Source: Phorcus lineatus
Taxonomy: Eukaryota > Mollusca > Gastropoda > Trochida > Trochidae
Direction: 5' to 3'
DNA length: 64,000 nucleotides
Assembly: GCA_921293015.1 (NCBI GenBank)
Contig: OV121088.1
Coordinates: 36,518,836-36,582,835, forward strand
Shown: positions 1 to 64,000 of the stretch, piece by piece
How the letters are laid out: the number at the start of each line of letters is the position of its first letter
How positions within the stretch are numbered: the first letter of the stretch is position 1
Notes under the pieces: model-generated
Told to the model about the DNA's origin: nothing
The model's database searches: none
Seen by the model: only the letters and a program-made list of their open reading frames with translations
Made by a program: the position numbers and the translations under genes

Positions 1-308
1 TTTGAAAACAACTCTTTCAAAAAGTTTACCAATGCAACTGATAAGGGATATGGGTCTATAGTTTGAAGCTAATGTTGGATCACCTTTCTTGAATAGTGGC
101 ATAACATTTGCAGTTTTCCACTCAGATGGATATACGCATGATTGCAATGACATATTAAATAATAAACATAGAACACGACTTATTGTATGGACAACATGTT
201 TTAACAATTTATGGTTAATTCTATCGGGCCCTGAAGCCTTTTTAACATGCAAACATTTTATAATATCCTCAATTTCTCCAACGGTAACTATAAGACTATC
301 CATAACAG
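1..308 (-). pseudogene. Start of LINE reverse transcriptase, frameshifted from ORF2, runs off the window
   Basis: Reading the minus strand from about base 308 to base 1 in the frame after the ORF2 shift gives an open stretch with RT finger-domain hallmarks: KKASGPDRINHKLLKH, PSEWKTANVMPLFKKG and NYRPISLISCIGKLFER. These correspond to the first conserved blocks of non-LTR RTs. The palm motif with the catalytic Asp pair lies beyond the window. The frame is offset from ORF2 by a one- or two-base indel near 305-312. Confidence 0.8.
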
Positions 309-1898
309 CACCAGTCTATTTCTGAAGCTTGGTAGACATTGCTTATGATCCTCTATGGTTGAAATCGATTGGAAATATTCATTTAATCTTTCTGCCTTTT
401 CATGATCAGAGAAACAAGTCGGATTTTCATGATCATTGTTAGATTTGAGTGGAGGTATACAGTTACTTGAGCCAGATTGCTTTACTAAATAGCGTAAAAG
501 TTTCCAATACGAGCTCTTACTTTCAACATACGAGTCCAGAAGAAAGTTATCAACATTTGCATAAAAATTCTCTTTTGCATAATATTTCATATTGTTAACC
601 TTCTGTCGTTGTTTTTTAAATTTCGTCATATCTGATAAACTATTTGTTCTCCTAGCTTTTTTCCGCAATCTGTCTCTTTTTCTGCACTCTCTTCTTAAAT
701 TTGAATCGAACCAAGGCTTGTCATTAGGTCTTATCGTAACTTTTTTTGTAGGAACGCATTCTTTAACAAACGCATTTAAATTATCATAAAATATGTCACA
801 AGCTTCATTGACACCTTCACAAGTTGTAAATAATTCAACCCATTTTGTTTCATTGATACGATCATTCAGTAATATATAATCTCTTTGATTATAACATAGT
901 ATATCTCTCGTGTATGCCATTTTTGTATTTATAGAGGTTGTCACTGTTAGACAAGTGCCTTTGTGATCGCTAATTGTATTACTAAACTCAATGACACCAC
1001 AATCGATATAATTTACATCTCCATTGATAATAATTGGATCTATAAGAGTACTAGAGTTAGTTGTTACTCTTGTAGGTTCCTTGATAATATTTTTTAGATT
1101 CTTACTTAACATGATATCTTTGAGGTGATTTCCTCTACAAGATAAAAGATCCGCGTTTAAATCACCAAATAAAATGATTTTACTTGTAAAATCTAGTGCA
1201 TTTTCAATGCTATTATCTAGTCGATCCCAAAACTCTAGTGAATTATACTCAGGTCGATAGGCTAGGCAAATGATGAGCGGTTTAACCGGTAAATGTATTT
1301 TAACCCAAATTGTTTCATCGTATCTGTTCTCTAGTTCATGCATCCTCTTAAACGATAAGTTTTCTCTAATATAAATGATAACGCCCCCACCAAATGCGTT
1401 TCTGTCTTTACGAATTGGGTTGTGATATCCTGTAAATTTTAATGAGTCATTATCAATATTAGTATCTAAATGCGTTTCCGTGAAACCAACAATATGATTC
1501 TCTGATACATACTCTTTAAGATATTCTAGTTTATTTCTTATGCTTCTGGTATTGAGGTGAAATAGAGTTAACGATTTGTCGTGAGTCTCGTGCGATTGTG
1601 GGCCTGGATTGGACTCAATGTCACCAGCAAGCTGAAGTAATAATAGAAGTATTATCGTTACGTTGGTATTACTTAATTGACTCTGTAGTACACAAAGGAA
1701 GAAAATCATAAGGCTTGTGTTACATGATACCGATAAGAGATTACACAAGTTGTACATTTCTGATAAAAAGATCCATGGAAAGTTTCTGTATCTAACATTG
1801 AATGGATTAAATGATTTTCTAAAGCGCTTGCAATTATTGAATGTTTTGCAGTGAAATATCCCGATTGTCACACGATGTTGAACTATGTTGTTACCCAT
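288..1898 (-). CDS. LINE ORF2 N-terminal part: 2A-like peptide and APE endonuclease
   Basis: The frame is 536 codons. Residues 1-90 form a leader with hydrophobic stretches (about 61-71 and 80-90), followed directly by GDIESNPGP at 92-100, a 2A-like ribosome-skipping motif. The endonuclease follows with all the family motifs I could look for: HLNTRS (Asn116), TETHLD (Glu141), the GGGV stretch at 170-173, FGDLNAD (Asp246, Asn248) and ISDHKG (Asp311, His312). The region after 380 is a basic linker rich in Lys/Arg. The frame ends at 288, where a small indel moves the element into another frame that encodes the RT start. If active, the endonuclease would nick target DNA for target-primed reverse transcription. 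The true start codon is uncertain: the frame upstream (1891-2130, 79 codons) overlaps the ATG and may be noise. Confidence 0.85.
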   Translation of the reverse strand: MGNNIVQHRVTIGIFHCKTFNNCKRFRKSFNPFNVRYRNFPWIFLSEMYNLCNLLSVSCNTSLMIFFLCVLQSQLSNTNVTIILLLLLQLAGDIESNPGPQSHETHDKSLTLFHLNTRSIRNKLEYLKEYVSENHIVGFTETHLDTNIDNDSLKFTGYHNPIRKDRNAFGGGVIIYIRENLSFKRMHELENRYDETIWVKIHLPVKPLIICLAYRPEYNSLEFWDRLDNSIENALDFTSKIILFGDLNADLLSCRGNHLKDIMLSKNLKNIIKEPTRVTTNSSTLIDPIIINGDVNYIDCGVIEFSNTISDHKGTCLTVTTSINTKMAYTRDILCYNQRDYILLNDRINETKWVELFTTCEGVNEACDIFYDNLNAFVKECVPTKKVTIRPNDKPWFDSNLRRECRKRDRLRKKARRTNSLSDMTKFKKQRQKVNNMKYYAKENFYANVDNFLLDSYVESKSSYWKLLRYLVKQSGSSNCIPPLKSNNDHENPTCFSDHEKAERLNEYFQSISTIEDHKQCLPSFRNRLVLLWIVL

Positions 1899-2355
1899 TG
1901 TCTAGAAACATGTATTTCTGAATGCGTAATGTGTGACATGGATATCGGAAAAGTTCACTGCAAATCAATTCAGAGTTTTGTAACAAATATCTAATGTAAA
2001 GAGGAAGTGCAGACCTAACGATATAACATACACTGTGTTTGTAGAAAGATGTAGGAAAGGTTAAGCCAGAGGGAAATGTTAAAGAAAAGACAAATACACA
2101 TAATATAGCTAAAGATAAACATGGAAACATGTAAGAATAAGGGTTGGGGGCTGTGTGGATATACTCTGATACTTAACATTGAGCTTCTAATATATATTTA
2201 CAATCAACTGACCTTTTAGCTTATAGACACAAAGTTTGAAATTTGCATCTGAACATTGTCACCAATATGTATATACAAACAATCTAGTTACTTACATGTT
2301 GTTGAATTCCAAATTTTAAACACTTTTTACACACACAACACATGTTTATGTTCAC

Positions 2356-3311
2356 TCAGTTCCTTCTAACATATCTGTTGAGATCCTCCTTGCACTGGAC
2401 TTGTCTGATAGCTCCTTCAGGTTGTTCTAGCACAAATACACGTCCATCTTTTGTCCATGTGTTTTCAATCCATCTGGATTTCTTCAGATCACGTGCCATT
2501 TTAAAGAGCTTGCTCCTGTGTTGTGTGAGATCCTCATTTATGTACACATTCTCCATTTTGCTCCTCAACTTTCTGCGATTGGTATACATTCCGTTCTTGT
2601 CCAGATGACTGACGAATTTGACAATAATTTGTCTCTTCCTTCCTTCCGCCGGTTTGCCTACACGATGGCACCTGTCAATATCCGATATTGAAATCTCACT
2701 GTTGATCTTCTTGAGAACGTTGAGGGTCACTTTCTGTACATCCTCGTCTTGAGATTCCTGTACCCCACTGATCCTGATCGAATTCCTTCTGCTATATTGC
2801 TCGAGCTCGTCTGTCTTCCTGTGTAGCTCCTCCTTGACACTCTTCACTCTTCCTTTAGTGTTGTAATCTCCTCCTTCAACGGTTGGACGAACTCTAAGAG
2901 GGTCTGCGATATAATCTCCTTGGCTACCTGTGCAAACGCTTGCTGGAACTTGTCTTGTATTTTCGGCAGCATCAACGCCTGTGATAATTTTGTCGTCAGT
3001 ACATCAACGGACACTTCGTCTATAAAGTTGAAAAGCGTGGACGGGTAAGATATATTAGGAGTCCCTGGTTCAGATGGCTGTTTTCCTGTATTGTCGAGCA
3101 TTGATGTGTTGTCTCCTTTCTCTTCTCCAGTGGCTTTGGGCTTAGGCGTGCTAGTGAAGTTGAATACATCTGGCATAGTCGGTTGAAAGAGAGGCTTCGA
3201 CGTCTTTGTCGGTAGTGAGTCTTGAGGTGAGCCTGAGGGTTTCCTTTTCTCACTCGAACTTCTCGCAGTTGATTTCTCACCTCTTTTGAGACTACGTTCT
3301 CTGGTAGACAT
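2356..3311 (-). pseudogene. LINE ORF1 protein, coiled coil plus RRM-like domain, one frameshift
   Basis: Two adjoining frames cover this region. The 5' frame (3311-2844, 155 codons) starts with a Ser/Lys/Pro-rich basic stretch and ends in a charged helix. The 3' frame (2847-2356) opens at GTG, continues the helix (VKEELHRKTDELEQYSRRN) and then shows features typical of L1-like ORF1 proteins: RRNSIRISGV, DIDRCHRVG, RQIIVKF, RRKLR, VYINEDLT and a WTKDGRVFV tail. The heptad-like helix runs straight across the junction, so the split is best read as a one-base frameshift in a single ORF of about 317 codons. The family role is an RNA-binding chaperone that coats the element's RNA. The cysteine knuckles seen in some ORF1 proteins are not visible. 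Confidence 0.75.
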
Positions 3312-3431
3312 TTTCTTTCAGATGTACGTGATGTAAGTAAATTAATGTGCCTGTGCTGGGCCTCACATAAGCTAATTTACTCAAATATCTTCCACACAAG
3401 CGAGAGCGATCTTACACACGTCTTGTCACAT

Positions 3432-3442
3432 CCGCCATCTTG
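3432..3442 (-). promoter_or_regulatory. YY1-like site at the probable 5' end of the LINE
   Basis: The minus strand reads CAAGATGGCGG about 120 bases upstream of the ORF1 ATG, where the element's 5' end is expected. This matches the core of the YY1 consensus. A YY1 site near the 5' end is well known in mammalian L1, where it helps set the transcription start. Whether it does so in this element is inference. Confidence 0.35.
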
Positions 3443-3450
3443 AATCAGTG

Positions 3451-5325
3451 TCAACAATAGTAAACACAGGGAATATGTTTAAATTGGGATAAGACGTGTT
3501 ATGCGATTCTGGCTATGAAAAGGGATGTTTTAGATTTACACTGAAAACAAGTGATTATCACATTTGTATCATTTGTGAATCGTTGTGAGCTGTCTTGACT
3601 TTATAACATCATCCATGGCATTTAGGTTAATATCCAACAATATGGGCTATCACATTGGCATACAAATATCCAAATTATTACGGAAACCAAAGTGCTCCGA
3701 TATTCTTGGCCTAAATGGGGATTTCTGCTACCAATTCGGTGATTAGTACTTCCTTTTCTAATTTTGAACTTGACATGTACCAGATGCTTAATAGACATTC
3801 AGGAAATTGTAAAGCATTACAAAGTAAAGTATGGATTTAAAGTTCTCTATCATTAATATCTCATCGCTAGCTGACATACTGGCCGATCGGCTATGTAGAA
3901 CCAGCCATTCACTCACTTCATTATCTGTACTTGACGTGTCTCTAGTTCCTTCCACCAGATGACACCAAATTGTAATTTTATGGCTTAAACCGTTTTCAAG
4001 TTGTTTTCAATAACACAACTTATGCACTGCTTGTTTGTCAGACGAAACCATTGTCGAAATGTTACCCTGCTGTCAGTCTTGATAATAACAAGAATTAAAT
4101 AGATCTATTGTTACGTACATGTATCTAATGAAAAAGTACTTGCTCGCCATTTTGACATTGTCCTTAACAGAAAATTACCGGTGACAAGGCGAATTGGCCA
4201 ATAGACAATTTACGATTTTAAAAAATGGCACTATGGAACAACTAATACATTTATAGGTGGTTGACTAATGCACAAGTTCAACGTCGGCCCTAGGCTGTTT
4301 CCTCATGTAGCACGCCAACGCAGCAGGTATCATATACATAATTTTACCCGATTTTAATGTTCAAAGGTATCTCCTCTCTTTATGCAGATATATTGTTGTG
4401 ATCATCGAACCGTAATGTTACACTTCAAACTAGCGCAATGAAATCAGTCAACCATAGAAAAATCATATTCAAAACATGACTTGCGTTGTCATATATACAA
4501 TACACAGCTAAATATTTTTTTCGCGCATGATATATCATGTATAAATGTTATCCTTTGGATTCATTTCCCAACAGCTGTAGGTATCTCTGCATTTTTGGTT
4601 TTCATATACATGTATAGATATTACTTAAGAAACAGCTTGATATTGATGTTAATGAACTGTGCATGCCGAGTTTATGTATGAGAACCATGTAAAACGATGT
4701 ATTGATGTCAATTTTTTATGTCATGCCTGTACAAAAAATATGGTAATTAAAAAAAAAAAAATGTATAAATGTTATGCCGCAACGGTGTATGACGTTTCTT
4801 AAATTAATGATTTAATGGATCTAAATAAACTAATAAATGTTACCATGTTTGTTTGTGAAATTCGGCCTTTTTGGTAATAATGGTCTTGATTTGAACCTTT
4901 GAAAAAAAGAAAGCTGAAATGTAAGGTGAAATGCAGTTGGTCTTGTACGCTTTGTTTTTACTATGAGTTCGTAATACTGAACACGAATACCCAAATAAAT
5001 CTGCTTTTAGACGTTGTGGTTTTCCTTCCTTATTAAGTATAAAATTAACGCCTTCACTCAAAATGTTTGCATGTGGCAATGCTGATTAAAGATATAAGCC
5101 ATCAAAAGTATAACATTTGAACAAGACAACCCCTAGGGCATCGCAGCTATTCTACTTATTTAAATTCAACAATTTCCCCTGAAAATACAAAGACGAATCT
5201 TGACTACTAGTATGTGGAGACTTTTATCACTGTAAGATATATAAATGATAATGTATTAACTGCTATCAACAAATTATTTTTTTCTCCATCATCCGAAATG
5301 ATGGATTTGCGAACATCCAAGTGCT
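3451..5325. other. Intergenic, no gene seen
   Basis: AT-rich sequence between the LINE and the 3' end of the first phosphodiesterase gene. Short open frames at 4481-4681 (plus) and 4840-5079 (minus) have no recognisable domain or splice context. An A-run lies near 4748-4760. I could not pick a convincing polyadenylation signal for the upstream gene in this stretch. Confidence 0.5.
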
Positions 5326-8300
5326 TCAGTTCTTAAAGATGAAATAATGTACAGAAGCAACAATAACAAGTACGAAAGAAGTATATCTCCCTGGCGCACC
5401 ACTAACAACCGCTTTTACACAATCGTCATGCAATGTGCGAGTGGGTTTGTCGAATGCACAAACGTATTTAGCACGACATGTTTCATCGCAGTCTCTCACA
5501 CTTGTCTCTCCGGTTGCTAAGAGATTGACATAACGGATATAATTGTCTAAGGCTGATTTGTCTTCCGCCATTTTCTTTATGACCAAACTCAGAGACGCAG
5601 AAGAGAGGTCCTTCATGCCGTACAGTTCTCGTGTGTTGTAAGCAAGTTTCCAGTCCGACTCATTGCGCCTGTTTGCATCCGTCAAGTTTAGGTAGTATTG
5701 GTGATATTCGAGAGGAAGATTCGAACCCCGATCGTATTTGAAGAGTCTAACAGCAGGGTTGTGTGGGTCGCCGGTAAGGTTAGGAATCTTAAAGCGCCAC
5801 GGAGTCACTGACGGGGCCATGTATATCGCCACACCCGGACCTTCTGTAGTAGAAATATATGAATTAGCCTCGCAATGATGATATGAGGATCCCAATGTTA
5901 TTGAGCCTTGTTTACTAGGCGATGAATGAGCTGCATAAATGAACTCTTTCAGTGATATTTGAAGGGGTACTTGACAATACAAGAGGCAACGTATCACACA
6001 ATTTTAACAGCTTCCGTTTTATTACATAATATATCAAAGGGACTTTTCAATATGAAATAATAGATAGATTAAACATCCTATTCCAATGTAATCATTTTCC
6101 CTGATTGAGCCTTGTGATAATTTGATTCTGGTTCTCTGGGAAAGGTGAGTATCAAGAATATGGACCAGGTATAGGTACTATTGATACAAAATATATTTAT
6201 TAGTTGTGTAATGTACGTATGATTAACAGTACAAAGAATCAAAATTTACAAACATTTGGCACAATAACACTATTTTCATGAAAATTCCATCTATAAATTT
6301 CGTTCTTTTAAAGGAAGTGGTTTGATACCACTATTTATCATTCAAAACTGTGTTTGACAGGTGATATCGCATTTAGGAAAACAAGCGCAATTGTTGGCAA
6401 GCCTCGGATATTTCAAATTTTATTAACTCATATTGGTACATTTGATATCAGAAGACACTTTGATGAGGTCCTCTATGTATTCACGATTTGGCAATAACTC
6501 CGAAGCAAAAACACAACCTCCTACAGGAATAGACTTTGAGGATTTTATGTTACTGCCTAATTACTTAGTAAACTTAATTGAGATTTTTTCTGATAAAGAG
6601 ACGTGGAATAGTTTGACATACAGTCAGACATATAGCTACCGTATGAGAGCCTTTGTACAAAATGTTTTTATAAAGGTATATGGAACCATAAAAATCTAAC
6701 CTATAATAAAATTGAATGTATAAATCAGTTTTCTTACCTCCGTTGTTTTTGAGATGTCTGAATACGTCAACATGGTCGTGTCCACAGAACATGCCCACGA
6801 TGATGTCGTGGTTTGAGCTGATGATGTCCATGAAGCGGGTGTGGAACTTGTCTTGGAACCAGAGTGCGCCCCCTGGCATCAGGATACCGGGAGCGATGTG
6901 GGCAGTCACAAGAACCTGCAGATGGAATTGAATAAATAAATATATTGAAAAATTACTCCGAGCTGTAAATACGAATCCATTTTCAAAAATAGAGTAGATA
7001 TATATATTCGAGTCATTGGTGGCAGAATGCGCCCTTTATTTTGAATAAAATGAAACTCAATAGCATAGGTGTTATGTTTTACATGATTAGACTTATTTTC
7101 AATCATAATATGATGCCATTCACTTAGGAAATGATTAATATGTTACCGAAGGTGAAGTCAGCAAATGGTTTTTTGTACGTGTGAATGTGGGCTGATGAAA
7201 ACACTACACGGATATCTGGATATGAACGCGTCACATATTTCTTAACTTTGCATGAAGCATTACTACCGTTACAATACCTTATAACTGAAAACTTCTATTA
7301 GGCATCATATCTGGGTTTTTTAGAAGTATTGTGCATTTCATTTTAGGGAGACGATAATAACAACTTCTAAAATTTTAAGCCCATGGTGTTTACATTTGAC
7401 TCGGGGAGGAATTAAGCTTTTTTAAGGGCTTGAGTTGGACTCCGCTCAAGGAAATCTATCACCTTCTCCCCATCGGTCCTTGCTTTCTTAAACACATCTT
7501 CCATCCAAGCAAACTGACCAACGGGATCCTCAAGGTCAGAGGTCAGCTTGTCCGCCGTGTTGTAAACGTTTGTGTTCAGAGTCATTATCCTAAGTCCGGT
7601 TGAGGTTTTCAGTGTGTAGTAGGCACCTGGAAAAAGGATATCACCGGAAGTATGTACAAGGCAAAAATTGGAAATCAAGTGCTAAACAGGAAGCAGATCC
7701 GTCGGCCCTGTAAATCATTTCAAATAATGATTACATGTCATTGTAGACTCCTCTTTGGAATAAGAGTGAATGAATCGCTATCAATCAGGCTATTATAACT
7801 GGTCAGAGAAGGTAGTCTATACAAGATTTTAGCATTCTAGTGCTTCTTCGCTAAAGGTCTACAAATGTGACCTGGTGCTAAAGACTCTCGTATATTTCAG
7901 TACTCTTCATATTTATAAAACTCTTTTAAGGATGTTCGCTCCTCACCTACTGCGCATGACCAAATTGTAAACTTACAAGTCAAAGTTGCAAAACCTAAAA
8001 AGACTGAAATCATAATGTTCTTATATTATAAACCAAAATGAAGCGGTAATTTCTCAATTTTGATGATGTCTGATTAAATATTCATCAAAATTAACAAACG
8101 TAGTATTTTTACGACAACCGAAATGAAGTTACGGAAAGTGGTTATTTCGGCCGATTGCGCATAGTCAGTGAACAGTGGAAATAAACAGAGGCGGCCCAGT
8201 CTCATGTTACAGTCGCATGTGTTTACATTTGCCCTCAAGTTTAGTTCCCGGTGTATACAAGTGTTGAAACACAAGATATCAAGTCACCAAATTGAGGTTA

Positions 8301-11300
8301 TGAAGCTGCCTAAAGTGTGTAATGAATTTACAAACCCCGCGCGAAGCAATGACCAATGTACCATTTCTCCGAGGCAAACATGGCTAGACAAAACACCACC
8401 AAATCTCGACACTTTACATGGATTTTCTCGATTTATTTGTTGAAGGTGATGAGGGAAATAATCAAGCTTTCCCTATTATATACTGCCCGACAGTGACAGG
8501 AAAAAATTCGACTAAAACCGCTGCCACTGAAAACTAAGAGTAACAGTAAACACATGTCATGCTTGTCGGCTGATAGTACCCTGTTGAAATTAGGTCATGC
8601 TTGTCAGCTGATTCCGATGCGAGCGACAGGGCGAGGCCAACAAAAAACAACAAATCACTGGCACCGGTATGTAAAATGTATTATGAACTTTAAATCTTCT
8701 TACTTTTCTGTCAACATCATTTCAATTTATGATTTAACTTATCTAATTTCATTTCATAGTGATTAATTATCTATTTCTGTATCTTATTGTAATTAAATAA
8801 CCTACTCTCTTGCTGAAACAAATCAAATAATACTTATATATTTTTTGTGAATTTTAGCAATGGGTCATGACATTTATCTGTCACATTTTTCTCATTGAAT
8901 GCACTGTAGACATTATTGTAGACTTAATATTCATTATTCTTGTCATTTAGAACCTGAGATCACCACTGAAAAAGATGCTGTCAGCTAAAGCTGCAGAAAT
9001 TGAGGTAATAAATTGATAATTATCAAATATATAAAGCAAATAAACACTTTTGATTCACTGATTGTATTTGATTTATTCTGATCATTGAAAAAATCATCAT
9101 TGATGAGAATATATTATTGAACTGAAAACTTATATATGTTGTTGCTGCAAAAAGTAGAATGTATAAGCAGAAATGATGAATATTAAAAAAAGTTTTTATA
9201 ATTATTTGGCGGCCAATGACTGAAATATTGCCTACGCCCTAGCAGCATTAGACAGCCTACTCATTTGAATAATTAATTCATTACATAACAATAAGTTATA
9301 TTGTTTTTAGGTCACAATTATATATGTTTGAAGAATCATACTAATTATGACAAATCAAGAAGGAAAAATCCTAATTGACCATTGTCAAGAATTAATTACT
9401 TTCATCATAGGTATTTTTGTAATAATAAAACCTTTGTATATTTCTGTGTTCATGAATGATCATGTAATATTAACCTAATGAGAGAAGAAAGGTCAAAAAG
9501 GTCTTTGAGACTAGACATAATCAAATTTTCAAAAAATTAATTCCCCTTAAATTCATAAAATATTGTTGGGAAGTTTTTTGAGGCTAGTGATTATGTTATG
9601 TGAGGTGTACAATGTTCTTTAAAACAAGATAACATTGAAAGTCACATCTTTCCTACAAGCTTGTTGCTCTTATTCCAAAGGCCAAATTATCAATTATGTT
9701 TATCATTGTATAAACTGTAATGGATTTTTAAAAAGATATGACAATATTGGCTGTTTGCCATTATGAAATGAAAAGGAATCAATTCTAATGAGTGTAGTTA
9801 ACAAACTTATTCATCTTTTCAGGTAGATGTGTACTATCATCCGATGCAGAGTAGAGGATAAACCGTTCTAATGGATGCTGTGACATACAGATCATACAAA
9901 CCTATGATTTCCCAGTGTGTCTGTGAATCTCAGTTGGAGAATAATGACTTGATACATTCCTTTTTGGACAACATACAATAAACAAGGATTTATAGTTTCT
10001 GGTTGAGTTAAATTAATATTTTGTGTACCTGACAAGACACATTTCTCTAGGTATTTTATGTGCGCTTCAAGTTGACCAGTTGCTTCCCTTTATGATTTTT
10101 TGATTTTCTGTACCTTTTGAAATGTGGTGTGAGAAAAGAAATAAATTGTATTTTTGTGTTATTTCTACTGTTTTGTATTTTCTTCATGTTGATTTATTAT
10201 AAATCAAAGACATATGGTATGTTTAAAGGGAAAAAACGTGTCTGATGTATTTTGAATTAATTCATAATTTTGCTGACTCATCAATTTTCAATTGTAACTA
10301 TCATTTGAGCCAGTTTTATTTACTGTTTATCTTAGCAAGTAGATGTTGTTGAATGAATATGATTTGTATGTATGCATTCAGGTAGATTTTTAGATAATGA
10401 GTGGAGGAAAGCATGTTTTTAGTACAAAAATAGCTTGAATGTTGTTTATTTAATTGAAATGTTTCAATACATGTTGCGCCGTAGTGGCTAAAAACCCACA
10501 CTACCATATATATTTTTTACCTTTTTCTGGAAGAAAATTATGTTAACTCTAACATATTTTCATATTAAAAAAAGTTTAATACAGGAAATAATTAAAATTT
10601 AAGATTTCTCAAAAAAGGTCAAGATTTCTCCATAGACTCCCATGTTAAAACTGTGACTCACAAAGGGATCTTTGTCTTAGAATATTTCGAAAAAACCCAC
10701 ACTAACCCCTATTTTTTGGGGTTCATATTTCAAGCAAATACACTTAACTTTTGAAAAATACAAGTTAGAAAAAAAGTTTAATACTTTAAATTTGAGGAGC
10801 GAACATCCTTAAGCACTTAAAACATTTAGTAAAAGTACGAAAAACGAAATACAGGTAGGTGTCTTCAATGCAAAGTGGCGCCTGGCCATATCGTTACATA
10901 TGGCAAACATATGGTGTATTCAGTTTAAGTACACAGGAATAACTCAAAGCATTTCTTCTCACCAAATCACCAAGTTAACAATATTTGGCAATTCTTCATA
11001 ATCCCGTGACATTGAACATTGAAAAACGTGCAGTTCACACAGGTGAAGGCTCTCCAGCTTTCGAAACAGTAAAGGCAATATACCTAATGCTTAGTTATTC
11101 AACATATCTGACTTACCCAATCAGGATTCTGTATTTCTGAATCGTCCCATTTGTGAGAAAGGTGATAAAGACAGAAATCACTCATGATAGGCTGAGGAAG
11201 ATGATTTACCAACCTCTCCGGAAGTTCTTCAGTTGATCAGGGGAGACAATCCATTCTTCCCACATGTCAGCAGTTTCGTTGTAGATGCGGTGGGAAGTGT

Positions 11301-13672
11301 CCGGAAACTGACCGTCAGGATACCAGTCATGGTTGCCCAACGTTGCGTACACCTTCATTCCGGGGAATGCACTCTTAAGGGCGTCTGTGACACTCTTCAC
11401 GACGTCGAGGTTGTACGTCACGTTCGTGTAGTCGTCCTTGATGTGGGCAACATTATCTCTAGACGAAGAAGCATTTCATGTTAATGAGAACATGGGAATG
11501 AGGCAGTGATTCTGCATAACATGGGCTCTATTTTGTTGAAACAAGATGATTTGGTTTGGTTGTGAGTTGGCGTATTGTTTATGATTAATCGTATGACCGT
11601 TCAAACATATTTTTGTATTTTTTGCCTGCTGTACGTAAGTCTAAAATATTACGGTTGACTCTATTGCGCGCTTCATTATCTATTTAAAAACAAACAAACT
11701 AATAAATTTTAATCTTTATGGTATAAAGAGTTCTCGGGTCTGCAATTGGTGAATTCTGGAGAAGAGAAAACAATAGAAATCACCCTGTCCAGAGAATAAA
11801 GTCTACATCTTTCTTCAAGGCCGCCATGGCGTTGATGCTGTCGTTGACAAGTCTCCAGGGAGAGTCACACCAGTAGTCGCCATAGATACCCGGATCAGGA
11901 ACTGCGTCATTGCAGGATCTCTGGTCTGTCCAGTAGGTCGTGTCGTAATGGTGGTCCGTGATGTGCCAGAAGTAACCTGCAAGTCAAACATAGACACTCA
12001 TTGCAGTAACCTTGAAAGTGAAATAAACGCATTGAGAGTAACCTGTCACTTAAATTTAGCACATAGAAATAACATGTCATGTAAATTACGCACATTGAAG
12101 TTACTTGACATGTAGAACATAGTCACACAATAAAGTATCCTGGCATATAAAACAAAGCCGTTCATTGACGTAATCTTGCAAGAGAGGTATACACACCGAA
12201 GTAACCATCCATGCGATACACACATTGAAGTAACCATCCATGCGATACACACATTGAAGTAACCTACCAGGAGAGATACACGCATTGAAGCAACCCACAT
12301 ACACATTTGAGTAACAAACACAAAGTAACTTTGAAAAACCCCCACACCAATTAAAGTAACTTTGTGAATAAGATATAGATATTGATACAGATACATGATG
12401 CTCGCCCCATAAATACATAGATCAAGACATCGGAATGCAAGATACGCATATGGAACTAAAATTCTGGTGCACTACCACTTCACTATAGAAGAAACATTGA
12501 GATGCAAGATACGCGCACATGGAAGTAGCATGATTGGGATAAGACATATGCATTTGTGGGGATGGACCTTACTGTTTATGAATGTGCGCTATCATTGCAT
12601 GCTACAGTATCGGTTGTTATTTTGATGGCCAGAAATATCAATTCATCCCTATCACGGCTCTTGTATTTGTCAGTATGAGAACACCACGGCTCTGCTATCG
12701 CTTTAACATCAATATGACCATGGTACAGCTACAATACAGTCATCTTGAATCACTTAATAAGCTATTTTTTAATGATGACAAGTACTATAAATACAACTAT
12801 ATGTAACATTATATATCCTCTTATATAAACAAAGGGCAATATGGTCCCGTGAATCATTCATTTTAACCTCGTAACGGGAATGATACACGATAAAACGAGT
12901 CCTCGTTGTCCTCTATTCGTGAATAGGCTTGGTTTTCCTTGGTTTATCTGAGGTAGTTTACTGGTAGAATGAATGAATTTCACACCGTTTATTTGATACA
13001 TCAGACCAATCATCTAATCTCGATTGAGTATTATGTGATCAAACCAGTTTGTCAGATATGTTTCCGCTTTATCCCCGTCACGCATCGGTGAATATTTGCA
13101 CCCGTTATGCTTATCCTAAACTAAGATATTATCCCTTTGGTATTTCATAAATCATCATATTTTGACATCATAAACCTCAGCTTGAAGAGAGTTCAAACTA
13201 ATCTGTCAGATCTGTTGAAATAAAAGCTCCAATATTGACTCGCTATCTCGCTTTCACGCATTGGTGAACATTACATGGTACAAATGAAATGCTTGACCTA
13301 ATCTACTTTTGAATGACGAGGGATTTCCTATAAATGGAGCTGCTGTTGAGAGATGAAATGACGAATAATATTTTCTTTGATATGAATTTGTGTTAGTAGC
13401 TGCTACGTAGCATCTTCCTACGCAAAGGTTAACTATTGCCAGTCTAACTTGGACAGTTCGAGACTGGCAATAGTTAAGCCTTGCGTAGGAAGATGGCTAC
13501 TTAGTGGTGAGAGCACAGTTTACAAAGAATGTGACGTATTGGTGTTAACATATCATCACTTGCTCGTTAACGTGCTCTTATTTTGTATGAGATGAGTTCA
13601 AAAGGTTTTGCAACTAGAAAACATTCATGCTACGAAAACCATTTTATCTACTAGTATAGGCATAGGAACCGG

Positions 13673-13708
<36 letters not shown>

Positions 13709-15353
13709 GGGAGGCATTTGGGGGCGTAGGAAGGGATAATACTTGGATAGTTGATGTGAAATTCGATATCTTATATAAATGTGTTATGCATTTTGTGTAT
13801 TCATGTCTCGTAAGCCATATGTTGATGTTATGTTTTTAATAGTTTTGATTATATGGCAATATTGTATGTATAGCATGTGACACGCGAATAAAACATTTTC
13901 TTCCTCTTCTTCTTCTAATCCTATTGTTATATAACGGAAATGGTTTCTCTGAATTTCAGCGCAGTACCACCCATGGTTCGCTTATTTTGTATGAGATGAG
14001 TTCAAAAGGTTTTGCAACTAGAAAACATTCATGCTACGAAAACCATTTTATCTACTAGCATAGGCATTTGAACCGGGGTGGGGGGGGGGGAGGCATTTGG
14101 GGCGTAGGAAGGGATAATACTTGGATAGTTGATGTGAAATTCGATATCTTATATAAATGTGTTATGCAGTTTGGGTATTCATGTCTAGTCATAGTTTTAA
14201 TTATATGGCAATATTGTATGTATAGCATGTGACACGCGAATAAAACATTTTCTTCCTCTTCTTCTATAATCTTATTGTTATATAACGGAAAAGGTTTCTC
14301 TGAATTTCAGCGCAGTACCACCCATGGTTCGCTAATTCCAGCCGATGGTCGCTGGTTTTACCGCAATGCATAACCACAATGGTGTTGCGGGCTTTCTCCC
14401 TGCAACAATACTAGCGGCCGAAATATTAGTGAAATACTCTTGAAAGCGGCTTTAGACCCCATATCACCTCACCTCACCTCACCACGGCTCAATAAAGTAT
14501 ATTCACACCTACAATGTTGCATTAAAAGCACAGCTGCCACTTCAACTTATTGTGTTTTTGTAACTTAAGCTGACTGATTATAATGCTTGCTGAACATGAA
14601 CATTATTGCTGAATGGCATTCTATAAATATTCACGAGTCATAAGTGTGCTCTTCATCTAGTGTATACTCAATATACTAAAATATACAAATCTTAAAGAGA
14701 CACCTGCTACATTCGTGGTGCTTTAACGCAAATGAAATCAATAATTCAGAAACCAAATACATATCAATAAAACATTTTTATTGGTGACTCGGTTCTTATC
14801 ATGCGTTTAAAAACGAAAAGGAGAAAATAGCTTGTCATATACGTAGCCCTAACCATAGACTTAATATATTCGCTCAAGTAGATGTACAAGGTAAGATAGC
14901 TAAGGCATACAATTGACAGATTTGACAAAGTACACAAGAATTCAATTTAATTGGCTTTGGGTTTTGGAGAAGATGGCACAATCCTGTTTAGTATGACCCT
15001 TCAACCAACAAGTTTTCTTTTTATAATCCCCATCAATCAGGTGTCTGATAACAAAGCTGCAACTTTCTACTAAAGACAACTTTCTATGAAAACGACTAGA
15101 GGAAAGAGTAAACTTTTCGGATGACTTTGTTTTTGGGGAGACAAAAAAGGTTAAAAACATGGGCCCTGGGCTCCAGGCTGGAGATTCCATTCAATCTAAT
15201 TTGATTAAATGTTTAGTGTACATAAGTACAATAGCACACATGTATAATTGTCACACTCATACACAAACAAAATCCACAGATGGACTCACCTTCTTCTGCC
15301 CGTACCAATTGAACAACTGTCAACACGAGACTCAGCAACCCAGTTTTCTCCAT
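5326..15353 (-). CDS. Acid sphingomyelinase-like phosphodiesterase, SMPDL3 family (paralogue A), 6 coding exons
   Basis: Coding exons on the minus strand are 15353-15290, 11976-11784, 11458-11214, 7626-7463, 6915-6738 and 5843-5326. All have AG/GT borders and matching phases, giving 453 residues, close to the family's usual length of about 450. Residues 1-19 are a signal peptide (MEKTGLLSLVLTVVQLVRA). The calcineurin-like metallophosphoesterase motifs are all present: DHH (Asp29, His31), GDNVAH (86-91), GNHD (127-130), TAHIAPG (His228) and GHDH (267-270). The C-terminal domain ends in a hydrophobic tail (YTSFVLVIVASVHYFIF) compatible with a GPI signal, as in SMPDL3B. Cys pairs near CDETC and the WC-DS segment follow the family. 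The expected role is a secreted or membrane-anchored Zn-dependent phosphodiesterase acting on nucleotides or phospholipid headgroups. The substrate cannot be told from sequence. The introns of 3.3 kb and 3.6 kb hold repeats. The start is the only ATG that gives a signal peptide and the correct donor phase. Confidence 0.92.
6916..7462. other. Intron 4 of paralogue A
   Basis: AT-rich intron with no open frame or repeat that I can recognise. The donor is AAG|GTGATA at 7462 and the acceptor is TGCAG at 6916. The neighbouring intron 5 (6737-5844) is similar and also shows nothing of note. Confidence 0.7.
7926..10814. mobile_element. 2.9-kb TTAA-flanked element with short terminal inverted repeats, in intron 3 of paralogue A
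   Basis: The left end reads TTAA-GGATGTTCGCTCCTCA (about 7926-7944) and the right end TGAGGAGCGAACATCC-TTAA (about 10795-10814). These are perfect 16-base inverted repeats flanked on both sides by TTAA, the target of piggyBac-type transposons. No transposase frame is visible, so it is non-autonomous if it is one. The interior contains a possible plus-strand transcription unit with spliced-looking short exons and an AATAAA, listed separately. It lies antisense to the host gene. Confidence 0.7.
8560..10145 (+). ncRNA. Possible spliced transcription unit carried inside the TTAA element
   Basis: Splice-like signals occur in order: a donor CACCG|GTATGT near 8666, an internal exon 8951-9004 bounded by TCATTTAG and GAG|GTAATA, an acceptor TTTTCAG before 9833, and AATAAA at 10140-10145. 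The 54-base exon is open in one frame (NLRSPLKKMLSAKAAEIE). The last exon continues it for about a dozen codons before a stop. This could be a small coding gene, a noncoding RNA or chance. No domain is recognised. Confidence 0.3.
11977..12540. repeat. Degenerate minisatellite in intron 1 of paralogue A
   Basis: A motif like CATTGAAGTAACC recurs every 25-40 bases between about 12000 and 12360, with two near-identical 29-base units at 12205-12265 (each containing CCATCCATGCGATACACACA). The open frames seen here on the minus strand are repeat artefacts. Confidence 0.7.
12541..13380. other. Intron 1 of paralogue A, unremarkable part
   Basis: AT-rich DNA with no recognisable gene, exon or repeat family. 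A short plus-strand frame at 12582-12806 has no supporting feature. Confidence 0.5.
13408..13500. repeat. Near-perfect hairpin with arms of about 38 bases
   Basis: The segment TAGCATCTTCCTACGCAAAG-GTTAACTATTGCCAGTCT (13408-13445) is repeated in inverse at 13461-13499, with a loop of about 15 bases. Mismatches are few. The size and structure fit a small fold-back MITE. The flanks TTAGTAG and TTAGTGG are similar but not identical, so a target duplication is unproven. Confidence 0.7.
13577..14335. repeat. Tandem duplication of about 404 bp with a poly-G tract in each copy
   Basis: Copy 1 is 13577-13980 and copy 2 runs from 13981 to about 14335. They are nearly identical, sharing ATGAGATGAGTTCAAAAGG, the GGCATTTGGGG segment, and an end reading AGTACCACCCATGGTTCGCT. 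Copy 1 has 32 consecutive G at 13676-13707; copy 2 has a shorter, interrupted G run near 14077-14090. Copy 2 also lacks about 30 bases present in copy 1. Confidence 0.85.
14305..14480 (+). repeat. SINE-like 3' body and tail
   Basis: The block starting near CAGCGCAGTACCACCCATGG includes GGGCTTTCTCCCTGCA, GTGAAATACTCTTGAAAGCG and a CACCT-repeat tail. An inverted, diverged copy lies at 40600-40850, where a tRNA-type B box precedes it, and a partial copy lies at 30478-30610. The GTGAAATACTCTTGAAAG block resembles SINE/LINE tails I associate with mollusc genomes, from memory only. Confidence 0.5.
14481..15289. other. Intron 1 of paralogue A, 5' part
   Basis: AT-rich, no recognisable gene. A minus-strand frame at 14942-15190 is open for 82 codons but has no domain and lies in the intron just downstream of the signal-peptide exon, so I treat it as chance. 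Confidence 0.5.
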
Positions 15354-15571
15354 ATCAGGATCTAGTTGATGTTCCTCGCTTGCGAGCTCTCAACAAATAG
15401 CCAGTTATGGCGGTGAGGGTAGAAAAGGACACCAATTCACCGACCTATGATGCACGCCCTAATCCCTTACGCATCGATTGAGATCAAACCAGTTTTTATG
15501 AGACGTGAGGGTGGCAAACTTCCTCACCGTCACTGATCACTGAACAGGACATTCTCTAAACCCTTCCATCA

Positions 15572-16178
15572 CATAATATAATAACATAACACCAATTGAA
15601 AGGCTTTGCTTAGCACAATCAAAGTTTATTGTCCAATCTACTACGCCATTCCAAAAGCTACAATTCTTGGGACAGCCAAACTTCATTCGAACTTTACACT
15701 TCGCCTTATTTAGCAACTGCACAATGCTTAAGCCTCGATGACAACAAATACGCTATTAGTGCTGACATTTATGCGGATAGTTTGCGTTGCAATATTTTGC
15801 CGGTAGAGGAACCAGAAGGAAGCCGAGAAGAGCTTGTATTAGAACAGAGGTAAGTATAGGAATCTACAAACCTCTGTGGGCAGAAAATGTCCAAAAGTTA
15901 GCCTAGTAGAGAAAAAATTACTTCACCGTTCGGCAACAAATTTTGCATCCTCGATAAACCAGGGCATATATACGAATAAATCTCCATTAACACCCTGGAC
16001 GAAATCATTTAACCATTACCTCTTGCTGACTCTGCTTGTAAGATTCTGACTTCAGATTATATAATGGAACTGTAAGAACTGCCACATTATGCTTACTTTC
16101 TTCTCGATTGATTGACTTGTACTCTAGAAAGATTATACTTTACCGTTATCGGAGTTTTCAGTAGTGTCACACGTAGTG
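15572..16178. repeat. Interspersed repeat R1, copy 1, upstream of paralogue A
   Basis: About 600 bases highly similar to 17402-18231 in paralogue B, and more distantly to 29200-29560. Shared landmarks are ACACCAATTGAAAGGCTTTG, CCTCGATGACAACAAATACG, AACAGAGGTAAGTATAGG and TTACCGTTATCGGAGTTTTC. The plus strand contains a good donor-like site (CAGAG|GTAAGT) at the end of an open frame (15629-15853), but copy 2 breaks that frame with indels. I therefore call it a noncoding repeat rather than a gene. Confidence 0.7.
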
Positions 16179-16697
16179 GCACAACATTCACAAAAGACTA
16201 TTAGTTGCTCCACATGAACTGGAAACAAACTCCCCATGAAATTAGTACAAAATCTATTGATACAAGTAAGTATTTATTGACTATTCAAATCTTAAATACA
16301 GTAATAACAAAGTATTTAGATATCGTCTTTATTACGAAATTTGTATTTTCTTATTTTCTTGTGAATTATTTCCAAAGTTTGCATTTTCATTCAGGTGAAA
16401 GCGTAATCCTGTTCTCTAATTCTTGACATACTTCACAATTCAAATTACTACGAATGCACATGAAATGAAGAGCTATCTTACATAGAGAAGTCTTTTTGAC
16501 AATGGTTGACAATGTTGTACATTCACATAAGTAATTGCGTTTAATATCCTTGAAGGAAATAAACATGAAAGTGTGGTAACATGGTATGGAGTGATATTTA
16601 GAGCTTGTATATAAAATATCAAAAGGAGGACAAACTTTCTCTGTATTTGAGGGAAGAATGTACTTCTGCATAAAAAATAACGATTATTTCCATAACA
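16179..16697. other. Intergenic between the phosphodiesterase paralogues
   Basis: AT-rich spacer separating the start of paralogue A and its upstream repeat from the 3' end of paralogue B. I see no gene. Frames at 16205-16426 and 16387-16671 overlap on opposite strands and show no family features. Confidence 0.5.
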
Positions 16698-19600
16698 TTA
16701 ACGAAGGACAAAGGCAAACATCGATGACATCATTACAAGAAAACAAGAAGACAATAACCTCAACGAGACGCTGACACACATTTCAAAATCATTCTTGTTC
16801 AGGTGAGTGAAGCTGCATAAAATCCTTGCTCGACATAATGTGTCACACTCGTCAACGGGTATATCTCCCAGAACATTGATATTGAGGATGTACCTATCAA
16901 GTGTATCTTTGTCGGTCTTCATGTTCGTCATAGTCTTTTCCAGTGATGTCCCTGTCAGGTCGGTCATACCGTAAGCCTTCTCAGTCTTGTAGGCCACCTT
17001 CCAGTGGGACTTGTTGTGTTGGTTAGCCTCGGTCAGGTTCAAATAATACTGGTGTATGGCCAGAGGAAGACTGGATGCTCGGTCATACCTGGTGGGTAGT
17101 CGTTTTAACATTTGTACATATTTTTTAAACATATTCATTCACTTTTGATGACAGGATTTGTAAAAACAGAGATTCTTATGTTGATTTCGATGCCCGCTGG
17201 ACGGGTAATAAAGTGATATCAATGATTGAGAATTCACTCACCTGACGGGTCCAATGGTGGGGCAGTTAGGTTGTTTCATTGATAGAGAATCCACTCACCT
17301 GACGAGTCTAATGGTTGGGTTGTGAGGTTGTTTAATTGATAGAGAATCCACTCACCTGACGAATCTGATGGTGGGGTAGTGAGGTGGTAACAATGATTGA
17401 TCCAACACATAATGACATAACAGAACACCAATTGAAAGGCTTTGTTTTGCGCCACCGCGTTTATTGGATGCATCAAGGGAATGTACTTCCAAACGTCCAA
17501 TATACAGGTTGAAAGGGACCTGGCAATGACGTTCTGAGTAATAAAGCCGGTATACCCGACGAAGAGCCTATCTAGGCAAGTCAGTTCAAACGAGCGTTTC
17601 ACGGTCTAGAAATGAAGAAGCCTATTTGGATGCAATCAAAGATAATTGTCCAATCTACGACGCCATTCCAAAAGCTTCGGTTATTTCCATATGCTTCGGG
17701 AAAGCCAAACTTCATTCGAACTTTACACTTCGCCTTATTTTGCGACTGCACAATGCATAAGCCTCGATGACAACAAATACGCTATCAGCGCATGCGGTGT
17801 TATCATTGGCTGACAATTTGCGGATAGTTTGCGTTGCAATATTTTGCCTGTAGAGGAACCAGAGGGAAGCCGAGAAGAGCTTGTATTAGAACAGAGGTAA
17901 GTATAGGAATCTACAAACCTCTGTGGGCAGAAAATGTCCAAAAGTTAGCCTAGTAGAGAAAAAATTACTTCACCGTTCGGCAACAAATCTTACATCCTCG
18001 ATAAACCAGGGCATTTATAAGGATAAATCTCCATTAACACCCTGGACCAAATCATTTAACCATTACCTCTTGCTGACTCTGCTTGTAAGATTCTGACTTC
18101 AGATTATATAATGGAACTATAAGAACTGCCACATTATATATGCTTACTTTCTTCTCGATTGATTGACTTGTACTCTAGAAAGATTATACCTTACCGTTAT
18201 CGGAGTTTTCAGTAGTGACACAACACTCACAACACAATCCACTCACCTGACGAGTCTGATGGCGGGGTAGTGAGGTTGTTTGATTAATAGAGAATCCACT
18301 CACTTGACGAGTCTGATGGCGGGGTAGTGAGGTGGTCCTGTCAGATCAGGGATTTTGAATCTCCAGGGTGTTAATGCTGGTGCAAGATACACTGGAACTC
18401 TGTATGCGCCTGAAAATTGCAAAAAATATACTCTTAATAGCAAATGAAACTAGTTGAATACTAGGGGTGTACAGTAAATAGTTTTCCTCATCAAAACACA
18501 TATACGCGATTTACATATGCAGGATTCTATATAATAAATCTAATATTTTCTAGGACAGTTTCTTAACGAGACAGTATCTACCATGTTCTGACGATTGTCT
18601 CTTCATACGTCTATGAAAATAGCTGAATATAAATGAAAGGCATACCATTATAAAAGAAGTCCAAGGGAAAAGAGGATTTTATTTTTCAATTACATTAATT
18701 TTTACAGATATTACACTCCTATAAATCACGATGACTACTCTATCCAAGAGAATAGTAACCAGATGGGGAAAATGTGCTTTGATTTTGTTTTAAAAATGTA
18801 AAAACCTTTTAAATATTGGATAAAGGGAAGTGTTTAACTCATACATCGAATACTCTTCCATTAAAATTCTTCAAACAAATACCTAAATCTAACCAAATCG
18901 GTATGTCATTGTTTGTCGAACTGCCTCATTGTCATTATCACAATCATATACAATTCTTACTCTCACCTCTTTCAATAAGTTTAAAACCGTCCCCGTGCTC
19001 GTGGCCACAGAAGATGCCTACGATGATGTCGGCGTATCGCTTGACGATGCTGATGAAGCGGTGGTTGAACCTGTCGTAGTACCACTGTAGTTGGGTGGAC
19101 GCGTGTACACCCGGGGGGATGTGACCTGTCATCAACACCTGTATTGAGAGTTGCAGGAGGAGGAGGAGACAAATACACAGGCGCCAGACTCTGAATGTAC
19201 AATATCATGTAAGTATATTTCATATAAATATGTAACATAAACAAGGTCTGACACTGTCGAAATGCGAAATGGGATCTGTCTACCGAGCCAGGAAACCAGT
19301 ATAATCATTTCCGGTCCTATTGCAGACACGACAGTGTCATACCTTGTTTATGTTATATAGCTACATGTATATATACTTTAAAGATATTGTACATTCAGAG
19401 TCTGGCGCATGTGGACAAATACTACAGAATAACTACAGAATACACAGTGATACGTCATAACATGAATTGCCGTTTATAAAATATCTTTCGATTAATTTTC
19501 TCCCCACAGAATTCCACACATAAACAAGTCGAACACTTTCCTAGCTAGATATACAGAACAGTTTCCGATTCAGCAATGGTGTTTCAAATTGAGACGTTGG

Positions 19601-22600
19601 TCCCTGTCGGTAGCCGTTGAAAAGTCGTTATGTACACATGTAAAGACAGAGGTCAGTAGGACTATAAGTCGATGAGTCGGATGAATAGGAGGCAATATAT
19701 TCTGCCTGAAAATAAGGCGGAATTGCTGTCAAGGACGAATAACACCTTTTAGTAAGGATACGATTACTGTAATTACTTACAGAGTTGCATTTTCTTATCG
19801 CTTGATAAGTTTGCCACAATTGTACCTAAAATGTTCAATCAATTAAACTAATTGGGGTGCAGTCAGACCATTGTGGAGAGAAAAACTCGTTTGGAGTTCG
19901 AATAGCAGCAGAGTCAATTGTAAAACAAAATGTTTATTTCTCGGAACACGGTAGGTTTTAATCAGTCTGATCAATTGTAGAACTTGTAACTCTCCAGATT
20001 TAGTTGGCCAACAAAATATTGGCATACTTCCGCCCTGAACTATATATTTTATCACCTTCTCATTGTCTGCCTTCGCCCTCTCCATTACGTTCTCTAGCCA
20101 CTGAAACTGACCAACGGGGTCAGTTGCATTTGAGGTCAGCTTGTCCCGGAAGTAGTACACGTTCGTGTTGAGCCCCACAATCCTCAGTCCACTCGCAGTT
20201 TTTAGCGTGTAGTAACCACCTGAAATATTGCTGAGATTAATGTGTTATAAATTTTCTTAAATGTTGCCAATGCAAATGACAATGGATTAGAATTGACTTC
20301 ATGTTCTTTAAACACGTATGGTTTATGTTGCCTCGGCATGCTTAAGAATTAAATATGTAGTGAGTTATGATGTTAAAATGACGCCATCCTCCTACATCAG
20401 CTTATTTGTCTCCGCCTTGCTCCATCATATACCCTGATATCCTTTGGCCTAAACGCTCGTATCGCTTACGGCTGGTTACTCATGACTCTTTATAGCCTAC
20501 ATTGACATTTGTGTGAACTCTCATCCGGGTTGTGCCGCTTTTGCTGAATGCGAGTCATTTCATTGGCTTGCGTTTTAGGCCGAAGGATATCAGGGTATAT
20601 GATGGAGCTGGGCGGGGACAAATACGCTGATGTAGCAAGATGAAATGACGTGAAATTCAATATTCGGATATTCATTTAACCATGTATTTCCTTGGGTCAG
20701 AATGACCCTTCGTTATGATAGCGCATTAAAGATTGAGGCTTTGACCGTATTCATAGATACCCGAAAGTGGGAAATATTGACTTACCCACATTCAATTTTA
20801 AAGCTTTTACAAGCGCTTTCGACATGCTTATTCTGAGCCAAGTACAATTTTACAAATATTAATATACAAAATATCATAAAATATCATATGGATCATAAAC
20901 AGGTTAATGAAATAAGTCATTATTGAAATGTTAGTTAGTTTCTGTAATCTGTACTAATTTTCTTTCAAGTTTACAAAACACTATATAGAGAATCTCTCAA
21001 AAGTTGACTATGACAGGGCATTAAAATGTCATCCAGGATAGTTGACGATGACACTGCAATTCGAAACGATGTTTTCTAAGATAGTTGACGATGACGGAGA
21101 ATCGTGAAACGATATCTTATAGAATAGTTGACGATGACATTGCATTGTGAAACGACATCTTCTAGGATAGTTGATGACAGGATTGTGAAACAATATCTTC
21201 TAGGATAGTTGATGACAGGATTGTGAAACAATATCTTCTAGGAAAAATGATGATACGACTGCGAAACGATATCTTCTAGGATAGTTGATGACACGATTGT
21301 GAAACGATAGATTTTAGGATAGTTGATGACACGATTGTGAAAAGATATATCTTCTAGGATAGTTGATGACACGATTGTGAAACGATATCTTCTAGGATAG
21401 TTGATGACACGATTGTGAAACGATATCTTCTAGGATAGTTGATGACACGATTGTGAAATGATATCTTCTGGGATTGTTGATGACAGGATTGTGAAACAAT
21501 ATCTTCTAGGATAGTTGATGACAGGATTGTGAAACAATATCTTCTAGGAAAGTTGATGATACGACTGTGAAACGATATCTTCTAGGATAGTTGATGACAC
21601 GATTGTGAAACGATAGATTTTAGGATAGTTGATGACACGATTGTGAAACGATATCTTCTAGGATAGTTGATGACACGATTGTGAAATGATATCTTCTGGG
21701 ATTGTTGACGATGACAGGACATTGTAAAAACCATATCATTTAAGCATATCCTATCATTTCACATAAGCGACATATCTCATGGAACTCAGCTTTTGGTGAT
21801 AAATCGCAACAAACGCAGCTCTAACGACCAACCTTGTCTGAAGGTCTTCAGCTGATCCTCGTCGAGCCAAGACTCCCACATCGATGCAGTGTTAGTGTAG
21901 ATAGGATGAGGGGACGGGGAGAACTGGTCTGACAGGTACCAGTCATTGTTCCCCATGGTAGGGAACACCGGCACTGTAGGGAACGCCGTCAGAATGGCGT
22001 TCGTCACGTTTCGCATGATGTCGAGGATATAGCTCTGGTCCATGAAGGCGTCGTCTATGTGTGGTATACTATCTCTGAGACACAGAAAAACTCATAAAAA
22101 CAATACATAAACAGGAGCATATATACAGCTGTAAGAAAGTATTGCAACACCATTTTCTCTCTCTGTGTTCCTATGTTCTGTAAGCGACCTGAACACATTA
22201 GGGGTTTCCAGTTATGTTCAGAACTCTACTGACAGATGCAGTGCCAATAAGAAATGGAATCAACGGTCTAATAGGTAGCTCAGCATCTTGTTCAGGAGGA
22301 GACGTTTTTGGGTTTACACCAAATACTTTTTTTCTTGTTTCAGTGTCTTCATTTATTAGTCGAAGTCAGTCCATGTCGACATTCACCTCTTCTAATAAAA
22401 TATTATTGTTAGAGCAAAACCTTTTTGACTTTCGACTTTGACTTTTCGGCTGTTTTACACGGGCTATGTAGTATTTTTCAAATGATCAATTAGGTAATTT
22501 TTATTGGTATTTATATCTTCATTTTGTTCAACCTTAAACAAACACTTTGATATGAATTAGGTTCTTGTTAATCAAATGTCAACATTTATCAGCTCTACAG

Positions 22601-23806
22601 TCATTGAAAACGTAGGTGTTGCAATACTTTATGCTGAGCGCATATATGGAATGACGACTATCTCCATCTAGCCTTCCTCACCCTGTCCACAATATAAAGT
22701 CCACATCCCCGCGTATTTTGGTCATGCTTTGAAGGCTGTCGATGACCAATCCCCAGGAAGAGTCGCACCACTCGCTGCCATAGTAACCAGGATCCGGAAC
22801 TTCGTCATTGCAGGATCGCATTTGAAAGCCGTACGTAGGATCATAATGATAATCGGTGATATGCCAAAAATATCCTTTGAAAAAAGAAGTATAGTCTGTA
22901 TGTATAAGGTCAATAGATAGGTGGTGTAAGAAAGACAATTAAGATGGATGTATGAAACGTCATCTTAGCAAGATACACAGAACGAGTAATATCGGCATTT
23001 AATATGCAAAGTTCTAAATAATTGTGTCCACATCCAATTAAATAATTATCTCTCCAGTAGATCAATGTTTAAATTCCTAATTTTTCCACACTTACCCAAC
23101 TAACCTGTACCATATTTTATTCATAAATAAGTAAAACTATTCAAATATTCGACTTCTGGTCAGGTAACCTGAATTCGCTGCTGCACAACATTCCTGACGT
23201 GTCCCGGTTGCCCTTGCGTGTTTATGAAAATTTAAAATAAAATACATTTGAAACTTATTTTCCGTACATAAATAACATCTATAGCGTTAAAACGATCATG
23301 CAAAATACATTTTGAATCATCATTGTTCACGAAAACATAAGTGTGTCAAGTTTTACACATTGTTAAACCTGTAAGCAAAGATTCATAAAAATGAATGTAC
23401 TAAAAATAACTCAAGGTCATTGCGACACGCTTATTTTATATTATGACAGCTTTCTGTAACTTAAGGGGAAAATGTAAGCTCTTGAAAAATTATAGATAAG
23501 TTTGAAATAAATACTTATCTTTTTTACGAGTTTGAAATATCTTAAGCATTGAAATTCGCATTCTAAATTTTTAAACCTCATCGGTTAAGAGATTATTTAG
23601 GTCATGGTCATAAACATGTAGACAGTTAAGACGCTTTTGAAATTCGTAAGACTCTGATTATAAATCGATTATATTTATTCCAACATCCATTATTTTGTTT
23701 CATTATTACAGTGTTAATAATCTTGTAGTGTTATACAAGTACCTTCGTCAGCTTGTGTAGAGACGAAAAGAATAGCGAGAAACAAGTGCACGATATCAGT
23801 TTTCAT
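16698..23806 (-). CDS. Acid sphingomyelinase-like phosphodiesterase paralogue B, 7 coding exons, catalytic His replaced by Asn
   Basis: Coding exons on the minus strand are 23806-23743, 22874-22682, 22074-21833, 20219-20056, 19138-18967, 18409-18304 and 17088-16698. All borders are GT-AG and the phases close, giving 443 residues. There is a signal peptide (MKTDIVHLFLAILFVSTQA). Metallophosphoesterase motifs: DYH (Asp29, His31), GDSIPH (86-91), GHIPPG (His227) and GHEH (266-269). At 127-130 the motif is GNND instead of GNHD: codon 129 (21947-21945) is AAT. The corresponding codon in paralogue A is CAT. That His acts as proton donor in this superfamily, so B may bind metal but be catalytically weak or inactive. 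The C-terminus is hydrophobic (SSCFLVMMSSMFAFVL), compatible with GPI anchoring. Exons 1-5 match paralogue A in phase and near-exactly in length. B has one extra intron, splitting a Lys codon in the RLVKYDR segment. Confidence 0.92.
17217..18340. repeat. 58-bp tandem repeat derived from the exon 6 end, within intron 6 of paralogue B
   Basis: The last 31 or so bases of exon 6 plus the donor and about 25 intron bases recur in the intron at roughly 17225-17280, 17283-17338, 17341-17390 and 18240-18297, next to the true exon end at 18298-18340. On the minus strand each copy reads like CATCAGACTCGTCAG|GTGAGT. Spacing is about 58 bases. Repeat R1 copy 2 interrupts the array between the third and fourth copies. 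Confidence 0.8.
17402..18231. repeat. Interspersed repeat R1, copy 2, inside intron 6 of paralogue B
   Basis: Close match to copy 1 (15572-16178), with an extra segment of about 150-200 bases near its left end and a short insertion near 17790-17815. It splits the exon-derived 58-bp array, so it arrived after that array formed, or the array was duplicated around it. No open frame is conserved between the copies. Confidence 0.75.
18411..18966. other. Intron 5 of paralogue B
   Basis: AT-rich intron with no recognisable repeat or exon. The donor is AGAG|GTGAGA at 18966 and the acceptor TTTTCAG at 18410. Confidence 0.7.
19176..19413. mobile_element. Fold-back MITE with 8-bp target duplication (hAT-like), intron 4 of paralogue B
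   Basis: Terminal inverted repeats of about 84 bases begin CACAGGCGCCAGACTCTGAA on the left and CACATGCGCCAGACTCTGAA when the right end is read in reverse. They are separated by about 70 bases. The flanks carry the identical octamer GACAAATA at 19168-19175 and 19414-19421. An 8-bp duplication is the hAT-superfamily signature. There is no transposase, so it is non-autonomous. Confidence 0.85.
19843..19990. repeat. Single arm of a fold-back repeat family
   Basis: The segment from TTGTGGAGAGAAAAAC through TTTCTCGGAACACGGT matches the right arm of the fold-back element at 29550-29990, including the CTCGGAACACGGT block. It lies in intron 4 of paralogue B, just downstream of exon 4. Confidence 0.6.
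20384..20642. mobile_element. Second fold-back MITE with 8-bp target duplication, intron 3 of paralogue B
   Basis: Arms of about 72 bases (20384-20456 and 20568-20642) share TCCATCATATACCCTGATAT, in inverse orientation. The octamer AAATGACG flanks both ends, at 20376-20383 and 20643-20650. The 8-bp duplication again points to the hAT group, but the arms differ from those of the 19176-19413 element, so it is a different family. Confidence 0.8.
21034..21718. repeat. 38-bp minisatellite in intron 3 of paralogue B
   Basis: About 17-18 units of a 38-base motif containing GGATAGTTGATGACACGATT and GTGAAACGATATCTTCTA. Units vary at several positions, and there are signs of higher-order duplication: the sequence around 21180-21330 recurs at 21480-21640. 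Confidence 0.9.
22083..22681. other. Intron 2 of paralogue B
   Basis: No repeat family recognised. A short plus-strand frame (22214-22441) is open for 75 codons and lacks any domain. The intron donor is GG|GTGAGG at 22681 and the acceptor TCTCAG at 22075. Confidence 0.6.
22875..23742. other. Intron 1 of paralogue B
   Basis: AT-rich intron between the signal-peptide exon and the first metallophosphoesterase exon. No repeat or exon is recognised. Confidence 0.6.
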
Positions 23807-24045
23807 CCTTCAGACCCGGATATGACGTACCGACTAAAAGTGGTGGACCAGCAAAATGAATAGAGATATGAGATATATGTAAATACGTATAACATTAAAA
23901 CTAGAAGTAGAAAAGCCGGTTTCTCTACAGACAGATAAATGTTTTGTGTATTGAAAAACTATTATTACCCAAGCTAAAGTGTCATATGAATTTTATGATA
24001 CCATCGCGAGCTGTAGAACAATTGGCACGATTGTCCGATTTTCGT

Positions 24046-24410
24046 AAAATGATGTGAAAATCACGGAGTGGCTCTTTAATTGATTTTAGGCACTGTAAGT
24101 TATCCTTGCTGGTCCGAGCTGAGTGTTCGTTTCGGAAGATAATTTTCCACTAGATCCCTAAGGTACTTGTGCTCACTTCCTGACAATGGTGCGCGCTTCA
24201 CAGTACTTTAAAGAGCCACTCCGTGAGTTGTTGGAGTCATATATGCCAAACTTAATCAATGGTGTCATTTGATCGCGATGTATCGACTGTTACCAAAAAG
24301 ACACATTTTAAAGCTTATTGGTTTTTTACAGTGACAATATGAAGGTAGAACGTCGCAAATATGATCGAAAACAGAATCCCAACTACTTCTGACTGTCACA
24401 AGGTGCAAAT
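24046..24410. mobile_element. Two broken ends of a TTAA-flanked MITE family
   Basis: A right terminus (ATCACGGAGTGGCTCT-TTAA) ends at 24079. After about 128 bases a left terminus (TTAA-AGAGCCACTCCGTGAG) starts at 24208 and matches the left end of the complete element at 33540-34018 for about 195 bases. The two ends face the wrong way to form one element, so these are two partial copies or a rearranged one. Confidence 0.7.
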
Positions 24411-24601
24411 CTGTAAATCATGGTTGCATGTATGTCGCTGCCACAGAATGGAAAAATCTTCCAGTTCATATTTTGATAGCTGCGACCTTTCCAGTGTTCA
24501 GATCCATGTTAAAAACATATGTTTTTAAGAGTCTTTGCACAATGGACATCCTGAGTTCCTAAATGCGCTTCGCGCATGCATGACGCATGGAGCTTTGCAC
24601 T

Positions 24602-24603
24602 TA

Positions 24604-24659
<56 letters not shown>
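24602..24659. repeat. (ATT)n microsatellite
   Basis: About 19 uninterrupted ATT units. Confidence 0.95.
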
Positions 24660-24874
24660 CATCAATAATACATGATGGAAGGTTTTTTTCGATTCATGCG
24701 TTATTCTTTAACAAAAGGTTTCAGTTAAGTAATTTGTCAGGCATCTTGTTCTTAAAACATTTCAACGTCATTATATTTGTTCGAAATTCATAGAAAAATT
24801 GGCCTTCAGCAGATCTGAAAGATGTTCATATTGCATTTAAGAAAAAAATAAGTAAGAATAAACCATATATGGTA

Positions 24875-24880
24875 TTTATT
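24875..24880 (-). terminator. Polyadenylation signal of the first small secreted protein gene
   Basis: AATAAA on the minus strand, about 85 bases after the stop codon at 24963. Confidence 0.6.
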
Positions 24881-24962
24881 CAAAAGGCAACAACCAAAAT
24901 TCTACACATGCAGAGCAAGTGACATCACAAGTCAATGATTCGAGTATCTTCACAGCCCCGTT

Positions 24963-25263
24963 TCACTTCTTGAACACGGGCCCAGCGTACATCGGGTAGT
25001 GCCCGTCATAACTCGTCTCGGGGTGCACAGGTAAGCCCGGCTCAGCTGCAGGTCCGTACTCAGGTTCTGCATATGCACCATAGTGAGGCTCCGGCTGGAC
25101 ACCGAACCAAGGACGACCTATGGGAAGAAAATATCAAATGATGTGTTTTTATAACTTTCAAACAATTCATAAACATCATAACATTAATATTATAGTTTTT
25201 CTGTAAATTTTGAAAAACAAGTTCTCAAATGATGCATTTGTGTATACATACATACATACATAC

Positions 25264-25316
<53 letters not shown>

Positions 25317-25724
25317 CACTCATATATTTATCTATATTCTATTGGTTTCCAACTGCATTGATAAAGTTCCTATATCTCAATATTACCAAATGACACACTG
25401 TTATCCTAATAACCTCATAACAACGAGAAGATTACATCCCGTATTAAAAGATAATAAAATGCATACATATGTTGAGTCATATAGTTGACAAACAGTTTGT
25501 TAAAATCCATTGTCAGATAAGAAACTTGTATTCTTCTTCGCTCACTTACCAATGTTTAAAGGATGCCCCATAACATTCAGAACGCCGGGTTTGTGAAAGA
25601 ATCGTGGAACCCCTCCAAGCATAAAGGAATTCGCAAAAGGCAAGCCAAAATAAATTCCATCAACAGCTGTGGCGGCCAGTAGACAAACTGCAGCTAACAC
25701 ACATACTGTCATTTTGTTAGTCAT
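24963..25724 (-). CDS. Small secreted Pro/Gly/Tyr-rich protein, copy 1 (2 coding exons)
   Basis: Coding exons 25724-25550 and 25117-24963 join in phase 1 through GTAAGT/CATAG borders, giving 109 residues. Residues 1-20 or so (MTNKMTVCVLAAVCLLAATA) are a signal peptide. The mature part starts with an aromatic/hydrophobic stretch (IYFGLPF), then FFHKPGV. The last exon encodes a Pro/Glu/Tyr/Gly-rich tail with AEPEYGPAAEPG repeats. Exon order, phase and AEPG motifs match the gene at 30935-31612, so the two are paralogues. Such small secreted low-complexity proteins are common among mollusc mantle, shell-matrix or adhesive products, but I recognise no specific family. A leader exon and TATA box lie upstream. 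Confidence 0.8.
25245..25312. repeat. (CATA)n/(TA)n microsatellite in an intron
   Basis: Several CATA units run into about 22 TA units, between the two coding exons of the small secreted gene. Confidence 0.95.
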
Positions 25725-26210
25725 CTTGACGTTTCTATCTGCAACAAAATTATCGCAAGTAAGAACAAATATAATACAAATCACACATTCAAACCCAGCA
25801 CCTGGAATCTCCGGGCAAAAATATCGGTTTGGATGGATGCCGCAATAGGGAAATTCGCGTCATGAAAAGATTATTTGGACCGAATGAAAAATTCAGTTTC
25901 TCAATATCGGATTAACGGGGTGACGATTTAGAGGAAAAGTACTGTATACGATTTTTTAACTTACTTAGTATAAGAATGAAGGTCGCAAAAGTATCTGAAA
26001 TATGACTGGAGGTTCTTTTTGTAGCAAGTGAAATGGGTAATACAAGAAACTTTTCAGTAATTATGAAAATATCCCCTTGAGTCACAAAAAACCCACACAA
26101 CAAATACAATAATATTTTCAAGAACCTGCAATCACACAAACTCGAACGTTCGAAAAGAATATATCTATGATTACAGCAATGTTATAAAAGAATGCAGACT
26201 ATTTACTCAC

Positions 26211-26280
26211 TTAGTAAAATCGTTGAAGAGAGGAAGACACAATATTTAACGAACAACCAGACACCCTTTATATATAATTG
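26211..26280 (-). promoter_or_regulatory. TATA box and 5' leader exon of small secreted gene copy 1
   Basis: The minus strand has TATATATAAAGG at 26276-26265, followed by a short leader that ends with CTAA|GTGAGT at 26211. The matching acceptor TTTGTTGCAG sits just before the coding exon, about 18 bases upstream of the ATG. Start of transcription is expected near 26240. Confidence 0.55.
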
Positions 26281-27150
26281 ATGACACAATCGTATTGATA
26301 TATTGCTTGTTGTCAATCAAGGGCATACCACTAATCGTGTGGTTGGCCTCGGGTATTACGCATTTTCTACGCAATCTTCATCAATACGTAGTGAGATTAT
26401 GTATGTACATTCATTCAAGTGTACTTATGATTAATGTTCTGAACATTTTGTTACGTTGTACCCTGATATTCAACCCCGTTCTCTTACTGGACCTATCTAA
26501 CTAGCCTTAGCCAGAAGTTACAGAAAGTGTTTTCATCGCTATGATAAAGTTCATGGTTCAAGTTTTGAATGATATTGAAGTTATCTAGAAAGGTTTTTTA
26601 TTTCACATGTTTTCAGATAATTTAAAAAAAGAATTCTTTTACTCATCTTTACATATAGAATTACAGTCATTTGATAAGTTTTCTGTGAAGAGATTTGTAC
26701 AAATCAGAATTACAATCATTTATTTGAACTTCAGAAGCATGAAGCAAAACGTTTTGTGGATTTGATTTAGTATATACACTTTGTATTTGCCTTTAAAACT
26801 TTCTTATTAGCTTCTTTTGTCTTACATCACTGAACGTTCATACCGTATACACATTCATATTTTCCCTTTGTTTCTTGTGTATGAGATTCTGTAGTTAAAT
26901 AGGAATCTGCAAGAAGGTTGAGCTTAAATAACAAGAATAAGCGACGACAAAAATATAAATAGCGGGTGAATATGATACGCATTGTACAGACTTATCTTGT
27001 TTGTATTTCGGTTTGTCTTTCTACTTCTTTGCACCAAAAATATAATCGGTATAAAAGAATAAGTCGCTTGGTGCTTGTAATGACTTATATTCCGAGTCGA
27101 TTTAAGTGATAAACTCGGAACCAAAGCGTAATTTGTAATTCACCACAATA
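26281..27150. other. Intergenic, no gene seen
   Basis: AT-rich spacer upstream of the first small secreted gene. Short frames occur on both strands, none with a signal peptide, splice context or domain. Confidence 0.5.
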
Positions 27151-27159
27151 TGTAATTTC

Positions 27160-27790
27160 CATCGCATGAAATAACTTGCGCCAGTTCCAATGACTGAGGC
27201 CTTGCAGCATATCCCTACTTTCTGTGCTTGCTCTCGAGGCTGCTATCACGGATTTATACTTAGAAATCTTACAAGTATTTAAACTTTTCGCCGAATCGGT
27301 TTTTGCACTCAAGCCACGAATCTTGGCTCTTAGCCCAAAGGTTTAGATTAGCCAGTGATGGAGATTTGCGCGGATTATTGCCATGCAGGTGAAGATGCAC
27401 AGTGCGTTTATTATTCTTATATCATATAAGTATACTTTTCTTTCAAAATCAGAAATGTTATGCAGATAGCCTCTGGGTATGTAGACTGTAATTTGCGGTC
27501 GGTATTCATTTCATAAGAAGTTAAAGATATTTGTGAGAGGCATGTTCCAATGGTGAGTTCTAATATGATTCCTGTGGCCTATTTTAACGACATTCCCAAT
27601 AACATACTAAGACGACAGCCCCAATGAATTGCTAAGATAGGCCTTGCCGCATTTCCCGTACCTTTCTGTCCTAGTCGCCAAGGGTACTGATACGAGGATC
27701 GCAACTTTTCGCCGAAGAGGGCTCAGCACTAAACATACGAATTTTGATGGTTTGGCAGCAAGGTTTAAAGTATTCAGTGGCACATTCTCA
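27160..27790. repeat. Pair of diverged direct repeats
   Basis: The segment from AGGCCTTGCAGCATATCCC (27198) to CCAGTGATGG (27360) recurs in diverged form from AGGCCTTGCCGCATTTCCC (27639) to TTCAGTGGC (27781). Both include ACTTTTCGCCGAA. It is an unidentified interspersed repeat. The minus-strand frames across it (27085-27312, 27607-27906) are not conserved between copies. Confidence 0.55.
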
Positions 27791-27909
27791 GCGGGAGCTC
27801 TGAATTTCCTATACAACCTCTGTCTTAAAGAGGTTCGTACCAATAAACAAAATAAATGAAAAATGCTGTAAATTTGCATGGTGAAAGCTGAATATGTATT
27901 CTTCAATAT

Positions 27910-29184
27910 TCGAAAATAAAAAAGTCATGTGACGGACCTTCCTTTTCAGAGAAATGATGATTTTTGACGGGTTTGTTAAATAAAATGGGGGAAATGTCCA
28001 ATTTAGCTTATTTAGTCTTCAAAAAAAAACCATTAAAAACATTTAGAGTTCAGTTTACTTTTTTTCCAGTTAATGAGATGATAATGTAATAGAAATTTGA
28101 TGTCTAGTATTTCTTTTTTGTCTTTTGTAACTTATGCAAATATTAAAGATACGAGTTCGATGATGATCGCTACAAAAATAGCTTCAAAAGACGCGTTCAG
28201 TAATAAAATTAAATGAAAAATAATTCAAATTTGTTTTAGATAGAATAAAACATATTGAAAAGAAATAATTTGAAAGAAAAAAGATATGTCACGGACCTAT
28301 CTGCGAAGATATTTGAAGCTGAAGTTGAAATTACTTATGAACAAACTCATAAGGGGAGGTAACTCTTCATTTACCTTGAAAGATAATTCATGTAACAACA
28401 CAGTTTATCCCGTTTCAAAGTATTTCATGACATTCTAAGGTCATTGTTATGAAATGGTTGAAGTGTCAAAAGACATTTATTGCCTCTTGGTCAAATCACG
28501 TATGAACAAAGTATGAGTACTAGTATTCACAATAAATTTTAAAAACATACCTTTTCAATATGACAAATTGTTTAGATACATGTAAATGATTTAAGTTTTT
28601 CAAACTTTGAGTGAACCGGGGCCAAAGATGCCTATGTTCCAGATAGTGGGATAAGTATTTAAATTGTACTAATGTAACATATCAAAAGATGTATAATCTG
28701 TTAAATTCAAATACTGTTGATGTCATCAAATCTGTCGCAATTGTTATAAAATATCAAGTGAAACCTTTGTCTATGTCACGTGATCAAAGTCTGTCACGTT
28801 GCAACTGCAGCTGTACTTTGGGCCACTGGGCCTTCATTACTGAATAAAACTGTCCGAAGGATAATAAGGTTGATCACAAAATAAAAAGATTTAACCTCAA
28901 AACTTCCTCTCAAAAGATCTATTACTTGCGCGATGAAAGAACACCGCGTGCAAGCGCCGCAAGTTTGCGGAGCTATTACGTCGAGGAATAGACCTCAATC
29001 AAGTCGGCCCGTTTCGGGAAGGTTCGGGAAGCATTTGGTGCTTACGCTCATAATTAAGTCATACTCTTGAGATGATAACAAATAAGATTTACTTCATGAA
29101 CCGACCAGACCACAACTTCAGTTTGTTAGCGGCACTTTTATGGATGCGCAAAAAGATGCGCACTGACAAATGTTCGGAACGTCT
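27910..29184. other. Intergenic, no gene seen
   Basis: AT-rich, with several A- and T-runs. No feature I can support. Confidence 0.5.
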
Positions 29185-29199
29185 TTAGGTCTTTAGTCT

Positions 29200-29560
29200 T
29201 CTAGGTCTAGAAATGCTAAACGCTGATTGGATGCTATCAAAGTTAGTTGTGCAATCAGAGACGCCGTTTAAAAAGTTATCATTCAAATCGCCTAAGTTAT
29301 TTCCGTAAGCATTCCAAAAGCTAAACTTTATTCGAATATGCACCTTGCACTTTGAGTCGTCTTCACAGAACGCCAAACGCCTCATTTTGCGACTGTTCCA
29401 TTGCACAGGCCTGTGTGACAACAAATAAGATTTTCATGCATTGGTTGTTTTCATTTGCTGAAATATTGCCATGTAGTTTAAGTCGCAATATTGTGCCAGT
29501 AGGGAAAACGGCCGGAAGCGAGAAACCTTCGTATAAAGACAGAGGTTGTATAGCAATCAG
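29200..29560. repeat. Interspersed repeat R1, diverged copy 3
   Basis: Shares with the copies at 15572 and 17402 the blocks around GACAACAAATA, GCAATATT-TGCC-GTAG and AGACAGAGGT. It is more diverged, and it abuts the fold-back element that follows. Confidence 0.5.
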
Positions 29561-29990
29561 TCTCATCAAAAATCGACGTGCTACGAGGAATAAAACTTTT
29601 TAAATATAAACTCTAGCGGGATTCGGACGTACTATATAAGTGGCTGTCCTCTCCACAACGGTCTGAAAGCACCCTCCTTGCTCGCACGTTCTGACGCAAT
29701 CTCAACTAGCCAATCACAATGACACCGGCAAAAGCTTTCGGTATCAGTATCTAGGGGCAAGTAACTCGTTATTTTAAACGGGATGATGTGATTGGTCCGC
29801 CAATGACTACATGTAGGTTTTGTCTGCGCTAAACTGGTTTAAGAACGTGCGAACAAGGAGGGTGCTTTCAGACCTATGTGGAGAGGAAAGTACTTGGTAG
29901 ACGTTCGAATTCCGCTATAGTCGATATTGAAAAACCTTTATTCCTCGGAACACGGTCGATTTTACCAGTGGTAGGACTGGTGCGATTTAA
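29550..29990. mobile_element. Fold-back element, about 430 bp
   Basis: Inverted arms match from CTCTCCAC-GGTCTGAAAG (29649 onward) against CTTTCAGACC-GTGGAGAG (ending about 29886). The match continues outward through GAGGAATAAA and its inverse TTTATTCCTC to about 29555 and 29985. An inner pair, CCAATCACA and TGTGATTGG, extends the stem inward. No open frame. A single arm of the same family lies at 19843-19990. Confidence 0.65.
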
Positions 29991-30413
29991 AGCCATACCG
30001 AGGAAGATGATGTATGATACCCTTCATTATGTTTGCATTTGCAAACTCATAGACAAGCACGAATCAACAGATACGTTTGTTGTAATAACCAATCGCTAAC
30101 GATGACAAAACAAGCATGGAATTTGATCCTGCACGTGGCTTTGGTTATAGCTTGATCACTCAAATGTGTTATACTCTTGTCACAGTTACTACACTTATTC
30201 ACGGAATTTAACCGTTAAATTGTTATTTATCTATGAATGTTAAATCATATGAAATGACACTAAATTCAAACATGAATAAAATGTTCTTGAATATAAGCGA
30301 TTGGTGTTCATATCCATCCGTAATTTCGGGGTCATATTCAAAATAGTTGTTCGTATAAACATACATTCTCTCCCTAATCAGCTCACTTCTTCACACGTAA
30401 CTTCCGTTACCAA
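29991..30413. other. Intergenic, no gene seen
   Basis: No supported feature. A plus-strand frame at 29878-30099 begins inside the fold-back element. Confidence 0.5.
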
Positions 30414-30477
30414 ATGACAACTTCGTGGTTCTTCAAACTTAAACCTTGCAACAAAGTTGGCGTCCCTTTTTTTTGGA

Positions 30478-30610
30478 TTAAGAGGTCCGTGGTTCAAACC
30501 CCACTAGGGGCTCGGCAACTTTGTCTACAGCAGAGAACTGTTCTACACGTGCAACACTTGTTTGGGTGCAATGCTACATTGAATTTCAGTGCAGTACACT
30601 TAGCAGAGGT
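30478..30610 (+). repeat. SINE fragment with tRNA-like B box
   Basis: GTGGTTCAAACCCCACTAGG resembles a tRNA T-arm/B box and is followed by GGGCTCGGCAA-TTTGTCTACAG, the same order seen in inverse at 40810-40850. The A box and acceptor stem are not evident, so it is not a tRNA gene. Confidence 0.5.
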
Positions 30611-30856
30611 GAAAGAACTTCTCAGCCTCCTGAACGGCTACTCGACGAATTAAATTTAGAATTTAAACAACATCGTTGATTTCAAAATTAGTTAAATTGC
30701 AACGAATCAAGATTTCGTCTTCCGAGCCAAGAATGTACTCAACTTGTATCAGAGGTTGCTTGTGTATCATGAGGAATAAACTTTTCAATCTCCAAACAAT
30801 TGACAACATTTACACGTTGAGATAGTGACAGGATAAATATCTGTATATTTCAATAT

Positions 30857-30862
30857 TTTATT
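30857..30862 (-). terminator. Polyadenylation signal of the second small secreted protein gene
   Basis: AATAAA on the minus strand, about 75 bases after the stop codon at 30935. Confidence 0.6.
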
Positions 30863-30934
30863 CAATACCAATATCAACCTCATAAACAAACATTTGTTGT
30901 AACATCGAAACACGTTACTCTAGTAATTTAGAGT

Positions 30935-31612
30935 TTAGTAGTACTCTGGAACAGCACTGTAAGGTTCAGGAACACCGACACCGGGTTCAGCATGGGCTCC
31001 GAATCCTGGCTCAGCATGGGCTCCGAATCCTGGCTCAGCACGGGCTCCAAAACCGGGCTCAGGGAAGACGCCTCCTATTCCTGGACAGAAATGGAACACT
31101 AAAATTCATAATCCATGACAATTTTGTTTCCCAAAATAAATTTCCCAACGCTTATAGATTTACCTTTTTATTACACAAAGGTCGTTGATAGTTGTGTATT
31201 TCATTTTCTATTGCAAATCAATATAATTTGTATATTAGAGATATGTCAAAGTATGGCATACAATGCCGGTGTGTTTGGATTATGTTATATTACCTTAAAA
31301 GAAATAAACTGTGACAATTTATATATACCGTGCCAAATCATAAAACGCAAAGGTAGGCATTTCTTAGGTTCGTTTGACCAACTAAAGTCGGAGATTCGTT
31401 ACCTAAATCAAAAGATACAACATGATGAGAAAATTCCTAACATTATATCACTTACCATGCCCTATCATGGGGCCCCAGGGACGGGGGAAGAAAGGTACAC
31501 GCGGGAACATTCCCGGGAACAGATGTGGTCTGATGAATGGTCCTCGGAGATAAAGACCCTCAACGGTTGCCAAAGCAACAACACAGACCAAGGCAACAGC
31601 AAAGACTTTCAT
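30935..31612 (-). CDS. Small secreted Gly/Pro-rich protein, copy 2 (2 coding exons)
   Basis: Coding exons 31612-31456 and 31080-30935 join in phase 1 (CATG|GTAAGT and TGTCCAG|GAATA), giving 100 residues. The signal peptide is MKVFAVALVCVVALATVEG. The middle is rich in Pro, Phe, Arg and Trp (FPGMFPRVPFFPRPWGPM). The second exon carries tandem repeats of AEPGFGAH/R, about three in a row, and ends SAVPEYY. Exon structure and the signal-peptide/AEPG layout match the gene at 24963-25724. The plus-strand frame covering the same region (31115-31642) is the antisense shadow. The function is unknown; an extracellular structural role is an inference from composition. Confidence 0.82.
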
Positions 31613-32114
31613 TTTTTTGGGTATTTATTTCTGCAATTATGAAATGTGTAAAGTGTTTCAAGGATGAACTTATAGACACAATCGTAAAAGGTACATATAT
31701 ATGTTCGTTGAATTTGAATCATTCTCTTAAAACAACGCGGTGAGCTAGATTTTGAAATTGTATTTAGTTTACATGTGTTATGGGAGATACAGGTATGGGC
31801 ATAGGGACGTAACCTTCTTCGACTTTTAGAACAGTACTGGCTGAATGAATAAATCTTTTTTCAACTGAAACACAATGAATTCAACACAAACAACATATGC
31901 AAATAAACAAAAATATAAGGGCTGACAGAAATGAAATAAAGTTTACTAACAATTATGAAATCAATCTTATATTCAAACTTACAATTTTCCATACATTTTT
32001 ATAGAATCACATAAACTACCATTTCATAGCATTGTTATATGGGTAATCGCACGATATCCAACAATTGTTAACATGATGATGAAAAGAAAAGACAAATTAT
32101 GGAAGAATGCTCAC

Positions 32115-32181
32115 CTTGAGTTGAGATGTATAGAGATGATGTGGCTTGACTGCAGAAGGAGGGAACGGATGTGTATTTATA
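32115..32181 (-). promoter_or_regulatory. TATA box and 5' leader exon of small secreted gene copy 2
   Basis: TATAAATA on the minus strand at 32181-32174 is followed, about 30 bases on, by a leader ending CTCAAG|GTGAGC at 32115. The coding exon opens with acceptor ATTGCAG just before 31630, about 18 bases upstream of the ATG. The arrangement is the same as in copy 1. Confidence 0.65.
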
Positions 32182-32189
32182 GCAGGTGT

Positions 32190-33539
32190 AGACAGACCCT
32201 GTCACTCTCTGATCCAGCGAGATGTCACCTGGACAAAGGTAAGCTGTATCGAAAGTGACAAATGTCCTTATAAATTATGTAACATTATCTAAATTATGAG
32301 GCTGTCCATAAATAACATTTACCGATTTGATTTTGATTATTAGTTATAACTATGTTTGAACATTAAGGAAGGTAAACCTTGTTTGGTTATATCAACATTT
32401 ATGTAGATCATAGAGATGTTGATTTTTCAAACTGGTTCCATTACTTTTTTCTATTTTTACTCAGTCGTTGTTCAAATGGCGATGTTTGTATTGTTGATTT
32501 ATCACTGTTGTAGGAACTTATAAGTTTTAAAAAGAACCTTAATTTCAATTGTAAGAATTTGTTTTTGTATAAACATTTGATTTAAACGTTGCTTTGAAAT
32601 ACCCGTGAAAATGTTTCGTTTGAATATATAATACAATACAATTATTCTGTAATGGTGTTTATTGAGGATTTGATGATATAAGTGACGTATTTCACATCGT
32701 TCATATCAGTATTTTGGTTTAGCTTAAACAGTAAAATGCACATAAAAGAGTTCGAATGTAAAAGTTTTAGAGTTCCAGTCGTGTTTTATATCATATTAAT
32801 TCTTAAAGATGAACATATTAAAGATGAAACATTGATTAATCAATTTACGCTAGTCCTTTATATACAGCGCAACATGCCACTGTAGGCTTGCCATTAAAGA
32901 ATGAAGGTGATTCTCGTTACATCTTGTTTGCTGTGCGATTCCCTGATATTAGAACATTTTGACTGCATCACTTTGAATTCAAGTCATATAAAGCTTTTTT
33001 TAAAGAAATGAATACATTTCTGATTTAATTTCTTTACTAAATCAAACTAGACCTTTGTGCTCAAAGTAGAAATATACATGACATTTTTTAAAAGGTAACC
33101 AGCAATGACCAGCATTACGTATTGATGTAAATAGACCTTGACAAATGTTCATGTGTACAAACGTAATATAACAGGGTTATAATTAGGCCAATCTTTAATA
33201 TTTTATGAGCGCTTCAATAGCTTTTGTATTATTAATATTCTGCCTGAAGTTATAGGTTATATTGGTAATCAGTTTTATTGTACTTACTTTTAGGAACGAC
33301 TATTATTTTTTCTTATAACATGAAGGTAGACTTTGGAAGAATTTTGTTAACGTATACAGATTTAGTAGATTATCGCAGTGTAACTTTAAACATTATAATT
33401 TCTTTCATCTTTTTGTGAAGTACCCTTTGTTAGCACACTTAATTATTAATGACGTTACTGGTTTTGGGGGGAGTGAAAAAAGATGCCTGATGAAAATTTA
33501 TGTTGAAAAAAAAAGATAAGACTGATCCTGGTACACACG
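32190..33539. other. Intergenic, no gene seen
   Basis: AT-rich sequence upstream of the second small secreted gene, with no supported feature. Confidence 0.5.
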
Positions 33540-34018
33540 TTAAAGAGCCACTCCGTGAGTTGTTGGTGTCATATATGCCAAACTTAATCAATGGTGTCAT
33601 TTGATCGCGAAGTATCGACTGTTACCAAAAAGACACATTTTAAAGCTTGTTGGGTTTTTTTACAATGACAATAGGAAGGTAGAACGTCGTAATTATGATC
33701 GAAAACCGGACAGTGGCGCGCGTTAAATAGTCAAACGTAATTTTGGAGACTTATCTAAAACAGCCAGGAGGGCAGTTAGGAGTTGATAGTGTTTGTTAGG
33801 TTATATAACTAGTATCCATGTATATTGGACGTGATATCTACACCTTTTTGCATTTATAAGGCTGTTTTTAGATTTTCATGGAAAACCAGTATTTGTCATA
33901 GATATGTCTTTTGGACATGAAAAGTTAAGATGTTTTTACTTTATATCACCACATATGACATTTAGGTTCGTATCAAAGGTAAATAATATGTTATGAAAAT
34001 CACGGAGTGGCTCTTTAA
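33540..34018. mobile_element. Complete TTAA-flanked MITE, 471 bp
   Basis: The ends are TTAA-AGAGCCACTCCGTGA on the left and TCACGGAGTGGCTCT-TTAA on the right, a perfect 15-base terminal inverted repeat with TTAA at both borders (33540-33543, 34015-34018). This fits a piggyBac-type non-autonomous element. There is no coding capacity. Partial relatives lie at 24046-24410. Confidence 0.82.
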
Positions 34019-36860
34019 TCCCATAACGTGTGGAGGACTCCATACATGTTCAGGGTTAAAATTAGACCTTGTTTATCATTAATTGATCTCACACAGGGAT
34101 GAGATTGTTGGTCTGCTATTGTTGTAGAGTATGGACACTACTGAGCCTGTTAGAATAAGATGCGTCAAGATGTCAGAAGAGGCCTCAAGCATTAACTCTT
34201 GATATATGATTCTCTTTTCGATGTCACAGTGACCAAATGTTGTCAATATTAAGGCTTAACCTCAGGCTAGGTGAAATACCCGTCTTCTCTTTTTTTCCAA
34301 AACATTTCACCAAAAGTAAAAGAATGCATTGATTTTGCTGTACCAAAGATATCAATGAAAAACCTATTATTAAGGAATATTTAACGGTAATTGATTGATT
34401 GTCATAAATTTGTTACGTATTGATACTTTAATATCCCCTGATCTGTTTGGGGTAATATACTTTATATCAAAACTATCTACGTGCAAATGTCAGGTAGTTA
34501 AATACTTAAATATCCCGTGATTTGTTTTTCGCCTACTATAGTATGCAAGTTCAAATTTCAAGTAGTTTCAACAATAGTCAAGTAGGATCAACAATAAGCG
34601 ATCTATAAAGAGCCATTCTTTGACTTCCGATTTTCTTGTCTGGAAAAATTCGAATTTTACTGATAAAATAGAGAGAAGGGGTGATATTTTCGAAATTCCG
34701 AATTTCTTGACTTTTGATTATTGTATTTCATATCGACTCTCTGAGAGAACAATTAGCACAATCACTTTGATTAAATGCAAAGGAACAAACATGATATGTT
34801 TTAAAAATTGTTGATAACTTATAAATGAAAATGTAGAGAAAACTTTTATTATTTGCGAAATTTTGACCCCTGGTCACTTAAATGACCTGCCTAAACTATT
34901 GGGGTTAACGGTTGGGTATGGTATTCAATTGCGTTAAGGTACAGTGGACCTTGACTTTTAATATAAAAAAAATCATCAATTATCCGGGTTTTTTTATCAC
35001 TGCTACGATGCCTCAAATACATGTATATTAACAAACTTTCGGTATGCAGCTGTCTGCATGTATAGCTACAAAGCTCTTACATGTGAGATATCGGTATATA
35101 TTTTCAGCGTAAATATGAAATTGTTTTAGATATATATTATGAAAATTATCTCATTTCTAACACACTGCATTATAATCATTTATAGGAAAATAATAAAAAT
35201 GAACAAATGTAAATAGTTTCGCCTTGATATCACACTGATGAATACAAAGTTTAAAAAACCACATAAATTGTACTCTGTCAGTAATATCTTTTTCGTTTTA
35301 ATCAATTCTTTGTTATACAATACATCATATTTCTAATCTATTAGTGTCAAATGATTATAGTGCCAATAAATAATACAGTCTTGTGTTATCTAAAAGCTTT
35401 AAATAAATTGTATTGTGATAATATACAGTTATATTGTACTTATCAAGTGAAAAAATTACTTGAAAAAGAAATAAATCTTATTCATACACAAAGTCATCAT
35501 TTTCTTACTTCCAAAACTATGTTTTCGTTAATTTGCTTAATGTTTTGTCTCATATTATTTTGGCCCTATGCCAGTCTTTTTCATAATATCTTGAACAGAA
35601 AAAATAAATCTAATTCATAGCAAAGTCTTCAATTTCTTATAACGAAAGTGAAATTCTAGTATATGAATTAATCATTTTCGTTTATTTAACTGTTTTATCT
35701 CAGCTGTTATGTGGAATAAGTCTTTTTCCTAGCCAGTGCTGTTAAGTGCAAATTAATTAATTTAATTTGAGTCTCAAAATTATCTCTTCTTCTTTGTATT
35801 GCTTATAGTCATAAAACCCCCTTTTCCCCAGATTTGAAAAGTAATCCAATATTCTCATTTTGGCGTAACACCGATGATTTTCTCTTCCGGTAATTGCTTC
35901 AAGTGCATTTAATTTATTTGGAGTAGTTACATTGTTGTTTTGCATTTACAGGATTTTATAACGTCCAGAACCATGACGTTTTATAATTCATTAACAAGAT
36001 GTTCTTGATTCGAGGTTGTTTGTGTAGTTGTAAGAAAAAAATTATCAATTGTATAGCATGATATTGTATATGCACTCTTAAAATGTTTAAAATAGTTATA
36101 TTATCAAAATATATATTGTAATGATAGTGTTAAGGATATAACATTTATGCATCCATAAAACGTACATGATCGAAGTAATCAAATAAATATATTTTATATC
36201 ATAATATAATAATGTCGGGTTTGACATAGTATTAAGTTCTAAAATTCGGGACTTTATAAAATGTAACAAAAAAAGCACCAAACAAACGTCGTGTTTTTAT
36301 GACTATGTTTCTAGAAACTTGGCTTTTCTAATGCCACTTATCCAAAATGCTCTGTAGAGATTTATTCCTACCGTATTTTAAAAAATGCCCACAATATGTA
36401 AATGAATAATATAACGAAGTATTTAACTACTGCTATTAAATATTTGGATTTTATGAATTAATGTGACAAAAAGTGTGTCTTTATTATAAAAAAATATTAG
36501 CATTAGATATGTAAAATACAGTTTGACGTACATCATATTCATGAAAGGAAAAAAAGTGTTGTCTGGACTTTATATCTACACAGGAGACGAAAGTCCAAAA
36601 CCCTCAACATTATTGTTATTGTTTATGTTTAATCCATATTTAACGATGCTTCCTAGCATCTTAGCTATAACTCTATTGTCGTCACTACAACATACATATA
36701 CAACAAGAGTCGTATATCTAAACCTTTGTGTCTTGCTTTAGCAGAATCATTTCAAAAGGTACTCGAGTAACTAAGACGTTGGTTATGCAAGGTAGTTTGG
36801 TGAAACTTACAATCACTCAGTCATATAAAGATAACCTTTCATCTCGACTTGGACAGCAAT
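34019..36860. other. Long AT-rich intergenic stretch
   Basis: No convincing gene. Frames at 34620-34814, 35351-35620 and 36523-36741 lack domains. A weak direct duplication of about 140 bases is visible around 35460-35740 (repeats of AAATAAATCTTATTCAT / AAATAAATCTAATTCAT). Confidence 0.5.
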
Positions 36861-37319
36861 GTCGGCTACTCATTGGCTAAAAGCGGTCATTTGCCGTAGG
36901 TATATTTTTCTATGTTAAACTGGGTCACGCGCAACCCTAGTAACGGAGACGACGTGCTGCCAAGAGTTATCTCCCTTGTCCCACTGTTAGGTATACAAAG
37001 GCTACGCTACGCTGGTTTGTTGAAACCAATTATTAGCTCAGTGTATTTTTCCACTGATTGAAGTCATTCGCTTTTTTAAATTGAACAAGTAAGTTCTTGT
37101 AAAAAGGAAATGTTCGTGCGAAAATACCTTGACAAGTTACAAGACTTTCCATGAGCGTACCGGTTCACTTGCCCGTTGCGAGGGGGTAGGGGATAACTAC
37201 GATAAGTGAAAGGAGATTTTACGACTGGGCTCACTAATTCACTGCGCTGCGCCTCATAATGAATATTCATGAGATCGTTTGTTATGTCAATATGTAATAC
37301 GTCATATTTTTGTGCATCA

Positions 37320-38134
37320 CGTGAGAAACAGCACTGCAATCGCATTGTGCAGAAGGCATCCAATGTCAGAAGAGAATCTTCGTAGATCTTCCTGATGAGG
37401 ACAGCCATTCTGACCATTTGACTGGGGATGTAAGAATAATTAAATTAATTCAACAATGCTTTAAGTTTTTAATTACTTTCAAGGATGTATATGATTTATT
37501 GGAGGCAAAAGAGTAACCAAATTCAAATATGCCTAGGATTTAAGCGTGCAAGAACTTCATATACTAATAACATGATTATTTTATGTTCATTGTCTATGAT
37601 TATTTTCAAGGCTGCTGACATCAAGGCTCCTATTGACGGGCAAGTAGTTGACAACTTGAAGTCATTGGTGGAAGATGGGGTCAAAACTACTGGGGAGTTG
37701 GTTAGACACAATAGAATTTTTGTACGTAAACTCTTCCCTCAAACGCCCTCTTCTACGAACAGAAGGTAATGTATGGTTTAGATATTCCAGATGCTGAAGA
37801 AGGTAAAAGGAGGTAAAAAAAAGTTTTAATGACACCTTTGATGGGCCACTGAGATTTTCTTCAAAATTATTGTTGCCATGTAAATTTGATGTTTTGTATT
37901 AAAATCACCTTAATTTTCCTTGGCAAGCATAAATTTTAATTTTTCTTAATTCAGAATTCACCAAGTGGTGTTTCAGTTGTAAAGCATGATAAGACAGTAA
38001 AAGTTTCTCCAAAACAGAATTTGAATGGTAATCACATTGTTATTCTTTTTCATTTCAGATATCTGGTAGCATTGAAAATTATGGCATTGCAGCTAATTTG
38101 CTGTAAACAAAGGCACTTCACAAGATTGAATTAA
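37320..38134 (+). CDS. Gene fragment resembling the CARF-like domain (3' end)
   Basis: Three segments join in one frame: an exon open from about 37323 to 37429 (donor GAT|GTAAGA), an exon 37611-37765 (acceptor TTCAAG, donor AGAAG|GTAATG) and a last exon 38059-38134 (acceptor TTTCAG). Its translation includes KRIFVDLPDEDSHSDHLTGD, then IKAPIDGQVVDNLKSLVEDG and RIFVRKLFPQTPSSTNRR. The H-LTG, API-G-V and TNRR pattern resembles CARF (calcium-response factor)-like proteins that are abundant in molluscs; this is from memory. The full domain should continue after NRR, but here it switches to an unrelated 25-residue end, so the gene is truncated or exonised. The 5' exon is not identified. AATAAA follows at about 38171. 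Confidence 0.45.
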
Positions 38135-38241
38135 CGCGGCTGCTCTTGTATATTGGGTTGTTTAATTTTCAATAAAGGTTTTCTGACCCTTCCATTGTAC
38201 TTGTGTCCTTTCTGTATGATGTAAATATAGGATAGAGAATA

Positions 38242-38463
38242 TTAGAAAGTAGCAAAATTTCCATGCTTTTGTATTAGCTTTGGAAACTCTTCCCTAAGAA
38301 GCTGAAAGAGTACCTCCATAGGTACTATATTGTTATCATGAACCCGCTTCAGTTGGAAACCCTTATTGTCGGCCAACAGTACACCAAAGTGGTGTTCCCA
38401 TTCCTTTGGGGGTACTGCAACTGGGCGAGACTCAAGATAACGCAACATCCCTTGGTCACTCAT
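38242..38463 (-). CDS. Small unrecognised protein, 73 residues
   Basis: ATG at 38463 opens a 73-codon frame with balanced composition: MSDQGMLRYLESRPVAVPP, EWEHHFGVLLADNKGFQLKR, then a helix-rich end (VLFQLLREEFPKLIQKHG). The upstream 500 bases hold splice-like signals and a GC-box/CCAAT pair, suggesting a leader exon near 38900. It is convergent with the CARF-like fragment, and the two 3' ends are about 100 bases apart. I do not recognise the family. It may be the last exon of a longer protein, but no coding exon upstream is visible. Confidence 0.45.
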   Translation of the reverse strand: MSDQGMLRYLESRPVAVPPKEWEHHFGVLLADNKGFQLKRVHDNNIVPMEVLFQLLREEFPKLIQKHGNFATF

Positions 38464-38914
38464 GTTTTAATAATGATATAATGAATATTGATATTATATG
38501 GAAAGGTTAAAATAACTTTGTGGTTTTAAGATCTATGTAAGATTTTTACACCAAATGTTATCACAAAAGTGACTTATTTCATCAAAACCACCCTAAGTTA
38601 TATGAGATTGTTACCTATTTCTAAATATAAATATAAATGTACTTATATATATAAATAGTAATATACCTCCTTTGGTTTATCTGGAATCTCGAATCAAAGA
38701 CTGCTCAGTATTCAATCTGATATGAAACAGAATTAACATGAATTAGAGATACCCTAAAAAATGTCAATATTTAATAACAAATAAAAAATCATATTAAAAC
38801 CACGCTTCACAATTTAAACATGAAATATCTAAAGACAGATAGTCTTACATGACACTATTAGCTGTGATAATTACCAAACTCTCTCCAGGTACTCGCTTGT
38901 CCTGCTGCTCTTTC

Positions 38915-38943
38915 ATTGGCTGATCTTGTACTTTGGGCGGGGC
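38915..38943 (-). promoter_or_regulatory. GC box and CCAAT box upstream of the 73-residue gene
   Basis: On the minus strand GCCCCGCCC (38943-38935) is followed by CCAAT (38919-38915). The pair lies in a locally GC-richer stretch about 450 bases upstream of the ATG at 38463 and resembles a TATA-less promoter. Confidence 0.35.
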
Positions 38944-38989
38944 TTCCTTGGAAAGTGAGTGACGGCAGCAACTTTTCTACAAATGCAAC

Positions 38990-40200
38990 CCATGAATTCA
39001 CTAGCTTGTGCGAATAGCCAAGTTCTTCTTAATTCTTTTATTTCGAAGGAATACTTATTATCGAAAGGCTTACGAAGATTTAAATGTCATTGACCAATAT
39101 AAAATTATAAGAACTCCAAGGTCGATATCAAGGTAAAATGTCACGGAGTGATATAATGATTAACGTTTGAAACGTTTAAGACATACTATGCCAGGGAAAG
39201 GTAAAAGGAAAAGGAAAAACCAGTTGGCAATGTGAAGATTTGACTTAGAGCCAGTGAGAATTGACATTTGACAATAGATATGGTTTGTGAATACCTCATT
39301 TCACTATCACCACCGACCGGGAACCACAAAGAGGAAGTACCTTAACCTACTACTTAAAAACCGTTAAAACTATTATTCACCATCATAGCTAGGATTCAGT
39401 TTATAGACATGTCTAATGATAAGATAAGACATATTATTATCAGCTGGTGTATCCTTACACCCTCGGTTCTAATATCTTCTTTATTTGTATTTATACCAAA
39501 TCCTGAGGCTAGGGTGAATCATGGGACTTTGTGTTTGCTATCATCTGTCTTTCTGAAACATTAGCTTTTCCTTTTAACGCAACTTGTGTAAGTATTGAAT
39601 ACGAGTGTTGACTAAAACACATACTAACTGTAACAAAGTTCACCCATGGCCAGAAGGAAGATAAAAAAGGCAGTGATCGAATCGTACAAATCCACATGTA
39701 GTTATAATCCTGATGTTGTGTACCCCAACCCAGTAATGCTAATGTATGGATGTATGGAGTTTACCTTTTGCCCACTTCAAAAGTCTAGACATAACAGAAT
39801 TACATAAGTTTTAATATGTTTATAACAGATGCATTAAGGAAGACAAACCCGCCATATGGATCCGGAATTCTCTTTCGTGCCAAGAAACGGCCATGGATAG
39901 ATTGGGGTCAGTCTCTAAATTTGCGCAGCTTATAGTAAACCACTTCCGGAAACGACGTCGAATTAAAGATGGCGCATTTGCCTTGCCTTGTTTAAATCTA
40001 GGAAAGATGAACGTACATGGTATAATTGGTAATTCTGTATTCAATGCTTGGGAACTGTTACGTTTTCTCCTAAATCATTTATAAACCATTACAAAGGCAT
40101 GTTTAAGATTTTTATTCCGACGCGTGAATAAAATACCGTGAGAATGTAATTAACAACGGCATGTGATATCTGTTTTGTTGTTTTATGTCATTTCCCGTGG
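38990..40200. other. Intergenic, no gene seen
   Basis: Frames at 39509-39697 and 39820-40084 have no domain. No repeat recognised. Confidence 0.45.
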
Positions 40201-40204
40201 TGCC

Positions 40205-40345
40205 GAATCAACCCCTCTCCAATCCATCAATCCCCTCAACTCACTCCTGCAAACTACCCCTCCCCCCCTTCTCCCCACAATTAAACCCCACCCCCTTCCC
40301 TCAGTTCAAACCCCCTCCGATTCAAGCTTTTCCCCTACGAGCTTC
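40205..40345. repeat. C-rich pyrimidine tract
   Basis: Low-complexity sequence of C-runs with T and A (for example CTACCCCTCCCCCCTTCTCC). It accounts for the Pro/Ser/Leu-rich frame at 40163-40462. Confidence 0.7.
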
Positions 40346-40599
40346 GTAAACCCAGCTGAAGATTTACAAAATCACAAAATCAATTACGTGATGGTATTTA
40401 CATCCTTGAACAACCCCCTTCTCGAGCTTATCAAAGCGACCTTTCTGCAGTTGCAATCCTAAGACTCTCAGATAAAAGTTATTATAATTATTTATGTTAA
40501 AGTTTACAGTTTACGTTTATGAACGTTCGCCCTTTGATGACTGTTATGTTGATTGCCATCGCGGAGTTACGTCCCTTTATTCCAAAACTTTTCACAAAG

Positions 40600-40850
40600 C
40601 CCTATAAGGTGATCGTTAGTCACAAAGGTAGCTTTGGTGATATGGGTTTAACGCTGCTTTCAAGATTATTTCACTTATATCGTGGCTACTAGTATTAGTG
40701 CAGGGAGAAAGCCTGCAACACTATTTTGAGTATGCATTGCGGTGAAACCTGCGAGCAACAGCTGGAACTAGCGAATCATGGATGGTACTACGCTGACATT
40801 CTCTACTGTAGACAAAATTGCCGAGCCCCTGGTGATATTCGAACCAATTC
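40600..40850 (-). repeat. SINE with tRNA-like B box
   Basis: On the minus strand GGTTCGAATATCACC (B-box-like) near 40846 is followed by GGGGCTCGGCAATTTTGTCT, the same body as at 14305-14480 (TTCGCTAGTTCCAGC, GGCTTTCTCCCTGCA) and the tail block GTGAAATAATCTTGAAAGC, ending near 40610. It lies about 45 bases outside the left arm of the large inverted repeat. Confidence 0.55.
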
Positions 40851-40893
40851 ATAGAGACGAATTTTTAAACGAACACTAGTGGCCTTAGTACAA

Positions 40894-41436
40894 CCACAGG
40901 GGCGTGTATCGCTTAGAAATAGCTTTAGAAAGACATATATACCCATAGACCCTACCCTACTACTATATAAAAAGAAAGGGATGTAACGACCAAACCACCC
41001 CATGCTCGAACAAAGTCAGTTTTCGCATCCAAAATAATTTTTCTGGACAAATTGTTCACTACGATTCGAAAGCTAAATGATTTCCCCACAAAACGAGCTA
41101 TGGATTGTCAAAATCGGGTAATTATTTCAAAAGTTACATGCAACGACACCCCGAAAATCGCTACCGCCAGATTTTCAAGCCAAAATCCCCTCTCACGAAA
41201 AACAGCAAAAACTCACCGTTTAACATCGTTTATTGATTCCGGAAATGTTGACAACACCAATGTAGAGCTCGATTCGATCGGTGACATCGAACTACATGTT
41301 CACAATATGAGAACAGCACCTAATTATTATTTCTACGAGTGCTAGCAGACATTATAAAAAATCATCAGCTTTGCGGTTGTCTTGTCCACCATAACAGTGG
41401 CCTTGACATTCATTTGACCTCGTAGCCGCAGCAAAT
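40894..41436. repeat. Left arm of a large inverted repeat
   Basis: About 540 bases match 46196-46662 in inverse orientation with very few mismatches. The left arm has about 78 extra bases near 41155-41245. The arm contains a TATA-like TATATAAAAAG at 40964-40974 and an inward open frame (41052-41345). Confidence 0.9.
41052..41345 (+). CDS. Unrecognised 97-residue frame in the left inverted-repeat arm
   Basis: Starts MFTTIRKLNDFPTKRAMDCQ, about 80 bases downstream of a TATA-like box, and ends PNYYFYEC. The right arm encodes the same frame with an in-frame difference: 30 residues here replaced by 4 there. I do not recognise the protein. It may be a real first exon or a passenger of the duplication. 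Confidence 0.35.
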   Translation: MFTTIRKLNDFPTKRAMDCQNRVIISKVTCNDTPKIATARFSSQNPLSRKTAKTHRLTSFIDSGNVDNTNVELDSIGDIELHVHNMRTAPNYYFYEC

Positions 41437-44400
41437 AAGTAAGTGAGCGAACTCCGAACTCTGATCGAACTCCTCACAGTCCTTTCAATACCATGTTTGT
41501 AAACAACACAACGTGGTCGAAAAACGTTTAGGATTTTTAGACGTGTCCACCTTACCACAAGCAACTGGAGCTGTTGTTTTTTGGAAATTAGTCACATATA
41601 CTAATTTAAGAGAGCCTTTTGTAAGAGTTTAAATTTTTATGTCTGAATCGGCAAAAGAAAAAACGATTCTCCAACTCCAGGCGCTTCGAATCACTTCTCT
41701 CCGCTGCAGTCAGTGCTGGGAATAATTAATGGACCGATGTCTTCAATTTGCGAAGCCTCCATCAGGTAAGCATCGGCGTATACGATGTTTTCACTGATAA
41801 TTATATATATTTTTTAATTGCCATCAATCTATCATTTTAACATCAATTTATTATTTTACTTTAGTGATTGTTTAAACATCTCTAAAAAGTTATTTATAAA
41901 TGTAATTACTTTGCCAATATTCCATTTAAAAAAACCCAATAAGACAGGCTTAATTGATTATTGATTTTAGATGAAAGTGCCATGTTTTTAACATTTGACA
42001 CTAATACCAACTTTATCGATTAGGTATGCATGCCTTTTGAAAATTTGAAGGTGCTATATCTGTATATATATGATTATAAAATATATATGTGAAACTAGAA
42101 TAGGTAAATGATAAGTTAAATTAAGTTTGAAACCATTTTAACAAAAGTCTAAGTCATGATTTTTATTTTGGATTTCAGATGAAGGCATGTCACAGACATA
42201 AACAGTAAGTATTTGATTGAGAATTTATGTCATTTTAATGATCTGGTTAACAATTTGATATAACACCATCAAATGTATTTACCAGCACTTCTATTTCTAA
42301 GCTGCTCAATATTTGATTTTTATTCAAGACTGTCAGAATACCTGAATTATTTCCATTTTGTAATATCATTTTTATACATGTAGATAATTTAAAGATTGAG
42401 CTTCTATATTACACTTACAAACTGATGGTGACTGATGGCCTTCAGGCTTTTTGTAATAAATATCAAATATATGATCATGTACATATCTATTTATTTGGGT
42501 AAAAGTTTCTAAAGAGAGTAGCAGAGCAAGTATGGTTTTAATTTGACAAGCACAAATACATGATGTAGCCTAAAATTATTAACCTAAAAAAAAATTGATT
42601 TAAGAAATACAGCGATGAAATGTACATTGTTTAAAATATAGAAGTATTTTTTCAAAAATGATTCTCTCTTTGCAGGCATATGTCTAAATACAGGAGGAGA
42701 GAGTGGAGACACTTTTCCATCATTATTTGAAAGTTTCAGATAAGCACAACAGCCACAATCTAAAGATTTGAATCATTGCATGATATACTTTTTTTTATAT
42801 TTTCTGTTAATGTATTTCAGCAGATAATGTAGAGTTTTAAATATATGCCAATGAGACATGAGTGAGAAAAGGGAAGACAATGTCACAACAGGTTTAATGG
42901 GAGGAGAGGTAGTGGAAGGGCCTAACCATGGGGGGGGGGGGGGGATATGGAGATAACAAGGTTTTGGTTTTTTGGTGAAAACTGTCACTTTGTTTCTAGA
43001 GTTTGATTGAGCAATTCTGTAAAAGAGGCATAAGAAGTCCAACTTAAATTTAAAACCTATTTGTTTCAGCTATCTTAAAAGCAAAATGTTGTAATCATAG
43101 TTGTTTATACAACACACCTTTACCAATGTAGGTTATGATTAACCAAATATTAAGTTCCATGATTGTTTGAATTATGAGAGCAACCACTTTGACTATACTT
43201 TGTTATTTAAAATGTTAGTTTGTAACATTAAATACAATTAATATTGCAGTACTTGAGGAGCTATAATGACACTGGAACAATCTTTTTTTGCCTCATATTT
43301 AATTTGGTTCCAATTTATATTTTTCAGTTACAAGATTCGATATCAAGAGGGGACAGTTTAATCTGGAGAATATCCTTGCGGCATACATGGAAAAGAATCT
43401 CTAATACGTGGACACTCTTGAAAATTTTCTGCTATTGTAATTCAATAAAATCTTCAAATAAAATAAATAAATTGACTATCAATTAATTTATATGTGAGGA
43501 TTCTTTAATATGTTTTTGTATATATACAGACATACAAGTGAGTCCCCAATTAAGAAAACAATACATTTACTTTCATCACTTATATCCAATTATATTGATT
43601 GTATTGAATTCAATTGATTCTTATTATTTGATATGTGATCATTATAGGTGCCATTAACCTTCAAAGAACTCAATGTGTGTTTTGGGAAGTAAAAAATAGT
43701 TATTTCATGTGTTTAATACATGAATTTGTAGCCACCTATGGATAACACCTCCCTTTTCAAAGTTTTAGTTTAATACCATTAACCATGAGTATTTGTTAAG
43801 ACTTTGCATAACTTAGATGATCAGTAGGTTGTACTTCATAAAAGCCTTTCATGATGTTTTTATGAATATTTAAAAGGTTGAGTTGGTAAATTTTAAAGGA
43901 TGTTCAATACTGAATACAAATACTTTTATGACTATAATATACACAATAATAGGCAAGGAAAGTTTATTTTGGCACAACTTGTAATGAATGCTTAACAGTA
44001 GGTGAAATATGTGCTACAAATCAAATCTGTCTGTTTCGTGCTGGATATATAACAGATGATGTACAAATAATGTGTTTTTAGATTTTCAATTATAATTTCT
44101 ACATCAAATATTCAATGCCAATTGAATTAAACTGCAAGCATATAAGTGATTCAATTTCACTTTTCACCTCATCTAGCCTGACATGGGACAGTGTCCTAAT
44201 ATAATTTTGAGTACCAAGGATCTAAATTTATAAATTTGGTGACCGGCCTCCTAAAACCTATTTTCATTTTTTTCTCCTGAAGATGATAGTGAAGAAACTT
44301 GAATTTGTTTGTACATTCTAATGAGGATTCTAAACTATATATTATATATCTTGTTTGTCCCTCACTAAAGTCACACAGGTCATGGCCTTATAAATATCAT

Positions 44401-46195
44401 CTTCTTAAATATCTTGATAAAGCTAAGAAAGATGGAATATTTATATTCTCCATAAGCGATTGGTATTATAATACTATGGTCTAGTGATAATAGATTTTAA
44501 AGCCTGTTGAGCTCCAGGGTCATGACTCTATTCTTTTAAAACTGAGAAAAATATTACAGAACTGATGTGCCTCTGAGCCTGTGAACCTTGTAAAAAGGTT
44601 GAGTGTGTATCACTGTTAAGGTTTGTGTTATTTTATCACGCTCAACTGAATTTAATTTCAGTGAGCATAATTAATTTCTTTGAAGTGTAAAAAAGGTAGA
44701 GCCATCATTTGATTACCATTACCATTACAGACATGTTTATGAAACTAAAGAGTTTATCGCTTGCAAGGCAAACAAATTCGGGACATTTTGGGGGAAATGC
44801 CCCCATATGCAAATATTCGAAAAAATATAACTAAATCAGATTTATTGCATTTGAAACAGCAATTAAAGATACAAGTACTGTGCCAGTCTGGAGATCTGTC
44901 ACTTCAGACATGCTTTTTTTTGACCTTATACATAAAAAATATACTGATTACTTTCAGAATGAAATTTATTCTCTTATTTATTGGACACACTGTTAATGTT
45001 TGTTCCTTTATCGGGGAGAGACAGGCCTTATTTTAGTAAAAAGATACCTATCATTGAATTCTCTCTGCCAACTGGACTATTTACTTTCAACTTAATCAAT
45101 TCACCTTTTAATGAGGCATAAATATCTACCTTTCAACTGAAGTTATAAGAAAAGTTATTTTTTCAACATGATTATACATAGTTACTGTTAAGAAGTTTTA
45201 ATGCAGCATGTTGTAACTTAATTTGTTTTTGTTGTTTTAATCTATGAACATCAAAATTGCTTCCAATAAAGAAAACTAAGGTAACCTTCCAAGCGAGGCA
45301 TTGCATTTATGCCCCTAACCACTAGGGTGGTTGAACAGTATGAATTACAAAATACAAGTCATTATCAATGATTGCTATCCACATCTTTTATGATTTACAT
45401 GATCTCACTCCTGAGCCAAGCCAATATTGATAAAAAATATATAATTCTGTCTGACCTCTGAAAAATAAATATCCCTTTTTTTGTGGAACACAGTTTTGAT
45501 AATATTTTAATCATATCACTATTGTTTGAAGAAATAAAATTAAATCACCTATCTAATGGTAAACTTATTTTATTAAATAAAATATCTGAACTGCACATAA
45601 AATATTCAACATGGAAGTAGTTTATCTAGAATTAGGAGTTGCGTTCAAATTTGCCTTTGAGATTCAAACCTCTTTACAAATTCTTTTAATTTTTGAATAT
45701 TTTCTTTTCCAATTATAAAAAGTTTTAAAAAGAGTTTTAAAAATATATGCTTTAATTTTGAAGGATAGCAAAATCTATCAAGTTAATGAAGGTAACAGGT
45801 TAATATTATATATGCCATCACTTTCTGGAGAAAAAGATCAAAACAATATTTTGAGGTAAACCGAGTAAAAGTTGTTAATATTCTTTAATAAAACATGAAA
45901 CATCATACTAATAAGTATATTATTCTACATAAATTATTTAAAATTTTTTATTGTCAATGAAATCAAAGGTAATGTCGCGTTTTTCTAACGATTCGTTTGA
46001 AATTTTGACATTTGCCAGTCGAATAATTACATATTTCTTGAACGTTTAAAAAAAAATAATAATTTGACCCATAGTTATAAAGAACGAGTTTATTTAATAT
46101 TTTGGAGTCATTAAAACACACACGCGTACGACTGCAGAAGGGAATTTAAAAGAAAATACTCAATGTTAATTTCTACCAAATCCTTTAATTTGTAA
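41437..46195. other. Spacer of the large inverted repeat
   Basis: AT-rich, 4.8 kb. It holds splice-like signals between 41640 and 43450 (listed separately), a run of 16 G near 42931-42946, and no recognisable transposase or other protein. From 43500 to 46190 I see no feature. Confidence 0.55.
41640..43449 (+). ncRNA. Possible spliced transcription unit inside the inverted-repeat spacer
   Basis: Signals in order: donor CATCAG|GTAAGC at 41765, a 26-base exon 42179-42204 (acceptor GGATTTCAG, donor ACA|GTAAGT), acceptor TTTGCAG before 42676, acceptor TTTTTCAG before 43328, and AATAAA at 43444-43449. No long frame joins them. A noncoding RNA or a decayed gene fits best; chance is not excluded. 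Confidence 0.3.
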
Positions 46196-46662
46196 ATTTG
46201 CTGCGGCTACGAGGTCAAATGAATGTCAAGGCCACTGTTATGGTGGACAAGACAACCGCAAAGCAGATGATTTTTTATATAATGTCTGCCAGCACTCGTA
46301 GAAATAATAATTAGGTGCTGTTCTCATATTGTGAACATGTAGTTCGATGTCGCCGATCGAATCGAGCTCTACATTGGTGTTGTCGGGGTTTTTGGAGATT
46401 TTCGGGGTGTCGTTGCATGTAACTTTTGAAATAATTACCCGATTTTGACAATCCATAGCTCGTTTTGTGGGGAAATCATTTAGCTTTCGAATCGTAGTGA
46501 ACAATTTGTCCAGAAAGATTATTTTGGATGCGAAAACTGACTTTGTTCGAGCATGGGGTGGTTTGGTCGTTACATCCCTTTCTTTTTATATAGTAGTAGG
46601 GTAGGGTCTATGGGTATATATGTCTTTCTAAAGCTATTTCTAAGCGATACACGCCCCTGTGG
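46196..46662. repeat. Right arm of the large inverted repeat
   Basis: Inverse of 40894-41436, shorter by about 78 bases. The TATA-like box is at 46593-46582 on the minus strand. Confidence 0.9.
46238..46504 (-). CDS. Unrecognised 88-residue frame in the right inverted-repeat arm
   Basis: Counterpart of the left-arm frame, starting MFTTIRKLNDFPTKRAMDCQ. It reads NDTPKISKNPDNTNVELD where the left arm has a longer segment. It reads through the position where the left arm has TAG (TGG here) and ends RLSCPP. Both frames point into the spacer. Confidence 0.35.
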   Translation of the reverse strand: MFTTIRKLNDFPTKRAMDCQNRVIISKVTCNDTPKISKNPDNTNVELDSIGDIELHVHNMRTAPNYYFYECWQTLYKKSSALRLSCPP

Positions 46663-46899
46663 AATTTACTACAGACCTCTACACAGACGAACAAGTTCTA
46701 ATGGATACGTTCGTATGAATATTGATTGAAATAAGTGGGATGTAAAATGGTTTGGTAGTTGAAGTTTGCTAATTGTTAGAAATTCCATTGTGGCTAAAAT
46801 GGAAGGAATTATCGAACCGACCTTCTATGCAAAAAAATCCCTCTCGATCTGACAATGAGCAATTATCAGTGAGTATCCAAGCATCTCGCCACGAAGCAC

Positions 46900-49800
46900 T
46901 GACGGATAGAGTAATCATCATTTTATTCTGTTATTATTAGGTTCTTTATAGTTCAAATACAATGGTGAATATTGCTGCACGATCACATTGGAATTTCAAA
47001 TCCATTAACGGCGTGAACATTTTAAGATAACCATAGTAACTTACTTTTAATTATGCAGTATATAAAATACATAAAATATACGGTTGAATCGGTTTACTGC
47101 TTTCCAACTTGGCACTGCTACAGGACGAACTCGAATACGTCACTGTACTTGTGACGTCATTGATTGTAAACAGAGGCATAATGGTGTACAATGATATTCT
47201 TAGAATTAGACTAAACATAAGCTAATTCATTCTTCACATTTGTTCAACTCAAAATCAAATTGAACATGAATATATATCATTTCCATTCGGTTTAACTTTC
47301 AAACGGTTTATAAACCAGTAAACAAATTGAAAATGAAACATATTCATTATTAATTCAAACTTGATATTTTAACGGTTCCGAAATTACATTGAAGTAACAA
47401 CCAGATGTCAAAATAAAAGTGTTGGAACAACAAACAAATTATCTTTTTGATATTTTCTTTATTCTTCACTTTTGCACAATTCATAATCTTGATGATGGTG
47501 TTCATGATAATCTTCAATAAACAAACAAATAATGATACATTATATATCTTGTTTGGTCACTGGCTTATAAACAGTTAAAAAATGCAAGTTAAACTTATGT
47601 ATAAATTCCGTTTACAAGCTCCAGAATTTATATCAGTTGAACTTTCAAACCGTTTATAAACCAGTGAACAAACACAAAACAAACTATTCCTTATTCCTTA
47701 TTCCTTGAAACTGGGTAATGTAGCCGATACATACGAAATAATTTAAAAATGCATACATGTAGATAACATTTAAGAACAGCTGTAAATATCTTATAAACAG
47801 GGCCTAAATCGTACACACAATTGTGAGAAAACTTCATGCAACGTCACGAGCAAAAGTTTGTACGGAAAATTATAAATATCTTTCTTATGAGTTGTACAAA
47901 AAATATAAGATTACATTTTATTTCTCTATATCAGTACATTTTATAATTTTGTCAGACACTGACAAATGAAATCGTTTGATTGAATTCTGTTTACAAGCTT
48001 CATTATTGATATCAGTACAACTTTTAAACCATTTACATTGACAAAATAGAATCGTATCTAAATAATAATCTTATTTATTTTATAAACACCGGTTCTGTCT
48101 CCAAATTATCATTTTGATATTTTTTACTTCTTCATATTTGTAAAATTCATAATCGTAAAGGTCTTCTTATCTAATCTTCGAATAAACAAAACATACGTTT
48201 CATTCATGTATAATGATACATTACATAATGAGTTTTCCCCTGGCTTATAACCAGTTTCAAAAACGCAAGTTTAACTTATGTACAAATTCCGTATACAAGC
48301 TCAAACTTTTATAACAGTTTAAGTTTCAAACCGTTTATAAACCAATGAAAAAAGACAAAACTTATTTATTCCTTATTCTTTCATACTTGGTAAATTAGCC
48401 GATACGAAATACATTGAAAAATACATACAGGTAAATAACATTTCAGAACAACTGTCAAGATCTTAAAGACAGGGTCTTAGCTTGCCCACAATTGTGAGCA
48501 AACTTCATGTGACGTCACAAGCAAACTGAAGTTTGTAGAGAATAGATCAATATCATTTTTCAAGATTTGTACAAATTGATATAATTTTACATTTCATTCA
48601 TCTTTAAAAAATCCTTTTATAAATTTGTCACTGCCTTATAGTTTGAAAAGTGCAAATGAAATCGTTACATTGAATTCCGTTTACAAGCTTCAGTGATGAT
48701 ACCAATAAAACTTTCAAACCGTTTACATTGACAAAATAGAATCATACGTAAATCTTAGTCTTATTAACTTTATCTGATCCAAATTGATAATTACAATGAT
48801 CCAAAATTACACTGAACATTCAGAAGTGAGAATATTACACCAGAGTTAGAACTGTTAAGGACTGTAGTTCTGCCTACAAATTATATTTTTTATATTTTTT
48901 CAATCTTCACAATCTTTGCACAATTCATAATTATAGAGGTCTTTTAATGATAATCTTCGAATAAACATAACATACGTTTCATTCATGTTTACTTAAACAT
49001 TACCTGATGAGTTTTTTCACTGGCTTATAACCATTTTGAAAAATGCAAGTTAAACTTATGTATAAATTCTGTTTACAAGCTCCAGAACTTATACCAGTTT
49101 AACTTTCAAACCGTTTATAAACCAGTGAACAAACACAAAACTATTCCTAATTAATTCCAACTTGGTAATTCAGCCAATGCTAAATACAAACAGGTAAATA
49201 ACATTTTAGAACAACTGTAAAGATCTTATAGTCAGGGTCTTAGTCGTACCCACAATCATAAGCAAATTCCATGCGACGTCAGGAGCAAAGTGAAGTTTGT
49301 AGAGAATGTTATAAATATCAATTTGTACAAATAAATACAATTTTACATTTCAGTAACTCTAATAAATGAAACAATATCTCACAGCAGAGAATATTATCAA
49401 TATCGTTTCTTATAAGTTGTGCAAAACAATGTAATTTTCAATTTCATTTGTCTATATCAGTACATTGTATAAACAATTTCACTGCACTTTATTCTGAAAA
49501 GTGCAAATAAAATCGTTTTTTTTGAAATTCAGTTTACAAGCTCCTGTATTGATGCCAGTTAAACCTTCAAAGCGTGCCCCAAACATTAAAAGATACATAA
49601 CAAAATCTATTCTCTATCAATTCAAACTTAATATTTTAACAGATCCGAAATAAAGTTGAAAGTAACTATCAGATGTAAAAATAACAATTTTAGAACTGTT
49701 AGGGGGCATAGTTCTGCCTACAAATTATGTTCTTGATATTTTTTAATCTTCAAATTTGCACAAGTCATAATCATAGCGGTCTTTTTTTTAAAACCTTTGA

Positions 49801-52380
49801 ATAAAGCTTTCCCCAAACAGTTAAAAATACATAATGAAATCTATTCTCTATTAATGCAAACTTGATATTTTAACGGATCTGAAATTACATTAAAAATAAC
49901 TATCAAATGTAAAAATAAGTTTCAGAACTGTTAGGGGCATAGTTCTGCCAAAAATTGATCTTTTAGATATTTTTCATGCTTCACATTTGCACAATTGATA
50001 ATCATACTAGTCTGCAAATGATAATCTTCAAATGAATACAATATACATTTGATTCATGAAAAATATTACATTACCTACTGAGTTTTTTTTCACTGGCTTA
50101 TAACCAGTTTGAAAAATACAAGTTAAACTTATGTATACATTCCGTTTACAAGCTCCATAACTTATACCAGTTTAACTTTCAAACCGTTTATAAACCAGTG
50201 AACAAACAAAAAACTTATTTATTCCTTATTCCTTCATACTCTGATATTAAGGCGATACGAAATACATTGAAAAATACATAAAGGTAAATAACATTTTAAA
50301 ACAACTGTAAAGATCTTAAAGACAGGGCCTTAGCAGGCCCACAATTGTGAGCAAACGTCATGTGACGTCACGAGCAAACTGAAGTTTGTAGAAAATAGAT
50401 CAATATCATTTCTTACGATTTGTACAAATCGATATAATTTTACATTTCATTCGTCTTTAAAAGAACTTTTTATACATTTTTTCACTGCCTTATAGTTTGA
50501 AAAGTGCAAATGAAATCGTTTGATTTCCGTTTACAAGCTTCAGTACTGATACCAATAAAACTTTCAAACCGTTTACATTGACAAAATTGAATCACTTGTA
50601 AATCATAGTCTTATTAACTTTATCAGATCCAAATTGATAATTACAATGATCCAAAATTACAATGAACATTCAGAAGTGAGAATATTATACCAGCATTAGA
50701 ATGTTAAGGACCGTAGTTCTGCCTACAAATTTTCTTTTTGATATTTTGTTAATCTTCACATTTGCAAAATTCATAATTATAGAGGTCTTTTAATGATAAT
50801 CTTCCAATAAACTTGACATAAGTTTCATTCATGTTTAATGAAACATTACCTACTGAGTTTTTTCACTGGCTTATAACCAGTTTGAAAAATACAAGTTAAA
50901 CTTATGTATAAATTCTGTTTACAAGCTCCAGAACTTATACCAGTTTAACTTTCAAACCGTTTATAAACCAGTGAAAAGAATACAAAATGAAACCAATTCT
51001 CCATTAATTCAAAGTTGATATTTTAACGGATCCGAATTTCATTGATAATAACTTTCAGATATAAAAATGTTGAAACTGTTGGGGACCATAGTTCTACATC
51101 TAAGACTATCAGATGTAAAAATAACAGTTTTACAACTGTAAGGGGGCATAGTTCTGCCTAAAAATGATTTTTTAGATATTTTTCACGCTTCACATTTGCG
51201 CAATTCATAATCATGATACGCTCCTAATAAACCAGTGAAAAAAGACAAAACGGTATCTATTTCTTCAAACTTGGTAATTTTTGGTACTAAATACATTGAA
51301 AAATACATACAGCTCAGTAACATTTTAGAACAGCTGTAAATATCTTAGACAGGGCCTAATTAGTACACACAATTGTGAGAAAACTTCTAACGACGTCTTC
51401 GGAAGCAAATTGAAGTTTGTAGAGAATACTATCAATATAGAATTGTACAAATCGATATAATTTTTCCTTCAGTAACTGATAAATGAAACAATATTTCACA
51501 GTAGTGAATATTTCAATATCATTTCTTATGAGTTGTGCAAAATAAAAATAATTTTCAGTTTCATTCGTCTATAAGTACAATTTATAAAAAAGATTTCACT
51601 ACATTATATTTTGAAACGTGCAAATGAAATCGTTTTTTTAAATTCAGTTTACAAGCTTCTGTTTTGATGCCAGTTTAACCTCAAAGCTTTCCCCAAACAG
51701 TTAAAAATACATAATGAAATCTATTCTCTATTAATTCAAACTTGATATTTTAACGGATCTGAAATTACATTAAAAATAACTATCAAATGTAAAAATAAGT
51801 TTCAGAACTGTTAGGGGGCATAGTTCTGCCAAAAATTGATCTTTTAGATATTTTTCATGCTTCACATTTGCACAATTGATAATCGTACTAGTCTGCAAAT
51901 GATAATCTTCAAATGAATACAATATACATTTGATTCATGAAAAATATGACATTACCTACTGAGTATTTTTTCACTGGCTGATAACCATTTTGAAAAATGC
52001 AAGTTAAACTTATGTATAAATTCTGTTTACAAGCTCCAGATTTTATACCAGTTTAACTTTCAAACCGTTTATAAACCAGTGAATAAAATACAAAATGAAA
52101 CCAATTCTCCATTGATTCAAAGTTGATATATTAACGGATCCAAAATTCATTGAAAATAACTTCCAGATATAAAAATGTTGAAACTGTTAGGGAGCATAGT
52201 TCTGCCTATAAAATTATCTTCTAGATATTTTGCAATCTTCACATTTGCACAATTGATAATCATAATAGTCTCCAAATGATAATCTTCAAATGAATAAAAT
52301 ATACATTTGATTCATGAAAAATAATACATTACATACTGCGTTATAAACAGTATGAAAAATGCAAGATAACTGTAACTTTC
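46900..52380. repeat. AT-rich higher-order tandem repeat region
   Basis: Several modules recur in order, with spacing alternating around 0.7-1.1 kb. A CTGGCTTATAACCAG module starts near 47561, 48241, 49018, 50092, 50866 and 51972. A CATAGTTCTGCC module, a GTGAGCAAAC-GACGTCA module and a GAAGTTTGTAGAGAAT module lie between them. Copies are diverged by substitutions and indels. No coding capacity. Confidence 0.85.
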
Positions 52381-52395
52381 AAATCGTTGAATCAG

Positions 52396-52575
52396 ACCAC
52401 TGTCATTCTGGACACAGACCATAGTCAATCAGGACCCAGACCATAGTCAATCAGGACACAGACCATAGTCAATCAGGACACAGACCATAGTCATTTTGGA
52501 CACAGCCCATAGTCATTTTGGTCACAGCCCATAGTCATTCAGGACAAAGACCATGGTCATTCTGGACACAGACCT
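52396..52575. repeat. 24-bp minisatellite
   Basis: Eight or so units of GACACAGACCATAGTCAATC with variants (ATTTTGG, ATTCAGG) between the two large repeat blocks. Confidence 0.9.
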
Positions 52576-53430
52576 TTCAGAAATTGTTTCATGATTACAC
52601 CACTATAAATTTCGATCACTTATCTTTCCCTTTCATTAGAATATGTAATAAACTATAATACTAATTCATTATAGGTACTAAAACAATCTGAATAACGATC
52701 CTCGTTCCTTGATCATTAAGTAATGGACATTCTTTGACATTTAAAAAACTTAATATTTTCAAAATTCAAACAGAACATTCAAAATGTAAACTAGTGTTTC
52801 TTGTTTACATCTTTCATACTTTTTTATTTAATCAGAAAAGGATTACATGATACTTTTTAGATTGAAGGAGTTTTTAATCATAAAGAGGTAGGTATTGACA
52901 TCTTGAATGTGGAAAAAGAGAGAAGCTAAAAGAAAATGGAAATTTCTAAAACTAGAAAAGTATTATCTATTTGTGTTCCTCATTGAGCAAAAATACCAAA
53001 CATTACAGAAACTTAAATTAATTTAAAAAAATATTTAACTTAAAAAATTATCATCTTTCTATCTTTCTTGGTAATGCCAAATATGCCTAGTTTTGATAAA
53101 AAAAAAATGATGATATATGATGGAAAAGATTAAAACTAGAAATTTCAAAATTTGAAATGATTTTTGTAGGTCAATCAAAATGTTTTTAAAAAAGTTTGAA
53201 CTGTGATGAAATAAGATTTAAGCAAGCCATTTCTAAACTAAATGGAACAGGCAATTTGAAATTTTAAATGAAAAAAAAATAGAGCTAAATCCTGCAAAAT
53301 GACTAGCAAAATGTGTCAATCAATTCAGAAATTAAAAAAATCATTAAAGCCGAGAAAAAAAATATTAAAAGGCTTTTTGTAAAATATTTTATAAATATAA
53401 ATATTTTTAATTGTGAAGTAAGATATGGAT
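52576..53430. other. AT-rich spacer between repeat blocks
   Basis: A-rich sequence with no gene. Its last few hundred bases share short words with the following satellite (AAAAAGATT, GATTTCAATACA), perhaps a decayed edge unit. Confidence 0.45.
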
Positions 53431-53439
53431 TTCAATACA

Positions 53440-56400
53440 ACCGAATGAATTCCTGCTAAATGATTGTCGAGATGTGCCAAACAATTTAGAAAATGATGTT
53501 ATTTCAAATTCAAGCCAAAAGTTAATACATTTTTGAAAAATAGTATTTAAAAAGATTATGAAAATGTTTTTGAATTATTGAGTTTGAAATAGATTTCAAT
53601 ACATTTGAGTCCAGATGGAATATTGTTAAATGAAATATTGGTCAGTTTTGGTTCGGCTTCAGAATTGTCTTAGTTTTCTAAACTTCGACAGCATCTCTAA
53701 AATGTGTCAAGTTTAGTCAAGATAAGTTTGAAGCCGAACCAAAAGAAAATTACAAAATTCATCATAGAATATGAAATTGGAGAAATTTGATATATTAAAT
53801 CCAAAATTCCAAAAGAGAAATTTGATATTCTAAATAGTTTTGTCAAGATAAGTTCAAAGCCCAATTAAAAGAGAATTTGGAAATTTTAAAATAGAATAAG
53901 AAACTCAGCGGGAATGGGTTTTATTTTAAATCCAAAAGGTAAAGGAAATGAAAAATTTTGAAATTTTTGATAAGTTTAAACATAGATGTGTCTTGTCAGT
54001 ATATTATTGAGAATATGACATTGAAAAAATTGAATCCGCACAAAGAAATAGATCTGAACATTTTAGATTAACACAATAAATCGAATGAAATCCTGCTAAA
54101 TGATTGTCGAGATGTGCCAAACAATTTAGAAAATGATGTTATTTCAAATTCAAGCCAAAAGTGAATTTAATACATTTTTGAAAAATAGTATTTAAAAAGA
54201 TTATGAAAATGTTTTTGAATTATTGAGTTTGAAATAGATTTCAATACATTTGAGTCCAGATGGAATATTGTTAAATGAAATATTGGTCAGTTTTGGTTCG
54301 GCTTCAGAATTGTCTTAGTTTTCTAAACTTCGACAGCATCTCTATAATGTGTCAAGTTTAGTCAAGATAAGTTTAAAGCCGAACCAAAAGAAAATTACAA
54401 AATTCATCATAGAATATGAAATTGGAGAAATTTGATATATTAAATCCAAAATTCCAAAAGAGAAATTTGATATTCTAAATAGTTTTGTCAAGATAAGTTC
54501 AAAGCCCAACTAAAAGAGAATTTTAAAATAGAATATGAAACTCTCAGGGGGAATGGGTTTTATTTTAAATCCAAAAGGTAAAGGAAATGGGAAATTTTGA
54601 AATTTTTGATAAGTTTAAACATAGATGTGTCTTGTCAGTATATTATTGAGAATATGACATTGAAAAATTGAATCCGCACAAAGAAATAGATCTGAACATT
54701 TTAGATTAACACAATAAACCGAATGAATTCCTGCTAAATGATTGTCGAGATGTGCCAAACAATTTAGAAAATGATGTTATTTCAAATTCAAGCCAAAAGT
54801 TAACACATTTTTGAAAAATAGTATTTAAAAAGATTATGAAGATGTTTTTGAATTATTGAGTTTGAAATAGTTTTCAGTACATTTGAGTCCAGATGGAATA
54901 TTGTTAAATGAAATATTGGTCAGTTTTGGTTCGGCTTCAGAATTGTCTTAGTTTTCTAAACTTCGACAGCATCTCTATAATGTGTCAAGTTTAGTTAAGA
55001 TAAATTTGAAGCCGAACCAAAAGAAAATTACAAAATTCATCATAGAATATGAAATTGGAGAAATTTGATATATTAAATCCAAAATTCCGAAAGAGAAATT
55101 TGATATTCTAAATAGTTTTGTCAAGATAAGTTCAAAGCCCAACTAAAAGAGAATTTGGAAATTTTAAAATAGAATAAGAACCTCAGCGGGAATGGGTTTT
55201 ATTTTAAATCCAAAAGGTAAAGGAAATGGGAAATTTTGAAATTTTTGATAAGTTTAAACATAGATGTGTCTTGTCAGTATATTATTGAGAATATGACATT
55301 GAAAAAATTGAATCCGCACAAAGAAATAGATCTGAACATTTTAGATTAACACAATAAACCGAATGAATTCCTGCTAAATGATTGTCGAGATGTGCCAAAC
55401 AATTTAGAAAATGATGTTATTTCAAATTCAAGCCAAAAGTGAATTTAATACATTTTTGAAAAATAGTATTTAAAAAGATTATGAAAATGTTTTTGAAATA
55501 TTGAGTTTGAAATAGATTTCAATACATTTGAGTCCAGATGGACTATTGTTTAATCAAATATTGGTCAGTTTTGGTCCGGCTTCAGAATTGTCTTAGTTTT
55601 CTAAACTTCGACAGCATCTCTATAATGTGTCAAGTTTAGTCAAGATAAGTTTGAAGCCGAACCAGAAGAAAATTACAAAATTCATCATAGAATATGAAAT
55701 TGGAGAAATTTGATATATTAAATCCAAAATTCCGAAAGAGAAATTTGATATTCTAAATAGTTTTGTCAAGATAAGTTCAAAGCCCAACTAAAAGAGAATT
55801 TGGAAATTTTAAAATAGAATAAGAAACTCAGCGGGAATGGGTTTTATTTTAAATCCAAAAGGTAAAGGAAATGGGAAATTTTGAATTTTTTGATAAGTTT
55901 AAACATAGATGTGTCTTGTCAGTATATTATTGAGAATATGACATTGAAAAAATTGAATTCGCACAAAGAAATAGATCTGAACATTTTAGATTAACACAAT
56001 AAACCGAATGAATTCCTGCTAAATGATTGTCGAGATGTGCCAAACAATTTAGAAAATGATGTTATTTTAAATTCAAGCCAAAAGTGAATTTAATACATTT
56101 TTGAAGAATAGTATTTAAAAAGATTATGAAAATGTTTTTGAATTATTGAGTTTGAAATAGATTTCAATACATTTGAGTCCAGATGGAATATTGTTAAATG
56201 AAATATTGGTCAGTTTTGGTCTGGCTTCAAAATTGTCTTAGTTTTCTAAACTTCGACAGCATCTCTATAATGTGTCAAGTTTAGTCAAGATAGGTTTAAA
56301 GCCGAACCAAAAGAAAATTACAAAATTCATCATAGAATATGAAATTGGAGAAATTTGATATATTAAATCCAAAATTCCAAAAGAGAAATTTGATATTCTA

Positions 56401-59400
56401 AATAGTTTTGTCAAGATAAGTTCAAAGCCCAACTAAAAGAGAATTTTAAAATAGAATATGAAACTCTCAGGGGGAATGGGTTTTATTTTAAATCCAAAAG
56501 GTAAAGGAAATGGGAAATTTTGAATTTTTTGATAAGTTTAAACATAGATGTGTCTTGTCAGTATATTATTGAGAATATGACATTGAAAAAATTGAATCCG
56601 CACAAAGAAATAGATCTGAACATTTTAGATTAACACAATAAACCGAATGAATTCCTGCTAAATGATTGTCGAGATGTGCCAAACAATTTAGAAAATGATG
56701 TTATTTCAAATTCAAGCCAAAAGTGAATTTAATACATTTTTGAAAAATAGTATTTAAAAAGATTATGAAGATGTTTTTGAATTATTGAGTTTGAAATAGA
56801 TTTCAATACATTTGAGTCCAGATGGACTATTGTTTAATTAAATATTGGTCAGTTTTGGTCCGGCTTCAAAATTGTCTTAGTTTTCTAAACTTCGACAGCA
56901 TCTCTATAATGTGTCAAGTTTAGTCAAGATAAGTTTGAAGCCGAACCAAAAGAAAATTACAAAATTCATCATAGAATATGAAATTGGAGAAATTTGATAT
57001 ATTAAATCCAAAATTCCGAAAGAGAAATTTGATATTCTAAATAGTTTTGTCAAGATAAGTTCAAAGCCCAACTAAAAGAGAATTTGGAAATTTTAAAATA
57101 GAATATGAAACTCTCAGGGGGAATGGGTTTTATTTTAAATCCAAAAGGTAAAGGAAATGGGAAATTTTGAAATTTTTGATAAGTTTAAACATAGATGTGT
57201 CTTGTCAGTATATTATTGAGAATATGACATTGAAAAAATTGAATCCGCACAAAGAAATAGATCTGAACATTTTAGATTAACACAATAAACCGAATGAATT
57301 CCTGCTAAATGATTGTCGAGATGTGCCAAACAATTTAGAAAATGATGTTATTTCAAATTCAAGCCAAAAGTTAAGACTATTTTGAAAAAATTTTTTTGAA
57401 AAGATTATGAAGATGTTTTTGAATTATGGAGTTTGAAATAGATTTCAATACATTTGAGTCCAGATGGAATATTGTTAAATGAAATATTGGTCAGTTTTGG
57501 TCTGGCTTCAAAATTGTCTTAGTTTCCTAAACTTCGACAGCATCTCTATAATGTGTCAAGTTTAGTCAAGATAAGTTTAAAGCCGAACCAAAAGAAAATT
57601 ACAAAATTCATCATAGAATATGAAATTGGAGAAATTTGATATATTAAATCCAAAATTCCAAAAGAGAAATTTGATATTCTAAATAGTTTTGTCAAGATAA
57701 GTTCAAAGCCCAACTAAAAGAGAAATTTAAAATAGAATTAGAAACTCAGCGGGAATGGGTTTTATTTTAAATCCAAAAGGTAAAGGAAATGGGAAATTTT
57801 GAATTTTTTGATAAGTTTAAACATAGATGTGTCTTGTCAGTATATTATTGAGAATATGACATTGAAAAAATTGAATCCGCACAAAGAAATAGATCTGAAC
57901 ATTTTAGATTAACACAATAAACCGAATGAATTCCTGCTAAATGATTGTCGAGATGTGCCAAACAATTTAGAAAATGATGTTATTTCAAATTCAAGCCAAA
58001 AGTGAATTTAATACATTTTTGAAAAATAGTATTTAAAAAGATTTTGAAAATGTTTTTGAATTATTGAGTTTGAAATAGTTTTCAGTACATTTGAGTCCAG
58101 ATGGAATATTGTTAAATGAAATATTGGTCAGTTTTGGTTCGGCTTCAGAATTGTCTTAGTTTTCTAAACTTCGACAGCATCTCTATAATGTGTCAAGTTT
58201 AGTTAAGATAAATTTGAAGCCGAACCAAAAGAAAATTACAAAATTCATCATAGAATATGAAATTGGAGAAATTTGATATATTAAATCCAAAATTCCGAAA
58301 GAGAAATTTGATATTCTAAATAGTTTTGTCAAGATAAGTTCAAAGCCCAACTAAAAGAGAATTTGGAAATTTTAAAATAGAATAAGAACCTCAGCGGGAA
58401 TGGGTTTTATTTTAAATCCAAAAGGTAAAGGAAATGGGAAATTTTGAAATTTTTGATAAGTTTAAACATAGATGTGTCTTGTCAGTATATTATTGAGAAT
58501 ATGACATTGAAAAAATTGAATCCGCACAAAGAAATAGATCTGAACATTTTAGATTAACACAATAAACCGAATGAATTCCTGCTAAATGATTGTCGAGATG
58601 TGCCAAACAAATTAGAAAATGTTATTTCAAATTCAAGCCAAAAGTGAATTTAATACATTTTTGAAAAATAGTATTTAAAAAGATTATGAAAATGTTTTTG
58701 AATTATTGAGTTTGAAATAGATTTCAATACATTTGAGTCCAGATGGACTATTGTTTAATCAAATATAATAGATCAGTTTTGGTTCGGCTTCAGAATTGTC
58801 TTAGTTTTCTAAACTTCGACAGCCTCTCTATAATGTGTCAAGTTTAGTCAAGATAAGTTTGAAGCCGAACCAAAAGAAAATTACAAAATTCATCATAGAA
58901 TATGAAATTGGAGAAATTTGATATATTAAATCCAAAATTCCGAAAGAGAAATTTGATATTCTAAATATTTTTGTCAAGATAAGTTCAAAGCCCAACTAAA
59001 AGAGAATTTGGAAATTTTAAAATAGAATAAGAACCTCAGCGGGAATGGGTTTTATTTTAAATCCAAAAGGTAAAGGAAATGGGAAATTTTGAAATTTTTG
59101 ATAAGTTTAAACATAGATGTGTCTTGTCAGTATATTATTGAGAATATGACATTGAAAAAATTGAATCCGCACAAAGAAATAGATCTGAACATTTTAGATT
59201 AACACAATAAACCGAATGAATTCCTGCTAAATGATTGTCGAGATGTGCCAAACAAATTAGAAAATGTTATTTCAAATTCAAGCCAAAAGTGAATTTAATA
59301 CATTTTTGAAAAATAGTATTTAAAAAGATTATGAAAATGTTTTTGAATTATTGAGTTTGAAATAGATTTCAATACATTTGAGTCCAGATGGACTATTGTT

Positions 59401-62400
59401 TAATCAAATATAATAGATCAGTTTTGGTTCGGCTTCAGAATTGTCTTAGTTTTCTAAACTTCGACAGCATCTCTATAATGTGTCAAGTTTAGTCAAGATA
59501 AGTTTGAAGCCGAACCAAAAGAAAATTACAAAATTCATCATAGAATATGAAATTGGAGAAATTTGATATATTAAATCCAAAATTCCGAAAGAGAAATTTG
59601 ATATTCTAAATATTTTTGTCAAGATAAGTTCAAAGCCCAACTAAAAGAGAATTTGGAAATTTTAAAATAGAATAAGAAACTCAGCGGGAATGGGTTTTAT
59701 TTTAAATCCAAAAGGTAAAGGAAATGGGAAATTTTGAAATTTTTGATAAGTTTAAACATAGATGTGTCTTGTCAGTATATTATTGAGAATATGACATTGA
59801 AAAAATTGAATCCGCACAAAGAAATAGATCTGAACATTTTAGATTAACACAATAAACCGAATGAATTCCTGCTAAATGATTGTCGAGATGTGCCAAACAA
59901 TTTAGAAAATGATGTTATTTCAAATTCAAGCCAAAAGTTAACACTATTTTGAAAAAAATTTTTTAAAAAGATTATGAAGATGTTTTTGAATTATGGAGTT
60001 TGAAATAGATTTCAATACATTTGAGTCCAGATGGAATATTGTTAAATGAAATATTGGTCAGTTTTGGTCCGGCTTCAAAATTGTCTTAGTTTTCTAAACT
60101 TCGACAGCATTTCTATAATGTGTCAAGTTTAGTCAAGATAAGTTTGAAGCCGAACCAGAAGAAAATTACAAAATTCATTATAGAATATGAAATTGGAGAA
60201 TGTTGATATATTAAATCCAAAATTCCGAAAGAAATTTGATATTCTAAATAGTTTTGTCAAGATAAGTTCAAAGCCCAACTAAAAGAGAATTTTAAAATAG
60301 AATATTAAACTCTCAGGGGGAATGGTATTATCTTAAATCCAAAAGGTAAAGGAAATGGGAAATTTTAACTTTTTTTCTAAGTTTAAACATAGATGTGTCT
60401 TGTCAGTATATTATTGAGAATATGACATTGAAAAAATTGAATCCGCACAAAGAAATAGATCTGAACATTTTAGATTAACACAATAAACCGAATGAATTCC
60501 TGCTAAATGATTGTCGAGATGTGCCAAACAATTTAGAAAATGATGTTATTTTAAATTCAAGCCAAAAGTGAATTTAATACATTTTTGAAGAATAGTATTT
60601 AAAAAGATTATGAAAATGTTTTTGAATTATTGAGTTTGAAATAGATTTCAATACATTTGAGTCCGGATGGACTATTGTTAAATGAAATATTGGTCAGTTT
60701 TGGTTCGGCTTCAAAATTGTCTTAGTTTTCTAAACTTCGACAGCATTTCTATAATGTGTCAAGTTTAGTCAAGATAAGTTTGAAGCCGAACCAGAAGAAA
60801 ATTACAAAATTCATTATAGAATATGAAATTGGAGAATGTTGATATATTAAATCCAAAATTCCGAAAGAAATTTGATATTCTAAATAGTTTTGTCAAGATA
60901 AGTTCAAAGCCCAACTAAAAGAGAATTTTAAAATAGAATATTAAACTCTCAGGGGGAATGGTATTATCTTAAATCCAAAAGGTAAAGGAAATGGGAAATT
61001 TTAACTTTTTTTCTAAGTTTAAACATAGATGTGTCTTGTCAGTATATTATTGAGAATATGACATTGAACAAATTGAATCCGTACAAAGAAATAGATCTGA
61101 ACATTTTAGATTAACACAATAAACCGAATGAATTCCTGCTAAATGATTGTCGAGATGTGCCAAACAAATTAGAAAATGATGTTATTTTAAATTCAAGCCA
61201 AAAGTGAATTTTATACATTTTTGAAGAATAGTATTTAAAAAGATGATGAAAATGTTTTTGAATTATTGAGTTTGAAATAGATTTCAATACATTTGAGTCC
61301 AGATGGAATATTGTTTAATCAAATATAATAGATCAGTCTTGGTTTGGCTTCAGAATTGTCTTAGTTTTCTAAACTTCGACAGCATCTCTATAATGTGTCA
61401 AGTTTAGTCAAGATAAGTTTGAAGCCGAACCAGAAGAAAATTACAAAATTCATCATAGAATATGAAATTGGAGAAATTTGATATATTAAATCCAAAATTC
61501 CGAAAGAGAAATTTGATATTCTAAATAGTTTTGTCAAGATAAGTTCAAAGCCCAACTAAAAGAGAATTTGGAAATTTTAAAATAGAATATGAAACTCTCA
61601 GCGGGAATGGGTTTTATTTTAAGTCCCAAAGGTAAAGGAAATGGGAAATTTTGAAATTTTTGATAAGTTTAAACATAGATGTGTCTTGTCAGTATATTAT
61701 TGAGAATATGACATTGAAAAAATTGAATCCGCACAAAGAAATAGATCTGAACATTTTAGATTAACACAATAAACCGAATGAATTCCTGCTAAATGATTGT
61801 CGAGATGTGCCAAACAATTTAGAAAATGATGTTATTTCAAATTCAAGCCAAAAGTGAATTTAATACATTTTTGAAAAATAGTATTTAAAAAGATTATGAA
61901 AATGTTTTTGAATTATTGAGTTTGAAATAGATTTCAATACATTTGAGTCCAGATGGACTATTGTTTAATCAAATATAATAGATCAGTATTGGTTCGGCTT
62001 CAGAATTGTCTTAGTTTTCTAAACTTCGACAGCATCTCTATAATGTGTCAAGTTTAGTCAAGATAAGTTTGAAGCCGAACCAAAAGAAAATTACAAAATT
62101 CATCATAGAATATGAAAGTAGAGAAATTCTATATATTAAATCCAAAATTCCAAAAGAGAAATTTGATATTCTAAATAGTTTTGTCAAGATAAGTTCAAAG
62201 CCCAACTAAAAGAGAATTTTAAAATAGAATATGAAACTCTCAGGGGGAATGGGTTTTATTTTAAATCCAAAAGGTAAAGGAAATGGGAAATTTTGAATTT
62301 TTTGATAAGTTTAAACATAAATGTGTCTTGTCAGTATATTATTGAGAATATGACATTGAAAAAATTAAATTCGCACAAAGAAATAGATCTGAACATTTTA

Positions 62401-63793
62401 GATTAACACAATAAACCGAATGAATTCCTGCTAAATGATTGTCGAGATGTGCCAAACAATTTAGAAAATGATGTTATTTCAAATTCAAGCCAAAAGTTAA
62501 TACATTTTTGAAAAATAGTATTTAAAAAGATTATGAAAATGTTTTTGAATTATTGAGTTTGAAATAGATTTCAATACATTAGAGTCCAGATGGACTATTG
62601 TTTAATCAAATATAATAGATCAGTTTTGGTTCGGCTTCAGAATTGTCTTAGTTTTCTAAACTTCGACAGCATCTCTATAATGTGTCAAGTTTAGTCAAGA
62701 TAAGTTTAAAGCCGAACCAAAAGAAAATTACAAAATTCATCATAGAATATGAAATTGGAGAAATTTGATATATTAAATCCAAAATTCCGAAAGAGAAATT
62801 TGATATTCTAAATAGTTTTGTCAAGATAAGTTCAAAGCCCAACTAAAAGAGAATTTGGAAATTTTAAAATAGAATAAGAAACTCAGCGGGAATGGGTTTT
62901 ATTTTAAATCCAAAAGGTAAAGGAAATGGGAAATTTTGAAATTTTTGATAAGTTTAAACATAGTTGTGTCTTGTCAGTATATTATTGAGAATATGACATT
63001 GAAAAATTGAATCCGCACAAAGAAATAGATCTGAACATTTTAGATTAACACAATAAACCGAATGAATTCCTGCTAAATGATTGTCGAGATGTGCCAAACA
63101 ATTTAGAAAATGATGTTATTTCAAATTCAAGCCAAAAGTTAACACATTTTTGAAAAATAGTATTTAAAAAGATTATGAAAATGTTTTTGAATTATTGAGT
63201 TTGAAATAGTTTTCAGTACATTTGAGTCCAGATGGAATATTGTTAAATGAAATATTGGTCAGTTTTGGTTCGGCTTCAAAATTGTCTTAGTTTTCTAAAC
63301 TTCGACAGCATCTCTATAATGTGTCAAGTTTAGTCAAGATAAGTTTGAAGCCGAACCAAAAGAAAATTACAAAATTCATCATAGAATATGAAATTGGAGA
63401 AATTTGATATATTAAATCCAAAATTCCGAAAGAGAAATTTGATATTCTAAATAGTTTTGTCAAGATAAGTTCAAAGCCCAACTAAAAGAGAATTTGGAAA
63501 TTTTAAAATAGAATAAGAACCTCAGCGGGAATGGGTTTTATTTTAAATCCAAAAGGTAAAGGAAATGGGAAATTTTGAAATTTTTGATAAGTTTAAACAT
63601 AGATGTGTCTTGTCAGTATATTATTGAGAATATGACATTGAAAAAATTGAATCCGCACAAAGAAATAGATCTGAACATTTTAGATTAACACAATAAACCG
63701 AATGAATTCCTGCTAAATGATTGTCGAGATGTGCCAAACAATTTAGAAAATGATGTTATTTCAAATTCAAGCCAAAAGTGAATTTAATACATT
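53440..63793. repeat. Satellite array, unit about 640 bp, about 16 units
   Basis: The landmark GAATGAATTCCTGCTAAATG occurs at about 53443, 54083, 54721, 55361, 56006, 56645, 57292, 57924, 58569, 59214, 59859, 60490, 61126, 61776, 62418, 63060 and 63700, so the spacing is 631-650. Units are nearly identical. Variants (for example AATCAAATATAATAGATCAG against AATGAAATATTGGTCAG) are shared by some neighbouring units, which suggests local homogenisation. The array is direct, head to tail, and breaks off at 63793 within a unit. No open frame. Confidence 0.97.
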
Positions 63794-63796
63794 TTC

Positions 63797-64000
63797 TACC
63801 TCATCGTTTGTCCACCGCCATCACTAATTGACTGTCTACTGCCATTGCACTCTCATTTACTGTCCACTTCCATTGCACTCTCATCGGTTTTCCATTGCCA
63901 TAGCAAACTCATCGGTTGTCCACTGCCATCACTAATTGACTGTCCAATGCCATTGCACCCTCATCGGCTGTCCACTACCATCATACAATCATTGAGTGTC
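63797..64000. repeat. Degenerate minisatellite, about 27-33 bp, runs off the window
   Basis: Units like TGTCCACTGCCATTGCACTC followed by TCATCGG, or by ACTAATTGAC in alternating units. It starts immediately where the 640-bp satellite breaks off. Confidence 0.85.

Follow-up and report, generated by a model that had tools for sequence, protein, structure and literature searches.

Gene B of the gastropod Phorcus lineatus encodes a protein of the SMPDL3 type in which the family motif GNHD reads GNND. This raises the question of whether a phosphodiesterase family protein without the GNH histidine is still an enzyme. The initial annotation of the locus proposed a possible pseudoenzyme, with altered or lost phosphodiesterase activity. 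The window analysed here is a stretch of 64,000 nucleotides (C13:36518836-36582835), and genome searches covered the 957.8-Mb assembly of 74 contigs.

Gene B runs on the minus strand from 23806 down to 16698, and its spliced model of seven exons encodes 443 aa (Table 1). Every junction has an AG acceptor and a GT donor, and no stops, frameshifts or broken splice sites were found in the model, in line with the earlier description of the remaining exons as intact. A hydrophobic start and a hydrophobic tail are recognizable by eye, in agreement with the signal peptide and tail proposed before. The protein matches PF00149 (Metallophos) with 50.2 bits, against a cut-off of 21.5, and PF19272 (ASMase_C) with 69.1 bits, against a cut-off of 23.7. 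Gene A, its neighbour in the window, also exceeds the Pfam cut-offs for both domains. An NCBIfam search returned no match.

The best PDB matches of gene B are SMPDL3B (5kar, 271 bits) and SMPDL3A (258 bits), followed by ASM (136 bits). The matches to SMPDL3B (5kar, 9k2e) and SMPDL3A (5ebb, 5ebe, 5fc1, 8w6p) span nearly the whole length, residues 22-419 of B, with about a third of the residues identical. These proteins share with B the calcineurin-like domain, the ASMase_C domain, the metal-ligand positions and the GDxxxH histidine, but they read GNHD instead of GNND, and B lacks their prolines at 133 and 138. SMPD1, the acid sphingomyelinase, has the same catalytic and C-terminal domains in the same motif order, but it scores lower and carries a saposin domain. 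No saposin domain is present in B, where the catalytic domain begins at about residue 22, right behind the signal-like stretch. These bit scores favour a grouping with SMPDL3 over one with ASM, and the tree (below), which has one ASM row and a midpoint root, leaves the deeper forks open. Judged from its sequence, gene B stands as a member of the SMPDL3 family by descent; a place among the proven enzymes does not follow from this.

Table 1. Features of genes A and B. Positions are those of the window unless C13 is named.
Feature	Position	Strand	Basis or remark
Gene A, 453 aa, GNHD, six exons	5326..15353: 15353-15290, 11976-11784, 11458-11214, 7626-7463, 6915-6738, 5843-5326	-	
Gene B exon 1, signal-peptide-like N-terminus	23743..23806	-	
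Gene B exon 2	22682..22874	-	
Gene B exon 3, carries GNND	21833..22074	-	
Gene B exon 4	20056..20219	-	
Gene B exon 5	18967..19138	-	
Gene B exon 6	18304..18409	-	
Gene B intron 6, private	17089..18303	-	no intron at that place in A, C, D, E, F
Gene B exon 7, ASMase_C region and hydrophobic tail, stop TAA	16698..17088	-	
DYH (29-31) of gene B, metal motif DxH, kept	22846..22854	-	spliced model
D87-H91 of GDSIPH, gene B; H91 aligns with the GDxxxH His (mouse ASM His280, taken as proton donor)	22059..22073	-	alignment
Asn128 of gene B, metal-ligand Asn of the motif, kept	21948..21950	-	alignment; ligand role from ASM papers (PMC4961792, PMC5062611)
Codon 129 of gene B, AAT (Asn), GNND; plus strand ATT	21945..21947	-	His in nine other family genes found in the genome
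G226-H227 of GHIPPG (226-231), gene B, ligand His kept	19121..19126	-	alignment
GHEH (266-269) of gene B, both His kept	18995..19006	-	alignment
Near-identical exon 2 copies	A, 11784-11976; others C13:36507219-36507411, C13:36513850-36514042, C13:49635922-49636114		

The minus-strand reading of gene B across the motif is GGG-AAC-AAT-GAC, or G-N-N-D, and the second Asn is residue 129 of the spliced model. Residue 129 of gene A is CAT, inside GNHD. The sequences of both loci thus bear out the reported difference of one codon, AAT against CAT. A false Asn through a frame error was excluded, as residues 5-88 of the exon 3 open frame align without gaps to SMPDL3A. We also searched the B locus for an alternative exon with GNHD and found none; a scan of its sense frames for other GNx[D/E] motifs gave one GNRD only, close behind a stop. 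It should be noted that the base call at codon 129 comes from one assembly.

By alignment with SMPDL3A and SMPDL3B, the seven metal-ligand positions (DxH, GD, the N of GNH, the H of GHxPPG, and GHxH) and the GDxxxH histidine are all present in gene B. This agrees with the motifs listed earlier as kept, which in B read DYH, GDSIPH (residues 86-91), GHIPPG and GHEH. Gene A reads AHIAPG where B reads GHIPPG, and the ligand His is present in both. The feature absent from B is GNH[D/E] with its histidine, which is usual in the family but not strictly defining, since a bacterial relative (L059, below) also reads GNND.

Is the Asn shared by other members of the family in this genome? A whole-genome search with the ASMase_C profile matched seven places, and a genome search with B added three more distant genes on C15 (E values of 1.9e-5, 1.6e-4 and 0.0585). 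The C15 genes have ASM-like residues and no ASMase_C match, and their family placement is on weaker evidence. Together, at least ten ASM/SMPDL3-type genes were found: A, B, C, D, E (C13:49.63 Mb), F (C5), one ASM-like gene on C11 and the three on C15. This number is a lower bound taken from the best-scoring candidates of the searches. GNHD or GNHE is present in all nine genes other than B, including E and the C11 gene (L003), both with GNHD; among the ten found, only B has Asn.

Four of these genes form a same-strand array, transcribed in the order B, A, D, C, with C and D just past the low end of the window. We examined 100 kb on each side of the window, and no further array members were found in the rest of these 200 kb of flanks. 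A and B are identical at 226 of 442 aligned residues; A has one intron fewer. Gene C is intact and encodes 458 aa with GNHD; its first exon was picked from two candidates on the basis of a signal-like sequence and a donor site. In gene D, GNHD is kept, but just past this motif 10 nt of exon 3 are missing in comparison with C, and the frame is shifted as a result (L015 4309-4574, adjoining the window). Gene D is thus a pseudogene candidate.

Outside the genome, SMPDL3A and SMPDL3B in PDB have His in the GNH column. Seven bacterial relatives were read; the first scan gave none, the second six and a plasmid search one. His is present in six of the seven, as GNHE in L009 and as WDDHD in L010-L014, the latter being 23-27% identical. 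The seventh, L059, is metallophosphoesterase WP_157934732.1 of Microvirga ossetica plasmid NZ_CP016620.1 (L059 35-1405), and it has GNND in the same column as B. Like B, it is SMPDL3-like (top PDB match SMPDL3A, 74 bits) and has both Pfam domains, with DxH, GDxxxH, HxPxG and GHxH all kept; unlike B, it is bacterial, and the two share 22% identity. A search seeded with L059 gave one more distant plasmid match, from Legionella adelaidensis, and a search of three genomes for more relatives gave two weak matches, both in one genome. The earlier statement that the family reads GNHD does not strictly hold, since L059 has GNND. From this comparison of sequences, the Asn is B's own change within the genome, and the same change arose or was kept elsewhere in the wider family. 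The yeast endopolyphosphatase Ppn1 is a possible active relative of the GNN type; one paper searched for the motif makes no mention of it. Our literature search found nothing on an SMPDL3A expansion in Mollusca or on SMPDL3A in bivalves, and nothing on pseudoenzymes among the calcineurin-like phosphoesterases or on phosphoesterases with GNND.

What the change may mean for B depends on what the GNH histidine does. In SMPDL3B this residue is presumably His135, corresponding to residue 129 of B, as counted along the alignment from the precursor start. The laboratory mutant H135A would then be altered in the same column as B, but by an engineered Ala in a vertebrate protein, whereas B has a natural Asn. 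Two studies treat H135A as a phosphodiesterase mutant or as inactive in catalysis (PMC8216717, PMC6584700), and it still bound the insulin receptor isoforms and caveolin-1 (PMC6584700). In mouse ASM, the corresponding change of His317 to Ala lowered activity on bNPP slightly, while the mutant of the GDxxxH histidine, His280, was dead on this substrate; on sphingomyelin liposomes both mutants failed (PMC4961792). The authors concluded that His280 is the proton donor and that His317 is probably important for substrate binding (PMC4961792). The human ASM paper prefers the GNH histidine, His319, as proton donor, and H319Y leads to severe disease (PMC5062611). The role of this histidine is thus disputed between the two ASM structure papers. 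To call it the catalytic His, as was done for this locus before, is too strong in view of the mouse mutants (PMC4961792), of the activity of the GNCD enzyme YfcE (PMC4320098) and of the GNND of L059; the GDxxxH histidine is kept in B.

Natural variation at the motif has been described as well. Among class III phosphodiesterase homologues, a subclass of 100 carries GNCD; one of its members, YfcE, cleaves bis-pNPP with very low affinity (PMC4320098). Like B, enzymes of the YfcE type lack the GNH histidine by nature and keep the metal motifs, but they average about 183 aa, have Cys and not Asn, and lie outside the ASM family (PMC4320098). In a liver fluke, SMPDL3A reportedly lacks a different residue of the active site, the one that bridges the metals (PMC12841337), which sets a precedent for natural variation at the active site in the SMPDL3 family. 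In the known cases, then, absence of the GNH histidine weakens or redirects activity, but it need not abolish it.

B might even be fully active, with the GDxxxH histidine doing the acid catalysis and the Asn being a tolerated, recurrent variant that tunes substrate binding. The slight loss of bNPP activity in mouse H317A, together with His280 as the likely proton donor (PMC4961792), would fit with this, as would diester cleavage by a GNCD enzyme (PMC4320098), the GNND of L059 beside otherwise intact motifs, and the presence of H91 and the ligand positions in B. On the other hand, H135A serves as an inactive form of SMPDL3B (PMC8216717, PMC6584700), the proton-donor role is given to the GNH His in human ASM (PMC5062611), and His is found in nine of nine other genes and six of seven bacterial relatives. 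We regard full activity as possible but doubtful.

The state of the gene as a whole was compared with that of its paralogues. Between A and B, dS is 2.09 by NG86 and 15.0 by ML; between B and C it is undefined by NG86 and 9.5 by ML. For A and C, three methods gave dN of 0.10-0.11 and dS of 0.42-0.44. As synonymous sites are saturated, dN/dS on the B branch is not estimable. In a tree without exon 2, B joins A, C and E with support of 100/99, and its end branch is 0.73, against 0.74 for the GNHD paralogue E; ASM and F form long branches, and the deeper forks are open. We also counted private changes at columns otherwise invariant among seven SMPDL3 sequences, with gap columns dropped and both gene D and exon 1 of E and F left out. 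This gave 1 for A, 7 for B, 0 for C, 6 for E, 12 for F, 11 for SMPDL3A and 8 for SMPDL3B, where near identity of A and C lowers the counts of these two, and the common exon 2 lowers those of A, C and E. The private changes of B are P61S, H129N, P133L, P138S, P281Y, N307Y and A406S; three of the seven (129, 133 and 138) fall inside ten residues at the GNH loop.

A gene long free of selection would carry stops or frameshifts, and their absence from B at saturated synonymous distance points to constraint. By these measures gene B looks to be under ordinary protein-level constraint; it is not relaxed overall, but its active-site loop is altered. Intactness, branch length and private-change counts led us to reject decay of the whole gene, so the earlier view that B has been retained held up; it should be noted that these measures would not reveal a very recent loss of selection. 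The Asn might also stem from an error in sequencing or be a private allele, or it might mark a very recent loss as the gene turns into a pseudogene. It is one base away from the CAT of A in a single assembly, and the 10-nt deletion in D demonstrates that array members do decay. However, B has no second lesion, two conserved prolines close by are changed too, and exon 3 of B was found once in the protein search. We consider such an error or fresh loss highly improbable.

We favour, with a little more confidence than doubt, the reading that B is a folded, metal-loaded enzyme with weakened or re-tuned activity. Gene B would encode a secreted or membrane-anchored protein of the SMPDL3 phosphodiesterase family that is retained under constraint. 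It has lost the phosphate-contacting histidine of GNH[D/E], along with changes in the following loop (H129N, P133L, P138S), and the rest of the gene shows no surplus of changes. The protein would still fold and bind two metals, and its GDxxxH histidine may still perform acid catalysis. Asn129 would then lower the turnover of the ancestral substrate or shift substrate choice, and the usual activity might be supplied by A, C, E and F. The GNND of L059 speaks against Asn as the mark of a dead enzyme: with the same change present in a bacterial relative, altered activity of B is likelier than complete inactivity.

A true pseudoenzyme with a non-catalytic role, for instance in binding a ligand or a partner protein, seems improbable to us. 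In its favour are the constraint on the whole gene alongside a changed active-site loop and the H135A form of SMPDL3B, which retained its binding to the insulin receptor isoforms and caveolin-1 (PMC6584700). Against it, every metal-ligand position is kept in B, and the combination of GNND and kept ligands in L059 looks like a working state. Proteins freed from catalysis tend to lose metal ligands. The expression "altered or lost phosphodiesterase activity" used for B is fair, while the word pseudoenzyme goes beyond what is known, given the disputed role of the histidine and the GNND of L059.

There is also an outside chance that B is a natural counterpart of SMPDL3B H135A. As such it would be a surface-anchored, metal-loaded binder of nucleotides or cyclic dinucleotides that cleaves slowly or not at all, and it could act as a decoy or sensor, or damp its active paralogues A, C or E by pairing with them. 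Mammalian SMPDL3A and SMPDL3B are cGAMP hydrolases with ligand-induced dimerisation, according to a review that links the family to extracellular cGAMP control in mammals (PMC13157387). Given such dimerisation, a tandem array that includes a slow partner would hold a simple regulator. If B is inactive and yet kept, this would indicate a non-catalytic job for SMPDL3 proteins. A natural Asn long retained beside intact paralogues, with a distant bacterial match, offers a natural test of whether the histidine is needed for the chemistry or only for large substrates.

Some further observations were made on the array. Exon 2 (193 nt) differs by 1 to 4 bases only among A, C, D and E, silent sites included. 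Yet gene E is 13 Mb distant, and in exons 3-6 it is only 59-65% identical to A. Among the genome matches listed, these four are the only near-identical copies of exon 2, and the fifth match is B, with 82% over 83 bases. Downstream, the identity stops with the exon; upstream it is lost over a few bases in E and over some tens of bases in C and D, as judged by eye in flanks of up to 150 nt. Exon 2 of B is outside this homogenisation, with 132 of 193 bases as in A. The pattern resembles gene conversion or copying restricted to the exon, which for E would reach across 13 Mb.

The private intron 6 of gene B contains the end of exon 6, with its donor site, in tandem copies of 57 bp. The donor motif GTGAGTGG occurs four times, including the donor in use, and the intron also holds a block common to 15565-16171. 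These features fit a gain of intron 6 through local duplication, in whatever order the events took place. In intron 3 of B, close behind exon 3 (window 21035-21716), a 38-bp unit is repeated in tandem about 16 times.

Elsewhere in the window, the minus strand between A and D (288-3376) has open frames resembling a non-LTR retrotransposon by eye, one endonuclease-like and one ORF1-like. Two open frames that closely resemble each other, one at 40971-41345 on the plus strand and the other at 46238-46585 on the minus strand, suggest an inverted repeated element. A minus-strand open frame at 25542-25859 has a signal-peptide-like start, MTNKMTVCVLAAVCLLAATAVDG, and may be exon 1 of a gene for a further secreted protein.
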